Source: Anaeromassilibacillus senegalensis (GTDB lineage: Bacteria; Bacillota; Clostridia; Oscillospirales; Acutalibacteraceae). From it: a stretch of 64,000 nt of DNA. Shown piece after piece: positions 1 through 64,000 of the stretch. The stretch spans positions 310,001 through 374,000 of the forward strand of contig NZ_JAFBIT010000001.1 of the NCBI RefSeq assembly GCF_021531715.1. Direction: 5' to 3'. The position numbers were made by a program, and so were the translations under genes. The notes beneath the pieces are model-generated. The model was not told the DNA's origin. It made no database searches and saw nothing but the letters and a program-made list of their open reading frames with translations. Position 1 is the first letter of the stretch. Each line of letters opens with the position of its first letter.

Positions 1-1
1 A

Positions 2-2032
2 TGGCTGAAAAAGTGTAAGCGCTGGTATCAGTACACATCCGAGCAGCATTATGCCAACGTGGATCCTGTACTGGTGGTACAGGTGTGCCAAGGCAGCGGT
101 GGCGCATTATCCGACACCAATTTGGAGGATGTTCTTGCCAAGATTGAAGAAAAGGTTGGTACACCTTTTAAAGCAGGAGAAGTTGTCCACTGCTTTGGCG
201 AAGGAACTACCGTGGAGCTGAACGGTCTTCATATCCCCCATGTAAAGGCATCCGAAATTGCGGATGATCACAAAATCAAGGTTGTTTTCTTCAAGGAAGC
301 ACTATCCACCGGCTGGGACTGTCCCAGAGCAGAGACCATGATGTCCTTTGCTGTGAGAAACGATCCCACCTATATTGCGCAGCTCCTCGGCAGAATGGTG
401 CGTACACCACTTCAAATGCGCGTGATGCGTGACGAATTCCTGAATGATGTAAAGCTGTACCTTCCCCATTTCAACAAGGATACCGTAAAGAAGGTCGTGG
501 AGGAATTGCAGTCGAGTGAAGGCGGCGAAATTCCTACCGAGATCAACGGCGAATCGCTGGAGGAACCGACCTATATCACTTGGACGGTGCATACCCCCAG
601 ACGCGCAAGACAGGTGGAGCCGGATCCCAATCAGATGAGCCTATTTGATAGTCCGAGCGGTGGAGCAGCGACAACAGAAACACCGGCAGCGGTGTCTCCG
701 GCTACCAACACTCCGTATGTTGCGCCCACTACCAATAATGGTGGCAACAGCGCACCGGAATATATCCCTCCAAGAACGGTGACCATTCCGGCTACAGGCA
801 ATGGCCAGCCGGCAGCTCCTGTTGTTCCTGCAGAAGAAATTCTGCAGGGCAAGCAGCTGGAGTTCGCGCCGGAGCTTGATCGCGTGGAAATCATCGATTT
901 CATCAACGCCAAAGGCTACCTGACATACTTCGTCCGTCAGGATCGCATCAACGATTACCTGAAATCCCTGTTGGATCTGGCAACCCTGCTGACGCACAAC
1001 GTCATTTATCAGGGCGCACGCGACGAGGTCATCGACGATATTGTTGGTTTGATTCGTGAATACATTGACGATCTGCATCGCACCGGCAGATACGATGTGC
1101 TGGCGGATCAGGTGTTGCAGTTCAAATTGTCGGTACAGGTATTCGACCCGTTCGGCAAAGCGCTGCAGGAGAATTACTTCAATGATTTCACATTGATGTC
1201 GGAGACCGATCTGGATAGACAGGTACGCAACGCAGATGCCAAGCTGGGCAGATACGGATTCCCCAACATCTACGGCGGCAGATATTACGATGAGGAAAAC
1301 CCGAACGCGCATAAAATTGACTGCGTTCTCTTCGCAGCTGACGATGCATGTAGAGCAAAGCTCGGTGAGTATGCAAAGAATAAACTTCGTGAATTCTCTC
1401 GTAAATACCGTGTGGCGGTAGCAAACAGATCGGATGCTTGCAAGAAGAAGTACCGTGAAATCATGGCTGACAGCGCCGTGGTCAGCGAACAGCTTTTTGC
1501 TATTCCTGAAAATATCAGTGTTAGAGAGGATCCCGATGGCATCGAATATGAGAACCATCTCCTTGCTGCACCGGATACCGGTATCGCAAAGATAAAGCTG
1601 AACGGCTGGGAGGCTGCACTGATCGAGGAAGAATCGAAACGTACGGACTTCGTATGCTGGCTGAGAAACCCCTCCAGAGCAGCATGGGCGCTTTGCCTGC
1701 CCTACGATATTGGCGGCGAGAAAAAATCCTTCTACCCCGACTTCTTGATTGTACGCAGCGATCCGTCAGTTGACTATGTGGTTGATATTCTGGAACCCCA
1801 TGGTAACCAGTATGTCGACAATTTGCCGAAGGCAAAAGCGTTGGCAGAATATGCCAAAGCAGAAGATCGTCTCGGCAGAATTCAGTTGATCCACAAGACA
1901 ACGGATGCTGGCGGCACCAGCAGATTCATTCGCTTGGATCTCACGGACATGGCAGTACGTGATAAAGTTCTGCGTGCCTTCTCCAATGACGAACTGGATC
2001 ACATTTTTGAAACCGACGGCATAATCGAATAA
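2..2032 (+). CDS. DEAD/DEAH-box helicase of a type III-restriction-like family, C-terminal part
   Basis: The frame is already open at base 2, so the gene begins left of the window. The visible N-terminal part is the second helicase lobe: an FKEALSTGWDCPRA stretch (motif V region) and IAQLLGRMVRTP (motif VI, arginine fingers). A Pro/Thr/Asn-rich linker (about 650-830) follows, then a long domain ending in FYPDFLIV...VVDILEPHG, which looks like a PD-(D/E)xK-type nuclease core. The layout suggests an ATP-driven restriction or DNA-processing enzyme like the Res subunit of type III systems. No methyltransferase partner is visible. It lies upstream of accessory genes and may be cargo or a defence gene of the same element. 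Family assignment is fairly sure; the activity is inferred. Confidence 0.75.
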   Translation, partial: WLKKCKRWYQYTSEQHYANVDPVLVVQVCQGSGGALSDTNLEDVLAKIEEKVGTPFKAGEVVHCFGEGTTVELNGLHIPHVKASEIADDHKIKVVFFKEALSTGWDCPRAETMMSFAVRNDPTYIAQLLGRMVRTPLQMRVMRDEFLNDVKLYLPHFNKDTVKKVVEELQSSEGGEIPTEINGESLEEPTYITWTVHTPRRARQVEPDPNQMSLFDSPSGGAATTETPAAVSPATNTPYVAPTTNNGGNSAPEYIPPRTVTIPATGNGQPAAPVVPAEEILQGKQLEFAPELDRVEIIDFINAKGYLTYFVRQDRINDYLKSLLDLATLLTHNVIYQGARDEVIDDIVGLIREYIDDLHRTGRYDVLADQVLQFKLSVQVFDPFGKALQENYFNDFTLMSETDLDRQVRNADAKLGRYGFPNIYGGRYYDEENPNAHKIDCVLFAADDACRAKLGEYAKNKLREFSRKYRVAVANRSDACKKKYREIMADSAVVSEQLFAIPENISVREDPDGIEYENHLLAAPDTGIAKIKLNGWEAALIEEESKRTDFVCWLRNPSRAAWALCLPYDIGGEKKSFYPDFLIVRSDPSVDYVVDILEPHGNQYVDNLPKAKALAEYAKAEDRLGRIQLIHKTTDAGGTSRFIRLDLTDMAVRDKVLRAFSNDELDHIFETDGIIE

Positions 2033-2040
2033 TGTAATGA

Positions 2041-2075
2041 CCGGCAGAGGGAGAAATCCTTCTGCCGGTACTTTG
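2041..2075 (+). terminator. Terminator after the helicase gene
   Basis: The inverted arms CCGGCAG and CTGCCGG begin 8 bases after the helicase stop codon, with a T-rich run after them. Confidence 0.6.
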
Positions 2076-2161
2076 TTACTTAACTGCTAACAATGCGCCT
2101 TATGGCTGGATATTGTCACCGGAAGCTGGTATTGTGTGTCCCTGCCAAAGGAGGTGGCGAC

Positions 2162-2458
2162 ATGCGAAATATCATAGAGGAACTATACTATGGCAATATC
2201 ACTCCCTGCGATCGGGACATCGTCAAAGGCGGCACCTACTCCCATCTGCTGCACTTGGTGACACGAAACGAGGATGACCTGATGCAAACACTGACGCAAG
2301 AGCAGCAGGAAATCTTTGAGAAGTTCAAGGATTGCGCATCGGGGCTCAATGATGCCAACGAGCTAACGGCCTTCACCATCGGCTTCAAGCTCGGTATGCG
2401 TCTGGCGCTGGAGTCCATGATCAGCACCAGCGACATCACGGATCCCAAAATGAACTAA
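2162..2458 (+). CDS. DUF6809-like small protein
   Basis: This 98-residue protein starts at the ATG at 2162, placed by AAAGGAGG a few bases upstream; the frame is open further upstream but without a binding site. The N-terminus (EELYYGNITPCDR) and the C-terminal FTIGFKLGMRLALE segment match the pattern I associate with DUF6809, small helical proteins common on mobile elements of Clostridia. No catalytic motif is visible and the function is unknown. It sits alone between two terminator-like hairpins, just ahead of the iteron array. Confidence 0.65.
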   Translation: MRNIIEELYYGNITPCDRDIVKGGTYSHLLHLVTRNEDDLMQTLTQEQQEIFEKFKDCASGLNDANELTAFTIGFKLGMRLALESMISTSDITDPKMN

Positions 2459-2468
2459 TAGCAAAGCA

Positions 2469-2503
2469 CCATCGCAGCTGGAATGGTTGTGATGGCACTT
2501 TTT
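2469..2503 (+). terminator. Terminator-like hairpin after the DUF6809 gene
   Basis: CCATCGCA pairs with TGTGATGG (one G-U pair) and is followed by CACTTTTT. Its 3' side abuts the first iteron module. Confidence 0.45.
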
Positions 2504-2515
2504 GATCGTTGTTCC

Positions 2516-2620
2516 TGTGAAGTTGTGAATTTTTGTGAATCTTTTTTATGAAAAGTCATATATGAGAGGATATAGGAAAAGTTACCCTAAAAGCACTTCA
2601 CCATGATTCACTCCTTCACA
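2516..2620. repeat. Inverted-iteron module A (ori-like)
   Basis: Three TGTGAA words begin at 2516, 2524 and 2534 (steps of 8 and 10). Three inverted TTCAC words begin at 2597, 2607 and 2615 (steps of 10 and 8). The 57-bp A+T-rich core carries, on the minus strand, GGTAACTTTTCCTATAT, which is nearly the same as the core of the phage-satellite origin at 15155-15274. The module is in opposite orientation to modules B-E, judged by its core. It contains no gene. Confidence 0.7.
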
Positions 2621-2639
2621 GTTTGGTATAGCAGACGCT

Positions 2640-2748
2640 TTACTGAGGTTCTGAGGGTATCTGACTCTTTTTCGCGTAACTTTTTCTATATTCTTTTCAT
2701 ACGCGACTTTTTTAGAAAAAGAATCAGTAAGAGTCAGAACCTCAGTAA
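2640..2748. repeat. Inverted-iteron module B (ori-like)
   Basis: CTGA words begin at 2643, 2651 and 2661, and TCAG words at 2724, 2734 and 2742, so the 8/10 and 10/8 steps mirror each other. The core contains CGCGTAACTTTTTCTATAT and TACGCGACTTT; CGCGTA and TACGCG form an inner inverted repeat inside the iterons. Confidence 0.75.
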
Positions 2749-2810
2749 ATGTTTTTGTAGCGTTTTCCTTTATGGCCTTTTATGAAGGGGTGTATAGGGG
2801 AAACAAAACG

Positions 2811-2918
2811 TACTGGGGTACTGTGGCTTACTGATGCGATTTCGCGGAACTTTTTCTATATCTTTCTTATGCGCGACTTTTCCAGAAAAAGAACCAGTAA
2901 GAAGCAGTACCCCAGTAG
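2811..2918. repeat. Inverted-iteron module C (ori-like)
   Basis: CTG words (in TACTGGGG, TACTGTGG, TACTGATG) begin at 2813, 2821 and 2831. CAG words begin at 2895, 2905 and 2913. Geometry equals module B, but the iteron word differs on both arms in a compensating way. The core is conserved (CGCGGAACTTTTTCTATAT). Confidence 0.75.
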
Positions 2919-2958
2919 AAGGGTACTTTAGCGCCCTTCCGGGCGATGGTTTTTTAAC

Positions 2959-3068
2959 GGCTGAACTTCTGAAGGATTCTGGAGCAATTTCGCGTAACTT
3001 TTTCTATATTCTTCTTATACGCGACTTTCTTAGAAAATCATTCAGAAAAGTTCAGTTCTTCAGTAAAC
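2959..3068. repeat. Inverted-iteron module D (ori-like)
   Basis: CTG words begin at 2961, 2969 and 2979; CAG words (TTCAGAA, TTCAGTT, TTCAGTA) begin at 3043, 3053 and 3061. The core has CGCGTAACTTTTTCTATAT and TACGCGACTTT as in module B. Confidence 0.75.
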
Positions 3069-3096
3069 CATAGTTTTTAGGGGGATGATTTTTAAT

Positions 3097-3204
3097 AACT
3101 GAACGACTGATGCTAATTGAACCGATTTTCCCTATCTTTTCCTATGTTCTTCTTATATAGGACTTTATATAAAAACCATTCAGAAATAATCAGAAGTTCA
3201 GTAA
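3097..3204. repeat. Inverted-iteron module E (ori-like)
   Basis: CTG, CTG and TTG begin at 3099, 3107 and 3117; CAG words begin at 3181, 3191 and 3199. The outer geometry is unchanged. In the core the inner inverted repeat has become CCTAT/ATAGG, a paired change relative to CGCGTA/TACGCG of modules B and D. Confidence 0.7.
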
Positions 3205-3345
3205 ATAGTATCTTAGGCGTATGGCTTTTATTGTGAGGTGTATAGGGGAACAATGCGCAGCAGTCGATCACGGCCGTAAACACAACATATTGCACTATGA
3301 AAATAAAACGGTAAAAACAAAGCATAAAATATTGTGTTTTAGGTA

Positions 3346-3374
3346 TTGACACAAATGTTCGAATATGGTATAAT
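3346..3374 (+). promoter_or_regulatory. Promoter for a candidate non-coding RNA
   Basis: TTGACA at 3346-3351 and TATAAT at 3369-3374 are both perfect consensus boxes with a 17-bp spacer. No credible open reading frame follows for about 580 bp. Confidence 0.8.
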
Positions 3375-3380
3375 TAAAAT

Positions 3381-3553
3381 GTTGAAAGACACGCACAATT
3401 GAATAAATAGTGCGAAAGCACGACACCGAGGACTTTACCAGGAAACAGAGATCCCTTCGTGGGCAACCAGGAGACCTGCAAACATGACATAGAAGGTGGA
3501 TACACGATTCCCAGCAATAGCTGGACGAACGAGTATCCGCCTTCTTATTTTTT
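3381..3553 (+). ncRNA. Candidate structured non-coding RNA (about 170 nt)
   Basis: From the expected start near 3381 the transcript can form GTGC-GAAA-GCAC (3410-3421, a GNRA tetraloop), CAGG-AGA-CCTG (3468-3478) and CCAGC-AATA-GCTGG (3511-3524). The last is enclosed by GAAGGTGGATAC (3492-3503) paired with GTATCCGCCTTC (3533-3544), followed by TTATTTTTT, a terminator-like end. No start codon with a ribosome binding site lies inside. The family is not recognised. It lies between iteron modules and upstream of a lone capsid gene. Confidence 0.6.
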
Positions 3554-3554
3554 A

Positions 3555-3735
3555 GGTGACGTGCAGTGTACCTTGAAAACTAAATAGCCTCACGTGAGCG
3601 ATACCCGATCAACCATGTGCCATGACGATCCAGCAAGGGCTGGTATAAGAGCGCGATCAAGTAAAACAAGGAGACCTCGAGCAGGAGGCTGCCTTGGAAC
3701 CGTAGCGAAGGAGGTGTAACAACGGAAACAACCTA
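3555..3735. other. Non-coding stretch with short hairpins
   Basis: No gene is seen. It holds CTCACGTGAG, a CCAGC-AAGG-GCTGG hairpin (about 3631-3644) like the one in the preceding RNA, and GGAGACCT, which echoes the GGAGACCTG of that RNA. It could be a second or longer RNA, but no separate promoter is evident. Confidence 0.35.
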
Positions 3736-3736
3736 T

Positions 3737-3822
3737 TGTAGCAGATGTAGCAGGTTTACAGTATTGTTTCCTAAAAGAACAAAGAATTAGAATCAGCCAT
3801 AAACCCTGCTACATCAGCTACA
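3737..3822. repeat. Inverted-iteron module F
   Basis: GTAGCAG begins at 3738 and 3747 (step 9), and CTGCTAC/CAGCTAC at 3806 and 3815 (step 9), around an A+T-rich core. It has two iterons per side instead of three and a different word from modules A-E. Confidence 0.65.
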
Positions 3823-3850
3823 ACAAACAGAAGCAGCTGACATATCACTG

Positions 3851-3939
3851 TGTAGCAGGTTGTAGCAAGTAAAAATGGTTTTTTCTATAAAAGAATCGAT
3901 TTTCAATACAACCTATATTTCCTGCTACAAGCTGCTACA
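3851..3939. repeat. Inverted-iteron module G
   Basis: GTAGCAG/GTAGCAA begin at 3852 and 3862 (step 10) and CTGCTAC at 3922 and 3932 (step 10), around an A+T-rich core with TTTTTTCTATAAAAG. It shares its word with module F and ends just before the next gene. Confidence 0.65.
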
Positions 3940-3963
3940 GAAACGAACAGAAGGAGAAATGAG

Positions 3964-4230
3964 ATGAGAAATTACAAGTGCTACGGCACAAAAGACGGCA
4001 GGATGCCGATGACCATGCCAGACCCAGCAGACTTCGGTGACAGTCAGAAGGATGCGATCACCATGTACCACACAGAGGACGGCAAACCGGTGCTCCTGCG
4101 CAGGAGCATTGCACTGACTCCCATGCCGTGGTGTGTGCAGAGAGGCACCAGCACCGTATTCTTTAGTTACTACCGCGATGCGATCGAACACTGCCGCAAG
4201 CGCGGCTACAAGGTGACCGAGGAAGGATGA
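3964..4230 (+). CDS. Hypothetical 88-residue protein
   Basis: GAAGGAG sits just before the ATG at 3964. The protein is small, soluble-looking and mixed alpha/beta, with no motif I recognise. It is the first gene after iteron module G and its stop overlaps the start of the next gene, so the two are translationally coupled. It belongs to the row of small genes leading to the lone capsid gene; the function is unknown. Confidence 0.6.
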   Translation: MRNYKCYGTKDGRMPMTMPDPADFGDSQKDAITMYHTEDGKPVLLRRSIALTPMPWCVQRGTSTVFFSYYRDAIEHCRKRGYKVTEEG

Positions 4231-4436
4231 GTGGCATGAGCTTAAAAGACAAGCTGTTCGGCAGCAGTCTCTTCGCTGTCGGTAGACGCAGATACAAGAG
4301 AGCCGATGGCACTACGATTACAGTCACCAAGGATATCCGCTATACCGTTAAAGATGGCGGCCGCACTATCCATATGTACGATCTGGATGATGTGAAGCAC
4401 TATTGCAAATACAGCGGCCACAGCATCCCCCACTGA
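4227..4436 (+). CDS. Hypothetical 69-residue basic protein
   Basis: The start ATG at 4227 overlaps the previous stop codon (ATGA), with GAGGAAGG upstream; a second ATG at 4236 is also possible. The protein is rich in Lys/Arg near the N-terminus (GRRRYKRADG) and Tyr/His near the end. No family is recognised. A nucleic-acid-binding role would suit the charge but is only a guess. Confidence 0.55.
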   Translation: MSGMSLKDKLFGSSLFAVGRRRYKRADGTTITVTKDIRYTVKDGGRTIHMYDLDDVKHYCKYSGHSIPH

Positions 4437-4580
4437 CAGGCAGGGGGAGGTCAAATCTTGCCAACTTTTTATTTCCAAAACGGGTGCGGGGTCACACGTT
4501 AGACAGCGGGTTTTCAAGAGGGGGTATAGCCCCATAAATCAAGTTTTCAAGAGAAATACATTTTTTAGGAGGATTTTACA
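4437..4580. other. Intergenic stretch resembling a phage packaging-region segment
   Basis: The stretch has GGGGGAGGTCAAATCTTG, a G-rich tract around 4481-4520 and a GGGG-TATAG-CCCC hairpin near 4531. It reminds me of the conserved segment next to HNH/terminase genes in gut Firmicutes phages, where cos or pac sites lie. This is a resemblance from memory, not a demonstrated site. Confidence 0.25.
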
Positions 4581-4874
4581 ATGGCAGTTTATCCAATTAT
4601 GAGTGTCGGCAAGGGTGGAAACACGAAGCATCCTATGCACTCATGGAACACAGAGGAATGCATCAGCAAAGATCACGAATTTTACTTGACGGATGAGCTC
4701 AGCGAATCCGGAAAGCGTTATCGTCTTCATGCAAGGGACGCACACCGCACAGATGATTTCCTGCCCTACGTGGTACTCTGTCCCGGCTGCGGCAGAGAAA
4801 TGAAATGTGTTGGCGGTCCCAAGACCTTAAACACGCTCGGTTTGTACGAGTGTAAAAGATGTTTGAATTACTAA
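4581..4874 (+). CDS. Hypothetical zinc-ribbon protein
   Basis: AGGAGG precedes the ATG at 4581. The 97-residue protein ends in a four-cysteine knuckle: CPGC (residues about 72-75) and CKRC close to the C-terminus, a zinc-ribbon arrangement often seen in small nucleic-acid or protein-binding phage proteins. It is 12 bp upstream of the lone capsid gene, so the two are probably co-transcribed. The function is unknown. Confidence 0.6.
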   Translation: MAVYPIMSVGKGGNTKHPMHSWNTEECISKDHEFYLTDELSESGKRYRLHARDAHRTDDFLPYVVLCPGCGREMKCVGGPKTLNTLGLYECKRCLNY

Positions 4875-4886
4875 GGAGGAACAGAA

Positions 4887-5789
4887 ATGTATCATAGCAC
4901 TGAATACCACAGAGAATTTTGGAATGCTGCAAGAGGTAGAACCGTAACTTACAGCCACATCAGCGAGGGAAAAAACACTGCAAACGGCAGCTATCGCCTC
5001 CCCTCCGAGTCCGAAAAGAAGTTTGTCGCGGCTCGCAAGCAGGAAAACCTCCTGCGTCAGATCGCTACGGTGATGGATGCATTCAAGGGCGAAAATGTTG
5101 TGTGGGCATACGACAATGAGCCCGCCACTACTTGGCTGAACCAGCGCAACAACAGCAACTTCTTCCAGAACACCGAAGTGTTCGAAGAACATCGTCTGGA
5201 ATGCAACATCCTTGGTGCCTCCATTCTGATGCCCGAGGATTTCTGCAACGACGCAAATTTCGACTTGGAGGCTCACATCCTCAAAGACTTCGGTCGCAGC
5301 ATTTGCCGAGCAGAAGAAGCAGCCTTCATCAGCGGTGATGGTGTAGATGCACCCAGCGGTTTCCTGAAAGATGCCGTAACCGGCCACAGCACCAGCGACA
5401 TTACTTACGACGATGTGATCCGTCTGTTCTTCTCGCTGGACAAGGAATATCGCCGTAATGCAGTGTGGATCATGAACGACGAGTCTGCTCTCAAGCTCCG
5501 TACCCTCAAAGATTCCAGCGGCAATTACTTGTGGAACCACACAGACAACACGATCATGGGCAAGCCGGTGTACATCTCCAACTACATGCCCAGTGAAGCA
5601 GCAGGAGCCAAGCCCATCGCCATCGGTGACTTCAGCTACTACTGGATCATTGATCGCATGCCTTTCACAATGCGCCGCTTGAACGAGCTGTTCATTGCAA
5701 AGGGGCAGATCGGCTATCTTGGCTACGAATATCTGGATGCTAAGCTCATCCGTCCTGACGCAGTTCACGTGATGCAGATCACCGACTAA
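4887..5789 (+). CDS. HK97-fold major capsid protein, standalone
   Basis: The 300-residue product begins almost directly with the mature capsid N-arm (SEGKNTANGSYRLPSESEKKF, split here over residues about 26-46) and continues through the HK97 core: RQIATVM, the E-loop region, SGDGVDAPSGFL (about 149-160) and the C-terminal IGDFSYYWIIDR segment. The usual delta/scaffold domain is absent, and no protease, portal or terminase is adjacent. AAGGAGG places the start, and a strong terminator follows. The neighbours are small unknown genes and serine recombinases, not a phage head module. It could form small shells, supply capsomers to a helper's heads, or interfere with assembly. Family assignment is firm; the role is open. 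Confidence 0.85.
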   Translation: MYHSTEYHREFWNAARGRTVTYSHISEGKNTANGSYRLPSESEKKFVAARKQENLLRQIATVMDAFKGENVVWAYDNEPATTWLNQRNNSNFFQNTEVFEEHRLECNILGASILMPEDFCNDANFDLEAHILKDFGRSICRAEEAAFISGDGVDAPSGFLKDAVTGHSTSDITYDDVIRLFFSLDKEYRRNAVWIMNDESALKLRTLKDSSGNYLWNHTDNTIMGKPVYISNYMPSEAAGAKPIAIGDFSYYWIIDRMPFTMRRLNELFIAKGQIGYLGYEYLDAKLIRPDAVHVMQITD

Positions 5790-5798
5790 AATGGGCAA

Positions 5799-5862
5799 CC
5801 AGCGCAATTGCTAACTCTTTGCTAACAATGGCGATTGCGCTGGACTTTTCCCTTTCTTTCTG
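5799..5862 (+). terminator. Terminator after the lone capsid gene
   Basis: CCAGCGCAATTGC (5799-5811) pairs with GCGATTGCGCTGG (5831-5843), followed by a C/T-rich run. Confidence 0.6.
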
Positions 5863-5899
5863 GCTTAATTGTCTTACCAAAAACAAGGAGGTCACCGCA

Positions 5900-6211
5900 A
5901 TGACCATAGAGAAAGCACAGAAAGACTTTGACGAGCTGATCGAAAAGAACGGATTCACCCTCGCAGGTTATACCAGCGACATCGGCAATCCAATCTACCA
6001 CAGAGTGTGGAGACGGACGGTGCAGGTCGCGTGGCAGGGTGAGCAGGAGGACACGCTGGAAGTGAGAATCCTGCTGAGCTACGGATATCCGCTGGTGGTA
6101 GTCAAACGGAACGGTCGGCAAGATCCCAAATTCATCCGGGACTACTCAAGCCCCAAAAGAGCAATGAACGCAATCCGCGAAATCGTCAGATTCGCAGGAT
6201 TCGAATGGTAA
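5900..6211 (+). CDS. Hypothetical 103-residue protein
   Basis: The start is the ATG at 5900 after CAAGGAGG; an upstream in-frame extension has no binding site and would overlap the terminator. The sequence is mixed alpha/beta with a central VRILLSYGYPLVVV strand pair and a helical C-terminus. No family is recognised. It ends 37 bp before the interrupted recombinase gene and probably shares its transcript. Confidence 0.55.
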   Translation: MTIEKAQKDFDELIEKNGFTLAGYTSDIGNPIYHRVWRRTVQVAWQGEQEDTLEVRILLSYGYPLVVVKRNGRQDPKFIRDYSSPKRAMNAIREIVRFAGFEW

Positions 6212-6248
6212 GCAAAAACAAAAATCTATACGGAAGGAGGTTGATGCC

Positions 6249-6608
6249 ATGGCAAGAAAACGCGTGGTCGCTTATGTGCGCGTATCATCGTCCAGCAAGG
6301 CGCAGATTCACAGCTATGAGTTTCAGGAGCAATACTGGCGTGGGAAGTTCGATGGCGATCCCAACAACGAGCTGGTACACATATACGCAGATCGCGGGAT
6401 CAGTGGTTGCAGCGCATACAAGCGGCCAGAGTTCATGAAAATGCTGCAGGATGCCCGCGCAGGACAGTTTGATACCATACACACCAAATCGGTCTCCCGC
6501 TTCGCCAGAAACACCGTAGAGCTGTTAGACGCGGTGCGTGAGCTGCGCGACATGGGTGTTGAGGTCATATTCGAAAAAGAGTATATTCAGAACGGCGAAA
6601 ATGCTTGA
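6249..6608 (+). pseudogene. Large serine recombinase, N-terminal half (gene split by an island)
   Basis: Residues 1-110 are the resolvase catalytic domain of a large serine recombinase: catalytic Ser13 in YVRVS, then GISGCSAYKRPEF and KSVSRFARN with the active-site arginines. The ORF then runs into foreign DNA (YIQNGENA) and stops. The remainder of the gene lies at 19853-20984. Joining the two halves at GAAAAAGA (6573-6580 and 19845-19852) keeps the frame and restores EVIFEKEQISTMQP, giving a 487-residue protein. The gene is therefore not decayed but interrupted, and island excision should repair it. Start chosen by GGAAGGAGG upstream. Confidence 0.9.
6573..6580 (+). other. attL core of the integrated island
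   Basis: GAAAAAGA occurs here and at 19845-19852 as the direct repeat at both junctions. Inside the island it is followed by GTATATTCA, the arm that mirrors TGAATATAC at the other end. Confidence 0.85.
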
Positions 6609-6634
6609 TTTTCAAGGGTTTTCGCCGTTTCTTT
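6591..6634 (+). terminator. Terminator at the left end of the island
   Basis: AACGGCGAAAA (6591-6601) pairs with TTTTCGCCGTT (6619-6629), followed by TCTTT. It would end transcription entering from the truncated recombinase gene. Confidence 0.65.
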
Positions 6635-6641
6635 ATGCCTG

Positions 6642-6665
6642 TTTGTCGCTTATTTGTCGCTTAAA
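6642..6665 (+). repeat. Left arm-type integrase site (24-bp repeat)
   Basis: Two tandem TTTGTCGCTTA words form a 24-bp sequence that recurs identically and in the same orientation at 19685-19708, near the other end. Paired direct repeats inside both ends are typical arm-binding sites of tyrosine integrases. Confidence 0.7.
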
Positions 6666-6714
6666 TCTACAAGCCGATACTGAAAGATAACAGAAGTTCC
6701 GGCATGATTCCATA

Positions 6715-6743
6715 TTGAGAAAACGGCAGGGTTGTGGTATAAT
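6715..6743 (+). promoter_or_regulatory. Promoter of the restriction-modification operon
   Basis: TTGAGA (6715-6720) and TATAAT (6738-6743) have 17-bp spacing. This excludes the upstream in-frame start at 6715 and supports the ATG at 6793. Confidence 0.75.
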
Positions 6744-6792
6744 GCAAAATGATTTATTGTGCCCTGCACAATCTATGGAAAGGGGTATTTCA

Positions 6793-8310
6793 ATGAAACT
6801 TCAAACTTATGATGAAACCCTTGAAGAGAAAATGTCAGAGTTTGACATATGGGTTACGCCCTCGCTTGGCGAAATTCGTGATATGCCGCAATTCAAAGTG
6901 AACTTAGACAACATGAAAAGCGGATTTGATTATATGGCACAAGTAACAGGGAATTTTGAATCGGTTTCAAGTTGTTCTTCGTCTGCTCTTGCTCAAAATA
7001 CTGTTCGGCTTATAGCAGGCGAACCCGACGACACAAAGCAGATAATTCTTAACTGCCTTTGCGGGGTACTGCTTCTTGTGACAGGCAAAACGGATAACAA
7101 TTTGAAATGCCAGTTCCCTTTATTGCTGCGCAATACCTACGGAATGAAAGAATACCCGCAAAAGAATAGCGCCGGGCGTTGGGTAAACAAACAGTTGCCG
7201 CGTACATTGCAGTTTGATGCGGTATCTAAAATCATTATTCAAGCAGATGGCAAAGCAGACTTTCAAGAAAAGTTCCTTGAAAGCTATTTTCATCTCATTA
7301 TTTCGGATGAAACATATGCAAAACAGTTATGGAGTTTGGGGACAGCGTACTATTCGCAAAAGCAAATAGGCAATGCAGAAGCATTACTTAGTCCTATTGT
7401 TGTTTTTCAGTCTCGCGGCTCTATAACAGCGACACAAGGACATATACCTGAAACAATTCTTCGTTCATATATGGCAGAATGGGGGCTTGAAGCGGGGACA
7501 GACTATAACACGCAAGATGTTGAAATTGGTCAACTGCTTGGCGATATTGAAGCAAACCCACAAATTAAAAAAAGAAAATACGATTTCATAATACCTTATC
7601 AATCAAGAGAAAGCGGCGCAAAAGTGTTCGTACAGAGTCAATTTTATGCCGGTGATTCTGGAAGCGTTTCGCACAAGGTCGTTGACCAAACCGACAGCAG
7701 CCGTGAAGTAACTCTTAAAAAGTACCCACAAGCCGTATTTGTTGAATATCTTGATGGGGCGGGCTATTTTTCGTCTTTGAATGGCGATTTAAGAAAAATG
7801 CTTGCGAAGCCTTCAACAAAGAATTTCATTCAAATTACTACGGCTCCATTAAAATTGCGCCGTGAATTGCAGGGAATCAATTTTCTTACTACACTGGAAA
7901 TCGAACATGCAATTTTGATGACAGGCGGTAAAAAAGTTGATGTAATAGAAAAATTACATAACGACGGCTATTCCGTTGATGAAATAGACACAGCATTGAA
8001 AGCGGCGATTAGAAATGCGGTGCTTTCGGATAATGACTTTTTGACTATTTCACGTGATAGGGAAAGCATTGTCAGGAAGTATTGCATTCTTGACACCATA
8101 GCAAACTATGGTCAGCCTATTCCGGCAGATAGCACAGCGGGTTATTTGACGGTTCCCGGATATTCAACGTATTGGGGATTGCTTCAAGCGGACGTAATAA
8201 AACGCGCTCTGGAAATTGCGCCCATGTTGAATTCACTTTGGCGTTCTCATTTAGAACCGTTTGATGATATTCAATGGTTACTGGAGAAAGGATTTGTTAA
8301 AACGAAATGA
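6793..8310 (+). CDS. Probable type II restriction endonuclease
   Basis: The 505-residue protein starts at ATG 6793 after AAAGGGG and overlaps the methyltransferase gene by 4 bp, the usual arrangement of a restriction-modification pair. Residues about 262-300 hold a likely nuclease core: YDFIIPY (Asp264), then KVFVQSQFYAGDSGSVSH with Gln281-x-Gln283, a plausible PD-(D/E)xK variant in which the acidic residue is replaced. The C-terminal part (VEYLDGAGYF...LRRELQGINF) looks like a conserved accessory domain. It is not a phage structural gene and fits as satellite cargo that kills competing phages. The exact specificity cannot be read. Confidence 0.7.
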   Translation: MKLQTYDETLEEKMSEFDIWVTPSLGEIRDMPQFKVNLDNMKSGFDYMAQVTGNFESVSSCSSSALAQNTVRLIAGEPDDTKQIILNCLCGVLLLVTGKTDNNLKCQFPLLLRNTYGMKEYPQKNSAGRWVNKQLPRTLQFDAVSKIIIQADGKADFQEKFLESYFHLIISDETYAKQLWSLGTAYYSQKQIGNAEALLSPIVVFQSRGSITATQGHIPETILRSYMAEWGLEAGTDYNTQDVEIGQLLGDIEANPQIKKRKYDFIIPYQSRESGAKVFVQSQFYAGDSGSVSHKVVDQTDSSREVTLKKYPQAVFVEYLDGAGYFSSLNGDLRKMLAKPSTKNFIQITTAPLKLRRELQGINFLTTLEIEHAILMTGGKKVDVIEKLHNDGYSVDEIDTALKAAIRNAVLSDNDFLTISRDRESIVRKYCILDTIANYGQPIPADSTAGYLTVPGYSTYWGLLQADVIKRALEIAPMLNSLWRSHLEPFDDIQWLLEKGFVKTK

Positions 8311-9056
8311 GCGTAAAAGATATTATCTTTGAATCAATAGACAAACAAGGGGTTGCAATATTACCGCCTATGGATGTTTTTGATTCTATCAACCTTTTGA
8401 AAACAGAACAAATACATGTTGCCTGTACGATGCTCGATCCTTGGTATAACAAGGGAAAAGGCGATGTATTACCTACCGATGAATATGACGCTTTTATACA
8501 GCAGTTGTTGGAAAATTCCGGAGAAATATCAGACTTGTTATATCTTTGGGGATTCCCGGAAGTAATTGGGCCATATGTAAGATATGCCCCTAAAGATTTT
8601 TATATGGTATCATGGTTGACGTGGTACTATAAAAATTGTCCTTCCGTTATTCGCGGGTGGCGTTCAAGTCAGAACGCTTGCATTCAATTTATGCGTCATG
8701 GTTATGCGTTGCATCCTGAACATTTTTTGAACGAAACGCAAAAGGAAAAATTTGAATCAGGGAAAATGCGCTTTGTTCCGGGGCCTCCCAGTGTTATTGA
8801 ATCACCCTTAATTATTGGTTTTGTTGGGAAAAAGGAACAAACAGGGCATCCGTCTCAAAAACCTGAAGCCGTATTTGATAAACTGTTGCTTATGGCAATG
8901 GCTGATAATCAAATAGTATTTGACCCTATGGCGGGTTCAGGAACAACGGGTGCATCTGCTACGAAAAACGGTTTTCGGGCAATTCTTTGTGATAAGAATG
9001 AAGAATATATTTCTCTTATGGAAAATCGACTTAATGTGAAACGTATTTCCATATAA
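8307..9056 (+). CDS. DNA methyltransferase (beta-class N4-C/N6-A) of the R-M pair
   Basis: The protein has 249 residues. The catalytic motif IV DPWY is at 44-47, near the N-terminus, and the SAM-binding motif FDPMAGSGTTG is at 205-215, near the C-terminus. This IV-before-I order marks beta-class amino-methyltransferases that make N4-methylcytosine or N6-methyladenine. HPSQKPEAVFDKLL before motif I is typical of the family. It overlaps the nuclease gene (ATGA) and should protect the host and the island DNA from it. Confidence 0.85.
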   Translation: MSVKDIIFESIDKQGVAILPPMDVFDSINLLKTEQIHVACTMLDPWYNKGKGDVLPTDEYDAFIQQLLENSGEISDLLYLWGFPEVIGPYVRYAPKDFYMVSWLTWYYKNCPSVIRGWRSSQNACIQFMRHGYALHPEHFLNETQKEKFESGKMRFVPGPPSVIESPLIIGFVGKKEQTGHPSQKPEAVFDKLLLMAMADNQIVFDPMAGSGTTGASATKNGFRAILCDKNEEYISLMENRLNVKRISI

Positions 9057-9074
9057 CAGAAAGGCGGTGTCATT

Positions 9075-9548
9075 ATGTCGAAACCTTTTCATGTGATCGC
9101 AACGCCGGACGAAAACGGTTATACGGTTACTATTCCCGAAAACCCGAATGTTTCCGCCCGCTGCGCGGATGCTGCCGACATTGTACCGACAGCGACAGCA
9201 GCAAAGGAACAGGACGAACAGAATAGGCATGAAAAAACCGCCGTCTGTCCGAAATGCGGAAAGACATATACAGGTTATCCGGCAATGTCACGGACAGACA
9301 ACAAAACGGAAATCTGCCCGGAATGCGGAACCCGTGAAGCGTTGGACGCTGCCGGGGCTGGCAAAGCAGAACAGGACAGAATAATAGCAGAAATACAGAA
9401 AGCCGCGGCGCGGGCGTTTAAGCCTGCCGTTTGCAATATAAGGTCAGATCGCTTTTGTAACCCTCGAAAACGTCCACGCGGACGATATTATACTTTACGC
9501 CTTTATACAGTATCACGTTTTCGGTCGTTATGTCTGTGCGGTAATTGA
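9075..9548 (+). CDS. Zinc-ribbon satellite/phage protein with a run-on tail
   Basis: AAAGGCGG precedes the ATG at 9075. CPKC (about residues 58-61) and CPEC (about 80-83) form a zinc ribbon; the TGYPAMSRTDNKTEICPECGTREAL segment, taken in two halves, is a pattern common in small proteins of Firmicutes phages. Family members usually end soon after the segment equivalent to AEIQKAA. Here the frame continues about 40 residues into the complement of the convergent head-closure gene, with Arg/Cys-rich sequence that looks out of frame. The natural stop was probably lost when cargo was joined to the head module near 9415. Confidence 0.6.
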   Translation: MSKPFHVIATPDENGYTVTIPENPNVSARCADAADIVPTATAAKEQDEQNRHEKTAVCPKCGKTYTGYPAMSRTDNKTEICPECGTREALDAAGAGKAEQDRIIAEIQKAAARAFKPAVCNIRSDRFCNPRKRPRGRYYTLRLYTVSRFRSLCLCGN

Positions 9549-9726
9549 TAACAAACATTACTTCTTCCGTGGTCTGCGTCGTCACTCTGTAAATCTCATT
9601 CCCGGAAAGCTGCCGGAAATATGCCCATACCGTCGCAATGGTCACGGTTTCCTTTTTATGGTTCCCGTACTTGTCCGTAACGTATTGAACGCCCTGTATA
9701 TCTATTTTCTTGTCTTTCAGCTTCAT
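9418..9726 (-). CDS. Phage head closure protein
   Basis: This 102-residue protein has the small beta-rich head-closure/head-tail-joining fold pattern: VWAYFRQLSGNEIYRV (about 33-48), FVINYRTDITTENVILYKGVKYNIV (about 58-82, given in parts) and a final LTLYCKR strand. Such proteins seal the portal after packaging and form the tail attachment site. It is the last gene of the head operon and its 3' end overlaps the convergent zinc-ribbon ORF. Having this gene but no tail genes suggests that finished heads take the tails of a helper phage. Confidence 0.85.
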   Translation of the reverse strand: MKLKDKKIDIQGVQYVTDKYGNHKKETVTIATVWAYFRQLSGNEIYRVTTQTTEEVMFVINYRTDITTENVILYKGVKYNIVRVDVFEGYKSDLTLYCKRQA

Positions 9727-9740
9727 GCCGCTGCCCCCTT

Positions 9741-11384
9741 TCAGATCGCGGTTGTATATTCGTTGTAATGCTCATACAGGCCGACGTAACAATCAAGCAG
9801 CGCCGCCGTTCCGTCAATGCGCTGTTTCGGTGATTGGTTCTTGATTGGAACTATATTTCCGTTTCGGTCGGTCTGTATGCCCGTATTGGTCAGGCACCAT
9901 TTCAGAACGGGGTTATTGTTGTATACGACTTTGTGTGCCTGTAAGTCTGCCCCTAACATCTGCATAGGCAGGGAAAGGGTTTTCGCGCCCTGTATGCAGC
10001 GAACCATATTGAAACCCTGCATTTGCATTTCTTCCACGAAATACCGGGCGGAATAGCTGTCATAATATACCCATGCCGGGAACAGGTCGTATTGCTTCAC
10101 GGTTTCAAGAAACCATGCTGTCACGTCGGAATAATTGATGCTGTTCCCGTCGCAAAGGCGTAATAAGCCCCGGTCGAACCATTTGTCATAGGGGATTTTG
10201 TCTTGCTGCACGCGTTCCGTCAGGCGGTCGGCAGGTATCCAGTACATTTGTGTTATATACTTGTGATCGTCGCCCCGGCGCATGAACAGCAGGCTTGCAC
10301 AAGTCAGGTCTGTTGTTATGGACAGGTCAACGCCGCCGATACAGTACGCGCCCCGGAACTGTTCAAGGTCAAACGTGGTTTCATTGTTTATGTCGTCAAA
10401 GGAAAGCCACGCTGTTTTTACCGTTTCCCGGACGTTGAATTCTTTACACAGAACGCCGGAAAGTTCATTCCGGTTCTGCTTTGCCCGGTCAACTTTCGCG
10501 GTCAGGTCGTCCGTTTTCTTGATGCTGCCTAATGCCGGGTTAGCTTTCGCCCATGCTGCCGGGTCTGTCCATTCGCTGCGGTCGTCCAGTTCGTACAGAA
10601 CAGGCAGGAAATGGGGGTCTGTAATAGCCCCGTCCGCCACGCTTGCCGCGTATGAATACATATCGTCAAATATACATTCCCGGACGGTTCCGGCGGTCGT
10701 TATCATAATAAGCAGCGGTTGGCGACGTGCCGCCATGCTCTGCCGCATGACTTCATAAAGGTTCCTGTCCTTTACGCCGTGCAATTCGTCCATGATAACG
10801 AATGAAGCGTTTAACCCGTCCAGCGTGTCAGAATTGCGGGCAAGGGGCTGAAACTTTGACATTGTGGGTTCATAGTACAGATCGCTTTTGCGCTTCCTGA
10901 AATGCTTTGACAGCGCCGGGGACTGCTTTATCATGTTATGCGCTTCATCGAACAATAAACGCGCCTGCGCGTATTTGGTCGCGGTGCTGTAAACCTCTGC
11001 GCCGCCCTCGCCGTCGCTTGTCAGCATATACAGGGCAAGCCCCGCAAGCAGCGTTGATTTGCCGTTTTTACGCCCCACAAGAAAGAAACTTTCCCGGTAC
11101 TGCCTGCACCCGCTGTCACGGTCTACAAAGCCATACAGGGCTTGTATATAGGCTTTTTGGAACAGTTCAAGGGAAATACTATGCCCCGCCCATTCGCCTT
11201 TTGAATGCTTGCAGAAACGTTCTATAAAGGCAATAGGACGATTAGCGCGGGTTTCGTCAAAGATATATTGCCCGGACGTTTCGGCGGTCGCTGCTGCAAG
11301 ACGGGCATATACCTGTTTTACCCGTCTTGAAACAACGATTTTCCCGGACTGTATCAAGTTGTTGTATTCTGTGATGTAGTTCAT
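9741..11384 (-). CDS. terL: Terminase large subunit
   Basis: The 547-residue protein is the ATP-driven DNA-packaging motor. The ATPase domain has Walker A GRKNGKST (104-111) and a Walker B/catalytic region SFVIMDELHG near residue 200. The C-terminal RNase H-like nuclease domain includes CIGGVDLSITTDLT with the first active-site Asp. The length is normal for this phage family. It overlaps the upstream small gene by 4 bp (ATG/TGA coupling). Together with the HNH gene it points to cos-type packaging, by analogy with related phages. Confidence 0.93.
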   Translation of the reverse strand: MNYITEYNNLIQSGKIVVSRRVKQVYARLAAATAETSGQYIFDETRANRPIAFIERFCKHSKGEWAGHSISLELFQKAYIQALYGFVDRDSGCRQYRESFFLVGRKNGKSTLLAGLALYMLTSDGEGGAEVYSTATKYAQARLLFDEAHNMIKQSPALSKHFRKRKSDLYYEPTMSKFQPLARNSDTLDGLNASFVIMDELHGVKDRNLYEVMRQSMAARRQPLLIMITTAGTVRECIFDDMYSYAASVADGAITDPHFLPVLYELDDRSEWTDPAAWAKANPALGSIKKTDDLTAKVDRAKQNRNELSGVLCKEFNVRETVKTAWLSFDDINNETTFDLEQFRGAYCIGGVDLSITTDLTCASLLFMRRGDDHKYITQMYWIPADRLTERVQQDKIPYDKWFDRGLLRLCDGNSINYSDVTAWFLETVKQYDLFPAWVYYDSYSARYFVEEMQMQGFNMVRCIQGAKTLSLPMQMLGADLQAHKVVYNNNPVLKWCLTNTGIQTDRNGNIVPIKNQSPKQRIDGTAALLDCYVGLYEHYNEYTTAI

Positions 11385-11623
11385 ACCGGGGTATTGAATG
11401 CGGTCAGGGGGTCAACCTCGGTTTCCGCCTGTACACGCTTTTCCTGTTCCGCGCACAGCTTCAAATACTGTTTCTGCACGGGCAGACATACCCGGAAAAG
11501 CCGGGTGTATTCGTCCGTGTCGCCGTTGTTCCTTGCAGCGGCGATTTCATTTTGCAGGAATAGTAATTCATCATTCAGGAAATTGATTTCCTGCTGTAAT
11601 TCCTGCTCATAGCTTTCATTCAT
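11381..11623 (-). CDS. Small helical protein between HNH and terminase
   Basis: The 80 residues are almost entirely helical, with the coiled-coil-like segment ELQQEINFLNDELLFLQNEI near the N-terminus. It overlaps both neighbours by a few bases, so the head operon is tightly coupled here. It lies where a small terminase subunit is expected but is shorter than usual members and lacks a recognisable DNA-binding motif. It could be a reduced TerS or a packaging accessory factor. Confidence 0.55.
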   Translation of the reverse strand: MNESYEQELQQEINFLNDELLFLQNEIAAARNNGDTDEYTRLFRVCLPVQKQYLKLCAEQEKRVQAETEVDPLTAFNTPV

Positions 11624-11837
11624 GGTCGTTTTCCTCGCTTTCTTCTTTCATAAGCTGCAATAATGCAAGCTGCGCGGGAACGTATGCCTGCAATAATGCG
11701 GCGGTTTCCTCGTCCGCGAAACTTTCAAATTTCGCCTGCCTGTCCAGTTCTTCGCGGAACCTGCGCACGGTGTTGTAAAGGGTAACAACGGCGCGTTCCC
11801 GTTCTGCCTGATATGCTTCAATCAAAGACTGTTTCAT
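11616..11837 (-). CDS. Small helical protein downstream of HNH
   Basis: The 73-residue, charged, helical protein (ERERAVVTLYNTVRRFREEL, then an acidic C-terminus EESEENDHE) overlaps its neighbours on both sides. No family is recognised. With the next gene it occupies the position of the small terminase, and one or both may carry that role. The overlap pattern supports a real gene. Confidence 0.5.
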   Translation of the reverse strand: MKQSLIEAYQAERERAVVTLYNTVRRFREELDRQAKFESFADEETAALLQAYVPAQLALLQLMKEESEENDHE

Positions 11838-12133
11838 AGCTTTTTCTTTCCTTTCTGAATAAGGTTTCCGTTTTCATCAAAGGCAAGCCCCGCCGCCGTT
11901 GCGCCGCCCTGTCCGAAATGCTCCGCATTGTGACAGTTCATGCAAAGGGCTTCAAGGTTGCCGGGGTTTAGTGATATTTCCGGGTCAAGCACGTTTTCGG
12001 CGGTCAGGTATATTTTATGATGGGCGATTTCGGCAGGCTGTCCGCAACGTTCACAAATGTAATGCTTCGACATAAGGAACGCTTTGGACAGTCGCCGCCA
12101 TGCTTTCCCGTGGTAGAACTGCGCCCGCGTCAT
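11834..12133 (-). CDS. HNH endonuclease
   Basis: The true start is the ATG at 12133, which overlaps the stop of the connector gene (ATGA); the longer open frame has no binding site. The 99 residues carry CERCGQPAEIAHHKIYL (zinc Cys pair plus His-His catalytic core) and NLEALCMNCHNAEH (final HNH His with the second Cys pair). HNH proteins of this kind sit beside terminase genes of cos phages and assist TerL in cutting cos ends. It is common in capsid-forming satellites. Confidence 0.88.
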   Translation of the reverse strand: MTRAQFYHGKAWRRLSKAFLMSKHYICERCGQPAEIAHHKIYLTAENVLDPEISLNPGNLEALCMNCHNAEHFGQGGATAAGLAFDENGNLIQKGKKKL

Positions 12134-12405
12134 GCCTGCGCCCGTTCTGCCGACAGCGCTTTCAAAAGGCTGTCGATAACCCTTTGCAGCTTGTCCGTTT
12201 CGGCATTGTCGCCGTAATACCATAGTTGAAGCAGGAACCGCCCCGCCGCCTGCGCTAAGGGGGAATATTCCCCATTTACTGCCGTGTAACCCGTCGTCGC
12301 TTCAAGATAGGGCGGAACAGCGGACAGCAAAGCAAAAATCATTGCGTCGTTGTCGCTGCCGTCTATCCGTAAAATGTCGCGGGCTTCTTCAATCGTGAAA
12401 ATCAT
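12130..12405 (-). CDS. Head-tail connector protein
   Basis: This 91-residue helical protein starts FTIEEARDILRIDGSDNDAMI and ends LQRVIDSLLKALS, the pattern of gp6-like connector/adaptor proteins that form a ring below the portal. The stop overlaps the HNH start. It follows the capsid gene, as in HK97-type head modules. Confidence 0.8.
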   Translation of the reverse strand: MIFTIEEARDILRIDGSDNDAMIFALLSAVPPYLEATTGYTAVNGEYSPLAQAAGRFLLQLWYYGDNAETDKLQRVIDSLLKALSAERAQA

Positions 12406-12438
12406 TTTGCTTTGCCGTCCTTTCCGGGCAAGGCGGCA

Positions 12439-13926
12439 TTACGCCGCCTGTACCTCTACTTTGACGAACGCGCCCGGAACAATGGGCTTGCCGTCCGCGA
12501 TGCACAACGCCCGGTAATCAATCAGGCCGCTTGTAAAGCCGCTTTCGCGGGAAACCTCGATTGCCACGCCCTGCGGGATGTTCACGCCGTAATAGCGGAA
12601 ATTCCCGAAAAGGATTGTTCCGGCGGGGATATTGTCGTCAAGTACGATTTCAAAACCGAACAGACGACGAACGCCGCCGCGCTCCGGGTCGGTGAAGAAA
12701 TAACGGTTTTCGTCGTCTTTGAGCGGGTACACGCTGCCGAACAGGGTTGCCGTGGACATTGCGAACTTTGCGCCGCCTGCATATCCGGCAGGCAGCAGGG
12801 CGACGGCTGCAAGCAGGTTGTCGGCGGTCAGTTCCGTTGTCTGAATGCGGTTTTTGTTGTTCCACGTAATGCCGGACAGAATGCCCGTGGGCTGTCCGTT
12901 GCCCGTGCCGGAAACGATAGCCGCGCCGATTGCGTCCGCAATGCAGCTTTTCAGTTCGTCGGTCAGATAGCGTTCAAACGCTGCTGTGTCCATGCGCTTA
13001 ACGGCGGCGGACATGGACAGGATTTTGATAAGTTCCCGCCCGGTGAACGTCACGGCGGCGGTCGTTACGTTCTTGCGCTCCACGGCTGCGCCCTCGGTGT
13101 GCCATGCTGCCGCGTCCGTCGGTGTTCCGACAGGGACGGAAAGATTGTTCGGGACAGAGAACAGGCGGATTTCGTTATACAGCCCGTTCACGCCCCGCGC
13201 CTGCTTCACAACTTCATTCAGGGTTGTGGTAGGGATAACGGCGGCGGAATTGGACAGGGTGTTGAAAGCGTCTGCGCGTTTCTCTGCCTGTGCTGCCGCA
13301 AATGCGCGGTTTTCCCCGTCGGTCAGTTCCTTGCCCAACAGGGACTTATAAAAGGCGCTGCGGTATTCCGGGGTGTTGTGGGTGTCGGTGTTGATGCTGC
13401 CTTTTTCAAGGCTTGCGGTGATCGGATTAAAATTGCTCATGGTCTTTTCTTCCTTTCCGGCTCTCGCCTGTACGTTGGTTTGTGTGTATGCGGCATAATT
13501 TACGATGCTGATTTCGTAAATTTTGCTGATTTGGGTAATTGTCCGGGTCTGCGTCTGTTCGTCAAAGGTATAGTTGCCAATGTCGAACGCAAAGGACATT
13601 TGCGACAGGTCGCCACGCTTGACGGCTTCATATACCGCCCGTGCCTGCTCTGTGTCCGGCAGTTCTGCCGACATTTCAAGCCCCTGTTCTGTGACGGTCA
13701 GGGAAAGGGTTTTCGGGCTTCTCGCAAGGGGTATCTGTCCGCCGTCGTGATTGGTAATCAATACAATGTCGTCAAGGTCAAGCCCGCGCAATGCGTCCGG
13801 GGCGATAACCTCTTTGATTCCGCCTATATCGGCGGCCTGATTGAATACCACGGCAACGCCCGTCAGGGTCAGGGGCTTTTCTGCCGCCCGGACTTTATAA
13901 CAACGGGTCTGCTTCTCATTCTTCAT
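12439..13926 (-). CDS. Prohead protease-major capsid fusion protein
   Basis: Residues 1 to about 155 are an HK97-type prohead protease (LTGVAVVFN, catalytic His60 in TNHDGG, Ser111 in LSQMSFAFDI). Residues from about 163 are an HK97-fold major capsid protein (SGTGNGQPTGIL, FSVPNNLSVPVG, C-terminal IDYRALCIADGKPI). In most phages these are separate genes. An internal ATG at 13440 (Met163) has GGAAAGGAAG upstream, so a free 333-residue capsid protein could also be made. That would give a few fused protease molecules among many capsid subunits. The frame is continuous in the given sequence. Confidence 0.88.
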   Translation of the reverse strand: MKNEKQTRCYKVRAAEKPLTLTGVAVVFNQAADIGGIKEVIAPDALRGLDLDDIVLITNHDGGQIPLARSPKTLSLTVTEQGLEMSAELPDTEQARAVYEAVKRGDLSQMSFAFDIGNYTFDEQTQTRTITQISKIYEISIVNYAAYTQTNVQARAGKEEKTMSNFNPITASLEKGSINTDTHNTPEYRSAFYKSLLGKELTDGENRAFAAAQAEKRADAFNTLSNSAAVIPTTTLNEVVKQARGVNGLYNEIRLFSVPNNLSVPVGTPTDAAAWHTEGAAVERKNVTTAAVTFTGRELIKILSMSAAVKRMDTAAFERYLTDELKSCIADAIGAAIVSGTGNGQPTGILSGITWNNKNRIQTTELTADNLLAAVALLPAGYAGGAKFAMSTATLFGSVYPLKDDENRYFFTDPERGGVRRLFGFEIVLDDNIPAGTILFGNFRYYGVNIPQGVAIEVSRESGFTSGLIDYRALCIADGKPIVPGAFVKVEVQAA

Positions 13927-15046
13927 TTGTGTTTACCTCGCTTTCTTCAAGTTGGTATGCGTCCGCTTTTTCGGCGGAAACATAGTTCAGGGATTGCAAA
14001 CGCCTGTCGCCGTCCTCGACGGGCGGTAATGCCAACAAATGCCGCGCTTCGTTTACGGTCATAAGCCCTAACGGGGCGGCTTCATGCAGCAGCTTGATTT
14101 TTGTTTCTGCGCTTGAAAACTCGATGCGCTCCGCCGTGAACGTGATCGCCGCGCCGCTTTTCAGGTGGAATTCCTGCGATAGCTGCAAGGCGAACGGTTC
14201 AACAATGCTTTCATAAAACGCGCTGAATTCGTTTTCCGTATAGCTGCCGGAAATGATTTTTCCGTTTACGCCTAAATAGTCGTAAATCTGCCTGTTCACG
14301 GCTTCAATCTGTTCTTGCGGGATGCTGTACGGGGTTACATTGGTAGGAACAAAGTCAAAGCGTTGGTCAGTCGCCGCCACGCCGCCGGAATTCGCCGGGT
14401 TGAAATAGTCGGCAACGAACTGTTCCTTTTCCGTTTTCACCTGCGCCGGGTTGACAAGCGACGTAAATTTCAGAACGCCGCGAATGCTTGTTCCGTTCTT
14501 TACGCTTGCCGCAATGCCCTGTGTCAGCGTTTCCGCCGTGTCAAGCAGGGGGAACAATGGCGCGTTCCCGTCGCCTAACAGATCGTTAGTCAGGAAATGC
14601 CGCCGTAAATGGACTATATCGGCATAGGGGAACAAAACCTGTCTGCCGTCCGGGAACAGGCAGTCAAGGTATAATGCGCTGTCTGTACCGGGGACGAACT
14701 CGACGCTTTGCGGGGTGATCGGGTAAACCGCTGTGATTCGCCCGCCGTCGTCACGGGCAAGCAGCAGGAACGCATTATTGTTCGTGAAGTATGCTGCCGC
14801 TGTTTTATATAGCAGGTCATACCCGGACATATAGGCGTTCGGGGCGGTGTTCAGCAGGGTTTCAAGCCCGCTGTCGTCGCTGTGCGCCTGCAATTTCGCC
14901 GCGTGTCTGCCGATAGCGTCCACGGCTGCCCGGAATACCGCGTTTCCGTATGCCGTGCCGCTGAAACTGGAAAATGTGTTGTTTATTTCAATCACAGCTT
15001 GCGGCGGTTTCTGTTTCTGCCGGAACAGGCTTGATAAAATGCTCAT
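13916..15046 (-). CDS. Portal protein
   Basis: The 376-residue HK97-type portal shows the expected N-terminus (SSLFRQKQ...NAVFRAAVDAIGRHAAKL), the ALYLDCLFPDG/DIVHLRRHF wing region and the DYLGVNGKIISGSYTENEFSAFYES stem segment (in two parts). The dodecameric portal would nucleate the head, hold TerL during packaging and bind the connector. It overlaps the protease-capsid gene by 11 bp and is the first gene of the head operon after the origin. Confidence 0.92.
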   Translation of the reverse strand: MSILSSLFRQKQKPPQAVIEINNTFSSFSGTAYGNAVFRAAVDAIGRHAAKLQAHSDDSGLETLLNTAPNAYMSGYDLLYKTAAAYFTNNNAFLLLARDDGGRITAVYPITPQSVEFVPGTDSALYLDCLFPDGRQVLFPYADIVHLRRHFLTNDLLGDGNAPLFPLLDTAETLTQGIAASVKNGTSIRGVLKFTSLVNPAQVKTEKEQFVADYFNPANSGGVAATDQRFDFVPTNVTPYSIPQEQIEAVNRQIYDYLGVNGKIISGSYTENEFSAFYESIVEPFALQLSQEFHLKSGAAITFTAERIEFSSAETKIKLLHEAAPLGLMTVNEARHLLALPPVEDGDRRLQSLNYVSAEKADAYQLEESEVNTNEE

Positions 15047-15154
15047 TGGTCAAAACTCCTTTCCTGAAATTGTTTTTTTCTCTGCGGGGGAAAAGAAAGC
15101 CCCTGCACCGTTGCCCGGTGCCTGCCGTCAGGGGCTTGCCCCGGGGGTGTCTGT

Positions 15155-15274
15155 GTTAGGGCTGTTAGGGTGGTTAGGGTAACTTTCCCTATATTGATTT
15201 TTTAGTACACCCTATACCTGTGTAGTGTGTTATCAAAAATGCTCATTATAGGAAGTTACCCTAACTGCCCTAAC
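15155..15274. other. Putative replication origin of the satellite (inverted iterons)
   Basis: GTTAGGG begins at 15155, 15164 and 15173 (step 9). CCCTAAC begins at 15259 and 15268. They flank about 79 bp of A+T-rich DNA that starts GTAACTTTCCCTATAT. Direct iterons on both sides, inverted around an A+T-rich melting region, is the origin plan known from SaPIs, where the initiator helicase binds. The site lies directly downstream of the VapE-type primase/helicase gene. Confidence 0.7.
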
Positions 15275-15299
15275 TTTCGCCCGCCTGCGCCCGCTGCCG

Positions 15300-17384
15300 T
15301 CATAGCGGCGGAACATAGCCCGCCCGTGATGTTTCGGGCAGAAGTCCCGGCAACAGATATTGCTTGACGTTCCCCGGCGCTTTCGTTTCAATGCGCAAAT
15401 CACGGGTTGAAATGCGGGTCAGCGCCTTGCCTATCTGCGCGGGCGTTATCCGATACAGGCGCAAAGCGTCTTTCAGTTCGCTTGTCCTGTACCATTTCCA
15501 TTTGGAAACGGGCTGTTCCCAATCAAGCGCGTCCATGATTTCGATTTCCCCGGCAATCGGCTTGCTGTAACGTTCATTGCTCTTTTCAAGCGTTGCGCGT
15601 TCCTCGCGGGAAAGTCTGAAACCCTGCGGGTCAGTCTTGTAATACTGTTCATATACCTGCGCCCATAGCTGCGTTACCCATTCTTTGGAAAGGCTGTTCA
15701 GGCGTTCAACGTCAATATTTCCAACGTGAACCGTCCAAAAACGGCGGCTGCCTGTTTCGTCATTCAAGAATTCTTCCGGGTTTACTGTCGCGCAAAAACT
15801 TGTCCGGCGCGGTCTGCGCACGGCTGCGCGGGCATAAGGCAGGCGGTACATATCACGGGCGGCAGTCAGGAACGCTTTCAGCGCGGATTGCTCCCGCTTC
15901 AATGTGCTGTCCAGTTCGCCCAATTCTGCAATCAGACTGCCCGTTGCCTGTATGATGGTATCTTTGTTATCGGTATTGATGCTTACACCCTCGGAAAACC
16001 AATCTGCTTTCAGGGCAATAACCGCAAAGAACCTTGTCTTTCCTATGCCTTGATTGCCTTGCAGGGTCAGAACGCCGTCAGCGCCCGCCGGGTTGTCGTC
16101 GTCATTCAATGCAAGGCTTACTGTTTGCCATAACCATTTAATGACATAGGTGTTGAACTCTATCCCGTCCGCGTCTATATCAAGGATTTCCGGCAGTTCT
16201 GCAAGGCGGTCTGTTCCGTCCCACGGGTTAGCGGTTAGCATTTCTTCAAATGGGTTGAAGCGGTTTTTATCTTCAATCAGCACAAGGCAGTCGTCTAAAT
16301 CCTGCTTTGAACATTTCATATGATGCCGCTTGATATAGTCGGTCAGATACACGGGTAACACGTTCGGCGCGTTGGTCGTGGAAAATTCCGACGGCAAGCC
16401 CTGTATATCGACAGCGCCGGAAATGACGTTCAGGCGGACGGTAACGCCCAATTCTGCAAGAATGCGTTCTATGTCTGCGCTTGTTAGGACTTTCTTTTTG
16501 CCGCCTGCTGCCGCAAAGTCCATTTGCGCCGCGAATGTCGCCGGGTCTACATAGTCAGGATTTGAAAGAACCTTTTCTTTGTAGCCCGAAACGGCGCTGT
16601 TCCATATGGTAGAAAGTTCGCTGTCGTCAAGCGGCGGTTCACAATGCCCGGCTTTCTGATAGAAAAGGCTTTCTGCCGTTCCGTCGTCCATTCCGAAACG
16701 CTTTAGCATACTAAACGCATAGCGGGAAAGCGTCGCGTTCCTGCACCCGTCCGGGATAACGGCGGCTTCATCGTTCACGCGCTGTTCAAGCTGTTGCATG
16801 AACTCGTCAATGCAGATTTCGCCGGGGTAGTAAATCGGTTCAAGCGGGCTTTCAATCCCGAACATGAAATGCGCCGGGTCTTTTGCCTTTTCATCGAACT
16901 GCGGGAAATGCTCAATTATGGCATTTCGCAATTTCGCGCTTTCCCCTGCGGTTTCTGCTTTTCTGCTCCGTGGGAAATAGTAGTGATGTTTCGGACGGGC
17001 AGGCAGGCCGTTTTTCTCTTTCATATGGTTCCTTGACGGAATTGCTATGAATTCAACGCCCGGAAAGGCTTTGTGTACATCTTCCGGGGTTTTCCATTCT
17101 TCCGGCGGTATGTCGGGCAGCATTGGGTTATTCTCTTTGTTGTCGCAATCCGTAATCACGCAATCCTCTTCAACAAAGTCTTTTATAGCCCTGTGCGCTG
17201 CAATCATGCCGCCCTTGCTGTTTTTCCCGTCCTTGAAAAGTCCTGCGGTATGGTCGAACTTTGCGGCTTTCATCAGATCGGCGGGGCAGGTGATAGGCGC
17301 TTCATATGGATAGCTTGTATTAGTCTTTCTGCCCCGGACGTTTGACAGGTGCAAGGTGAAAGGCTTATTCAAACTTTGCGTCAT
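15300..17384 (-). CDS. VapE-type primase/helicase, probable satellite replication initiator
   Basis: The 694 residues have an N-terminal part with acidic DCDN and HHYYFPRS motifs resembling archaeo-eukaryotic primase domains, a PriCT-like middle (GCRNATLSRYAFSML), and a C-terminal virulence-associated-E P-loop ATPase: LQGNQGIGKTRF with Walker A Lys449, IAELGELD as Walker B, and an arginine-finger segment GSRRFWTV. Such proteins start replication of satellites and phages by binding origin iterons and unwinding DNA. The gene ends 26 bp from the iteron site. The start overlaps the Xis gene, so they are co-expressed. Confidence 0.88.
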   Translation of the reverse strand: MTQSLNKPFTLHLSNVRGRKTNTSYPYEAPITCPADLMKAAKFDHTAGLFKDGKNSKGGMIAAHRAIKDFVEEDCVITDCDNKENNPMLPDIPPEEWKTPEDVHKAFPGVEFIAIPSRNHMKEKNGLPARPKHHYYFPRSRKAETAGESAKLRNAIIEHFPQFDEKAKDPAHFMFGIESPLEPIYYPGEICIDEFMQQLEQRVNDEAAVIPDGCRNATLSRYAFSMLKRFGMDDGTAESLFYQKAGHCEPPLDDSELSTIWNSAVSGYKEKVLSNPDYVDPATFAAQMDFAAAGGKKKVLTSADIERILAELGVTVRLNVISGAVDIQGLPSEFSTTNAPNVLPVYLTDYIKRHHMKCSKQDLDDCLVLIEDKNRFNPFEEMLTANPWDGTDRLAELPEILDIDADGIEFNTYVIKWLWQTVSLALNDDDNPAGADGVLTLQGNQGIGKTRFFAVIALKADWFSEGVSINTDNKDTIIQATGSLIAELGELDSTLKREQSALKAFLTAARDMYRLPYARAAVRRPRRTSFCATVNPEEFLNDETGSRRFWTVHVGNIDVERLNSLSKEWVTQLWAQVYEQYYKTDPQGFRLSREERATLEKSNERYSKPIAGEIEIMDALDWEQPVSKWKWYRTSELKDALRLYRITPAQIGKALTRISTRDLRIETKAPGNVKQYLLPGLLPETSRAGYVPPL

Positions 17385-17556
17385 ACAGTCCGCCCCCTTT
17401 CTTTAAGTAGTCAGCAAAGATTTCCCGTGTGATATAGCAGCGGTTTCCTACCTGTATAACGGGAAACGCTCCGCGCTTCACAAGTGTTCTGATTGCGTAT
17501 TCCGGGAACTGGAATTCTTTCGCGGTTTCCTTGATGGTCAATGCGGGTTTCTCCAC
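17365..17556 (-). CDS. xis: Excisionase-like helix-turn-helix protein
   Basis: This 63-residue winged-helix protein (LTIKETAKEFQFPEYAIRTL, then VGNRCYITREIFADYL) matches the excisionase/MerR-like HTH family. It is the first gene of the leftward operon, so a satellite would make it on induction together with the replication protein. It could act as Xis for the integrase at the right end or as an AlpA-like activator. Confidence 0.8.
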   Translation of the reverse strand: MEKPALTIKETAKEFQFPEYAIRTLVKRGAFPVIQVGNRCYITREIFADYLKKGGGLYDAKFE

Positions 17557-17602
17557 GGTCGCGCCCCCTTTCTGTAAAATTCGCTTTTATTGTACGTTTA
17601 TA

Positions 17603-17662
17603 TTGACAAAGGCGTTTCCCCTGTCTATAATTGCATTATAGCAGGTCTAACCGCTAAGTCAA
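17603..17662. promoter_or_regulatory. Divergent overlapping promoters of the lysis-lysogeny-type switch
   Basis: Rightward (repressor/integrase): TTGACA 17603-17608, TATAAT 17626-17631, spacing 17. Leftward (xis-rep-head operon): TTGACT (complement of 17657-17662) and TATAAT (complement of 17635-17640), spacing 16. The two -10 boxes are 3 bp apart, so the promoters exclude each other, the layout of a genetic switch. Confidence 0.75.
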
Positions 17663-17668
17663 TATTTC

Positions 17669-17692
17669 TTGAACTTACTTGAAGATGTTCAA
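17669..17692. promoter_or_regulatory. Candidate repressor operator
   Basis: CTTGAA-GATG-TTCAAG is a 6-4-6 palindrome, with another CTTGAAC half-site 10 bp to its left. It sits between the leftward -35 box and the repressor start codon, where a CI-like repressor would be expected to bind. Confidence 0.5.
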
Positions 17693-17721
17693 GAAAACCG
17701 TCATTAGAAAGGAAAAAGAAG

Positions 17722-18267
17722 ATGCCGAAAACAAGAAAAGGTTCGTCAATCGAACTCTATAATTCCCATTTTGCGGCAACGCTGCGCGAATTGATGGAAA
17801 AGCACGGGACGACACAGAAAGAACTTGCCGATGCCGTGGGCGTTCGTCCGCAAACCCTTTCCCTATATACAACGGGGGAAACACAGCCCAACGTGGACAA
17901 GCTGTTGAAGATCGCGGAATACTTCAACGTAACAACGGATTTCCTTATTACAGGAACCATTCTTGAAGATATTCCCGTGCGTGAAATGCTCGGACTGTCG
18001 GAACGGACAGTTGAAAACATGAAACTGATAAAAGACGGGTATTTTGAAGATGCTCCCTATATGCTTTCTGTGCTTGATCGTCTGTTAGGTGATAAAGATT
18101 TTTACCTTGCGTTGGAACAGGCGGCGACATGGTACGGCAGAAAGCAGCAGATTGAAGCAGCAGGCGGCGACACAGAAAGCGAAAGCGAATTCTGCGAATG
18201 GAAAGCTGCAAAATACATGGAAACATATTTGCTTGACTTCATGCGGGCAAATATGAATATACAATAA
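17722..18267 (+). CDS. XRE-family repressor of the satellite
   Basis: Residues about 10-70 are a Cro/CI helix-turn-helix (GTTQKELADAVGVRPQTLSLYTTG, in two parts); the rest (to 181) is a helical C-terminal domain with no peptidase signature, so SOS self-cleavage is unlikely. AGAAAGGAAAAAG lies before the ATG. It is divergent from the xis-rep operon and 14 bp upstream of the integrase. By analogy with PICI Stl-type repressors, a helper phage protein could relieve it; that is inference. Confidence 0.85.
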   Translation: MPKTRKGSSIELYNSHFAATLRELMEKHGTTQKELADAVGVRPQTLSLYTTGETQPNVDKLLKIAEYFNVTTDFLITGTILEDIPVREMLGLSERTVENMKLIKDGYFEDAPYMLSVLDRLLGDKDFYLALEQAATWYGRKQQIEAAGGDTESESEFCEWKAAKYMETYLLDFMRANMNIQ

Positions 18268-18281
18268 GAAAGGGTGGTTTT

Positions 18282-19646
18282 ATGGCAAGTATCAGAAAGC
18301 GCGGCGACACGTACACCATAACCGCATACATGGGTTATGATGAAACCGGAAAGCAGCGCAAGAAAACAACAACGTTCCGCCCACCGGACGGGGTAACGCC
18401 GGGAAAGGCGGAAAAACTCGCAAAGCAGTTCGCGGCGGTGTGGGAAGAAAAAATCAGGGGTTACGTTGCCCTTGATGAAAACAGGACGTTTGCAGAACTC
18501 GCGGAATGGTACTATTCCACGGTTGCGCCGTCCACGTTGAAACCAAATGTTCTTGTGAACTATCAGAAAGGCATATATGACCATATCATGCCTGTAATCG
18601 GGCGGGAAAAGTTGAAAAACATCACGCCGCCCATGCTCGACAGTCTGTTTGCAGAATTACAGAAATCCGGCAATATGGAAAGTTCTTTCAGGCTGAAAGA
18701 TAAATCCATTCTTGACGGTGTGAAGCGTGAAGAATTTGCAGCAAAAGCAGGGGTCAGCCGTTCTATTGTGTTTAACGCGCTTGCAGGAAAAACCATGCGG
18801 CGGGAAAATGCGGAAAAGATCGCTGCCGCCCTTGATATGAAGCTCGACAAGGCTTTTGACGATGTGACAGAAAGGCGTGGTCTTTCCGGGGCTTCTACAA
18901 ACAAGCTGAAATTGAACCTGTCGGCAATCTTCACGGCAGCGGTCAAGAAAGAAATCATGCGCCGGAACCCGTGCAAGTTGGTAACGCCGCCGAAAGTGGA
19001 CACAGCGCCCGCCGCATATCTCGATGAAGCGCAATGCCACAAGCTGCTTGATTTGCTTTCACAGCAGGACGATTTTCAGTTTGAAGTTATTATCAATCTG
19101 TTCATTGCGTCCGGCATTCGCGCCGGGGAACTGTCCGCTTTATATTGGGAAGATATAAACCTTGATACAGGCATGATGTTTATACGGCATACGCTTGTTC
19201 ACGTCGGCGGGGAATACGTCAGGCAGGAACCGAAAACGGCAGACAGTACGCGCCGCATTATTCTTCCTGAATACATTATCGGTCTGTTGAAGAAACACAA
19301 GGCAAAGCAGGCGGAACGGCGGTTCAAGATGGGCGGACGGTACAAAAACCCGGATTTGGTGTTCACAAATAAGTCAGGCGGTTTCTATCTCGGCACAAAC
19401 ATGAACGGCAAGTTGAAAAAGGTCATTGCCGGAACGGACTTGCCGCAAGACTTACACCTGCATTCAATGCGCCATACTCATGCGTCACTTTTGATTAACT
19501 CGGACGTTGCGGCGCGGGTGATCGCGGACAGGCTCGGACACAGTACCACGAAAACGACGCTTGACACGTACAGTCATGTATTTGCGGAAAGTGAAGCGCG
19601 GGCAATGCAGGCCATTGATATGGCGTTGTTCCGGCAGGCAAAGTAA
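18282..19646 (+). CDS. int: Tyrosine integrase with an inserted helix-turn-helix
   Basis: The 454-residue protein has an AP2-like arm-binding N-terminus (MASIRKRGDTYTITAYMGYD), a core-binding domain and a C-terminal catalytic domain with Arg280, His394-x-x-Arg397, His420 and Tyr430. Residues about 135-195 hold an extra Cro/CI-like helix-turn-helix (REEFAAKAGVSRSIVFNALA) inside the core-binding region, making it longer than usual. It should insert and excise the island at the GAAAAAGA core, and the 24-bp repeats near both ends are likely arm sites. GAAAGGGTGG precedes the ATG. Confidence 0.9.
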   Translation: MASIRKRGDTYTITAYMGYDETGKQRKKTTTFRPPDGVTPGKAEKLAKQFAAVWEEKIRGYVALDENRTFAELAEWYYSTVAPSTLKPNVLVNYQKGIYDHIMPVIGREKLKNITPPMLDSLFAELQKSGNMESSFRLKDKSILDGVKREEFAAKAGVSRSIVFNALAGKTMRRENAEKIAAALDMKLDKAFDDVTERRGLSGASTNKLKLNLSAIFTAAVKKEIMRRNPCKLVTPPKVDTAPAAYLDEAQCHKLLDLLSQQDDFQFEVIINLFIASGIRAGELSALYWEDINLDTGMMFIRHTLVHVGGEYVRQEPKTADSTRRIILPEYIIGLLKKHKAKQAERRFKMGGRYKNPDLVFTNKSGGFYLGTNMNGKLKKVIAGTDLPQDLHLHSMRHTHASLLINSDVAARVIADRLGHSTTKTTLDTYSHVFAESEARAMQAIDMALFRQAK

Positions 19647-19662
19647 TAAAGGGTATGAAAAA

Positions 19663-19684
19663 AACCGCCGTGAAGCGGTTAAAA
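19663..19684 (+). terminator. Hairpin after the integrase gene
   Basis: AACCGC and GCGGTT form a short stem; no good T-run follows, so it is only a weak terminator candidate. Confidence 0.35.
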
Positions 19685-19708
19685 TTTGTCGCTTATTTGT
19701 CGCTTAAA
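19685..19708 (+). repeat. Right arm-type integrase site (24-bp repeat)
   Basis: This is the identical copy, in the same orientation, of the tandem TTTGTCGCTTA repeat at 6642-6665. It lies between the integrase stop and the attR core. Confidence 0.7.
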
Positions 19709-19844
19709 CCTGCTAAAAGTAGCTTATTGAAATAAGACGATATTCAATCGGCAATCAATATTTAGTGCCTTTATAATCTAATATCATACTATATATTGTG
19801 GTTCGTTGGGTATCATGGGATATCGTTTTATTTGAATATACTCT

Positions 19845-19852
19845 GAAAAAGA
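19845..19852 (+). other. attR core of the integrated island
   Basis: GAAAAAGA is the second copy of the attachment core. The preceding TGAATATACTC is the exact reverse complement of the GAGTATATTCA at the left end. Joined, the island ends give an attP with perfect 11-bp arms around a 7-bp centre. Confidence 0.85.
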
Positions 19853-20984
19853 ACAGATCAGCACCATGCAGCCCACCAGCGAGCTGTTCTTAACGATCGC
19901 AGCCACCATTGCAGAGAACGATCTGGAAGTGGATTCGAAACGACAGAAATGGTCAATCCAGCACCGCTTTGAAAACGGCTGGTATTCTATCGGCAGCAGT
20001 ATGTACGGATTCCGTATGGCGGCAAATAACACCGTGGTCATCGTGCCGGAACAGGCAGAAGTGGTGCGGTGTATCTACGACATGTATATCTCTGGCTGTG
20101 GATGCCTCGCAATCGCCAAAACACTCAACGAAGCTGGAATCCCAAATGGCAAAGGAAATCCGTGGCGACCAAACAATATCCTCCAGCTCATTAGCAATGA
20201 GAAATACATGGGCGATGTCATGATGGGTAAAAGCGTCCGTATCGACGGAGCCAAGTGCGATAACTTGGATGGTCGTTACGGTGAGCGGTACTACATCGAG
20301 AATGCCCACGACGGTATTGTCAGCAAAGAAATTTTCTACCGCGCACAGGTAATCCGACAGGAGCGGGCAAATCCCAAGCTGGTGAAGCAGGAGCATCCCA
20401 GCTATCCGTTCACAGGCATGATCGTATGCGGCTGCTGCGGCAGCACCTTCCGCCACAAGGTCAATAACAGCGGCAAGAAATGGCGCAATGATATATGGAT
20501 CTGCGCCAGACAGGAACGGCAAGGCCGCGAGCAGTGCGACAGCACCCGAATTAAAGATACGATACTGCAAGAAAAGTTCATAGAAGCATACAACGAATTT
20601 GTCACCCGACGGCCGCAGGGTGATACCATAGATGCTATACAAATGGTCATAAGGCAACTCCAGCAGGAGGAAGAAAAGCTGGCAGGGCTGCTGATGCGAA
20701 AGCTCACCTCGGATAAAGCATTCCGCGCTGAGCAGCAGTCCATCAAGGCCAGAATCCGAGAGCAGCAGGAATACATCCGGCAGCTACAAAGAAACAATAT
20801 ACGAGAAAGCGACTATACAACGATCACAGACTTCGACGAAGCAAAGCTCAAATTATTCGTGGAGCAAATCATAATGACGCCAAATCACGTGACCTTCCGC
20901 TTCTTCAATGGCGTGGAGATCACGAAGGAATATACAAACGGTCAGCCGGGTAACAAACCCGGCTGGAACAAGAAGGAGGTGTGA
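19853..20984 (+). pseudogene. Large serine recombinase, C-terminal half (gene split by the island)
   Basis: This continues the gene at 6249. It begins EQISTMQPTSELFLTIAATI, the end of the catalytic domain and long helix, followed by the recombinase domain (YGFRMAANN...GIPNGKGNPWRPNNILQLISNEKY, in parts), a zinc-ribbon (CGCCGSTF...CARQ...C) and a coiled-coil C-terminus. An internal ATG at 19866 exists, but no ribosome binding site supports its use. The stop overlaps the next recombinase gene region, so an intact operon of two recombinases is expected after excision. Confidence 0.88.
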
Positions 20985-20986
20985 TC

Positions 20987-22579
20987 ATGGCTCAACCAGC
21001 AACACGTGTGGTGCGACGGATCCCGTCAGAAGCACTATTCACCACAGGGCAGTACCGTAAGCCACAGATGGTAGTGGCAGCATACGCCCGCGTATCGACC
21101 GAGAAGGAAGAACAGGAAGATAGCTTCGATCGGCAAGTACAGCACTACACCACTCTGATCACGTCAAAACCGGAATGGCAGTTCGGCGGCATCTACGCGG
21201 ATCCGGGTATCACCGGCACCCGTGCGGAGAAGCGCCCTGACTTCATGCGGATGATACAGGCATGCCGCGATGGGAAGATCAACAAGGTGCTGGTCAAATC
21301 CATCAGCCGATTTGCCCGTAATACCGTGGACGCACTCAACTACATTCGGGAACTCAAAGACCTTGGTATCAGCGTATACTTCGAGAATGAGAACATAGAT
21401 ACCATGACCCCCGGCGGTGAAGTGCTGCTGACAATCCTCACAGCCATGGCCGAGCAGGAATCACGCACCATGTCCACCAACATCAAATGGAGCTACCAAA
21501 AGAAGTTCCAGAACGGTGAGGTTGTCCTGAACACCGGCATGGTGCTGGGCTACAAGAAAAGCAGCACCGGTGAATATGTGATTGCAGAGGATGAAGCAGA
21601 AACGGTGCTTCGCATCTACCGCGAATACCTTGCTGGGATTCCAGTGCCACAGATCTGCCGAGAGCTGGAGGCAGACGGCATCACCACAAAGCGCGGCAGC
21701 TCACAGTGGCGGCCGAACGCAGTGCTGGGCATTCTCAAAAATGAGAAATACACCGGCAACGCTACCCTCGGCAAAACCTTCAAGCCAGACGTGCTATCCA
21801 AGCGCAGGATGAAGAACACCGGCCAGTCGCCCATGTACTACGCAGAGAACACTCATCCAGCGATCATCACGCAAGAGATGTTTGACATGGCGCAGGCAGA
21901 GATGCAGCGCCGTAGAGATGAAAAGGATACATCGGTTGGCAGCAGTCGATACACCAGTAAATACCCGCTCAGCGGACTGCTGGTATGCGGCACCTGCGGT
22001 CACCGCCTGCGCAGACACGTACGCACTGTCGGCAGCGGAAAGCGCGTGGCAGCTTGGGGATGTACCAACAGAATCAGCAACGGCCGATCGGTGTGCGACA
22101 GCCACCATATCAATGAGGATGTACTGGAGCGCACTATCCGAGCTGCATTCGACGGAATGGACGATGTGCTGGATGTGGTTGAGGAAAGCTGTGCAGAGGT
22201 TCTGGAGGCCGATAACCACGTAGAACTGGAACAGGTACAGCAGGACATCATAACCATACAGGAGGCCGTCCTTGCCCTCCACAAAGCCCAGCAACAGGGC
22301 ATGGTAAACGAGATGGACTATGAAATCAAAATCGCCTCCTACAGCCAGCAAATGGACGAGCTGCAGGAGCGACAGCGAGAACTCAAAGCAACGGCAGAAC
22401 GATTCGCGGAGGTGAAATACTGGATGGATACCTTCAAAGAGCATGTCCACAGCGGAGAAAAGATGGACACCACCGACGCAGTGGTGCTCCGCCAGCTCAC
22501 TGACAGAATCGTGGTGTATGATAATCGGCTGGAAATCCACCTGCGGATCGGAGGCACACTGGAGCAAAAGTACGAATAA
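20987..22579 (+). CDS. Large serine recombinase
   Basis: Start ATG at 20987 is 7 bp after AAGGAGG. Of the 530 residues, 29-175 form the resolvase domain with catalytic Ser37 (YARVSTEKEEQEDSF) and KSISRFARNTVDAL. Then come the recombinase domain (GYKKSSTGEYVIAEDEAETVLRIYREYLAG, in parts), a CGTCGHRLRR zinc ribbon and a Gln-rich coiled coil (about 415-470). Large serine recombinases move conjugative or mobilisable elements. The tandem arrangement with the split recombinase suggests both act together on the outer element. Confidence 0.93.
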   Translation: MAQPATRVVRRIPSEALFTTGQYRKPQMVVAAYARVSTEKEEQEDSFDRQVQHYTTLITSKPEWQFGGIYADPGITGTRAEKRPDFMRMIQACRDGKINKVLVKSISRFARNTVDALNYIRELKDLGISVYFENENIDTMTPGGEVLLTILTAMAEQESRTMSTNIKWSYQKKFQNGEVVLNTGMVLGYKKSSTGEYVIAEDEAETVLRIYREYLAGIPVPQICRELEADGITTKRGSSQWRPNAVLGILKNEKYTGNATLGKTFKPDVLSKRRMKNTGQSPMYYAENTHPAIITQEMFDMAQAEMQRRRDEKDTSVGSSRYTSKYPLSGLLVCGTCGHRLRRHVRTVGSGKRVAAWGCTNRISNGRSVCDSHHINEDVLERTIRAAFDGMDDVLDVVEESCAEVLEADNHVELEQVQQDIITIQEAVLALHKAQQQGMVNEMDYEIKIASYSQQMDELQERQRELKATAERFAEVKYWMDTFKEHVHSGEKMDTTDAVVLRQLTDRIVVYDNRLEIHLRIGGTLEQKYE

Positions 22580-22581
22580 CA

Positions 22582-22617
22582 AACACAGCAGCGGAGCTAC
22601 ACCGTTGCTGTGTTTTG
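22582..22617 (+). terminator. Terminator after the recombinase operon
   Basis: AACACAGCAGCGG and CCGTTGCTGTGTT pair around a 7-nt loop, followed by TTGCGC. Confidence 0.65.
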
Positions 22618-22623
22618 CGCTCA

Positions 22624-22652
22624 TTGAAAAAATCAGACTTTTGTGGTATAAT
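22624..22652 (+). promoter_or_regulatory. Promoter of the Shedu gene
   Basis: TTGAAA (22624-22629), 17 bp, TATAAT (22647-22652); GGAGG then precedes the GTG at 22681. Confidence 0.75.
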
Positions 22653-22680
22653 TAAACAAAAACACACGGAGGTATATTCG

Positions 22681-23754
22681 GTGGAGTCTAAATTCGTTAA
22701 CAAAAAGCAAGCAAAAGGTAATGATAATATCGAATATGGAGAAGTCTCCGTATTGCATAGCAGTAGTCAAAGCGAGATTACAATATTGCCCTTTTTTATT
22801 AAGCATTCCGACCCAACAAGAGAACGTGATTTATGCATAAAGATCGCGCGTAACAAAAAAACCTCTGGATTCTCTTTTCCAGAGGTAGAAATAAATATGA
22901 GAGAAAAGGCAATTCTAGCACTTCGCGATAAGCTAAACGAATTGTTGGCTCTTAAGAAAATCCCGGAAAACGGGAATTTCTTGCTCGTTAGGATAGGAGA
23001 TGAGCAGCAAGTAGATTTGTCCGGATTGGATACATCGGATGTTGCAAAAGCGTTAATATCGGTGCTGGAGAATGATGAAATTGTCGAACACATCGATGCA
23101 ATAGACTTTTCTGACAATTTGGCTTTTGCATTTAGAAATTCTATAAAGATTAAAAGCCTCATTAAGGCAATGGATGAATTGGAGGCTGCACTTGAGACAG
23201 AAGTCAGCGAACAATACTATCAGGAGTGGTGCGAGCGAAACGGTTGGGTTTTCGGTAATCAATATGTAATGAAAGATTCTGAACGAAGAATATCACGTAA
23301 TGACAATGTGGATTTGTTGGCATCATCAGTTGTAACGGGATATAGGGATATTATAGAGCTAAAAAAGCCGACCTTTTCTGTTTTGAACTATGATTCTAGC
23401 CATGATTCCTACTATTTTTCTGTAGAAGTTTCGAAAGCAATCGGTCAGTGCCATAGATACTTGGATGTGTTTTCGGAAGAAGCTGTGACGGGGTTGCGCG
23501 ATAATAGAGAAATTGTGGCCTACCACCCAAGAGCAACTATAGTGGTTGGTCGTAGTAATGATTGGACTGATGATCAGCACAGAGCACTTCACGGGTTGAA
23601 CAGCCGGATGAATGGTATATCCATTTTGACGTACGATCATTTATTACTACAAGGCAGAAGACTTGTTGAAATGCTTCAGAATACACAGAGCACTGAAACA
23701 GAACCATCAGGATTAGACTTTGATTTTGAAGAAGATGATTCTCTGCCTTTTTAA
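22681..23754 (+). CDS. sduA: Shedu anti-phage protein (SduA, DUF4263 nuclease)
   Basis: The GTG at 22681 follows GGAGG; earlier in-frame codons overlap the promoter. Residues about 175-300 form the DUF4263 PD-(D/E)xK nuclease-like core: Asp211 in NVDLLAS, Glu226-x-Lys228 in RDIIELKKP, and Gln256 in AIGQCHRYLDVF. The variable N-terminal half (about 1-170) is the sensor-like part in Shedu proteins, and the tail is acidic. Shedu acts alone as a defence nuclease. It follows the recombinase operon directly, with its own promoter, and a HEPN-like gene follows. Confidence 0.82.
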   Translation: MESKFVNKKQAKGNDNIEYGEVSVLHSSSQSEITILPFFIKHSDPTRERDLCIKIARNKKTSGFSFPEVEINMREKAILALRDKLNELLALKKIPENGNFLLVRIGDEQQVDLSGLDTSDVAKALISVLENDEIVEHIDAIDFSDNLAFAFRNSIKIKSLIKAMDELEAALETEVSEQYYQEWCERNGWVFGNQYVMKDSERRISRNDNVDLLASSVVTGYRDIIELKKPTFSVLNYDSSHDSYYFSVEVSKAIGQCHRYLDVFSEEAVTGLRDNREIVAYHPRATIVVGRSNDWTDDQHRALHGLNSRMNGISILTYDHLLLQGRRLVEMLQNTQSTETEPSGLDFDFEEDDSLPF

Positions 23755-23801
23755 TGATGACATTTTTGCAGAAACAGAAAACATGCGAGGCGTGATAAAC
23801 G

Positions 23802-24323
23802 ATGGCACCCAAATACAAAAGAACTTTCGACAATAAAATTGCTATGAATAGTAGCAATTTTCAAAAAATCCTTGATTTCTATCTATTTCGCTGTCCAGTG
23901 GAAGGAACAAGTTTCAGGGGAGTTCCTTTTAGCGAACATGGATGGAGCGGCACAAAACAGTTTGCAAAACTGAAAAAGTTGTTGTTAAGCGCTTCTTCTA
24001 CGGATTTAGCATCGAACTACTACCCGTGCAAAAAAGAGGAATTGTCTGGTAAATTCGATAAAGTATCCAGCATCTCTCCGGTTAATGAGTATTGTGTGTT
24101 TTTAAAAAACGAAGAAAACACAGTTATGCAATCATTATTTTCTGCCATACGCAATGCATTTGCACACGGAAGCTTCAGCGTTAGAGAATATACTTCTGAC
24201 GGACGCAAAACGAAAGTGTATTTTATAGTCAACTATAAAGCATATTTAAAAGCCGAAATAGTATTACAAGAATCCACTTTGCTAAGATGGATGAAAATTG
24301 TGGAAGATGGGTATTCAGGTTGA
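23802..24323 (+). CDS. HEPN-like protein downstream of Shedu
   Basis: Of the 173 residues, the part around 117-122 reads RNAFAH, the R-x4-H motif of HEPN ribonuclease/toxin domains, in a helix-rich setting (MQSLFSAIRNAFAHGSF). This resembles the pEK499-p136-type HEPN group found in abortive infection loci. The gene starts 47 bp after sduA with only a weak binding site (GCGAGGCG), and no promoter is seen between them, so they probably share a transcript. An RNA-cutting effector or a partner of Shedu is plausible; neither is shown. Confidence 0.65.
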   Translation: MAPKYKRTFDNKIAMNSSNFQKILDFYLFRCPVEGTSFRGVPFSEHGWSGTKQFAKLKKLLLSASSTDLASNYYPCKKEELSGKFDKVSSISPVNEYCVFLKNEENTVMQSLFSAIRNAFAHGSFSVREYTSDGRKTKVYFIVNYKAYLKAEIVLQESTLLRWMKIVEDGYSG

Positions 24324-24380
24324 CTTTTAGTGCAAACACCCCGTTTTTACGCTCCGTTTGGTGCTAACATCGCATATCAA

Positions 24381-24420
24381 GAGGATGTAACTGATTTCAG
24401 TTACATCCTCTCATTTTTTA
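24381..24420 (+). terminator. Strong terminator after the defence pair
   Basis: GAGGATGTAACTGA and TCAGTTACATCCTC form a perfect 14-bp stem, followed by TCATTTTTT. Confidence 0.85.
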
Positions 24421-24530
24421 CCAAAAATGGACAAGTGTATTATTCGTGAGTACAATGCAACGTTTTTTAGTACCGAATCGGCGGCTTGATAAAACAATTT
24501 CCATTGGAATCACAGTTACTACCGATTTGA

Positions 24531-25340
24531 TCAGGAATTTTTATATTCGGATGGTGTCATCCCCGTTTTGTTTTTGAACACTTTCAAAAAGTAGAAATAG
24601 TCCTCAAACCCACAGGCTGTACTGGTTTCAGAAATTGTATAGCCGGACCTGAGCATACGCTTTGCCTGATTGACGCGCAAGGTTACCTGCATTTGTTTGA
24701 TCGTCATACCATACACTGTTTGGAATATAGTATTTAGACGATTGTATGTTTTTCCGAAAGTATCCTCATAATCCTGATTCTTCAAGTGCTGGTTTTTGTT
24801 GTCGTCAATATATTTTAAGATTTGGTAGGCCATTCTGCTTTCCAAATTAGACCAAAGCTCTTTTTTTTGCACAGCGAGGCTAATCTGGTACAGAATTGCC
24901 TGAATTTGGGATGATAAAAAACTTTTGCTGGAAAAAGGCGGCGTTCGGTGTCGAACCGCGTACTCCATCATATCAAAGCAGGGCAACTCCAAAGGAATTT
25001 GCCCATATAACGGAAGCAAAATATGATTGGTATCTACCTTTACAGGCGGTGGAATCTGAATACCTGTTGCCTGAAAATGAGCAAAATAGGCTGCATGATT
25101 ATCATATTGAAGCCCGCAATGCTGCACGTAAGGAGGCAACAGGAAAAATTCGCCGCTATGAACGACGTAATTCTCACCGTAGACACGGAAAGAGCGTTCT
25201 CCGCTGATCATCAACACCAGTACCCACTGCGTCATCATTCTATCCGGATGCATATTATTGCCGCTAAACTTATCGACATCCTCCACGCGAATCTCCTCGT
25301 TTAACCGAAACCAGTAGAGATCGGTTTGTTTTATATCCAT
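24531..25340 (-). CDS. AraC-family transcription regulator
   Basis: The 269-residue protein has an N-terminal cupin-type sensing domain (GEFFLLPPYVQHCG, residues about 66-79) and a C-terminal AraC double helix-turn-helix ending in the signature GFEDYFYFLKVFKNKTGMTPSEY. It is divergent from the dehydrogenase/ABC transporter locus and would be its sugar-responsive activator. The region between it and 25515 holds the promoters. Confidence 0.92.
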   Translation of the reverse strand: MDIKQTDLYWFRLNEEIRVEDVDKFSGNNMHPDRMMTQWVLVLMISGERSFRVYGENYVVHSGEFFLLPPYVQHCGLQYDNHAAYFAHFQATGIQIPPPVKVDTNHILLPLYGQIPLELPCFDMMEYAVRHRTPPFSSKSFLSSQIQAILYQISLAVQKKELWSNLESRMAYQILKYIDDNKNQHLKNQDYEDTFGKTYNRLNTIFQTVYGMTIKQMQVTLRVNQAKRMLRSGYTISETSTACGFEDYFYFLKVFKNKTGMTPSEYKNS

Positions 25341-25455
25341 GGTTGAACATCTGCCTTTTCCAGTAAAATGATCTTATGATATGTCTGCCTAAAAGGAGCC
25401 AGACAATAATTCAATAAATAGTTTCGTTTATTCCATACCGTTTTCATTCTCTCCA

Positions 25456-25484
25456 TAGACTTTTTTTCGGATACACTGTATGAT
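25456..25484 (+). promoter_or_regulatory. Promoter of the first Gfo/Idh/MocA gene
   Basis: TAGACT and TATGAT are 17 bp apart, 31 bp before the ATG. The weak -35 box fits dependence on the divergent AraC activator. Confidence 0.5.
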
Positions 25485-25514
25485 CATTTCAAAGAATCCT
25501 AGGAGGGATACAAC

Positions 25515-26672
25515 ATGAAAAACGGTAAATTAAGAGTGGCGCTCGTAGGAGTTTCCTTCGGCGCGGAATTTGTACCCATCTATCTGAAACACCCGGACGT
25601 AGATTCTTTGGTGTTAGTGGATACGAATGAAAAACTGCTGAATACGGTTGGCGATAAGTTTCTTCTGGAAGAACGCTTGACGGACTTTAATGCCATGTTG
25701 GAAGATAAAACCATCGACGCCGTCCATCTGGTAACACCGCCTGCTACTCATGCTCCCCTATCTATACAGGTGATGAACGCTGGAAAGCACTGTGCCTGTA
25801 CCATTCCGATGGGAATGAGCATTGATGAATTGTACCAAGTCATCGATGCTCGAAAAAGAAGCGGGAAACACTATATGTTTATGGAGACCTCCGTCTATGG
25901 CCGAGAGTTTCTGTATGTGAAGAACCTTTACGAAAAAGGAGAGCTGGGCAGAATACAGTTCATGCGCTGCGCGCATTATCAAGATATGGAAGGATGGCCG
26001 GACTACTGGTTGGGCTTTCCTCCGCTGATGCATCCTACCCATGCGGTAGCGCCTTGTCTGATGTTGTTGGGCAAGCGTCCGGAAACCGTATATTGCAAGG
26101 GCTCCGGCAAAGTACGTAAAGAAGTAGAAACTCCTTATGGTTGTCCATATGCCTTTGAGTCAGCTCTGATCTCCCTAAAAGACAGTGATGTAAGCATTGA
26201 AATGGCTCGGTTCCTCTACCACGTAGCCCGAGGTTACACTGAAAGTTTCAACATATATGGTGAACAAAAAAGTTTTGAATGGCAGCAGTTAGAATCGGAA
26301 CAACCGGTACTGTTCTCCATGGCGCTTGGTGCAAATGCTGAACATGTTATGAACGATTACGGTCGAGGCGGCCTTGTGACTGAAGAACGTATCCAAATCC
26401 CCGACTATGCAGATCGTTTACCGGCGGAAATTGGGCGCTTCACCCAACAAACAGTGTATGATGACAGCAATCCCCATCTATCGTTCCTGCAAGGCGGTGG
26501 CCATGGTGGTTCTCATCCTCATCTAGTCCACGAGTTTGTCCGAAGCATTCTGGAAGATCGAACCCCAGTTCCCAGCGATATTGACGGCGCCTACTGGACC
26601 GGTGTAGGAATCTGCGCTCACCAATCTGCCATGGACGGTGGCGTGGTAAAACGTGTACCTGTTTTCGAATAG
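25515..26672 (+). CDS. Gfo/Idh/MocA-family oxidoreductase
   Basis: The 385 residues begin with an NAD(P)-binding Rossmann fold (VALVGVSFGAEFVPIY), continue with HLVTPPATHAPLSIQVMNAGKHC and end with the family C-terminal domain. The expected EKP loop is replaced by CTIPMGMS (about residues 95-102), a departure from the two paralogues at 31141 and 32995. GGAGGG precedes the ATG. It probably oxidises a sugar or inositol-like polyol brought in by the ABC transporter; the substrate is unknown. Confidence 0.88.
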   Translation: MKNGKLRVALVGVSFGAEFVPIYLKHPDVDSLVLVDTNEKLLNTVGDKFLLEERLTDFNAMLEDKTIDAVHLVTPPATHAPLSIQVMNAGKHCACTIPMGMSIDELYQVIDARKRSGKHYMFMETSVYGREFLYVKNLYEKGELGRIQFMRCAHYQDMEGWPDYWLGFPPLMHPTHAVAPCLMLLGKRPETVYCKGSGKVRKEVETPYGCPYAFESALISLKDSDVSIEMARFLYHVARGYTESFNIYGEQKSFEWQQLESEQPVLFSMALGANAEHVMNDYGRGGLVTEERIQIPDYADRLPAEIGRFTQQTVYDDSNPHLSFLQGGGHGGSHPHLVHEFVRSILEDRTPVPSDIDGAYWTGVGICAHQSAMDGGVVKRVPVFE

Positions 26673-27317
26673 AAATCTTCTTTATAATCCATAAATTCAA
26701 CCAGACAGCCGTATTCCCTTGCCTTGAAGGGAACACGGCTGTCTTTTACTGTCTGTTTTTGCACACCTATTTCCCCATAGGTTGGGTAGCTACGTAATGA
26801 AGCGCTCCGTCAGTGTTAAATTCATCCTTACAATAGCAAAAAGCAAAGAGCAAAACAACCGACCATTGGTTGAGTGCTCACTTAAAACCATATTCTTCTT
26901 TTGTCTATCTTCCGGCTTTACACAAGGGGGGAGCTGTTGTTTCGCGGAAGCAAAATTCTCAACCGAAAGCCATCTCTTTTGCTGACGTTGACGCGGGAAA
27001 GAACCCCTTTATATCAAGAAAGAAAAAACGGAAATGCCGCAGTTGTACAAAAAGAAAAAGTAATGATCAAATCTCTGACTCAGCCGATGACTTTTGACGG
27101 TTAAAACACAGGCGGAAAACGAGAATTTTCGGGCGGAAAAGGTACTCCTTTTAAAAGGCTTTTATCAAATTCGGATAAATATCGGGTGAAAGAAGATAAA
27201 AAGTGGTAAACAATCATAAATTCAGCCATTTTGTTTGCAGGGCTTACGCTTTATAATATTGGCACAACATCCAATTTGACAAGTGCAAGCTTTGTCAAAG
27301 ATAATGGAGAAAGGAAG
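26673..27317. other. Long intergenic region upstream of the ABC transporter
   Basis: This 645-bp gap has no credible gene. It starts with a terminator (26703-26748: AGACAGCCG/CGGCTGTCT). The 20-bp site CAACCGAC-N5-GTTGAGT (26856-26875) recurs before the GH51 gene. TTGACG-N16-TATATC (26988-27015) is a possible promoter, and a second TATAAT lies at 27252. The transporter mRNA probably has a long leader. Confidence 0.5.
26703..26748 (+). terminator. Terminator after the first dehydrogenase gene
   Basis: AGACAGCCGT and ACGGCTGTCT, with a second stem TTCCC/GGGAA inside, followed by TTTTAC. Confidence 0.8.
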
Positions 27318-28283
27318 ATGAGGGTTATGGCAGAAAATCCAATGGGAAGACAGCGGTCGGGTTGGCGGTATAAGCTATACCGAGCTGGCAGAGGGATTCG
27401 ACGAAATTGGGGATTGTACTTGTTGTTACTTCCGGCGGTCGTGTTGCTGTTTTGCTTCAACTACTTGCCCATGTACGGCGTGCAAATTGCGTTTAAGGAT
27501 TTTTCTCCTTCACAGGGAATTCAGGGAAGCCCTTGGGTGGGGTTTGCGAATTTTCAAAAATTCTTCAACTCATTCCAATCTAAAAACCTGATTTGGAATA
27601 CGGTGAGCTTGAGCTTGTATAGCTTGATTGCAGGCTTTCCGTTCCCCATTATTTTAGCTCTGATGGTCAACCAGATCCGGGTGAAACGCTTCAAGCAGGT
27701 TTTGCAAGTGGTGACCTATCTGCCCCACTTTATTTCCACAGTGGTCATGGTGGGCATAATGTTAATTCTTCTTTCCCCCAGCAACGGAATCTACGGAAAT
27801 CTGGCCCGGGCGCTTGGCGTTCAGGATCCGGTCAACATCATGGGAGAGGCGAGAGCCTTTCAGCACGTCTATGTGTGGAGCGATGTGTGGCAACACGCAG
27901 GTTGGGACAGCATTATCTACATTGCGGCGCTGGCAGCGGTGGATCCCTCTTTGTACGAGGCGGCAACGGTGGATGGTGCCAGCAAGCTCCAACGGTTGTG
28001 GCACATTGATCTGCCTTTCCTGATTCCTACTGCAGTGATCCTGCTGATTATGCGTGCAGGCAATGTGATGAATCTGGGATTCGAAAAGGTGTATCTCATG
28101 CAGAATCCGTTGAACACCAGTATCAGCGAAGTAATCTCCACGTATGTATACAAAATCGGTATGATCAGCAATCAGTACAGCCTTTCTGCGGCGGTAAATC
28201 TGTTCAACACCGTTATTAACTTTGTATTGTTAATTCTGGTCAACGGATTTTCCAAAAAACTTGGAGACACAAGTTTGTGGTAA
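27318..28283 (+). CDS. ABC sugar transporter permease, LplB type
   Basis: The start ATG at 27318 has GGAGAAAGGAAG before it; the upstream open frame lacks a binding site. Of 321 residues, six membrane segments are apparent, beginning LYLLLLPAVVLLFCFNYLPMYGVQIAF. The EAA loop is YEAATVDGASKLQRLWHIDLP. This subfamily imports poly- or oligosaccharides. It pairs with the permease at 28334 and the binding protein at 29335. No ATPase is encoded here, so a shared MsmK-type ATPase elsewhere is likely. Confidence 0.92.
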   Translation: MRVMAENPMGRQRSGWRYKLYRAGRGIRRNWGLYLLLLPAVVLLFCFNYLPMYGVQIAFKDFSPSQGIQGSPWVGFANFQKFFNSFQSKNLIWNTVSLSLYSLIAGFPFPIILALMVNQIRVKRFKQVLQVVTYLPHFISTVVMVGIMLILLSPSNGIYGNLARALGVQDPVNIMGEARAFQHVYVWSDVWQHAGWDSIIYIAALAAVDPSLYEAATVDGASKLQRLWHIDLPFLIPTAVILLIMRAGNVMNLGFEKVYLMQNPLNTSISEVISTYVYKIGMISNQYSLSAAVNLFNTVINFVLLILVNGFSKKLGDTSLW

Positions 28284-28333
28284 GCGGAGAACGTACGGAC
28301 TGAAAATTTTTAGCGAAAAGAGGCGGATGCATT

Positions 28334-29239
28334 ATGAGCGCACAAACAATGCATAAATCACAAAAAGTGAGCAAGGTAGATGTTGTTTTCAACATTATTC
28401 TGTACGGAATCTGCGGCTTGATCTTGCTGCTGATTGCGTATCCTCTCTACTTTATCATCATCGCGTCTTTTAGTAACCCTTCTGAAGTGTCTAACGGCAA
28501 CGTGTGGCTCTGGCCCAGCCAGTTCACGCTGGACGGATATAAAGAGCTGTTGCGTCACGGGAGTATCTGGTTGGGTTATTGGAACACCATCCTTTACACG
28601 ATAGTGGGAACATCTATCGGCCTGATTGTCAACATCTCTGCAGCATACTCTCTGTCTCGCAGAGATCTGGTAGGCCGCAAGATAATCACGTTTTATTTCA
28701 TATTCACGATGTTCTTTAACGGCGGCTTGATTCCTACTTACTTCACCATTCGAGATTTTCATTTATATGACACATTCTGGGTTATGGTTTTGCCTTTCTC
28801 CGTAATGGTGTACAACATGATTGTGGCCAGAACATTTTTTGACTCCAGCTTGCCAAAGGATTTGTTGGATGCAGCACAGATTGATGGCTGTGGGAACCTG
28901 CGATTCTTTTTCTCCATCGCTCTTCCCCTCTCCAAAGCCGTAATCGCTGTAATTGCTCTTTACATTGCCGTGGCGCAGTGGAACTCTTACTTTAATGCTC
29001 TGGTTTACGTACGCAGCGAGAACTTAAAACCGCTGCAGCTGGTGGTGAGAAATATCCTAATCACGAACCAGTCTTTGGTGGGTGCCGGTGACGGCATGGC
29101 TGCTCAGGAGGCCATGCGTTTGGCAAATTTGATGAAATATGCCGTTATCATCATTACCACCGTGCCGATTATGTGCATGTATCCCTTTGTACAGAAATAT
29201 TTCAGTCAGGGCGTAATGATCGGCGCAATCAAGGGGTGA
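28334..29239 (+). CDS. ABC sugar transporter permease, YtcP type
   Basis: The 301-residue second permease has six predicted membrane helices, the first at about 17-45 (ILYGICGLILLLIAYPLYFI). The EAA loop DAAQIDGCGNLRFFFSIALP contacts the ATPase. The 50-bp gap and AGAGGCGG binding site place it in one operon with the LplB-type permease. It is followed 95 bp later by the binding-protein gene. Confidence 0.92.
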   Translation: MSAQTMHKSQKVSKVDVVFNIILYGICGLILLLIAYPLYFIIIASFSNPSEVSNGNVWLWPSQFTLDGYKELLRHGSIWLGYWNTILYTIVGTSIGLIVNISAAYSLSRRDLVGRKIITFYFIFTMFFNGGLIPTYFTIRDFHLYDTFWVMVLPFSVMVYNMIVARTFFDSSLPKDLLDAAQIDGCGNLRFFFSIALPLSKAVIAVIALYIAVAQWNSYFNALVYVRSENLKPLQLVVRNILITNQSLVGAGDGMAAQEAMRLANLMKYAVIIITTVPIMCMYPFVQKYFSQGVMIGAIKG

Positions 29240-29334
29240 GTTTTCTCCCCGAATCACTCTGTGACGTTGCCTTGGGAATATACCCTGAGGATTTCACCGT
29301 CAAATAAAAAATCCTATAGTGAGGAGATGCAAAC

Positions 29335-30996
29335 ATGAAAGAAAAGTGGACAAAACTAGGAAAAAGCCTGATCTGTTTGGCCCTGGTTACCTCCATGCTG
29401 GCAGGCTGTGGCGGCGGTGGCAACAGCAGTTCTAGCAGTGGGGAACAGGCAAGTGGCGGCACTTCAGGTGAGGTTGCAACAGGGAATGATAACTTCAATG
29501 AAACGGGCTTGCCTATTGTCAAAGAACCCGTGGAGTTAACTTTCCTTTACGTCAAAGGCGCCAATACGATGGACTTTGAAGACAACGCCATGTTCCAGCA
29601 GATGGAAAAGGACACCAACGTCAAGATCAACTGGCAGTACGCAGGCGATGCGGACTGGTCTGAGCAGAAGTCGCTCTTGCTGGCCAGCGGTGATTTGCCC
29701 GACGTATTCTTCGGAGACAATGCTCTGAAGGATAATGACATTGCCACCAACCTGGACATGTTCATTCCGCTGGAAGATTATGTGGAAAAGTATTGCCCCA
29801 ACATCAAGGCGGCTTGGGAGGCAGAGCCCGCTATGCGTCAGATGGTTACCAATCCGGACGGCCATATCTATACTTTGCCCGGCAAGAAGCCTCTGCGTCC
29901 GAAGGGCTGCGATACGCCCTTTATCAACAAGGCATGGCTGGATCGTTTGAACCTGGAAATGCCCACCACCGTGGACGAGTGGTACGAAGTTCTGAAGGCT
30001 TTTAAGGAGCAGGATGCCAACGGTAACGGTGATCCGAATGACGAGATTCCTCTGACCGGCAGCGCTAAGACGAATCTGTTTGACTGGATCCGCTACATCA
30101 ACCCCTGGGGCCTCACGGACAGCTTGCAGGAGAACCTCCTGGCTTTGGATCAGGAGACTCTGAAGCCTGTTTTCATTCCGGCTGACGAGCGCTATAAGGA
30201 AGCAGTTGCTTTCTTCCATAAGTTGTACGCAGAAGGCATTATGGATCCGGAGTTCATCACTCAGGATGGTTCCATGTCCGACGCAAAAATGAAAAACGTA
30301 GATGTATCTCTGGTGGGTACCGGCATCACTTGGGAAGTTACCTCCGGCACTCAGCCTCATCAGGACGAATATGTTCCGATGCCTCCGCTGGCCGGTCCTA
30401 ACGGCGACCGCTACATCCGCGGCAACGATGAAATCATCATTTATCATCGCAACGAGTATACCATTACCACCGCTTGTGAGCATCCCGAAGTGGCTATGCG
30501 TTGGGCAGATTACTTCTCTACCGATGACATTTCTGTCCAGTCTTACTGGGGCCCCTATGGTGTGGTGTTGAATAAGGACGAGGACGGCAACATTACCTTC
30601 TTGGATCCTCCCGAAGGGAAGACCGGTGACCAGTGGTACTGGGAGATTTCTCCTCGCGACTACGGTCCGAAGTATGTGAGCCCCGAGTTTGAAGCGAAGA
30701 TCACTCTTCCTGAGGATAGTGGCGACGGCGCTAAATTGAAGGAAGACGAGATTATGAAGGAATTTGTGGCAAAGCCCTATCCTGTTGTGAACTACACCGC
30801 TGAACAGTCCGAAGAGATTTCCTCTCTGACGGTGGACATTTACAAGTATGTTAACGAGAGTTGGGCTAACTGGATTGTCAACGGCGGCATCGATGAGCAG
30901 TGGGATGCCTATGTGGATCAGTTGAACCAAATGGGTCTGGAGCGTTTAATGGAGATTTATCAGGAAGCTCTGGATGTTTACAATAACGCAGACTAA
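29335..30996 (+). CDS. Extracellular sugar-binding lipoprotein (LplA type)
   Basis: The 553-residue protein has a lipoprotein signal peptide: Lys-rich start, hydrophobic core and lipobox VTSMLAGCGG, with lipidated Cys at about residue 25, followed by a Gly/Ser linker. The mature part is a type 1 extracellular solute-binding domain of the large LplA class (QWYWEISPRDYGPKY near the end is typical). GAGGAG lies before the ATG. It delivers an oligosaccharide to the two permeases upstream. Confidence 0.92.
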   Translation: MKEKWTKLGKSLICLALVTSMLAGCGGGGNSSSSSGEQASGGTSGEVATGNDNFNETGLPIVKEPVELTFLYVKGANTMDFEDNAMFQQMEKDTNVKINWQYAGDADWSEQKSLLLASGDLPDVFFGDNALKDNDIATNLDMFIPLEDYVEKYCPNIKAAWEAEPAMRQMVTNPDGHIYTLPGKKPLRPKGCDTPFINKAWLDRLNLEMPTTVDEWYEVLKAFKEQDANGNGDPNDEIPLTGSAKTNLFDWIRYINPWGLTDSLQENLLALDQETLKPVFIPADERYKEAVAFFHKLYAEGIMDPEFITQDGSMSDAKMKNVDVSLVGTGITWEVTSGTQPHQDEYVPMPPLAGPNGDRYIRGNDEIIIYHRNEYTITTACEHPEVAMRWADYFSTDDISVQSYWGPYGVVLNKDEDGNITFLDPPEGKTGDQWYWEISPRDYGPKYVSPEFEAKITLPEDSGDGAKLKEDEIMKEFVAKPYPVVNYTAEQSEEISSLTVDIYKYVNESWANWIVNGGIDEQWDAYVDQLNQMGLERLMEIYQEALDVYNNAD

Positions 30997-31041
30997 TGGA
31001 CGAATATTGATTTTTTGAGATTTTAGGAAAGCTTTTGAGCG

Positions 31042-31085
31042 AGACCTGAAGGCTGTTCCGGCCTTCAGGTCTTGCTTTGCTTTTA
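31042..31085 (+). terminator. Terminator after the ABC transporter operon
   Basis: AGACCTGAAGGC and GCCTTCAGGTCT form a 12-bp stem followed by TGCTTTGCTTTT. It would limit read-through into the next dehydrogenase gene. Confidence 0.8.
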
Positions 31086-31140
31086 TCGAAACTTCAAGAA
31101 ATCAAATATGGAGAACAACAGACAGTGTTGGAGGAGTTTC

Positions 31141-32217
31141 ATGGAGAAAAAAGTATTTCGCGTGGGAAGTGTAGGCATTGGTGGAATTTCTCGAGGCGTT
31201 CACCTTCCCGGAATTCACAAAAGCCCGGATCTGGAACTTGTGGCTGTGTGCGATCTAAAACCTGAGCGCATGGAGTACGCCAGAAATACATACGGTATTC
31301 GTGAAGATCACTGCTTTGCGGATTATCACGATTTGATTGCTTGCCCGGATGTGGATGTGATTGACATTTCCACTTCCAACAACGCCCACTTTGAGGTGGC
31401 CAAGGCAGCTATTGAAGCCGGAAAACCGTTTTGCTTGGAGAAACCTGTCACCTTAACAGCGGAGGAGGCCGACATTTTGGCCAAAGCCGCACTGGAAAAA
31501 GGGATTCCCAATATGGTGTGCTTTTCCTACCGCTTTAAGGCTGCTGCCCGCTACGCCAAGGAATTGGTGGAGAAGGGAATGTTAGGCGACATTTATCACG
31601 TTTACATGCAGTATCTGCAGGGCGGAGGCGGTCCTTCCTATGATTTGCCCCGTTCTTGGAGATACCAAAAAGAGCTGACCGGAACCGGCGCACTGGGCGA
31701 TTTGGGTTGTCACGCTCTGGATTTGGTAAGTTTTGTCACCGGTAAAAATTTCCGGAAGGCTGTGGGACATACGGATACTTATGTGACCCAGCGCCGTCTG
31801 GAAGAGGGCGAAGGATATGGTCCGGTAGATGTAGATGATTTCTGCCATTACTTGATGGAGATGGATGGAAAGACCTCGGCGAATTTCTCTGTCACCCGAT
31901 TTGCCTATGGCAGAGGAAATTACCAGCGTATGGAAATATACGGGAGCAAGGGCGGCTTGGTGTACAGCTTGGATGTTACTCCCGGTGTAGATGAATTAGA
32001 GGTCTGCTTTGGCTACCCCTATGACAGGTCCGGAATCTACACAAAGCTTCCCATTCCCCAGCGTTTCCAGTGCGATCAGATGCAGTCCTTTGCAGATATT
32101 CTCAACGGGTGCAGCGATGGCATGGCTGCCACCATTCAAGACGGCTGCCGCATTCAGCATGCATTGGACGTAATTATCCGCTCTGCGGAAGAAGAAAAAT
32201 GGCTACCCTGTGATTAA
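31141..32217 (+). CDS. Gfo/Idh/MocA-family oxidoreductase
   Basis: The ATG at 31141 follows GGAGGAG; the frame is open 69 bp further upstream without a binding site. The 358-residue protein has the Rossmann start RVGSVGIGGISRGVHLPGI, the EKP motif in CLEKPVTLTAEE and the C-terminal HALDLVSF helix. It is a close paralogue of the gene at 32995 (same FCLEKP/CFSYRFKAAARYAKEL stretches), so one arose by duplication, with ThuA/GH13 remnants now between them. Confidence 0.9.
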   Translation: MEKKVFRVGSVGIGGISRGVHLPGIHKSPDLELVAVCDLKPERMEYARNTYGIREDHCFADYHDLIACPDVDVIDISTSNNAHFEVAKAAIEAGKPFCLEKPVTLTAEEADILAKAALEKGIPNMVCFSYRFKAAARYAKELVEKGMLGDIYHVYMQYLQGGGGPSYDLPRSWRYQKELTGTGALGDLGCHALDLVSFVTGKNFRKAVGHTDTYVTQRRLEEGEGYGPVDVDDFCHYLMEMDGKTSANFSVTRFAYGRGNYQRMEIYGSKGGLVYSLDVTPGVDELEVCFGYPYDRSGIYTKLPIPQRFQCDQMQSFADILNGCSDGMAATIQDGCRIQHALDVIIRSAEEEKWLPCD

Positions 32218-32245
32218 TGCATTATATGAGAGGAGTTTTTTTGAA

Positions 32246-32364
32246 ATGGCAATTCGAGTAACTGTTTGGAACGAATACCTCCATGAGGTTCAATTCCCGG
32301 AAGTGGCTGAGGTGTACCCCAAGGGAATTCACGGCTGTATCGCAGACTTTCTGAAAGAAGCCGG
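32246..32364 (+). pseudogene. ThuA-like gene, N-terminal remnant
   Basis: After AGAGGAG the frame starts MAIRVTVWNEYLHE and runs to FLKEAG, the first 40 residues or so of ThuA-family (trehalose utilisation type) proteins, usually about 240 residues. It then meets unrelated sequence and stops at 32425. The join to the GH13 remnant is near 32361-32366. The start and binding site are intact, so a short useless peptide may be made. Confidence 0.7.
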
Positions 32365-32952
32365 TACTTTGCCAAGAGCGCAGTGGCTCCTCAGCGTTTT
32401 CAGGAGATTCTCACGGAAAATTTGATGCGCTATTCCGATGCGGCCAATGACTCTATGCTCAATCTGCTGGACAGCCACGACACTGCCCGCTTCCTTACGG
32501 TCAGCGGAGGGAATACGGCGCGGTTGAAAAACGCGGCGGTTTTCCTGTTTACCTTTGTGGGTATGCCCTGCACATACTATGGCACGGAAATTGGTATGAC
32601 GGGTGAGAACGACCCGGATTGCCGTAAGGCGTTCGACTGGGAGGAATCTCATTGGAATACGGATTTGCGGACTCACTATCAGAAGCTGATGCGGTTGCGA
32701 AAAACCAGAAAAGCACTGCAGGAGGGAACCGTTAGATTCCGTTCTCAGGGAGATTTGTTTGTTATGGAACGCCAATTGCAGGAAGAGCTTCTGGTGACGG
32801 TAATCAACAACACAGATTGTCCCCAAAACTACACGTTGTCGGGTAATTACGTCCGCGATTTGTTAAGTGAAAAGGCCTTTGAAGGGGCTCAGAATGCCAC
32901 CGTGGTGGAAATTCCTCCCTTCTCTGCAATGATTCTGGAAAAAATAAATTAA
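32365..32952 (+). pseudogene. GH13 alpha-glycosidase, C-terminal remnant
   Basis: The frame opens abruptly with YFAKSAVAPQRFQEIL and continues LLDSHDTARFLTVSGG (last catalytic-barrel His-Asp motif of GH13), GMPCTYYGTEIGMTGENDP and the C-terminal beta domain, ending IPPFSAMILEKIN. This is the last third of a neopullulanase- or amylase-like enzyme. The catalytic Asp and Glu are lost. A deletion has fused it, out of frame, to the ThuA start. Confidence 0.75.
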
Positions 32953-32994
32953 TTTTATTTAATTTATAACTTAATTTAAGGAGTTGTGATCAAC

Positions 32995-34071
32995 ATGGAA
33001 AAGAAAGTTATTCGCGTAGGATCTGTAGGCGTAGGAGCCATCTGGGGCGGCGTGCACGAGCCTGGTATTGCCAAGAGTCCCGATTTGACCTTGGTGGCCA
33101 TCTGCGACATTGATGAGAAAAAGCTCGAAGCCGTTGGCGAGAAGTATGGGATTCCTCCGCAGTACCGTTTTACGGATTATCGAGATCTGGTTAACTGTGA
33201 CATTGTAGATGCAGTGGATATCTGCACCTCTAATGACGCCCACTTCAAGGTGGCAATGGCTGCCGTGGAAGCCGGCAAGCCGTTTAACCTGGAAAAGCCC
33301 ATCACCTTGACCGCAGAGGAAGCAGACATACTGGCCAAGGCAGCTCAGGAGAAGAATGTCAAGAATATGGTGTGCTTCTCCTACCGATTCAAGGCTGCTG
33401 CCCGCTACGCCAAGGATCTGATTGCGCAGGGCAAGATCGGGCGTGTCTATCACGTGAATATGCAGTATTTTCAGGCGTGGGGATTGCCTCGTGCCAACTG
33501 CCCCTTAGTATGGCGCTATGTCAAGAGCAGAACAGGTACAGGTGCTCTGGGAGATCTGGGAAGCCATGCCTTGGATTTGGTACGATTTGTGACGAACAAA
33601 GAATATACACGTGTTGTGGGACATACCGGTACTTACGTACACGAGCGTCCGTTGGTGGACGGCGAAGGTGTCGGAAAAGTAGATGTGGACGATTTCAGCA
33701 ACTACATGGCGGATATGGAAGATGGGATTTCTGTCAGCTTCCAGATTACCCGATTTGCTTATGGCCGCGGTAACTATCAGCGTATGGAGATTTACGGTAG
33801 TGAGGGTGCCATTGTCTACAGCTTGGATGCCACACCTGCCGGAATTGACGAAATTGAAGTCTGCTCCGGAGACATCAATGCCGATGCCCATGTTTTCAAC
33901 CATCTGCCTATTCCGCAGCAGTATTTCTGCGATCAGATGCAGTCCTTTGCAGACATTGTGAATGGCACCGGTGACGGTCTTGCTGCCAATATTCAGGATG
34001 GACAGGCAAACCAGCACCTGCTGGATGCTATTGTAGAGTCCGCAGAGAAAGGCACATGGTTATCACTCTAA
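32995..34071 (+). CDS. Gfo/Idh/MocA-family oxidoreductase
   Basis: TTAAGGAG precedes the ATG at 32995; a GTG at 32986 is too close to the binding site. Of 358 residues, the Rossmann motif is RVGSVGVGAIWGGVHEPGI and the EKP motif lies in NLEKPITLTAEE. It is a paralogue of the gene at 31141 along its full length and so likely acts on a related sugar or alcohol. It follows the GH13 remnant by 42 bp, and hairpins at 34148-34272 end the transcript. Confidence 0.9.
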   Translation: MEKKVIRVGSVGVGAIWGGVHEPGIAKSPDLTLVAICDIDEKKLEAVGEKYGIPPQYRFTDYRDLVNCDIVDAVDICTSNDAHFKVAMAAVEAGKPFNLEKPITLTAEEADILAKAAQEKNVKNMVCFSYRFKAAARYAKDLIAQGKIGRVYHVNMQYFQAWGLPRANCPLVWRYVKSRTGTGALGDLGSHALDLVRFVTNKEYTRVVGHTGTYVHERPLVDGEGVGKVDVDDFSNYMADMEDGISVSFQITRFAYGRGNYQRMEIYGSEGAIVYSLDATPAGIDEIEVCSGDINADAHVFNHLPIPQQYFCDQMQSFADIVNGTGDGLAANIQDGQANQHLLDAIVESAEKGTWLSL

Positions 34072-34147
34072 GCAAAATTCCAAAGGCGAAGAGTGACGGT
34101 GACTGGAAAGAGATGCAGGCACCTTTGAGAATCAGTGTAGAGTAAGC

Positions 34148-34272
34148 AACCGCGTTCTGCTTCAATTTTGAGGCGGAACGCGGTTAACTACATAAAGAAG
34201 CATTTGAACGATACAGTTGAGAAAAAGGCACAGCTTACGGAGGAAAATCCGTAGGTTGTGCCTTAGCTTTAT
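34148..34272 (+). terminator. Two hairpins after the third dehydrogenase gene
   Basis: First: AACCGCGTTC (34148) with GAACGCGGTT (34176). Second: AAGGCACA (34225) with TGTGCCTT (34257) around an inner ACGGA/TCCGT stem, followed by AGCTTTATT. The second is the likelier terminator. The rest of 34072-34380 shows nothing else. Confidence 0.55.
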
Positions 34273-34380
34273 TCGTGAAGTTAGAATGGATTACGTACCA
34301 CACGTATGCTTCTGCTGCATTTAAAGAGAATTACATCAAAATTGATAGTATCTTTTGTCTCTTTTTTGTCATGGTTTTAT

Positions 34381-34812
34381 TCAGTCAATCTCGCCGTTGG
34401 CTTTCGCGGTCTCAATGACCTTCTGCGCCACGTTCGAGGGCGCTTCCTCGTGCGGCAGCACAACGCCTGCGGAAAAATCCTCCACGCGCACAAGGCACAC
34501 GATGCCCTTTAGGCTGCGCACCTCGCCATGGTCTACGTCGGTTTTGAATTCTTCCTCGTAGATATAAAGACCTGCGTCCTTGTTACAGCGCAAAGTGCCG
34601 TCGGAAAGCCACGTGTGCAACGTCTTGCCGGCGGTCTTATACGGTTCTTCGCCGCGCGGCAGCTCCAGGCGTATGACGTTGTGCGGGTTTCTTTCCAAAA
34701 ACGCCGCGCGCTCCGCTTCACTGATGAGGTCATACGGCGGACAGGTCAGTTCTTTCGCTTCTCCCGCCGATTTTGTGTACCGCATTGCACGAAATGCCCG
34801 AATGTCTGCCAT
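34381..34812 (-). pseudogene. DUF1015-family gene, truncated
   Basis: The ATG at 34812 follows AAAGAGGG. The first 125 residues or so match DUF1015 (IRAFRAMRYT, CPPYDLIS, NVIRLELPRG, GIVCLVRVEDFSAGVVLPHE), a family normally of about 400 residues. After LPHE the sequence changes to a different 20-residue ending and stops, so roughly two thirds of the gene is missing. Base composition is higher in G+C than the sugar locus beside it. Confidence 0.7.
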
Positions 34813-34984
34813 CGTGGTGCCCTCTTTAAATTTCACTTTTTCTCATTATAACGGCAAAGCACTCTTGCGTCAAGAAAAAAGCGATACAACATGAAACATC
34901 CTCGCCGCAGTTCAAGTCCGAAAACACTTCACAGCCCGGCTGTTTTGTCCGTATTCCCCGACCGTTCGAATAAAAACTTGCTTC

Positions 34985-37072
34985 TTAAAAGCGCAAGAAC
35001 AAAACGCTGTGCGGCGGCATTTGCAAGGTTCCACCCGCAGCTTGGTCCAGAACGTTTGACTGGGTAAATGAGGAGGGAGGCAACACGGTGTCACTGGAGA
35101 AGAGCACCGCCTCGCTGCAAGGCCCAAAGGAGGAGAAGTCCACCGGTTTTTCGCGGTGAAATGCGGCGTTCACCACCGTGGCGGACACCCGACCCTCTCG
35201 ATCCACGGTAATAACGGCTTCTTGAGACGCGGAGCACAGACGATTACCCATGTGCCAGCGATTCATCCAGGAGAACACTTGTCCTTGCGCTGTCAAGCTC
35301 ACGTGATCCGGTTTCACGCACAACATTCCCTCGTTGACCGCCTGAAAGTGGCACGCAAGGGCTATCCCGCTTTTTTCCGCCTCTTCCATCAACATGTGCA
35401 GAACCAGCGCCGCATAAATACCGTCGGTAACACTGGAAGGACGGTACCAGGCATACCACACATTCCACTCGTCCATGGAAATGCGTATAGAAGGCTCCAG
35501 CCACTGCCGGGACTGGTGAATCAGCTCCCGCATCCGGGAGACAGAAGCCATGCACCGGTTATATTCCTCCTCTACGGTGGAAAGGTCGGTGTAATGAGGG
35601 TCGTAGCCATAATAGTGTTGGGAAATCATCTGAGAAATCCCGGCAAGCGGCTTGGCTGAAAATTCTGCCCATTCCTTGTTAGGATAGGGTCCCGAGGAGC
35701 ACAGGCTGAGACCGGGTGAGGCTTCCAGCATTTTTTTGCCATTCTCCAGTGCGATCTGACAGTACCCGGCAGGAGTGTTGTCACCCTCCATGTGACCATA
35801 GCCGAATTCGTTACCCAATGACCAAAACTGCACATTGTAAGGCTCTTGGTGACCCCGATTGGCTCGGAGTTTTCCGTAGGGGGTTGAGACATCGCCGTTG
35901 CAGTATTCCACCCAAGCGGCGTTCTCATCGGGGGTGTTCCAACAGGGGTTGATGGTGATAAACGGCTCGGCACCGATTTCTCGACACAGGGCGATAAAGT
36001 CATCGGTATTAATCTCGCTGAAATCGTAGCCCATGGTGTGAGGTTGAGTCTCCAGGCCCAAATAAGACTGGAACGGCGCACGCATATCTGCCGGCAAAAG
36101 GCCGTCCATCCAGTTGAATTCCCCGGCAAAATTGCCGCCCGGCCAGCGCAGCACCTTGATGCCCAAATCCTTCATGGCTTCCACCACATCGCGGCGCATT
36201 CCGTGAAAGTGATCCTTGGGCAGCAAAGAAACGGCTCCTACACAGACATAACCCGCATTCTCCCAGCAGATTCGCAGGTCGGCATCAGAGTCAGCGGCCT
36301 GCGGGGTGAGCTCCACCTCTAAACGGGTCCAATCGTCGCCGCCACCTACAGATGTGGCACGGCAGTAGACGTTCTTCCCGGTTCGATCTGTCAATGAAAC
36401 CGTAAACTTCACCGATTCTTGGGTTTTAATCACCATTCCGAACAGATACGGTTGCCCTTGGGATATTGTGATGCCATGCTGACCCATGCCGACAGCTTCC
36501 CCGCAGTAGGGGTTGAAGATACCGACGGAATTACATTCGAGGGTCCGTTTCATGTGGTAGCCTTCTCCGTGGCGGGTGTAGGGTTCATCCAAGGCAAACA
36601 CGCCACGTTCCCCCAAGGGAAACCATTCTATGGCGCAGCCCTCGCAAGCCGTGGGCTTCCCGGCGAACTTCCGATTGCGAACCATCTGGGCGGATAGGCC
36701 GGTATAGATACAGGAGCGAGTGTGCTCCAGGTTGCTGCCGAACAAGTAGGGCGAAACCAGTAAATCCGCAGGATCGTCCCGGCGTAAGGTGAGAGGTGTG
36801 GCCTGAGCTGCTTTTCCATCCCAATCGACGGCCTCGTCCAGATTGCTGCTGCGAACCACGTTCATGAGTTCGCCGCTGAGAAGCTCCACAACGCTGACGC
36901 GCAGCTCCGCAGCCACACGGCTGAAAAGCGTCACGTCGGGCAGGCTTTTGCCACGTTCCCACTTAGAGACTGCTTTATCGGTTACATTCAGTCGTTCGGC
37001 CAGTTGAGCCTGAGTAAGACCCATGGCCATCCTGCGCCGGCTGATAAACTGTCCTATTTTTGATAAATTCAT
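34985..37072 (-). CDS. XRE helix-turn-helix fused to GH51-type alpha-L-arabinofuranosidase
   Basis: Residues 1 to about 62 are a Cro/CI-type DNA-binding domain (GLTQAQLAERLNVTDKAVSKWERG) plus a short linker. Residues from about 90 to 695 are a GH51-like enzyme: KVLRWPGGNF, the acid/base Glu422 in SLGNEF, the nucleophile Glu535 in MDEWNVWY and a C-terminal beta domain. No signal peptide is present, so it acts in the cytoplasm on imported arabino-oligosaccharides. AGGGGAGG and a promoter at 37102-37130 support the start at the HTH. The frame is unbroken between the domains. A regulator that is also the enzyme is unusual. Confidence 0.88.
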   Translation of the reverse strand: MNLSKIGQFISRRRMAMGLTQAQLAERLNVTDKAVSKWERGKSLPDVTLFSRVAAELRVSVVELLSGELMNVVRSSNLDEAVDWDGKAAQATPLTLRRDDPADLLVSPYLFGSNLEHTRSCIYTGLSAQMVRNRKFAGKPTACEGCAIEWFPLGERGVFALDEPYTRHGEGYHMKRTLECNSVGIFNPYCGEAVGMGQHGITISQGQPYLFGMVIKTQESVKFTVSLTDRTGKNVYCRATSVGGGDDWTRLEVELTPQAADSDADLRICWENAGYVCVGAVSLLPKDHFHGMRRDVVEAMKDLGIKVLRWPGGNFAGEFNWMDGLLPADMRAPFQSYLGLETQPHTMGYDFSEINTDDFIALCREIGAEPFITINPCWNTPDENAAWVEYCNGDVSTPYGKLRANRGHQEPYNVQFWSLGNEFGYGHMEGDNTPAGYCQIALENGKKMLEASPGLSLCSSGPYPNKEWAEFSAKPLAGISQMISQHYYGYDPHYTDLSTVEEEYNRCMASVSRMRELIHQSRQWLEPSIRISMDEWNVWYAWYRPSSVTDGIYAALVLHMLMEEAEKSGIALACHFQAVNEGMLCVKPDHVSLTAQGQVFSWMNRWHMGNRLCSASQEAVITVDREGRVSATVVNAAFHREKPVDFSSFGPCSEAVLFSSDTVLPPSSFTQSNVLDQAAGGTLQMPPHSVLFLRF

Positions 37073-37101
37073 AAATTTTCCTCCCCTTAGGACTTTTCTT
37101 T

Positions 37102-37147
37102 AGCATACCATAGTCCACCTGCACAAGCAACCGACTGACAGTTGAGT
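37102..37147 (-). promoter_or_regulatory. Promoter and candidate operator of the XRE-GH51 gene
   Basis: Minus strand TTGCTT (complement of 37125-37130), 17 bp, TATGCT (complement of 37102-37107). The 20-bp site CAACCGAC-N5-GTTGAGT at 37128-37147 overlaps the -35 edge and recurs at 26856-26875. The rest of 37148-37439 shows no gene. Confidence 0.55.
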
Positions 37148-37439
37148 AACATGGGGCGAAAAAGATTTCTCTGACGCTTTTATGAAACGCTTCTTCTGTC
37201 ACGTCGGAAAAGAAAAAACGGGAGTGCTCCCGAACATCGCCTCGCAGTTAAGGTAGAACGTGGTTGCTTATTTTGCACTTATTTTAAAGGGCTGCACCGT
37301 ATTCTGCTTCGTTTTTTCGCCCGGGGTACCTCTTTACCACTTTGCAAAAATAAAAGCTTTTCCGTGCGCAAAAAGCTTGAAACGCAACGGGGGTTTGGTA
37401 TGATGGACGTGAATAAGCCTTGAGGGGAAGGGCTGCATA

Positions 37440-37796
37440 TTGTGTGTGGCGTGCGTGACGGTGTTCGGCATTCTGTTTGCGCTGGTGCGCGAAACGATGC
37501 TGCTGTTCCTTTTAAACGGCTGCATCATGGGGTTTATCTCATCGCTTTCGCCGGTGAGCGAGCGCATGGCAACCTCGACGAAGTACCGCTACGGTACCAT
37601 TCGTATTTGGGGCACGTTCGGTTATGCGACGGCCGTACAGGTGGCCTGCGCCATGATGGAATTTACGAGCCCGCAGCTGATTTTTGTTTCGGTCTCCGTT
37701 TCGGCGGTGCTGGCCATTGTGGGTTTCCTCGGCACGGACGACATTTCGTTTACGGATACGGAAGCGGCAAAGGCTGCGGCGAGCAATGAACTTTAG
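37440..37796 (+). pseudogene. MFS sugar/nucleoside-type transporter fragment
   Basis: The open frame gives about two membrane segments of an LacY/NupG-like transporter, including SPVSERMATSTKYRYGTIRI-WGTFGYA, the family signature after helix 3. The rest of the roughly 400-residue protein is missing at both ends. No ribosome binding site precedes it. It is a decayed remnant in the scar region left of the tRNA cluster. Confidence 0.65.
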
Positions 37797-37931
37797 TATG
37801 CCAGCCAAAACCAGTCCTGCAAACGCAAAAAGAGCGCCGGTGCAGCCATTTTGACCGCTCCGACGCTCCATTTAGTCGCTTTATACCATTATTTTTTGCC
37901 TATTATTGCGTTTTTATCCCCGAAAATGAAG

Positions 37932-37972
37932 AAAGAACGAACTTTGTCTTGGTAGACAAAAGTTCGTTCTTT
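37932..37972 (-). terminator. Hairpin next to a tRNA-Tyr 3'-end remnant
   Basis: AAAGAACGAACTTTGTCT pairs with AGACAAAAGTTCGTTCTTT (one mismatch/bulge), a strong stem flanked by A- and T-rich sequence. Confidence 0.55.
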
Positions 37973-37974
37973 CG

Positions 37975-37990
37975 TGGTGGAGGAGGGTGG
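37975..37990 (-). repeat. 16-bp copy of the tRNA-Tyr 3' end
   Basis: TGGTGGAGGAGGGTGG is identical to 38170-38185, the genomic CCA and acceptor/T-arm end of tRNA-Tyr. A second copy 195 bp beyond the tRNA is what a past integration into the tRNA 3' end would leave. The DNA between (37991-38097) has no gene, only an AACGTTCC/GGAACGTT hairpin near 38071-38092. Confidence 0.5.
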
Positions 37991-38127
37991 TATACGGTGA
38001 AAGACGAAGGCCGATCTGCGCGCCCTTCGCAGCTTCCGAAGACAGTTTCGCGCAGGAAATCTACGCCCTAAAAACGTTCCCCCGGAACGTTTTCTTAACG
38101 GGCTTTCGAATCCACCCTCTCAAAATA

Positions 38128-38170
38128 CAAAAAGAAAATGTCCTGATTCTTTTGAATCAGGACATTTTCT
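38128..38170 (-). terminator. Terminator of the leftward tRNA operon
   Basis: AGAAAATGTCCTGATT pairs with AATCAGGACATTTTCT; on the minus strand a TTTTT run follows. Confidence 0.85.
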
Positions 38171-38254
38171 GGTGGAGGAGGGTGGATTCGAACCACCGAA
38201 GCGAGACGCAGCAGATTTACAGTCTGTCCCCTTTGGCCACTCGGGAACTCCTCC
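38170..38254 (-). tRNA. tRNA-Tyr (GTA)
   Basis: Class II tRNA with a long variable arm. Acceptor GGAGGAG/CTCCTCC, anticodon loop CTGTAAA with GTA, T-arm GGTTCGAATCC, and CCA encoded in the genome. Identical to the copy at 49341-49425. Confidence 0.95.
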
Positions 38255-38333
38255 ATATGCTGAGCTTGACGGGCTCACGCCCGAAAAACTCGTATTTTGA
38301 ACCGAAGCGCTTACGCACTTCGTTGTTTGCGTC

Positions 38334-38409
38334 TGGAGCTGGTGAACGGACTCGAACCCCTGACCTGCTGATTACAAATCAGCTGCTCTACCAACTGAGC
38401 TACACCAGC
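38334..38409 (-). tRNA. tRNA-Thr (TGT)
   Basis: Acceptor GCTGGTG/CACCAGC, anticodon stem GCTGA/TCAGC with loop TTTGTAA (TGT), T-loop GTTCGAGTC, encoded CCA. Same sequence as 49260-49335. The spacer to tRNA-Tyr is 79 bp here but 5 bp in the other copy. Confidence 0.95.
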
Positions 38410-38433
38410 ATAAAGCGCATTCTGAGATGCGCT

Positions 38434-38509
38434 TGGTGACCCATCGGAGATTCGAACTCCGGACACCTTGATTAAAAGTCAAGTGCTCTGCCAACTGAGC
38501 TAATGAGTC
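38434..38509 (-). tRNA. tRNA-Lys (TTT)
   Basis: Acceptor GACTCAT/ATGGGTC (one G-U), anticodon stem CTTGA/TCAAG with loop CTTTTAA (TTT), encoded CCA. It is first in the leftward operon Lys-Thr-Tyr and has no copy at the right tRNA locus. Confidence 0.95.
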
Positions 38510-38522
38510 ATACAGCTTTACT

Positions 38523-38551
38523 ATTATACCAACAAAGCTTGCCGCTGTCAA
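38523..38551 (-). promoter_or_regulatory. Promoter of the Lys-Thr-Tyr tRNA operon
   Basis: Minus-strand TTGACA (complement of 38546-38551) and TATAAT (complement of 38523-38528), spacing 17: a full consensus promoter, as expected for stable RNA. Confidence 0.85.
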
Positions 38552-38614
38552 CCAATAAACAAAATTTTTTCTCAAAAAGCATCGAATTGTCTGACGGCTT
38601 TGTGGATTTACCTC

Positions 38615-38643
38615 TTGTTTTCTTAGCTGTGCACGCTTATAAT
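38615..38643 (+). promoter_or_regulatory. Promoter of the SGNH hydrolase gene
   Basis: TTGTTT (38615-38620), 17 bp, TATAAT (38638-38643), 53 bp before the ATG. Confidence 0.6.
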
Positions 38644-38695
38644 CATGTCATAGAAAGCCGCGGTGTGCGGCGAAAGCGGGAAAGGATGAATATAA

Positions 38696-39361
38696 ATGAT
38701 TTTTGAGAATTATGATCGCGTTGTATTTGCGGGGGATTCCGTCACCGATATGGGCAGCGCTTTACCGGTCGGCGAGGGTCTTTCGGACAACATGGGACGT
38801 GGTTTTCCGCGCGTCATCGAGAATATGGTTTACGCGGTGTATCCGGAGCTGAACATCCGCTTCACAAACTCCGGCATCAGCGGCAATACCTCCAAAGATC
38901 TGCTCGAGCGCTACCAGCGCGACGTGCTCGACCTGCATCCCCAGTGGGTTTCGATCTGCATCGGTATCAACGACGTCTGGCGGCAGTTCGATACGCCCGC
39001 CATGCTGGATTACGCCGTTTCGCCGGAGGATTACGAGCGGAATCTGCGCAAGATGATCGAATCCGCCAAGGCGATTGCAAAGGGCGTGATTCTCACGACA
39101 CCGTACTACATGGAGCCGAACCGCGCCGATTTCATGCGCGCGAGAATGCAGGAATACGTCGATATCTGCGCGCGCCTCGCTGCAGAATACGGCTGCATTT
39201 TCGTCGATTTTCAGGCGATGTACGACCGTTATTTTGCTTACAAGCATTCGGCTCTGATCGCGTGGGATCGCGTGCATCCGAACCAGATCGGCGCCACGCT
39301 GATGGCAAAGGAATGGCTCGCAAAATGCGGCTTTGATTACGACCATACACCGGAAGGCTGA
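38696..39361 (+). CDS. SGNH/GDSL-family hydrolase
   Basis: The 221-residue protein has block I FAGDSVTDMG (catalytic Ser), block II Gly in NSGISGN, block III GINDVWRQ and block V DRVHPNQIG (Asp and His). The fold serves as esterase or carbohydrate deacetylase. There is no signal peptide, so it is probably cytoplasmic and deacetylates imported oligosaccharides. AAAGGATG before the ATG sets the start. The next gene follows after 17 bp in the same operon. A second SGNH gene is at 60216. Confidence 0.9.
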   Translation: MIFENYDRVVFAGDSVTDMGSALPVGEGLSDNMGRGFPRVIENMVYAVYPELNIRFTNSGISGNTSKDLLERYQRDVLDLHPQWVSICIGINDVWRQFDTPAMLDYAVSPEDYERNLRKMIESAKAIAKGVILTTPYYMEPNRADFMRARMQEYVDICARLAAEYGCIFVDFQAMYDRYFAYKHSALIAWDRVHPNQIGATLMAKEWLAKCGFDYDHTPEG

Positions 39362-39378
39362 GAAATGGAGGCATACGG

Positions 39379-39945
39379 ATGACATTTTCAAAACCGGGTC
39401 CGGAAAACACCGGGGCGACGCTGCGCATAGCGCTCGAAGCCGCCGCGCAGAAGAACTTTGACCTTGTTGTTGCCTCGAATACGGGCAGCACGGTCGAAGC
39501 ATTGTTGACGCTGAAAAACGAAGTCCATACGCCGGTCAATATCGTGATGGTCGGTCAGGTGGACGGCTTTTCGGCGCCGGGCACGAACGCGCTGACGGCG
39601 GAAAAACGCGCATTGCTGGAAGCGCAGGGCGTGCGGATCGTTACGGCGGCGCATGCGCTGAGCGGCGCGGAACGCGGCATAAGCCGGAAATTCGGCGGCG
39701 TTTATCCGGCAGAGCTGGTCGCGGCCTCGCTCCGAATGCTCAGTCAGGGCGTAAAAGTCTGCGTGGAGATTGCCATGATGGCGCTGGACTGCGGCGCAAT
39801 CTCTTATGGCCGGCCGGTCGTCTGCGTCGGCGGCACAGGCCGCGGCGCGGATACCGTCTGCATCGTCACGCCTGCCTATACGGCCGGACTGTTCGATACG
39901 AAGATCAACGAGATTCTCTGCAAGCCGGGGCTTTACGCGGAGTAA
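39379..39945 (+). CDS. Pyruvate-kinase C-terminal-like domain protein
   Basis: This 188-residue single-domain protein resembles the alpha/beta domain at the C-terminus of pyruvate kinase: LEAAAQKNFDLVVASNTGSTVEAL near the start and VVCVGGTGRGADTVCIVTPA near the end (each given in part). It lacks the catalytic barrel, so it is not a pyruvate kinase. Free-standing versions occur in Clostridia with no firm function. It may bind a phosphorylated metabolite. Linked to the SGNH gene by a 17-bp gap. Confidence 0.75.
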   Translation: MTFSKPGPENTGATLRIALEAAAQKNFDLVVASNTGSTVEALLTLKNEVHTPVNIVMVGQVDGFSAPGTNALTAEKRALLEAQGVRIVTAAHALSGAERGISRKFGGVYPAELVAASLRMLSQGVKVCVEIAMMALDCGAISYGRPVVCVGGTGRGADTVCIVTPAYTAGLFDTKINEILCKPGLYAE

Positions 39946-39996
39946 TGAGATATGAAAATGCCCGCAGCGCGGTGAAAACCGTTCTGCGGGCGTTTG

Positions 39997-41955
39997 TTAT
40001 TTGCCGCGCTTGTCCTTGGCGCTCCATGCGCCGGGGCGGCTTTGCTGCGGCTTGCCGGACGCCCATTTACGGCTGTTCGGTGTGCCGGGACGCTTCGCTT
40101 TTCCCGGTTTTGCGGGTGGGGTCTGCGTCTTCTGCACAAAGCGGAGGTCGCCGTGCCTTGGGCGCAGCAGACACTTTTTGTCCGTGCCGACGAGGTCGCG
40201 CCGCCCGGCCTTGATCAAAGCCTCCGTGACGAGCTCGTAGTTCTTCGGATCGCGATACTGGATCAGCGCGCGCTGCATCGCTTTTTCATGCGGGTCGCGC
40301 GCAACGTAGACCGGCTTCATCGTGCGCGGATCCAGCCCGGTGTAGTACATGCAGGTCGAAATGGTCGAAGGCGTCGGGTAAAAATCCTGCACCTGCTCGG
40401 GCATGTAGCCTAGGTCGCGCAGATACTCTGCGAGCCGTACAGCGTCCTGCAGCGTGGAGCCGGGATGCGAGGACATCAGGTATGGCACAAGGTATTGGTC
40501 GAGGTGCATTTCCTCGTTGAGCTCCCTATAGCGCTTCACGAACCGCCGGTAAACGCTGTTCTGCGGCTTGCCCATCATGCGGAGCACACCGTCGGAAACG
40601 TGCTCGGGTGCCACCTTGAGCTGACCGCTGACGTGGTATTTCACAAGCTCACGGAAAAACGTCTCGTCCTTATCGGTAATGAGGTAATCGAAACGGATGC
40701 CGGAGCGCACGAAGACCTTCTTGACCTTCGGCAGCGCGCGGAGTTTTCTCAGCAGCGCGACGTAATCGCGATGGTCGACCTCCATGTTCGGGCATGGCTC
40801 CGGAAACAAACATTGGCGGTTCTGGCACACACCGTGCTGAAGCTGCTTTTTGCAGGCGGGTTGGCGGAAATTCGCGGTCGGGCCGCCGACGTCGTGAATG
40901 TAGCCCTTGAAGTCCGGATCCTGCGTCATCTGTTTCGCTTCTTCGAGCAGCGATTCGTGGCTGCGCGTCTGGATGATACGTCCCTGGTGGAATGTAAGCG
41001 CACAGAAGCTGCACGCGCCAAAGCATCCGCGGCAACTCGCGAGGCTGAACTTGACCTCCTCAATCGCCGGGATGCCGCCGAGCGGCTCATAATCGGGGTG
41101 GTAGGTGCGCGCGTACGGCAGCGCGTAGACATCGTCCATCTCCTCGGTTGAAAGCGGCATCTGCGGCGGATTCTGCACGACAAAGAGGTTGTCCGCCGGG
41201 TACGGCTCCACGAGCGTTTTCGCCGTGAATGGATCGGTATTCTGGTACTGGCGGTAAAAGCTCTTCGCGTAAAGCTCGCGGCTGGTGGAGATCTTGTCGA
41301 ACGCGGGCAGACGGATCACGTCTTCGCCCACAGGATCGATGGTTGACTTATAAACCGTGCCGCGAACGAAGGTGATGTCCCGTACCGATATGCCGCTCTG
41401 CAGTGCCTCGGCAATTTCGACGATCGAACGCTCGCCCATACCGTAGATGAGCAGGTCCGCGCCGGAATCGATCAGAACAGAGCGCTTGAGCTTGTCCGAC
41501 CAGTAATCGTAATGTGCAAGGCGGCGCAGGCTCGCCTCAATGCCGCCGAGGATGATCGGTGTTTTTTTGTATGTCCGGCGGATCAGGTTCGCGTAGACGA
41601 CTGCGGCGTAATCGGGGCGTTTGCCCATCTCGCCGCCGGGCGAGTAAAAGTCCTTCTTGCGGCGCTTTTTCGATACGGAGTAGTGGTTTACCATGGAATC
41701 CATATTGCCGGCGGAGACGAGAAAGCCAAGCCGGGGTTCGCCCAGAACGCTGATGCTCTCGGGGTCGCGCCAATTCGGCTGTGCGATAATGCCGACCGTG
41801 AAGCCGTGTGCCTCCAGCACGCGCGAGATGATCGCCGTGCCGAACGACGGGTGGTCCACATACGCATCGCCGCTGATAAACACAAAGTCGAGCTGCTCGA
41901 TGCCGCGCTCAAGCAGATCTGCTTTTGAAACGGGTAAAAAATCTTTTCTGTCCAT
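39997..41955 (-). CDS. YgiQ family radical SAM protein (UPF0313)
   Basis: The 652-residue protein has the radical SAM cluster motif [11 protein letters not shown] (CxxxCxxC) near residue 312, preceded by the YgiQ N-terminal domain ([20 protein letters not shown]) with vitamin-B12-like binding features, and followed by the characteristic VGGPTANF and [13 protein letters not shown] segments. The C-terminus is Pro/Lys/Arg-rich and disordered. The biological reaction of YgiQ is not established. It is convergent with the upstream operon. Confidence 0.93.
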
Positions 41956-42040
41956 TACATGATTTCCTATACTGATTTATTTCTCCTAGTATACCACAGA
42001 TCTTCGGAAAACGGAATCGTCTGTGCGGAAAAGCCCGTGC

Positions 42041-43618
42041 TCAGAAGCGCTCGGGGCGGATGCCGCAGGGCTCTGTCCAGTCAAAGCGCTGCGTATCGTG
42101 GCCAAACCGCCAAACGGACGGGCAGGTGGTCCGGTGCCAGTCGAGCGGACGGGCCGTCGGCTGTGCTGCAGATGCGCGGCGATACGCTTTCCGCAGAATC
42201 CCGCGCAACGACTCGTTCAGATACGAAGCCGGCACGGAGACGAGGAACGGCGTGCCGCTCTTCGCGACAAGCTCCAGCCAGCGCAACGCGAGCGTTTCAT
42301 CCACCGCCGCAGTCAGAGGCACGCAGTCCGCGTCGATCGCAAAAAAGCGCCCGTGCTGCGCGGCGGTGAACGCCAGCGTGTTGACACCCATGCGGCGTGT
42401 GCGCGGCCATGCCTGTCCGCTTACATCGTCGCCGGTTCGGTTGAGATGCATCAGTCCCGCGCCGAGGTGTCCGATGCAGTTGCAGCCCATGATCAGCGCG
42501 CCGTCCGCCGCTTCCAGAATCCGACGGTACAGCGCCGTGATGATTTCCGCCGTCGTGCGCGTCTCGTCCGCGAAGCGCCAGCCGGGCGTTGTCCATTCAA
42601 AATCCATCTGAAATCCCCAGCGCCCCAGCAGGTCGTACGTCGAAAAATCGTGCTTGATGAGCTTATAGCCCCAGCCCGAAACCGTACGGATATCCTCCGC
42701 GATGTAATCGAGCACGGCAGGAATGGAGGGATCGAGATATTCGCGGTCGCGCTGCAGCCGCCAGCTATCCGGAATCGCCGGGTCGCGGTTCAGCAACAGC
42801 CGCACCCAGATGCCCGGGCGCACGCCCTTTGCGCGTATCTTCTCCGCCAGCGCGGGCATATCCGGGAAGCCTTTGTTTCCCGCGCGCCACGGGCCGCCGA
42901 TGTATCCGTTTCCGCGCAGAACCTGCCAGCAGTCGTCGATGATGAACCACGGGCGGTTTTCGAGCCCTTCTGTCAGCTCGGAAAGCGCCTGCACCTCGCG
43001 CAGAACGTCCGCCTCCGTGGCATTTCCGTAGGCGTGATACCAGTTATTCCCGCCGTACACCGGCTCGGGCGGCAGAATCGGGTCAGAGCAAAGCACTTCA
43101 TAAAAGGCGCACTGTGCGTCGAAGCCGTCCGCATCTTCATAGCGCGCAGCGCAGATCTCCGCCGCGCGCAGCGTGCGCCCATGCAGCCGGACACCCATGC
43201 CGCCGCAGCGCGTGTCGAGATACAGCGAATACCCGGCGGCCTCCGCTGTCCAGAAGCACATCGCGCCCGGGCGCACGCGCACGCCGAACGCCTGCGTCTG
43301 CGCGCCGCTCTGCACGAAGAAATACCACGGCAGAATGCGCTCGGGCACATAATGCCGCCATTCCAGATCGCCATAGCCGCGCTCCCACGCGCCGCCGAGC
43401 ACCACACCGTCCTCGGGCAGACGCTCTGCCCAATGCAGGATCACGCGCCGAACCGGCGTCTTTTCCGCCGTCACAAAGACGGCCAGCGCGCCGTCCGTCT
43501 CCCGCAGCTCCACGGCGATATCCTGCCACTGCGTCGGATTCTGAAACGCGCGGAACTCGCGCGCATCGTCTGTTTCGATCGTGATGCCCGTCGGCATCGC
43601 AAGCACTTTTTCATGCAT
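42041..43618 (-). CDS. GH36-like alpha-glycosidase
   Basis: This 525-residue protein has an N-terminal beta-sandwich (1 to about 180) and a TIM barrel. The barrel contains WFIIDDCWQ (226-232), the nucleophile segment YKLIKHDFS with Asp324, and RTGDDVS (394-400) with the likely acid/base Asp. These fit clan GH-D alpha-galactosidase-like enzymes (COG3345 type). It lacks a signal peptide. It is divergent from the tetR-GH1-ROK-GH3 operon, suggesting a shared regulator. The natural substrate is uncertain. Confidence 0.78.
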   Translation of the reverse strand: MHEKVLAMPTGITIETDDAREFRAFQNPTQWQDIAVELRETDGALAVFVTAEKTPVRRVILHWAERLPEDGVVLGGAWERGYGDLEWRHYVPERILPWYFFVQSGAQTQAFGVRVRPGAMCFWTAEAAGYSLYLDTRCGGMGVRLHGRTLRAAEICAARYEDADGFDAQCAFYEVLCSDPILPPEPVYGGNNWYHAYGNATEADVLREVQALSELTEGLENRPWFIIDDCWQVLRGNGYIGGPWRAGNKGFPDMPALAEKIRAKGVRPGIWVRLLLNRDPAIPDSWRLQRDREYLDPSIPAVLDYIAEDIRTVSGWGYKLIKHDFSTYDLLGRWGFQMDFEWTTPGWRFADETRTTAEIITALYRRILEAADGALIMGCNCIGHLGAGLMHLNRTGDDVSGQAWPRTRRMGVNTLAFTAAQHGRFFAIDADCVPLTAAVDETLALRWLELVAKSGTPFLVSVPASYLNESLRGILRKAYRRASAAQPTARPLDWHRTTCPSVWRFGHDTQRFDWTEPCGIRPERF

Positions 43619-43696
43619 AGATACTTTCTCTCCCAGCTTTTTTCACCAGTATAACACAGTGCGGCCAAAAAGGAAATCTTCTGCCGCTAAAAAAAC

Positions 43697-43748
43697 TTGA
43701 CAGGTATTTCTGCGCATGGTACCATAAAAACGACGGATGCGTCGTTTT
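43697..43748 (+). promoter_or_regulatory. tetR promoter with a perfect palindromic operator
   Basis: TTGACA (43697-43702), 17 bp, TACCAT (43720-43725). Immediately after the -10 box is AAAACGACG-GATG-CGTCGTTTT (43727-43748), a perfect 9-bp palindrome with a 4-bp centre, in the expected position for TetR self-repression. The divergent GH36-like gene starts 79 bp to the left of the -35 box. Confidence 0.8.
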
Positions 43749-43769
43749 AATTTTGAGGAGTGTGAAAGT

Positions 43770-45808
<2,039 letters not shown>

Positions 45809-45824
45809 GCAGGAGGATACGAAA

Positions 45825-46757
45825 ATGAACAAGCTGGTATTTGACATCGGGGCAACAAACATCAAGTTCGCGGTCATGACGCCGGAGGGAGACATCGTGA
45901 AGCGCTACTCAACACCTACTCCGCATGACACGCTGGAGCACTATCTCGAGGCGCTCTGCGTGCTGGCCGAGCCGGAAAAGGCCGGAGTGGACGGCGTAGC
46001 CGTCTCGACCAACGGCCGCATGTACCCGGACGGCGACACCTACCGCGCGTATACGAGCGATTTTCTGATCGGCGTGAACCTTCGGGAGGCGCTGGAAAGC
46101 CGCCTGCACTTGCCGGTCACGGTCGAGAACGACGGTCTGGCCGCCGCGCTCGGCGAATGGTGGAAGGGCGCTGGGCGCGGGACAAAAAACATGCTCGGCG
46201 TTGTGCTGGGTTCCGGCATGGGCTCCGGACTGATCCTCGATGGCAAGCCGTACAGAGGTTCCAAGCGCAACGCGGCCATGGCGTTCGGCCTGCTCTCGGT
46301 CGCCGAGCCGGAGAAGGAGAATTATCTGGCAAGCGGCATTTCGACCGCGTTCCCGCTCGTTCTGTACAAGGTTGCTGCCGCGAAAGGGCTGGATCCCCGC
46401 ACCGTCACCGGGCCGCAGGTGTTTGAATGGGCCGAGGCGGGCGATCCCGTAGCGGCGGCGCTGCTCGAGCAGTATTACCGGAGCGTCGCGATCCCGATTT
46501 TTAGCAGCGCGCTTCTGCTCGATCTTGACTGCATCGTGCTCACAGGCGGCCTTGCCGCGCAGAAGAGCCTCATCGAGGGCGTACAGCGGAACCTCAAAAG
46601 CATCGCTGCCCGTGCTCTGACCGTGGAGGGAATCGACATTTCCGCGCTCGGCATCACGATCGACTATCAGGATTTCAATGTCCGGCTGCGCGCAGGCGAG
46701 TTGAACCTCGACGCCAATCTGTACGGCGCGCTGTATCATCTGCAAACCGGTTGTTAA
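45825..46757 (+). CDS. ROK-family sugar kinase
   Basis: The ATG at 45825 has AGGAGG 7 bp upstream. The 310 residues begin with the phosphate motif FDIGATNIKFAV. The sugar-binding/catalytic segment is VENDGLAAALGEWWKGAG with the catalytic Asp, followed by VVLGSGMGSGLILDG. The Cys-rich zinc motif of many ROK proteins is missing (GSKRNAAMAFG stands in its place). No DNA-binding domain is present, so it is a kinase, probably of glucose freed by the flanking GH1 and GH3 enzymes. Confidence 0.88.
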   Translation: MNKLVFDIGATNIKFAVMTPEGDIVKRYSTPTPHDTLEHYLEALCVLAEPEKAGVDGVAVSTNGRMYPDGDTYRAYTSDFLIGVNLREALESRLHLPVTVENDGLAAALGEWWKGAGRGTKNMLGVVLGSGMGSGLILDGKPYRGSKRNAAMAFGLLSVAEPEKENYLASGISTAFPLVLYKVAAAKGLDPRTVTGPQVFEWAEAGDPVAAALLEQYYRSVAIPIFSSALLLDLDCIVLTGGLAAQKSLIEGVQRNLKSIAARALTVEGIDISALGITIDYQDFNVRLRAGELNLDANLYGALYHLQTGC

Positions 46758-46765
46758 AATTATCA

Positions 46766-46794
46766 TTGTAAACGGCAGGGAAATGTGCTATGCT
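46766..46794 (+). promoter_or_regulatory. Possible internal promoter of the GH3 gene
   Basis: TTGTAA (46766-46771), 17 bp, TATGCT (46789-46794), 46 bp before the GH3 start. Confidence 0.45.
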
Positions 46795-46839
46795 GTTTGT
46801 AAAACGCGATCACGCGCAAATCAGAAAAGGAAATCCGCG

Positions 46840-49113
46840 ATGAAAGAAAAATTCCGGGACAGCACGCTTTCCCCGAAAGAGCGTGCAAAAGATCTTCTCG
46901 GGCGGCTGACGCTCCGCGAGAAGGTCGGACAGGTGAACCAGAAGCTGTACGGCTTCAACAGCTATACGAGAGACGGTGAGAATATCGAGCTTGCCGATTC
47001 TTTCCGGCAGGAGGTCGAAAAATGGGGCGGACTCGGCGTCCTGTACGGCCTTTACCGCGCAGACCCGTGGGCGAACAAAGACTACTCCACCGGTCTGACC
47101 GGCACGGCGGCGATCCGTGCCTACAACCTCGCACAGAAATACGTGCTTGACCACTCGCGCTTTCAGATTCCGATGCTCATGAGCACGGAGTGCCCGCACG
47201 GCCATCAGGCGCTCGACGGCTATCTGCTGCCGGTCAACCTCGCGATGGGTGCGGCGTGGAATCCGGCACTCGTGGAGGACGGCTTCACCGTTGTCGGCAG
47301 GCAGATCCGCGAAATGGGTGTCGATCTCGCGCTGATCTCCATGCTCGACGTGCTCCGCGATCCGCGCTGGGGCCGCAGCGAGGAGTGCTACGGCGAGGAT
47401 CCGTACCTCTGCGCGCAGAACGCGGCGGCAGCGATACGCGGCTGTGTCCGCGCGGGCGTAGACGCCGTCTCCAAGCATTTCTGTGCACAGGGCGAGACGA
47501 CCGGCGGCGTCAACGCGAGCGCCGCGCGCATCGGCGAGCGCGAGCTGCGTGAGATCCATTTGCCGCCGATGGCGGCGGCAGCAAAAGCGGGCGCAAAGGG
47601 CGTCATGGCGGCGTACAACGAGATCGACGGCATTCCTTGCCACGCCAACGCGTGGCTTCTGCAGGATATCCTGCGCGGCGAAATGGGCTTTGACGGCATC
47701 GTCATGGCGGACGGCGTCGCGATCGATCGCCTCAATATGCTGACGGGCGGAGATTTTGCGGCAAGCGGTGCCGCGGCACTGAATGCCGGCGTGGACGTCA
47801 GCCTGTGGGACGACGGATTCACGCGTCTCGAGGAGGCCGTGCAGCGCGGGCTTGTTCCGGAGGAAAGGCTGGACCGTGCTGTGCTCCGCGTGCTCGAGAT
47901 GAAGTTTGAGTGTGGCCTGTTCGAGCATCCGTATCTCGAGGAAAAGCCGCTGACTGTATTTACAGCGGAAAATGCTCCGCAGAGCCTTGAAATCGCGCGC
48001 CAGTCTGCCGTTTTGCTCAAAAACGACGGCGTCCTGCCGCTCGATCCCGAGAAGCCGCTTTCCATCGCGGTGATTGGCCCGAATGCGGACGCGATCTACC
48101 AGCAGCTCGGCGATTACACGCCGCCGCTTCGGGATGGCGAGGGCATCACGCTGCTCGACGGCGTGCACCGCGCGTTCCCAAACGCCAAAGTGTGCTTCGC
48201 ACCCGGCTGCACGATTTGCGGCGAAGAAACCGACCGCATCGGAGAAGCAGCCGCACTTGCCGCAGAAAGCGACCTGGTGATTCTGGCGCTTGGCGGTTCC
48301 TCCAGCCGCTTCGCCGGTGCGGAGTTTGACACAAACGGCGCGGCGGTCGTCGGCGCAAAGCTGCAGATGGACTGCGGCGAGGGTGTCGACACAGCATCAC
48401 TCGAGCTGCCCGGCGCGCAGAACGCGCTGGCTGAGGCCGTTTTTGCGGCCGGTAAGCCTGTCGTTTCGGTGATGATCTCCGGCCGTCCGTATGCGATCCC
48501 GGAAATCGCCGAAAAGACCGATGCGTTGCTCTGGGCGTTTTATCCCGGCCCGTGGGGCGGTCAGGCAATCGCCGAGGTGCTGAGCGGTGCAGTGAATCCT
48601 TCCGGCTGCCTGCCAGTTTCGATCCCGCGCACAGCCGGTCAGCTTCCGGTTTACTACAACGCACGCGCATCCTACGACGTGCTGCGCTACCGCGATCTCG
48701 GGAATACGCCGTTGTTCCCGTTCGGTTTCGGCCTGCACTACACGCAATTTATGGTTGAGAACGTGGAAAGCGCGGAGAGCATCGGCGTTGGAGCGCTTCG
48801 CGGCGGAGAAACGCATACGGTGCGCTGTACGGTTCATAACACCGGCTGCCGTGCAGGTCACGCCGTTCTGCAGCTTTTCATTCAGGGGATGTCCGGCAGC
48901 ATCGTGCGCCGCGTGCGCGAGCTCAAGGGCTTTGAAAAGCTCTGGCTTGAGCCGGGTGAGCGGAAGAGCGTTGAGCTGCAGCTCGGGCTTGACGAGCTCG
49001 GTGTCTGGAATCGCGCCATGCAGTTTGACGCGGAGCCCGGCACGGTTCGTCTCTGCCTCGCAGAGAGCGGGCGGCCGGTCTGGAACGGCGAAATGAAAAT
49101 CACGGCGGAATAA
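46840..49113 (+). CDS. GH3 beta-glucosidase
   Basis: Of 757 residues, the N-terminal TIM barrel has the conserved STECPHG and KHFCAQG, with nucleophile Asp291 in GIVMADG. The second alpha/beta domain follows (VLLKNDGVLPL, IAVIGPNAD), then a C-terminal fibronectin III-like domain (GHAVLQLFIQG). AAAAGGAAA precedes the ATG at 46840. There is no signal peptide, so it cleaves short beta-glucosides in the cytoplasm. It is last in the TetR-GH1-ROK-GH3 module. Confidence 0.93.
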   Translation: MKEKFRDSTLSPKERAKDLLGRLTLREKVGQVNQKLYGFNSYTRDGENIELADSFRQEVEKWGGLGVLYGLYRADPWANKDYSTGLTGTAAIRAYNLAQKYVLDHSRFQIPMLMSTECPHGHQALDGYLLPVNLAMGAAWNPALVEDGFTVVGRQIREMGVDLALISMLDVLRDPRWGRSEECYGEDPYLCAQNAAAAIRGCVRAGVDAVSKHFCAQGETTGGVNASAARIGERELREIHLPPMAAAAKAGAKGVMAAYNEIDGIPCHANAWLLQDILRGEMGFDGIVMADGVAIDRLNMLTGGDFAASGAAALNAGVDVSLWDDGFTRLEEAVQRGLVPEERLDRAVLRVLEMKFECGLFEHPYLEEKPLTVFTAENAPQSLEIARQSAVLLKNDGVLPLDPEKPLSIAVIGPNADAIYQQLGDYTPPLRDGEGITLLDGVHRAFPNAKVCFAPGCTICGEETDRIGEAAALAAESDLVILALGGSSSRFAGAEFDTNGAAVVGAKLQMDCGEGVDTASLELPGAQNALAEAVFAAGKPVVSVMISGRPYAIPEIAEKTDALLWAFYPGPWGGQAIAEVLSGAVNPSGCLPVSIPRTAGQLPVYYNARASYDVLRYRDLGNTPLFPFGFGLHYTQFMVENVESAESIGVGALRGGETHTVRCTVHNTGCRAGHAVLQLFIQGMSGSIVRRVRELKGFEKLWLEPGERKSVELQLGLDELGVWNRAMQFDAEPGTVRLCLAESGRPVWNGEMKITAE

Positions 49114-49124
49114 ATGAAATTGTT

Positions 49125-49163
49125 CGGACGATATACGTTTTTTCGTGTACCGTCCGTTTTTCT
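49125..49163 (+). terminator. Terminator after the GH3 gene
   Basis: CGGACGATATACG and CGTGTACCGTCCG pair imperfectly, followed by TTTTTCTTT. Confidence 0.7.
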
Positions 49164-49186
49164 TTCGTGTTTTTTTGATTTTTATC

Positions 49187-49215
49187 TTGACTTTTTGCAG
49201 ACTGTGCATTATAAT
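49187..49215 (+). promoter_or_regulatory. Promoter of the rightward tRNA-Thr/Tyr operon
   Basis: TTGACT (49187-49192), 17 bp, TATAAT (49210-49215). Confidence 0.8.
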
Positions 49216-49259
49216 ATCGATTGTGTCAAGCGACACGGGCGGGCTGCCGCCTGATATAT

Positions 49260-49335
49260 GCTGGTGTAGCTCAGTTGGTAGAGCAGCTGATTTGTAATCA
49301 GCAGGTCAGGGGTTCGAGTCCGTTCACCAGCTCCA
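49260..49335 (+). tRNA. tRNA-Thr (TGT), second copy
   Basis: Same 76-nt sequence as the copy at 38334-38409, in opposite orientation, with encoded CCA. Confidence 0.95.
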
Positions 49336-49340
49336 AATAT

Positions 49341-49425
49341 GGAGGAGTTCCCGAGTGGCCAAAGGGGACAGACTGTAAATCTGCTGCGTCTCGCTTCGGT
49401 GGTTCGAATCCACCCTCCTCCACCA
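49341..49425 (+). tRNA. tRNA-Tyr (GTA), second copy
   Basis: Same 85-nt sequence as 38170-38254. Only 5 bp separate it from tRNA-Thr. Confidence 0.95.
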
Positions 49426-49475
49426 GAAAATGTCCTGATTTAAAAGAATCAGGACATTTTCTTTTTGTATTTTGA
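49426..49475 (+). terminator. Terminator of the rightward tRNA operon
   Basis: GAAAATGTCCTGATT pairs with AATCAGGACATTTTC, followed by TTTTTG. Confidence 0.85.
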
Positions 49476-49546
49476 GAGGGTGGATTCGAAAGCCCGTAAT
49501 CAACAGAATTCTATTTCTATATCTGCACTTGAAAGGAACAGAGAAT

Positions 49547-50104
49547 ATGAAGCCGCTGATGACAGACAGATTGATTCTGAGGAATTTTGAAGAGAGCGAT
49601 TACGAGGACGTGTACGAATTCCTGTCTCAAAGGAAAGAGGATGATTTTGAGGCATATCCGGATATTACATATGAGAATGGGCGCGAGCATCTGGAATATC
49701 GGGTTCACAATGATGAATTCGTGGCGATCCAGTTAAAGACGACGGGGAAAATCATTGGCAATGTATACTTCGGCAATCGGGATTTTGAATCCAAGGAGCT
49801 GGGCTATATCGTAAATAAAGATTATCAGCGACAAGGATATGCAACAGAGGCGATTATAGAAGTTCTGAAGGCGGGATTTCAGGCCGGAGTTCATCGCGTG
49901 TTTGCCGAGTGTGATCCCAGAAATATATGCTCGTGGAAGCTTCTTGAAAGCCTGCATTTCTCAAGAGAGGCGTTCTTCAGGCAGAATGTCTATTTCAAAA
50001 AGGATGCGAATGGAAATCCGATTTGGCAGGATACGTATGTATACTGCCTGCTCAACAAGCCGCAGAATGGGAAGAAGGCAGTAAATGACGGGGAGACAGT
50101 CTGA
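49547..50104 (+). CDS. GNAT-family N-acetyltransferase (RimJ/RimL type)
   Basis: The ATG at 49547 follows GAAAGGA. The 185-residue product begins MTDRLILRNFEESDYEDVYEF, the RimJ/RimL-like start, and has the acetyl-CoA loop in VNKDYQRQGYATEAI (Q/RxxGxA). It acetylates a protein N-terminus or small molecule; the target is unknown. Codon and base composition are lower in G+C than the flanking core genes, so it may be a recent arrival beside the tRNA locus. Confidence 0.85.
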   Translation: MKPLMTDRLILRNFEESDYEDVYEFLSQRKEDDFEAYPDITYENGREHLEYRVHNDEFVAIQLKTTGKIIGNVYFGNRDFESKELGYIVNKDYQRQGYATEAIIEVLKAGFQAGVHRVFAECDPRNICSWKLLESLHFSREAFFRQNVYFKKDANGNPIWQDTYVYCLLNKPQNGKKAVNDGETV

Positions 50105-50169
50105 CGCGCGACTCATGCGTGTTATCTACAGACCGCAGCCATTTTTAAATCAAAACGATCAAAAAGACA

Positions 50170-50203
50170 AAAAACCGGCAGCGGAAAAGCTGTCGGTTTT
50201 TCT
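50170..50203 (+). terminator. Terminator after the GNAT gene
   Basis: AAAACCGGCAGC and GCTGTCGGTTTT around a 6-nt loop, followed by TCTG. Confidence 0.75.
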
Positions 50204-50392
50204 GTCTGGGAAGAAAAACTTATTCCCGGAACGCAAAGCGGAGCGCGAGGAGCACGAGCGGGGAGAACGCGCGCTGTGCGGCGCAGCGTGAAAATCTGCG
50301 AATTTTTGAAAAAACTGACACGCATAAAGCCCCTTTCCAAAATCAAAATAATAACAACAAACGCGAGAAACGTAATAAAAAGGAGAATGAAG

Positions 50393-50584
50393 ATGAGCAG
50401 CAACAACACAATGGTGCCTGAGGCACAGGACGCAATGAATCGTTTCAAGATGGAAGCCGCAAATGAAGTCGGCGTAAACCTCAAGCAGGGCTACAACGGC
50501 GACCTCACCTCCAAGCAGGCCGGTTCGATCGGCGGCCAGATGGTCAAAAAGATGATCAAGTCCTACGAGGAAAGCATGAAGTAA
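50393..50584 (+). CDS. Alpha/beta-type small acid-soluble spore protein
   Basis: The ATG at 50393 is 8 bp after AAGGAG. The 63-residue protein has both family signatures: NRFKMEAANEVGVNL (the GPR protease cleavage region) and GDLTSKQAGSIGGQMVKKMI (the DNA-binding helix). These proteins coat and protect DNA in dormant spores. The gene is expected to be under the forespore factor sigma-G, though I did not identify that promoter. Best single sign here of an endospore former. Confidence 0.95.
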   Translation: MSSNNTMVPEAQDAMNRFKMEAANEVGVNLKQGYNGDLTSKQAGSIGGQMVKKMIKSYEESMK

Positions 50585-50596
50585 AGTTCCACCGCA

Positions 50597-50630
50597 GGGG
50601 GCGTCCGGAAACGGGCGCCCCTTCTCTGTT
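50597..50630. terminator. Bidirectional terminator between SASP and BofC-like genes
   Basis: GGGGCGTCCG-GAAA-CGGGCGCCCC, with T-rich sequence to the right and the convergent stop codon adjacent. Confidence 0.75.
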
Positions 50631-51064
50631 TATTCGTAATCCTCGATAAGCTTGTACGCCTCGGCGAGCGTATCGGTGCGGATCCCGACGAGCAGAAGCT
50701 CAAGGTCGGTCTCAGGCAGCCGGTCGAGCGGCGTTTCGATGGCATAAATCGGCACGGTGCCGTCGCCTTCAAAAATCGCGACCATGTTATCAAAGGCGCG
50801 GATGGTATAATACGGGTCGGAATTCTTAAAATTTCTTGAATTTGCCGCGTCGCCGGATTCGTTTCCTTGACTTGTTTTTCCGTTTGAGCTATAATGAACG
50901 GAAGAGTTTCCATATGCATCGGAGTAGACTGCGCTGGCGGGGATGGTCTCGCGCGCGGAAAGCGCAATGGCGATCGCAAGTACGGCTAAGGCTGTGACGA
51001 GCGCGGCCCAGAGCGTGTATTTCCGGTATTCCTCCGGACGCATGGATGCAAAGCGTATTTTCAT
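50630..51064 (-). CDS. BofC-like membrane-anchored protein
   Basis: The 144-residue protein has one N-terminal membrane anchor (LWAALVTALAVLAIAIAL), a Ser/Asn/Gly-rich linker and a C-terminal domain PYYTIRAFDNMVAIFEGDG...TPLDRLPETDLELLLVGI, the pattern of the BofC C-terminal domain and related spore proteins. The start ATG at 51064 lies divergent to the PBP gene; a much longer frame on this strand is only the antisense of that gene. It may act at the forespore membrane, by analogy. Confidence 0.7.
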   Translation of the reverse strand: MKIRFASMRPEEYRKYTLWAALVTALAVLAIAIALSARETIPASAVYSDAYGNSSVHYSSNGKTSQGNESGDAANSRNFKNSDPYYTIRAFDNMVAIFEGDGTVPIYAIETPLDRLPETDLELLLVGIRTDTLAEAYKLIEDYE

Positions 51065-51184
51065 ATAGAAGACCGTCCTTTCATGGATTCTAAACCTTAC
51101 CTCGTGTGCATAGTATCGGCAGGAGCTGGCAAAAATATACATGCTGGCCGTCTCATGCACTGGGATGATTTCAGGAGGTTCATT

Positions 51185-53704
51185 GTGCTGAATAAAGAGG
51201 ATATCAACAAGTACAACACCACGCAGATCACCGGCAGACCAATGAGCCGCACAGACGGCGAAATGGCGCGCTCTGCGGGTGCTACGGCGCAGACGCTGCT
51301 TTCGATGATCTGGAAGCTGTTCAAAACGGTTTTCTTCATCGGCGCCATCACCGGCTGTCTTGTGCTGTTCAGCGTGCTGTCCGTTATCTGGAGCTATCAC
51401 GATGTGGAGATGAATTCCAGTCTCGCGTCGTTCAAACTCAAAGAATCGAGCTTTGTCTATGTGGCGGATACGCTGCACATCGACAGCGTGGAGACGGCGA
51501 ACTGGACGGAACATATGCGCTATAACTCCACGGAGATCCGCACGCGTGTCGATTTCACGCAGATTCCGCAGATTATGAAGGACGCGATGATCGCCATCGA
51601 GGACAAGCGCTTCTACGAGCACAGCGGCGTCGACTGGCGCAGAACGCTTGCCGCGGTGTACGGCCTTGCGACCGGCACGGATACGGCGGGCGGTTCGACG
51701 ATTACACAGCAGCTGATCAAAAACTTGACAGGCGAAAATCAGGTCAGTATCACGCGAAAGATCAAAGAGATCTTCATGGCGCTGAACCTTGAGAAAAAAT
51801 ACACGAAGGATGAGATTCTCGAAGCGTATCTGAACCTCGTCAATTACGGCAACGGCTATTACGGCGTGCAGGCGGCGGCTAAGGGCTACTTCGGCAAGAA
51901 TATCTGGGAGTGCAGCATCGCGGAGTGCGCCACGATCGCCGCAACGACGCAGAACCCTTCGGCGCTGTGCGTCTTCTATCATCCGGAAGCCAACCGTGAA
52001 CGCCGCGAGATCGTTATTTCGGAAATGCTCAATCAGGGCCTCATCACGAACGCCGAGTATAAAGAGGCGATGGAAGAATCCGCCAATCTGAAGCTGCGCG
52101 GCGTCGACTTTGAGGTGGACGATTCTGATGAAGCGGACAGTGACGAGGATCAGAACACCCCGCTCAACGATGTCTGGAACTGGTACGATGAGGAGGTTTT
52201 TAAGGACGCGAAAAACCTGCTGATGGAGTATTCCAACCTCAGCGGTGACAATGCGGTCGACATGCTCTATAACGGCGGTCTGAAGATTTATTCTGCGCAG
52301 TATGTGCCGATGCAGGAGAGCTTTGAGAGCTTTCTCCGATACAACTGGCAGGAATTCACGGAGGACAGCGTAATCTGGTCCGGCACCTGCCTGATGGAGT
52401 ACGATGGCCGCATTCTGGCCGTCAATTCCAACAAGGTGGATTCCGAGGGCAACTATATAGAAAAGACGGGAAACCGCGGCTGGAACAATGTGTCCTCTGC
52501 GTCGAACCAGCCGGGCTCGTCGATTAAGCCGGTCGGTGTCTACGCACCGGGAATCGAGAACAATGTGATTACCTACGGCTCCGTCGTCAAGGATGAACCG
52601 CTCCCGAATTATTTCGGCGACGGTCGTCCCGGCCCGTACAACTTTGACGGCTCCTATTCCGGCATGGTCAATGTGGATCAGGCGCTGACGGAGTCCCTGA
52701 ACGCGCCGGCGGTGCAGATTGTCAATCAGCTTTCGCCGCTCGTGAGCTTCCAGTTCCTGACCCAGAACCTGCACTTCACGACGCTGACGGAAGGCGATTC
52801 GTACAACCTCGGCGGCGTTTCGATCGGCGGTCTGGAAGAGGGCGTCACCGTCCGCGAGATGGTCGGCGCATACCAGATCTTCGGAAACGGCGGCAAGTAC
52901 AACACGCCGTACACGATTTACCGCATTGAGGACCATGACGGCAACGTCATTTACGACTATCAGGATCGTGTAGCGGAGCAGGCGATTTCCTTCGACACGG
53001 CCACGATTATGAATAAACTGCTCCATCTGCCAATCGAGGGTACAGACGACGCATACCCCACTGCGCAGATGGTGCGCCGCAGCGATCTCGACCAGATCGG
53101 TAAGACCGGTACGACCGATGATTACTGCGACATCTGGTACATGGGCGGTACACCGTCCTTTATCTGCGGTATCTGGTACGGCCACGAGACAAAGAGTGAG
53201 GTCTACGACACAAACGGCGCAAAGAGAATGTACAATGGCATCATCAACTGGATGGACGCCAATTACTACGATTTCCTCCACAGCGGCAGCTATGTGCTGA
53301 GCGACAATGTGGTGCAGATGACCTTCTGCCGAGACAGCGGCCTGCGTGCCGGAGAAGACTGCAAAGAAAAGGCGACCGGCTGGTTCTCGCAGAGCAATCT
53401 GCCGAGAACGTGCAACGGCACGACGGATCACATCACCGGCAAAAATAATAGCCCGTCTCCGTCGCCAAGCGTCTCGCCGTCTCCGAGCGTCTCGCCGTCC
53501 CCGAGCACGTCTGCGACACCGACGGCTTCACCGTCGCCGACAGCGCCGCCTGCAACGGCGACCCCGACGGCAGCACCCACACCGACTCCGACAGCAGCAC
53601 CCACGCCGACTCCAACGCCGACGGAGGTGCCTGCAACGCCGACACCGGCTCCGACGGAGGTGCCCGCGACGCCGGAGCCGGATCCCGGTTCAACAGACGG
53701 CTGA
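51185..53704 (+). CDS. Class A penicillin-binding protein (PBP1A type)
   Basis: The GTG at 51185 is preceded by CAGGAGG, while the earlier in-frame ATG has no site. Of 839 residues, a single membrane helix lies at about 50-75. The GT51 glycosyltransferase has Glu139 in IEDKRFYEHSGVD and STITQQLIKNL. The transpeptidase has Ser445-x-x-Lys448 (SSIKP), SLNAP and Lys640-Thr-Gly. The last 85 residues or so are a Ser/Pro/Thr/Ala repeat tail, probably spanning or binding the wall. It builds peptidoglycan. Confidence 0.95.
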   Translation: MLNKEDINKYNTTQITGRPMSRTDGEMARSAGATAQTLLSMIWKLFKTVFFIGAITGCLVLFSVLSVIWSYHDVEMNSSLASFKLKESSFVYVADTLHIDSVETANWTEHMRYNSTEIRTRVDFTQIPQIMKDAMIAIEDKRFYEHSGVDWRRTLAAVYGLATGTDTAGGSTITQQLIKNLTGENQVSITRKIKEIFMALNLEKKYTKDEILEAYLNLVNYGNGYYGVQAAAKGYFGKNIWECSIAECATIAATTQNPSALCVFYHPEANRERREIVISEMLNQGLITNAEYKEAMEESANLKLRGVDFEVDDSDEADSDEDQNTPLNDVWNWYDEEVFKDAKNLLMEYSNLSGDNAVDMLYNGGLKIYSAQYVPMQESFESFLRYNWQEFTEDSVIWSGTCLMEYDGRILAVNSNKVDSEGNYIEKTGNRGWNNVSSASNQPGSSIKPVGVYAPGIENNVITYGSVVKDEPLPNYFGDGRPGPYNFDGSYSGMVNVDQALTESLNAPAVQIVNQLSPLVSFQFLTQNLHFTTLTEGDSYNLGGVSIGGLEEGVTVREMVGAYQIFGNGGKYNTPYTIYRIEDHDGNVIYDYQDRVAEQAISFDTATIMNKLLHLPIEGTDDAYPTAQMVRRSDLDQIGKTGTTDDYCDIWYMGGTPSFICGIWYGHETKSEVYDTNGAKRMYNGIINWMDANYYDFLHSGSYVLSDNVVQMTFCRDSGLRAGEDCKEKATGWFSQSNLPRTCNGTTDHITGKNNSPSPSPSVSPSPSVSPSPSTSATPTASPSPTAPPATATPTAAPTPTPTAAPTPTPTPTEVPATPTPAPTEVPATPEPDPGSTDG

Positions 53705-53726
53705 TCGTGAAATCAACCGATAGTTT

Positions 53727-53768
53727 CTGCCCAAGTGTTCTCCGGAGCATTTGGGCAGTTCTCTTTTG
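53727..53768 (+). terminator. Terminator after the PBP gene
   Basis: CTGCCCAA (53727) and TTGGGCAG (53751) with additional inner pairing, followed by TTCTCTTTT. Confidence 0.75.
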
Positions 53769-53781
53769 AGAAAAATTAGGC

Positions 53782-53810
53782 TTGCTTTTTGTTTGAATGT
53801 GTGGTAAACT
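53782..53810 (+). promoter_or_regulatory. Promoter of the threonine operon
   Basis: TTGCTT (53782-53787), 17 bp, TAAACT (53805-53810), 40 bp before the first gene. No leader peptide or T-box is seen in this short gap. Confidence 0.45.
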
Positions 53811-53849
53811 GTTCACTGTTGCAATACAAACGTATTCAGGTGGTGGACA

Positions 53850-54287
53850 ATGAAAAACACATCTTATTTGCTGATCGATGAGGACGTTTTGCCCGAGGTA
53901 TACCAGAAGGTCGTGCACGTCAATCAGCTTTTGGAAACCGGCGAAGCTTCGAACACTTCGGAGGCGGTAAAGCTTGCGGGAATCTCGCGAAGCGTATATT
54001 ATAAGTATAAGAACGCCGTGTTTCCGTACACCAAGAAGGAAACAGGCTCCATCATGACGGTGCAGGTGGTGCTGATCGACAAGCCCGGCGTGCTGGTGAA
54101 TCTGTTGACGGTATTTTATAAGGCCAATGCAAATATTCTGACGATCAACCAGAATATTCCGGTTAAGGGCAAGGCGTTTGTCTCTGTTTCAGCCCGCAGC
54201 GAAAATATGAGCATTGAAGTTGACGAGCTGCTGAAGCGGCTTTTTGAAGTGCAGGGCGTCATCAAAATTGACAGTATAGTCGGTTAA
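53850..54287 (+). CDS. ACT-domain regulator (UPF0735, PheB-like)
   Basis: Of 145 residues, the first 65 or so form an HTH-like segment (NTSEAVKLAGISRSVYYKYKN) and the rest an ACT domain (VQVVLIDKPGVLVNLLTVFYKANANILTI, in parts). ACT domains bind amino acids. The gene leads the hom-thrB-aspartokinase operon, 28 bp before hom, so it probably senses threonine or another aspartate-family amino acid. AGGTGG lies before the ATG. Confidence 0.88.
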   Translation: MKNTSYLLIDEDVLPEVYQKVVHVNQLLETGEASNTSEAVKLAGISRSVYYKYKNAVFPYTKKETGSIMTVQVVLIDKPGVLVNLLTVFYKANANILTINQNIPVKGKAFVSVSARSENMSIEVDELLKRLFEVQGVIKIDSIVG

Positions 54288-54315
54288 GGACGAACCGATA
54301 GAAAGGAAGAGGGAA

Positions 54316-55560
54316 ATGGCATATATAGCGGTTCTCGGTCACGGTGTGGTCGGCTCCGGTGTTCTGGAGGTTCTTACAACGCACACGGCAAGCATCACAA
54401 AACGGGCCAAGGAAGAAATCAAAGTCAAATACATTCTCGATCTCAAGGATTTTCCCGGTCTGCCGTACAGTGATTGCTTCACAAAGGATTTTCAGGTCAT
54501 CCTGAACGATCCGGAAATTCAGATTGTTGTGGAGGTTATGGGCGGTCTGCATCCGGCGTATGATTTTGTCAAGGCGTGTCTGGAAAACGGCAAGAGCGTC
54601 GTCACCTCCAACAAGGAGCTTGTCGCGAAGAAGGGCGCGGAGCTGTTGGCGATCGCGCAGCGAAACAACCTCAACTTCCTGTTTGAGGCGAGCGTCGGCG
54701 GCGGCATTCCGATCATCCGGCCGATCAGCCAGTGCCTCGCAGCGAACGAGGTGACGGAGATTGCCGGTATTCTGAACGGCACGACAAACTTTATCCTGAC
54801 GAAGATGATCCGCGAGCAGATGACGTTCGGCGATGCGCTCGCGCTGGCACAGAAGCTCGGCTATGCGGAGCGCGACCCGCGCGCGGACGTGGAGGGCGAC
54901 GACGCCTGCCGCAAAATCTGCATCCTCGCCTCGCTCGCATTCGGCACGCACGTTTATCCCGATTCCGTCTACACGGAGGGCATCACGAAGATCACGCTTG
55001 AGGATGTCGATTTCGCGGATGTCTGGGGCGGCGTCATCAAGCTGATTGGCTCAGTGAAGATGCTCGAAAGCGGACAGGTGCATATTATGGTGTGCCCGAT
55101 GTTCGTACACCGCGGCAGCCAGCTCGCGAGCGTGGACGACGTCTTCAACGGCATCATGGTGCGCGGTGACGCAACCGGCGACGTTGTGTTCTACGGCAAG
55201 GGCGCGGGCAAGCTGCCCACGGCCAGCGCCGTCGTGGCGGACGTCATCGACTGTGTGAAGCATTTCAAGGCGCGCAAGTACCTGTTCTGGGACGAGGCGA
55301 AGCCGAATTATATCGCGGATTTCGGCAGCATGAAAACGTCTGCCTATGTGCGCGTGGCGGCGGAAAGCGGCGACGCGGCGTACAGCGCAGCGGAAAGTGT
55401 GTTTGGCTCCGTGACACGTCTGCTTGCAAAGAAGCCAGTGGAAAGCGAAGCGGGCTTTACGGTGAGCGGCCTGACCGAAAACGAGCTGCAGGAGAAGCTC
55501 GCCGCACTCGAAGAGCGCGGTGTCCGGGTTCTGAACCGCATCCGGATCTCCGATTATTAA
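54316..55560 (+). CDS. hom: Homoserine dehydrogenase
   Basis: Of 414 residues, the Rossmann start AVLGHGVVGSGVLEVL binds NAD(P). The catalytic part contains VTSNKELVAKKG, FEASVGGGIPIIRPI and GILNGTTNFILTKM, all diagnostic. A C-terminal ACT-like region ends the protein. It reduces aspartate semialdehyde to homoserine. Good binding site (AAGGAAGAGGG). Operon with homoserine kinase 18 bp downstream. Confidence 0.96.
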   Translation: MAYIAVLGHGVVGSGVLEVLTTHTASITKRAKEEIKVKYILDLKDFPGLPYSDCFTKDFQVILNDPEIQIVVEVMGGLHPAYDFVKACLENGKSVVTSNKELVAKKGAELLAIAQRNNLNFLFEASVGGGIPIIRPISQCLAANEVTEIAGILNGTTNFILTKMIREQMTFGDALALAQKLGYAERDPRADVEGDDACRKICILASLAFGTHVYPDSVYTEGITKITLEDVDFADVWGGVIKLIGSVKMLESGQVHIMVCPMFVHRGSQLASVDDVFNGIMVRGDATGDVVFYGKGAGKLPTASAVVADVIDCVKHFKARKYLFWDEAKPNYIADFGSMKTSAYVRVAAESGDAAYSAAESVFGSVTRLLAKKPVESEAGFTVSGLTENELQEKLAALEERGVRVLNRIRISDY

Positions 55561-55578
55561 GAGAAAGGACGGTCGCAC

Positions 55579-56475
55579 ATGATCCGCATTGATATTCCGG
55601 CCACCAGTGCCAACCTTGGCTCCGGTTTTGACTCCCTCGGGATTGCGCTCACCATGCACAACCGCGTGTGGATGGAGGAATCCGACAGCCTTGAGATTAC
55701 GACAACAGATGATATTCAGGTGCCGACGGATGAGAGCAACCTGATTTACTGGGCGGCGCAGCATCTCTATGAGATGTGCGGCAAAAAGCTGCCCGGCCTG
55801 CGCATTATCCAGGAGAACAACATCCCGATGGCGCGCGGCCTCGGCAGCAGCTCGGCGTGTATCGTCGCCGGTATCCTCGGCGCAAACCGCATGCTCGGCT
55901 CCCCGCTTTCGCAAACGGATCTCATCAACCTCGCGGCGCAGATCGAAGGACACCCCGACAACACCAGCCCGGCGATTTCCGGCGGTCTGGTTGCCTCCGC
56001 CATGGAGGGCAGGCGCGTGTACAGCGTCAGCGTTCCGGTTTCGGAGAAGATCAGCTTCGCCGTGATGATCCCGCCATTTGAGCTGAAAACGGAAAAGGCG
56101 CGCGGCGTTCTGCCCGCGACGTATTCGCGCGAGGATACGGTTTACAACCTCTCGCGTTCCGGTCTGATGACCGCCTCGCTCTTCTCGGGCGATCTGCAGA
56201 ACCTGCGCGTCGCCGTGCAGGACCGGATCCACCAGCCGTACCGCTCGGGCCTGATCGAAAACTACGACAAGGTGTTCCGCATGAGCTATGAACTCGGCTC
56301 GCTCGGCACATATGTCAGCGGCGCCGGCCCGACGATCATCTCGATGATCGACACCGCTGAGGCGGAGGAATTCGGCAGAACGTGCGAGTCCCATCTCGAG
56401 GACCGCGGCGTGCACGGCTGGCGCGTGGAGATTTTGCACGCCGATCCGGAAGGCGCAAAAATTATTATTGAGTGA
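55579..56475 (+). CDS. thrB: Homoserine kinase
   Basis: The 298-residue GHMP kinase has the N-terminal PATSANLGSGFDSLGIAL signature, the ATP-binding loop PMARGLGSSSACIVAGI and the C-terminal SGAGPTIISM. It phosphorylates homoserine for threonine synthesis. GAGAAAGGACGG precedes the ATG. No threonine synthase gene is in the window. Confidence 0.96.
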   Translation: MIRIDIPATSANLGSGFDSLGIALTMHNRVWMEESDSLEITTTDDIQVPTDESNLIYWAAQHLYEMCGKKLPGLRIIQENNIPMARGLGSSSACIVAGILGANRMLGSPLSQTDLINLAAQIEGHPDNTSPAISGGLVASAMEGRRVYSVSVPVSEKISFAVMIPPFELKTEKARGVLPATYSREDTVYNLSRSGLMTASLFSGDLQNLRVAVQDRIHQPYRSGLIENYDKVFRMSYELGSLGTYVSGAGPTIISMIDTAEAEEFGRTCESHLEDRGVHGWRVEILHADPEGAKIIIE

Positions 56476-56571
56476 ATTCCGCTGCGGACAATCCGCAGCG
56501 CAGGGATACATAGAGGCAAAGGCGCCGGGCAGAAGGGATACGGCGATGCCTCGCAGAAAGGATGATACACC

Positions 56572-57789
56572 ATGGCATTGATCGTTCAGAAGTTCGGCGG
56601 TTCTTCGGTGAAGGATGCTGAGCGTCTGTTCAACGTCGCCGATATCGTCACATCCAAGTACAGGGAGGGCAACGACGTCGTCGTTGTTGTCTCAGCGCAG
56701 GGCGATACCACGGACGACCTCATTGAAAAGGCAAAGGAAATCAACAAGAACCCCTCAAAGCGCGAAATGGATCAGCTTCTGACGGCTGGCGAGCAGATTT
56801 CGGCATCGCTCCTCGCGATGGCGATTGAGCAGCTCGGCTATCCGGTTGTGTCGCTGCTCGGCTGGCAGGCGGGCTTTACCACCTCCACGGCATACGGCAG
56901 CGCGCGCATCAAGCGCGTCAACCCGGAGCGCATCCGCGCGGAGCTTTCGCGCCGCAATATCGTTGTGGTAACGGGTTTTCAGGGCGTCAACAAATACGAC
57001 GACATGACGACACTCGGCCGCGGCGGCAGCGATACGAGCGCCGTGGCGATCGCGGCGGCCATGCACGCCGATCTGTGCCAGATCTACACGGATGTCGACG
57101 GCGTCTATACCGCCGACCCGAGAAAGATTCCGGCAGCCCAGAAGCTGGACGTCATCTCCTACGACGAGATGCTGGAGCTTGCGACACTCGGCGCGCAGGT
57201 GCTCAACAACCGTTCAGTTGAAATGGCGAAGAAATATCACATTGAGTTAGAGGTTCTTTCCAGCCTGACGCGGGCGAAGGGAACGATTGTCAAGGAGGTT
57301 ACCAACGTGGAAAAAATGCTCATCAGCGGCGTCGCAAAGGACGATAATATTGCCAGAATTTCGATTATCGGTGTTCCGGATAAGCCGGGCCTTGCGTTCC
57401 GCATCTTCTCGAAGCTGGCGCAGAAAAACATCAACGTCGATATCATTCTGCAGTCCATCGGCAGAAACGGCACCAAGGACATCAGCTTTACGGTTGAGCG
57501 GGACAAGATGGACACGGCGAGCGAGCTGCTGGAATCGTATGTCGAGATGATCGGCGCAAGCAGCGTCGTGTACGACGACAACGTGGCGAAGGTCTCTATT
57601 GTCGGTTCCGGTATGGAGTCGCATCCGGGCGTTGCGTCCGATATGTTTGAGGCGCTCTTTGAGGCGAACGTCAATATCCAGATGATCGCGACGAGTGAGA
57701 TCAAGATCTCCGTCCTCATCGACAAGGAGGACGCAAACAAGGCGGTCGCGGCCATTCACGCGAAGTTCTTTGAGCAGGTCATGCAGTAA
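56572..57789 (+). CDS. lysC: Aspartate kinase
   Basis: The 405-residue monofunctional enzyme has the N-terminal kinase motif VQKFGGSSVKDAERL, the segments GRGGSDTSAVAIAAA and YTDVDGVYTADPRK, and two ACT domains at the C-terminus for feedback by lysine and/or threonine. GCAGAAAGGATG precedes the ATG. A second internal start for a small subunit is possible (Met at about 57318, after AAGGAGG). It supplies aspartyl phosphate to the operon. Confidence 0.96.
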   Translation: MALIVQKFGGSSVKDAERLFNVADIVTSKYREGNDVVVVVSAQGDTTDDLIEKAKEINKNPSKREMDQLLTAGEQISASLLAMAIEQLGYPVVSLLGWQAGFTTSTAYGSARIKRVNPERIRAELSRRNIVVVTGFQGVNKYDDMTTLGRGGSDTSAVAIAAAMHADLCQIYTDVDGVYTADPRKIPAAQKLDVISYDEMLELATLGAQVLNNRSVEMAKKYHIELEVLSSLTRAKGTIVKEVTNVEKMLISGVAKDDNIARISIIGVPDKPGLAFRIFSKLAQKNINVDIILQSIGRNGTKDISFTVERDKMDTASELLESYVEMIGASSVVYDDNVAKVSIVGSGMESHPGVASDMFEALFEANVNIQMIATSEIKISVLIDKEDANKAVAAIHAKFFEQVMQ

Positions 57790-57809
57790 TCTTTCCCAGC
57801 GCATGATTT

Positions 57810-57845
57810 CACCCCCGGCGCAAACAATAAGCCGGGGGTGATTTT
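57810..57845 (+). terminator. Terminator after aspartate kinase
   Basis: CACCCCCGGC (57810) and GCCGGGGGTG (57831) followed by ATTTTA. Its 3' arm doubles as the G-rich site before the next small ORF. Confidence 0.8.
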
Positions 57846-58043
57846 ATGTTTCCGAATGGTTTTGGCGGCAACGGCTACTGGGGGCCGGAAAATTTTGTCC
57901 TCGGCGCCGCGCTGTTCGACTGGCGGGCCGGCTTCAGCGACCTGCCCGACGAGGTCAAGGAATACCTGACCGAGCACGAGAATGAAATCCACAGTGAAGA
58001 GGATGTGGATCGCCTCGTGCGCTCGTACAACATGAAAAAGTAA
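57846..58043 (+). CDS. Hypothetical 65-residue protein
   Basis: A Gly/Phe/Trp-rich N-terminus (MFPNGFGGNGYWGPENF) is followed by an acidic helical C-terminus (VKEYLTEHENEIHSEEDV). No family is recognised; small aromatic-Gly proteins of this sort occur in spore formers. The only binding site is the GGGGG arm of the preceding terminator, and the gene is followed by its own terminator. A real gene is likely but not certain. Confidence 0.55.
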   Translation: MFPNGFGGNGYWGPENFVLGAALFDWRAGFSDLPDEVKEYLTEHENEIHSEEDVDRLVRSYNMKK

Positions 58044-58092
58044 GCGAAGAAGCGGAGCTTTCCCTTGCAGGGGGGCTTCGCTTCTCTATTGC
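58044..58092 (+). terminator. Terminator after the 65-residue ORF
   Basis: GAAGCGGAGC pairs with GCTTCGCTTC through an inner CCC/GGG stem, followed by TCTATT. Confidence 0.7.
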
Positions 58093-58117
58093 ATTCCGTT
58101 CTCCGCCGTGTTATACT
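58089..58117 (+). promoter_or_regulatory. Promoter of the nucleotidyltransferase gene
   Basis: TTGCAT (58089-58094), 17 bp, TATACT (58112-58117), then AAAGGGGAG before the ATG. Confidence 0.6.
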
Positions 58118-58138
58118 GGTCAGGAAAGGGGAGATTTT

Positions 58139-58939
58139 ATGACGTTGGAAACGATGAATACGATTTCCGACCGCGTGCACGCGCAGCTCGACCGCGTGAC
58201 GGAAATCTGGAAACAGGCGCTCGGAGAAGCGCTTACCGGCGTGTATCTGCACGGCTCGCTCGTACTCGGCGCGTTCCGCGAGGGTGTGAGCGACCTCGAT
58301 CTGCTGGTTGTCTGCCGGGAACGCTTGCCGCGCGAAAAGCGGTTGGAGATCGTGCGGCAGATCATGGAGGCGGACGGCAAACCGTGTCCGTTGGAGATGT
58401 CCGCCGTCTGCCTTTCGGATCTCAGACCGTGGCGCCATCCGGTCCGGTGCCAGTTCCATTACAGCGATTTCTGGACCGCGCGCTACCGGGAGATGCTTTC
58501 CGGGAAGATCGGCGCGCATTTTCTGCTCGACGAGGATTTTGAGGATCCGGATATCACCTGCCATGTCAAGCTGACGCGCCAGAGTGGGATCTGCCTGTAC
58601 GGCGAAGCGATTGATACGGTGTTTCCGCCGGTGCCGGAAGTGGACTTCTGGCAGTCGATTTCGGCAGACGTGCACGATTATGATTTCAACGCGTATGAAC
58701 CGCGCTATTTTGCGAGCAACATTCTGATCCTCGGGCGCGTGCTGTCGTACAAGGTGGAACACCGCATCCTCTCGAAGTACGAAGCGGGCGTCTGGACAGC
58801 GGAGCACGTGCCGGAAGCGCTGCGCCCGGTTGTGCTCGACGCGCTGGACGCGTGGTACACGGGACGAGAAATGCGGGAAACGGACCCTGCGCTTTTGGAC
58901 GCGCTGAAGAACTATCTGATCGACGCCATAGAAAACTGA
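58139..58939 (+). CDS. Aminoglycoside-adenylyltransferase-like nucleotidyltransferase
   Basis: The 266-residue protein has the nucleotidyltransferase motif LHGSLVLGAFREGVSDLDLLVV (GS...DxD, given in parts) near residues 38-60, and the DUF4111-like C-terminal helical domain with RYFASNILILGRVLSYK, as in ANT(3'')/ANT(9) enzymes. It could modify an aminoglycoside, but chromosomal relatives often have no known resistance role. Monocistronic, with its own promoter. Confidence 0.8.
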   Translation: MTLETMNTISDRVHAQLDRVTEIWKQALGEALTGVYLHGSLVLGAFREGVSDLDLLVVCRERLPREKRLEIVRQIMEADGKPCPLEMSAVCLSDLRPWRHPVRCQFHYSDFWTARYREMLSGKIGAHFLLDEDFEDPDITCHVKLTRQSGICLYGEAIDTVFPPVPEVDFWQSISADVHDYDFNAYEPRYFASNILILGRVLSYKVEHRILSKYEAGVWTAEHVPEALRPVVLDALDAWYTGREMRETDPALLDALKNYLIDAIEN

Positions 58940-58984
58940 ACGCCTGCCGCTGCCCTTTTGGGGATCAGCGGCAGGCGCTTTCTG

Positions 58985-59968
58985 TTATACGAGCTCGGTC
59001 TCGGTGTGGCCGGTCTCCTCGAAATCGCATAGCCCGTCCACGCCGCAGTTGACCATGCTGCGCACGGCGGCGTCCGTATAAAACGCCATGTGCTGCGTCA
59101 TGATGACATTCGGGAACTGGCGCAGATAGGCCATGTCGCGGTTCGCGAGGATATCGTCGCGGCGGTTTTCGTGGTAGATACCCTCCTCCTTGTCGAAGAC
59201 GTCCAGCGCGAGCGAGCCGATTTTCTGACTCTCAATGCCCTCAATGATGGCGGTGAAATCCATCAGCTCACCGCGCGCACAGTTGATGAGCATGACGCCA
59301 TCCTTCATTTTGGCGAGCGCTTCGCGGTTGATGATGCGGCGTGTGCTCTCAAGCAGCGGCATGTGCAGGGAAATCACATCGCAGGTGCGGTACAGGGTGT
59401 CGGTATCCACGTACGTGCACAGCCCGGTGAGCGCCGGGTTTTCGCGCACGTCGCTTGCGAGAATTCGGCAGCCGAAGCCGCTGAGGTTGCGGATGGCCGC
59501 CGCGCCGATCTTGCCGGTACCCAGAATACCGACGGTCAGATCCTTCATTTCACGCCCCTGCAGGCCAGCGAGCGAGTAGTCATTGACCTGCATGCGCCAG
59601 AGCGCGGGCTTGTATTTGCGCAGGCTCAGAAGCATCAGCATCACGGTGTAGTCCGCAACGCCGGTCGGCGCGTAATTTGCGTTGCACACCTTGATGCCGA
59701 GCGCTTTTGCAGCGTCGAGATCGATGTGGTTGTAGCCGATCGTGCGCGTGGAGATGTATTGCACGCCGCGCGTCTTGAGTGCCTCGAGCAGCTCGCGCGT
59801 AAACCGCGTGCGCCCGAGTGTCGTCACGCCGGTGCAGCCGTTTACCGTATCGATGTTTTCAATCGTCAGCGCCTCGCTGTGCAGGGAAAGCTCCGCGTGG
59901 CGGCGGGCGGCGGCAGTTTCAAAATCGCGCGCTTCGTCGGCGCGCATCTCATAGACGGCGATTTTCAT
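58985..59968 (-). CDS. D-2-hydroxyacid dehydrogenase (D-lactate dehydrogenase/VanH type)
   Basis: The 327-residue protein has the NAD-binding GILGTGKIGAAAIRNL, the RTIGYNHIDLDAAK segment with catalytic Arg region, CARGELMDF (catalytic Arg/Glu area) and the final active-site His in VIMTQHMAFYT. It interconverts pyruvate and D-lactate or a similar pair. Transcribed leftward from the promoter at 60099-60127 with AGAGAGGTT before the ATG. Confidence 0.9.
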   Translation of the reverse strand: MKIAVYEMRADEARDFETAAARRHAELSLHSEALTIENIDTVNGCTGVTTLGRTRFTRELLEALKTRGVQYISTRTIGYNHIDLDAAKALGIKVCNANYAPTGVADYTVMLMLLSLRKYKPALWRMQVNDYSLAGLQGREMKDLTVGILGTGKIGAAAIRNLSGFGCRILASDVRENPALTGLCTYVDTDTLYRTCDVISLHMPLLESTRRIINREALAKMKDGVMLINCARGELMDFTAIIEGIESQKIGSLALDVFDKEEGIYHENRRDDILANRDMAYLRQFPNVIMTQHMAFYTDAAVRSMVNCGVDGLCDFEETGHTETELV

Positions 59969-60071
59969 GGTCGTTCAACCTCTCTTTTCTGGATTCTGCC
60001 CACGCTGCACCGCTTTTATGCGATGCTTCTTAGGCGCGTTGTAGGGGATTCACTTTAAACTGTTGATTTCA

Positions 60072-60127
60072 CGAATTAACTAATTAAATCACAACAATAT
60101 TATAGCGGGATTCATGCCTGCCGTCAA
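60072..60127 (-). promoter_or_regulatory. Promoter of the D-2-hydroxyacid dehydrogenase gene
   Basis: Minus strand TTGACG (complement of 60122-60127), 17 bp, TATAAT (complement of 60099-60104). Downstream of the start lies TTGTGATTTAATTAG, with a TTGTGA half of a Rex-type site. The other half is poor, so redox control is only a thought. Confidence 0.6.
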
Positions 60128-60215
60128 GCCGGAAAAATGTGCAGGAAGTCCGTTGCGCTCCCATGCTTTTTGTGCTATTATGGAAAAAAGTCCAGTTTAT
60201 GAGGAGTTTGGTGAT

Positions 60216-60854
60216 ATGACGGATTATGAGATCAAAGTGCAGAATTTCCGGTGCCTGAACGCCGTCGCCAGAAAAGGCGAAACGGTGTTTGTCGGCTCGT
60301 CTCTGTGTGAGCTGTTTCCGATCAGCGAGATGCTGCAGAATGTGGAGCCGCGTCTGCGCGTCTATAACCGCGGCATCGGCGGCGATGTAACGGACGGTCT
60401 GCTCGAGCGCATGGAGGAATCCGTGTTTGCCCTCGAGCCAAAGAAAGTGTTTATCAACATCGGCACGAACGATATCAGCCGTCCCGGCTATACGCGCGAG
60501 CGTTTGCTTGCGCAGTACCGGAAGATTCTGGAGATGATACAGACGCGGCTGCCGGAAACGAAGATCTACGTGATGAGCTATTATCCTGTGAACCGCGAAC
60601 TGCCGGGGATGGATCCCGAACATGTCCGCGAGATGTTCGGCGCGCGCACGAACGAGGAACTGCGCGTGGTGAACGCAGAGCTCGAGCGCATGGCGGCGCA
60701 GCTTGGCTGCACGTACATCGACGTGTTCGACTGCCTGACCGACGAGCACGGCAATCTGCGCGTGGCGTACACCATTGAGGGCATGCATATGTATGCAAAC
60801 GGCTATGCGGTTGTTCTGGAGCGCCTCATGCCGTATCTTTTGGAGGAAGTATGA
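60216..60854 (+). CDS. SGNH/GDSL-family hydrolase
   Basis: The ATG at 60216 is 9 bp after GAGGAG; the upstream open frame crosses the divergent promoter. The 212 residues have FVGSSLCELFP (catalytic Ser), NRGIGGD (block II Gly), INIGTNDISRPG (block III) and a final EGMHMYANGY with the His. Probably an esterase/deacetylase. Its stop overlaps the start of the next gene (ATGA), so it is coupled to the esterase-metallohydrolase fusion. Confidence 0.88.
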   Translation: MTDYEIKVQNFRCLNAVARKGETVFVGSSLCELFPISEMLQNVEPRLRVYNRGIGGDVTDGLLERMEESVFALEPKKVFINIGTNDISRPGYTRERLLAQYRKILEMIQTRLPETKIYVMSYYPVNRELPGMDPEHVREMFGARTNEELRVVNAELERMAAQLGCTYIDVFDCLTDEHGNLRVAYTIEGMHMYANGYAVVLERLMPYLLEEV

Positions 60855-62344
60855 TGAACAATCTTGTGATGAAGGAAATCAAAAAATCCGGTCAATACCT
60901 GAATGCGGCGCTGTATGTGCCAAAGACGGAGCCGGAGGAGAAATATCCGCTCGTGCTGTTTCTGCACGGCGCGGGAGAGCGCGGGGAGGACATCCATAAG
61001 GTACTCGATTTCACGCCCGGCGCAGACGCCTTTACGGCGGAGAGCTGGCAAAAAGAGCATCCGTGCTTCGTCCTGATGCCGCAGTGTCCGGACGGCAAAA
61101 CATGGCTGCCATTTATCGATCTGCTGGCCGATGCGCTTAGCCGCCTGCCGCGCGAGTATCCCATCGATGTGTGCCGCATCTATGTGACCGGCGTTTCGCT
61201 GGGCGGCGCGGGCACATGGGCGCTGCTCGCAAAGTGTCCGCATCTCATCGCGGCGGCCATGCCGATCTGCGGTTATTCAGATCCGTTTGCGGTGCGTGCG
61301 GCGAAGCATGTGCCGGTCTGGGCGTTCCATGCGGCAGATGATCCGGTCGTGCCTGTTACCGGCGAATACCATTCCCCGCATGGCCCGCACGGCGTCGGTA
61401 CACGCATGATCGTTTCGAGTCTGCGCTCTGCCGGAAACCGGGATGTGCATTACACGGAGTATCCCGCGGGCTATATGGAAAAAGAGTGGAAAACACACCC
61501 GCACGCTTCGTGGGCGCCTGCCTACAATACAAAGGAAGCGCTCGAGTGGATGCTCACAAAGACGCGTCTCGACCGATACGAGATCGAGCTGATCTGCCCG
61601 GGCGTGTTCTACATTGAAGATTTCAACAACGATTCGATGTATCTGGTTGAGGGTAAGGAAAAGGCGCTGCTGATCGACACCGGTCTCGGCGGCGGAGATT
61701 TTCGCGCCATGGTCGAATCGCTCACGACTTTGCCGGTGGAGCTTGCGGTCACGCATGCGCATCTCGACCATATGCGGCTCAGCTATCTTTTTGACCGGTT
61801 CTACATGTCCAAAAAGGATCTGCCGCTTGTGCCGCGCGTACAGGATGCGTTCCCGGAGAACACCTCGGCGGCGGGAAACGTCATCGATATTCGCGATGGC
61901 GACGTGATCGACCTCGGCGGCGTGGAGATCGAGGTGGCGGAGGTCTGCGGCCATACGCCCGGCTCTGTTGTGTTCATCGATCGCACGCACAAGTGCGTCT
62001 TCACCGGCGACGCGCTCGGCCTGTGGATGCAGGTTCCGATGGCGCTGCCGATCAGCGAATATAAGACCTATCTGCTCCGTCTGCGGGAAAAGCTTCGGCA
62101 GGAAGGATACACGGAGCTTGCGTTCCTCGGCGGACACCGCCGGCAGGAGGGCGGTCTGTTCCCGATGGAGGACGTCTATATCCCGAACAGCTACGAAAAG
62201 CTCGAGGATATGATCGTGTTGTGCGATCTGGTGCTCGCGCACGAAACGGAGGAGCGCCCGTATCCGGTGAATTTCGGCGAGCCCGCGCTCGAAGCGTCCT
62301 ATCGCACCGCCAATATGGTCTTTAAAGAATCGGTGCGGAAATAA
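60851..62344 (+). CDS. Alpha/beta-hydrolase esterase fused to a metallo-beta-lactamase domain
   Basis: Residues 1 to about 235 are an esterase/dienelactone-hydrolase-like domain (LVLFLHGAGERG, catalytic Ser in VTGVSLGGAGTW, Asp in HAADDPVVP). Residues from about 248 to 497 are a metallo-beta-lactamase fold with His302-x-His304-x-Asp306-His307, the later His in CGHTPGS, Asp in FTGDAL and the last His in GGHRRQ. Both active sites look complete. Two hydrolases in one chain suggest two steps on the same ester or lactone. It is coupled to the SGNH gene before and the serine hydrolase after. Confidence 0.85.
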   Translation: MMNNLVMKEIKKSGQYLNAALYVPKTEPEEKYPLVLFLHGAGERGEDIHKVLDFTPGADAFTAESWQKEHPCFVLMPQCPDGKTWLPFIDLLADALSRLPREYPIDVCRIYVTGVSLGGAGTWALLAKCPHLIAAAMPICGYSDPFAVRAAKHVPVWAFHAADDPVVPVTGEYHSPHGPHGVGTRMIVSSLRSAGNRDVHYTEYPAGYMEKEWKTHPHASWAPAYNTKEALEWMLTKTRLDRYEIELICPGVFYIEDFNNDSMYLVEGKEKALLIDTGLGGGDFRAMVESLTTLPVELAVTHAHLDHMRLSYLFDRFYMSKKDLPLVPRVQDAFPENTSAAGNVIDIRDGDVIDLGGVEIEVAEVCGHTPGSVVFIDRTHKCVFTGDALGLWMQVPMALPISEYKTYLLRLREKLRQEGYTELAFLGGHRRQEGGLFPMEDVYIPNSYEKLEDMIVLCDLVLAHETEERPYPVNFGEPALEASYRTANMVFKESVRK

Positions 62345-62345
62345 A

Positions 62346-63623
62346 ATGAACCTTTCACCGTTTCTCGCTGCATGCGGCGCTGCGGCGGATGTGCATTTGA
62401 CCCATTTCCTTTGCGTTACGCCGGTGGGCATCGCGGCGCAGTATGCCGCGCCGCCTTACCGCATGGATACACTGCGGCTCTGCTATTCGATGACGAAATC
62501 CTTCACATCGCTCGCAGTCGGCATCGCGTGGGGACAAGGGCTTCTGGCACTCGATGATTTGATCGGCGATATTCTGCCGGACTGTATGCCGGAGGATCGC
62601 GGTCATCCCGCGTGGGAAATCCGCGTGCGCGATTTACTCACGATGTCGGGCGGCATCGGGGAGAATACATACAGCGCGCTGTTCGGCGAGCCGGATTGGG
62701 TGAAGGCGTATCTGCATCAGGATTTCCCGCACCCGCCCGGCGGCGTTTACCTGTACAGCACGCACGGCTCGCATGTGCTTTCGGCGCTTGTCGAGCGTGT
62801 TTCGGGGCAGTCGCTTGAGGATTTTCTGAACCGCTATCTGTTTCATCCGATGGGGATTTTCGAAGCCCAGTGGGAACGCGCGCCGGAGGGACGCATTGCG
62901 GGCGGCATGGGGCTGAGCCTCTATCCCGCATCGCTCGCAAAGATCGCACAGATGCTTTTGAACAGCGGCGCATACGGCGGGCAGCAGCTTCTACCCGCAG
63001 CGTATCTCGATCTGGCAGCGGCTGTGCAGATCAAAAAACAGGGTCACGATCCCGAGGCGGTATACGGCGGGGACGGCTACGGCTTTCAGTTTCACATCGG
63101 CAAGCACGAACATTACCGCATGGATGGTGCGTTCGGGCAGATCTGTCTCATTTGTCCCCAAAAACGGCTCGCGTTTGTGGCGCTCTCGTCCGGCTCAAAA
63201 ACCGAGTCGCTGCTCCGGCTGATTTATACGCACTTCCTCGAGGATGCGCCGCCGTTTTCCGCCGGCATATACCGCATGGAGGAAAATCCGATGCACATCC
63301 GAACGCTGGCACTCAGCGGAGATTGGGAAGACGGTACGCTGACGCTGCAAACAGACACCGGCGTGCAGACGCTTCGGTTCCGATTGAACGGCGAAACATG
63401 CGGCCGGACAGTGTTCATCAAGGATTTGCAGACGCATGAGCAGACATATGTCTGCCGGGCGGCCTGGCGGGACGGTCTGGAGCTGACTGTGCACTATATC
63501 GAGACGCCGTATATCGCGGTGCATCGGCTGTCCTTTTTGGAAAACGCCGTGCGACTGGATTTTCAAATCAACGTCAGCTTCACGCTGAAGGATTTTGCCG
63601 CCGTGGGGATCTTATGTACATAA
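62346..63623 (+). CDS. Serine hydrolase, beta-lactamase/AmpC-like family
   Basis: The 425-residue protein has the Ser-x-x-Lys motif in CYSMTKSF, the Tyr motif in YLYSTHGSH and the HPMG/GGMGLSLYPASLAKIAQ segment typical of class C-type esterases and peptidases. The third motif (KTG equivalent) is not obvious; the HYRMDGAFGQ segment may replace it. Residues from about 300 form an extra beta-rich C-terminal domain. No signal peptide is present, so a cytoplasmic esterase is likelier than a beta-lactamase. It is 1 bp after the fusion gene. Confidence 0.82.
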   Translation: MNLSPFLAACGAAADVHLTHFLCVTPVGIAAQYAAPPYRMDTLRLCYSMTKSFTSLAVGIAWGQGLLALDDLIGDILPDCMPEDRGHPAWEIRVRDLLTMSGGIGENTYSALFGEPDWVKAYLHQDFPHPPGGVYLYSTHGSHVLSALVERVSGQSLEDFLNRYLFHPMGIFEAQWERAPEGRIAGGMGLSLYPASLAKIAQMLLNSGAYGGQQLLPAAYLDLAAAVQIKKQGHDPEAVYGGDGYGFQFHIGKHEHYRMDGAFGQICLICPQKRLAFVALSSGSKTESLLRLIYTHFLEDAPPFSAGIYRMEENPMHIRTLALSGDWEDGTLTLQTDTGVQTLRFRLNGETCGRTVFIKDLQTHEQTYVCRAAWRDGLELTVHYIETPYIAVHRLSFLENAVRLDFQINVSFTLKDFAAVGILCT

Positions 63624-63684
63624 AAAAGGAGCAGTTCATGCGGCACTTATGGGGGAAAGGCAGCCGCATGGCCTGCTCCTTTTT
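63623..63684 (+). terminator. Terminator after the hydrolase operon
   Basis: AAAAAGGAGCAG (63623) and CTGCTCCTTTTT (63673), with an inner CATGCGGC/GCCGCATG stem: a long bipartite hairpin. Confidence 0.85.
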
Positions 63685-63800
63685 CTTGCGGCATAAACAG
63701 GGAGCAAACACAGCATGCACAAATGGTTTGTTGAAACTAACTGACCCGCCCGATATTTCGACGAAAATGCGGGGAGGTGCGGTTTTTCAAGAAAAAACGC

Positions 63801-63856
63801 TTGACAAATCCTTTTGTCGGTCGTATTCTATTTATTGGTTAGCATAAGCTAACCAA
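63801..63856 (+). promoter_or_regulatory. feoA promoter with a DtxR-like iron operator
   Basis: TTGACA (63801-63806), 17 bp, TATTCT (63824-63829). Directly downstream is TTGGTTAGC-ATAA-GCTAACCAA (63835-63856), a perfect 9-bp palindrome close to the DtxR/IdeR box. Repression when iron is plentiful is expected. The gap 63685-63800 shows nothing else. Confidence 0.75.
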
Positions 63857-63915
63857 ATTTAAAGGCTATAAGTTAGAATTAACTAACTAATGCGATGGAA
63901 AGGAAGGCGGTCGTC

Positions 63916-64000
63916 ATGCCGCTGTCATTTGCAAATGTCGGTGAGGAGAACATCGTGAAAAAGGTGGGCGGGAAAGCCGAGGTGCGTGCGCATCTGGAGA
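63916..64000 (+). CDS. feoA: FeoA-family ferrous iron transport protein, start only
   Basis: AAGGAAGG precedes the ATG at 63916. The visible 28 residues (MPLSFANVGEENIVKKVGGK then EVRAHLE) match the beginning of short FeoA/SH3-like proteins of Clostridia. The gene runs off the window. The iron-type operator upstream supports the call; feoB is presumably next. Confidence 0.75.
   Translation, partial: MPLSFANVGEENIVKKVGGKAEVRAHLE

Follow-up and report, generated by a model that had tools for sequence, protein, structure and literature searches.

Genes and features around the array

The window, the whole 64-kb stretch of DNA analyzed here, carries near its left end an array of five short noncoding modules, A to E (2516-3204). 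To the left of the array lie a type III restriction-like gene (59..2032, plus strand), whose reading frame begins at -829 and whose PADLOC match to REase_III is weak (E 3.8e-6) and unaccompanied by any Pfam match, and a DUF6809 gene (2093..2458, plus strand; PF20648, E 3.8e-24). To the right are two further origin-like sites that the first-pass annotation did not include: module F (3737..3823), with TGTAGCA words at a 9-bp step, one of them imperfect, as judged by visual comparison with other TGTAGCA-type loci, and module G (3851..3939), with TGTAGCA words at a 10-bp step in a pattern that recurs in 14 viral contigs. These are followed on the plus strand by an 88-aa open reading frame (ORF; 3964..4230), a 97-aa ORF, an HK97-type capsid gene (4887..5789; PF05065, E 1.1e-57), and the N-terminal part of a serine recombinase (6249..6608; PF00239, E 1.8e-20). 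The C-terminal part (19866..20984, plus strand; PF07508 and PF13408) lies about 13 kb away, beyond a restriction-methylase pair and a PICI-like element with terminase and VapE genes (Pfam) and portal-, capsid-, and integrase-like ORFs recognized by eye. The split could reflect insertion into the recombinase of another element, reminiscent of helper-embedded PICIs. At the right end of the region stands a Shedu SduA-type defense gene (22615..23754, plus strand; PADLOC SduA, E 5.7e-141; PF14082), and the defense-type genes detected near the array by PADLOC also include a type II methylase and weak restriction matches.

The closest relative of this locus, in genome G284, has the order DUF6809, cargo, D5 helicase, TGTAGCA-type origin, 88-aa ORF, second ORF, capsid, and recombinase. 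The window keeps the DUF6809 gene (a similar ORF was found by eye at L155 10117-10413 in the G284 satellite) and the part from the small ORFs to the capsid gene, and the array stands at the place of the G284 cargo and D5 genes. No D5 gene lies beside the array. The capsid protein is 59% identical to its G284 counterpart, and the 88-aa product is 82% identical to the G284 ORF and 33% identical to the C3 ORF of its own genome; a search with it found nothing in viral contigs and, in 146 sampled genomes, the window copy alone (G284 evidently lying outside that sample). The order of origin, small ORFs, capsid, and serine recombinase typical of D5-capsid satellites is present in the window, with the recombinase split. 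TGTAGCA-type sites are found between the D5 gene and the 88-aa ORF in G284 and beside D5-like genes in L259, L262, L264, and L265; by reading, L259, L260, L262, and L265 have the order D5 helicase, origin, capsid, serine recombinase, and among the TGTAGCA-type loci the helicases of L262 and G284 alone were domain scanned. Module G probably once served as the origin of the satellite itself. In the same genome, L153 11486-17818 (C3) holds another satellite of the D5-origin-capsid-recombinase type, with TGTGGCA words.

Anatomy of the array

A scan of the window for six 5-base words at steps of 8 and 10, a core of 45 to 74 bases, and mirrored steps returned 11 overlapping registers, which covered all five modules and nothing else; the same scan found no such plan in five shuffled windows or in five additional stretches, roughly 95 kb in size. 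Module A (2517..2619, minus strand) has GTGAA words with a score of 30/30, B (2643..2745) has CTGA words (27/30), C (2811..2917) has TACTG words (30/30), D (2961..3063) has CTGAA words (29/30), and E (3099..3201) has CTGA words (27/30), the last four on the plus strand. With 200 shuffles per module, maxima reached only 21 to 23 of 30, and the five-module plan with steps of 8/10 and 10/8 described from the sequence in the first-pass annotation is thus upheld. Neighboring modules are separated by 23 to 65 bases and share 61 to 77% pairwise identity.

Within the array the geometry is fixed, the core measuring 57 bp in the CTGA/GTGAA register; the core of C reads as 61 because TACTG begins two bases earlier. 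The claim that each module has a different word held in part. Once the modules stand in register, A is the sole one with a clearly different word, and spacers and flanking bases vary, but B to E share CTG(A), apart from variants that include CTGG (C and D) and TTGA (E), and their apparent difference is largely one of register. Changes affecting both arms, as originally proposed, are frequent: across 13 sequences, eight of them phage origins, 14 of the 19 consensus pairs changed on both sides at least once.

Between the inverted words lies an A+T-rich core which, in alignments, has GTAACTTTTYCTATAT-like and GACTTT motifs, E departing in the left one. The core string held to be conserved throughout, GTAACTTTTTCTATAT, occurs unaltered in just B and D. 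It varies in C and E, and in A it lies on the minus strand with one mismatch, which makes A inverted relative to the other four. A covariance model of 13 sequences, R1, built from modules A to E and the eight phage origins, likewise matches A on the minus strand (99.5 bits, A being a training member).

To the right of the array is a consensus promoter (3346-3374; TTGACA-17-TATAAT, 12/12 with TG) that reads away from it and is followed by about 170 nucleotides, at the end of which lie a hairpin (3491-3545) and a T run. This stretch (3346-3555) may hold a small RNA or a leader between the array and the satellite genes.

Counterparts beside PrimPol-D5 genes

A search of IMG/VR with a pattern made of the two core halves found 11 contigs, one of which, phage contig L194, has inverted arms. 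L194 shares with module C the word TACTGGGGTACTG on both arms, the gap between these words in L194 being 82. Its site lies between a primase-helicase gene with Prim-Pol, PriCT_1, D5_N, DUF5906, and Pox_D5 domains (domain scan) and a small gene without a Pfam match at E 0.001, which we take to be a VRR-NUC nuclease. Relatives of the L194 helicase led to seven further distinct loci in phage contigs and Clostridia assemblies, and a site of the array type follows the D5 gene directly in all eight (L194, L228, L230, L234, L235, L236, L237, and L241), with duplicates counted once (L229 repeats L228, and L243 is the same sequence as L236). By its anatomy and its position next to the D5 gene in eight distinct loci, this kind of site, to which modules A to E belong, is very probably a phage replication origin. 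The equation of the array with SaPI/PICI origins was given up once D5 genes were found beside its relatives: what corresponds to the array is not the VapE origin but the origin of phages with a D5 helicase. Nor did the covarying inner stem survive, and the corresponding hairpin was dropped, since phage relatives mostly keep TACGCG on the right while the left side varies (CCTGTA in L194, CCCTTT in L234).

More distant D5 genes (13 of 19 loci, 25 to 38% identity) have other sequences at the place of the origin. Eight of these 13 loci were inspected there and three analyzed: L249 resembles the array in its core but uses other words and is not matched by R1, and L244 and L245 have inverted AGGACACTT words. 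In a set of 304 loci (1.94 Mb, with many overlapping copies), a score of at least 27 on the fixed plan was reached only by copies of the array, by the origins of L194, L228/L229, and L241 (including duplicates of these loci), and by the G148 site. The geometry is not universal. When the steps were left free, the choice was 8/10 for L194, L228, L234, L235, and L241, 8/9 for L237, 7/10 for at least one arm of G696 and L230, and irregular steps for L236. Free-step word scores were 25 to 30 of 30 for nine D5-adjacent origins and 27 to 30 for A to E. This consistency, within the range of the phage origins, argues that the modules are not dead copies bearing random substitutions, an outcome that the first-pass annotation had allowed for. 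Greater regularity of the array words over phage words was discarded as a finding, since it came from a test that fixed the array's own steps and the free-step ranges agree.

Orientation also has counterparts among the phages. Module A resembles L230 and L236 in its GTGA words and its orientation, and L242 is likewise inverted by R1; B to E are oriented like the remaining phage origins, opposite to L230 and L236. The array might instead be a set of transcribed structured RNAs or regulatory repeats, since its arms are able to pair and a consensus promoter lies nearby, but we consider this extremely improbable: that promoter points away from the modules, no Rfam family reaches its gathering score within positions 1-20000 of the window, A has the opposite orientation to its neighbors, like L236 and L242/L230, and the same kind of site comes after helicase genes.

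The D5 genes of L228 (3001-4764) and L235 (3501-5267) encode proteins with 91% overall identity, falling to 74% in the final 90 columns, and the two origins share 67% identity, as expected if the binding end of D5 changes with its site. These two genes form a natural pair for mapping word specificity.

Other searches of sequence collections were negative. With the array as BLAST query, none of 50,697 phage or 72,556 plasmid records matched at E 0.01, and a VapE protein query found no match in viral contigs. Exact GTAACTTTTTCTATAT occurs in at least 120 viral stretches, none of which, among the matches listed, has the 8/10 plan. The pattern TTTTYCTATAT..GACTTTT occurs at 29 places in 391 genomes, fewer than its reversed control, and among the places fetched inverted arms were found only at the array itself.

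Relatives of individual modules

Judged by the arms alone, the nearest D5-adjacent origin is different for each of the five modules, although runners-up are often within 2 to 5 points and for A, B, and D the lead is narrow. The arms of A are nearest to L230 (69%), and over its full length A is 69% identical to G148, 68% to L241 and E, and 67% to L230. The arms of B are nearest to G696 (81%), followed by L237 (79%), and its full length is 76 to 77% identical to C, D, and G148 and 76% identical to L235 and G696; over the full length, A and B are without a single best phage partner. Module C matches L235 and L194 (arms, 82% to both; full length, 82% and 80%, respectively), D matches L228 best (79% full length, 75% arms), and E matches L241 (75% full length, 78% arms), tied with the orphan site G148. 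Because the best partner differs from module to module, these comparisons favor a collection over simple tandem duplication, with C, D, and E as the stronger cases and A and B as the weaker ones. They do not imply five deep lineages, since the D5 proteins of the partners of C and D (L235 and L228) are the 91%-identical pair.

Two stretches within and beside the array are probable remnants of a leader that in phages precedes the gene following the origin. One comes after B (2777..2807, plus strand) and aligns with the leaders of L194, L228, L234, L235, L237, and L241 and with G148; the other comes after E (3225..3253, plus strand), up to GGGGAACAATG. The alignment has 16 invariant columns over nine sequences. 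G148 keeps the leader of B almost letter for letter, and in the stretch fetched no such gene was seen behind it.

Leader-like stretches accompanying at least two modules would also be expected of a recombination hotspot that had gathered origin fragments from past prophages and left them functionless. The nested mobile elements at the locus fit such a history, as does a word regularity no better than that of phage origins. It nonetheless seems to us improbable, for the five sites are intact, closely spaced, and as regular in their words as phage origins.

Related sites in other genomes

Scores of R1 for its own 13 training sequences arise by construction; the sites in G804, G148, G696, G538, and G762 lie outside that set. 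In each genome the R1 searches scored a subset of the candidates (9 to 150, among those listed), so that absences are soft, and the genome samples overlap, so that their counts are not additive. The covariance search proposed in the first-pass annotation did find the same kind of site elsewhere, beside initiator genes. Among 391 genomes of the class, seven had matches: the genome that carries the array (G000), G750, G540, G705, G696, G538, and G762. Outside G000 there are 11 distinct strong places (one in G705, two in G696, five in G538, and three in G762), and a D5-like ORF adjoins every one of them, by reading without a domain scan; the G705 origin is the L237 sequence and is not an independent case. 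The matches in G750 and G540 are weak (E above 0.005), with no D5-like ORF in the stretch, and were treated as chance; G980 has a weak match as well (E 0.008). In G538, G696, and G762, which belong to another family, loci L286 to L299 present several D5-origin-capsid loci per genome with CTGAC words.

Among 394 genomes of the order, matches were confined to G000, G804, and G148, and sites without a D5 gene were found in these three genomes only (five, three, and one, respectively). G804 has three adjacent modules (R1 E 1.8e-7, 2.8e-5, and 1.1e-4), and G148 has one site (E 8e-15). The middle G804 module has a free-step word score of 26/30; the other two, at 23/30, are at the level of shuffles and rest on their R1 matches of 2.8e-5 and 1.1e-4. 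No D5 gene was seen in the stretches fetched (14 kb for G804 and 8.6 kb for G148), both sites being near contig ends, at 1.8 kb and 0.4 kb. Within their own families, R1 matched G804 plus one weak case among 146 genomes and G148 alone among 21. The occurrence of D5-less sites in two families other than that of G000 is a further point against passive accumulation at a hotspot. Among the matches listed, BLAST did not find the array in 59 relatives.

Beside the G804 array, PADLOC matched the candidate defense genes PDC-M42A, PDC-M42B, and PDC-S31. Directly to its left is a protein with ParB_N and PglZ domains (L283 2-1627). Next to the D5-less origin of G148 is a series of small hairpins formed by GAAATAACGCTTCGCGTTAT-like units (L284, near 8300-8649).

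Resident initiators

Five D5/VapE genes were found in G000, and none of their loci (L158, L159, L160, L231, and L233) has an R1 site; over the whole genome, R1 matched the array alone among the candidates scored. A cognate resident initiator thus appears to be absent, as far as searched. The earlier statement that no initiator lies nearby is correct for a cognate one, but a VapE gene is present 12 kb from the array, with its own TTAGGG-word origin (15156-15274, 9-bp steps). That site, the probable origin of the PICI-like element, resembles the array in its core motif, GTAACTTTCCCTATAT, which suggests that VapE and D5 origins may have a core in common.

A proposed origin decoy

We infer origin function, initiator binding, firing, and resistance for the array from sequence comparison. 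The reading that we favor, with about as much doubt as confidence, is that the array is a natural, multispecific origin decoy resembling the phage-encoded resistance (PER) elements discussed below. Several phage origins, cut off from any initiator gene, would have been gathered in a region of satellite and defense genes. The PrimPol-D5 primase-helicase of a phage would bind the inverted words of a module through its winged-helix end and melt the A+T-rich core, the site being double-stranded DNA. Upon infection by a matching phage, its D5 protein would bind the array and probably fire it, drawing initiator and replisome off the phage genome, and phage replication would fall by PER-type interference. 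Several specificities in a row would widen the range of phages affected.

We favor this reading because a single origin of the Sfi21 type is reported to hinder phages and the array has five, with words as regular as those of phage origins; because defense genes lie nearby; and because the five resident D5/VapE genes are without such an origin. Against it, copy number is said to govern PER, and one chromosomal array, unless amplified, may titrate little. Also counting against it are the narrow leads of the nearest relatives, the low word scores of two G804 modules, the closeness of the G804 and G148 sites to contig ends, the small number of genomes with D5-less sites (three), and the BLAST result in the 59 relatives. 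The possible roles listed at the outset, namely origins for several related initiators, decoys, and captured repeats, do include what now looks like the likely answer, but the initiators would be D5 proteins and not VapE.

Replisome piracy offers another outcome. A satellite that had lost its own D5 gene would be replicated by a matching helper phage, much as begomovirus betasatellites are replicated by the helper Rep, and interference would be a side effect. The position of the array, where G284 has its D5 gene, fits this well, as does the retention of origin G and the capsid gene. We regard it as the closest rival, though less likely than not, and several observations count against it. By R1, there is no CTGA/GTGA-type origin in the G284 stretch (L155), and R1, which covers that type only, was negative in 11 of the 14 TGTAGCA contigs (L257 and L259 to L268); the 13-kb insertion that splits the recombinase makes present mobility doubtful; and the G804 array is not in a recognizable satellite. 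Both piracy and the favored decoy need a phage D5 protein acting on the array, and the difference is who gains. If piracy is true, the locus is an initiator-less satellite bearing the origins of several helpers.

The decoy reading can be extended to a general proposal, which we put forward with more doubt than confidence: satellites and defense islands may keep heritable libraries of origins from past invaders as multispecific DNA decoys that capture initiators, and phages may escape through joint changes of the D5 end and the origin. Such libraries, if they exist, would amount to protein-free, sequence-specific immunity by imitation. If the array is a decoy, it could explain the divergence of origins and initiator ends among related phages, and the correspondence between words and D5 winged-helix ends would be a code open to testing.

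Comparison with known systems

The D5 phage origins (L194, L228, L230, L234 to L237, and L241) are like the array in the kind of words, in the core, and, for two stretches, in the leader; unlike the array, each stands directly behind a D5 gene. SaPI/PICI origins resemble it in having iterons that flank an A+T-rich region, but they lie beside the satellite's own VapE/Rep gene, whereas the nearest VapE gene here is 12 kb off. The satellites with D5, origin, capsid, and serine recombinase (G284, L259, L262, L265, and C3) share the gene order to the right of the array, and that of G284 also has DUF6809 to the left; they differ in that the D5 gene adjoins the origin. Satellites are described as replicating from their own origin (PMC10803314). 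In a limited search of the open-license PMC literature, we found no report of natural origin arrays.

The nearest functional precedent is PER, described since the 1990s in phages of lactococci and Streptococcus thermophilus (Foley 1998 and McGrath 1999, as represented in citing papers) and mentioned for lactococcal origins supplied in trans in the available portion of PMC8965321. In the Sfi21 record, a D5-type primase ORF and the gene after it flank a site labeled "origin of replication, 302 bp non-coding region, phage inhibitory sequence." The primase ORF matches Pox_D5 (2.6e-20) and DUF5906 (6.2e-18), the preceding ORF carries Prim-Pol and PriCT_1, and the D5-type protein is 21% identical to that of L194 (E 8e-16). 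The passage of PMC6356513 that cites Foley 1998 reports that infection activated the Sfi21 element, that its action depended on copy number, and that its protection extended to 17 of 25 phages. An origin broadly of this type is thus reported to hinder phages.

Sfi21, like the array, is a noncoding origin of a D5-type system with inverted word pairs (GTTAC) at an 8-bp step around an A+T-rich core, and it shares Prim-Pol, PriCT_1, DUF5906, and Pox_D5 with L194. It differs from the array in its words and its longer core, and from L194 in that its helicase is divided between two ORFs with no D5_N match and the next gene is not similar. Of the traits of a PER element, the array appears to have the noncoding likeness to an origin, and, as far as searched, it stands without a cognate initiator gene. 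In the portions of PMC6356513 and PMC8965321 available to us, PER refers either to one origin cloned in trans or to one suggested for a prophage region, whereas the array has five in a row on the chromosome; a natural, multispecific chromosomal array, if that is what it is, would turn PER into an immune strategy.
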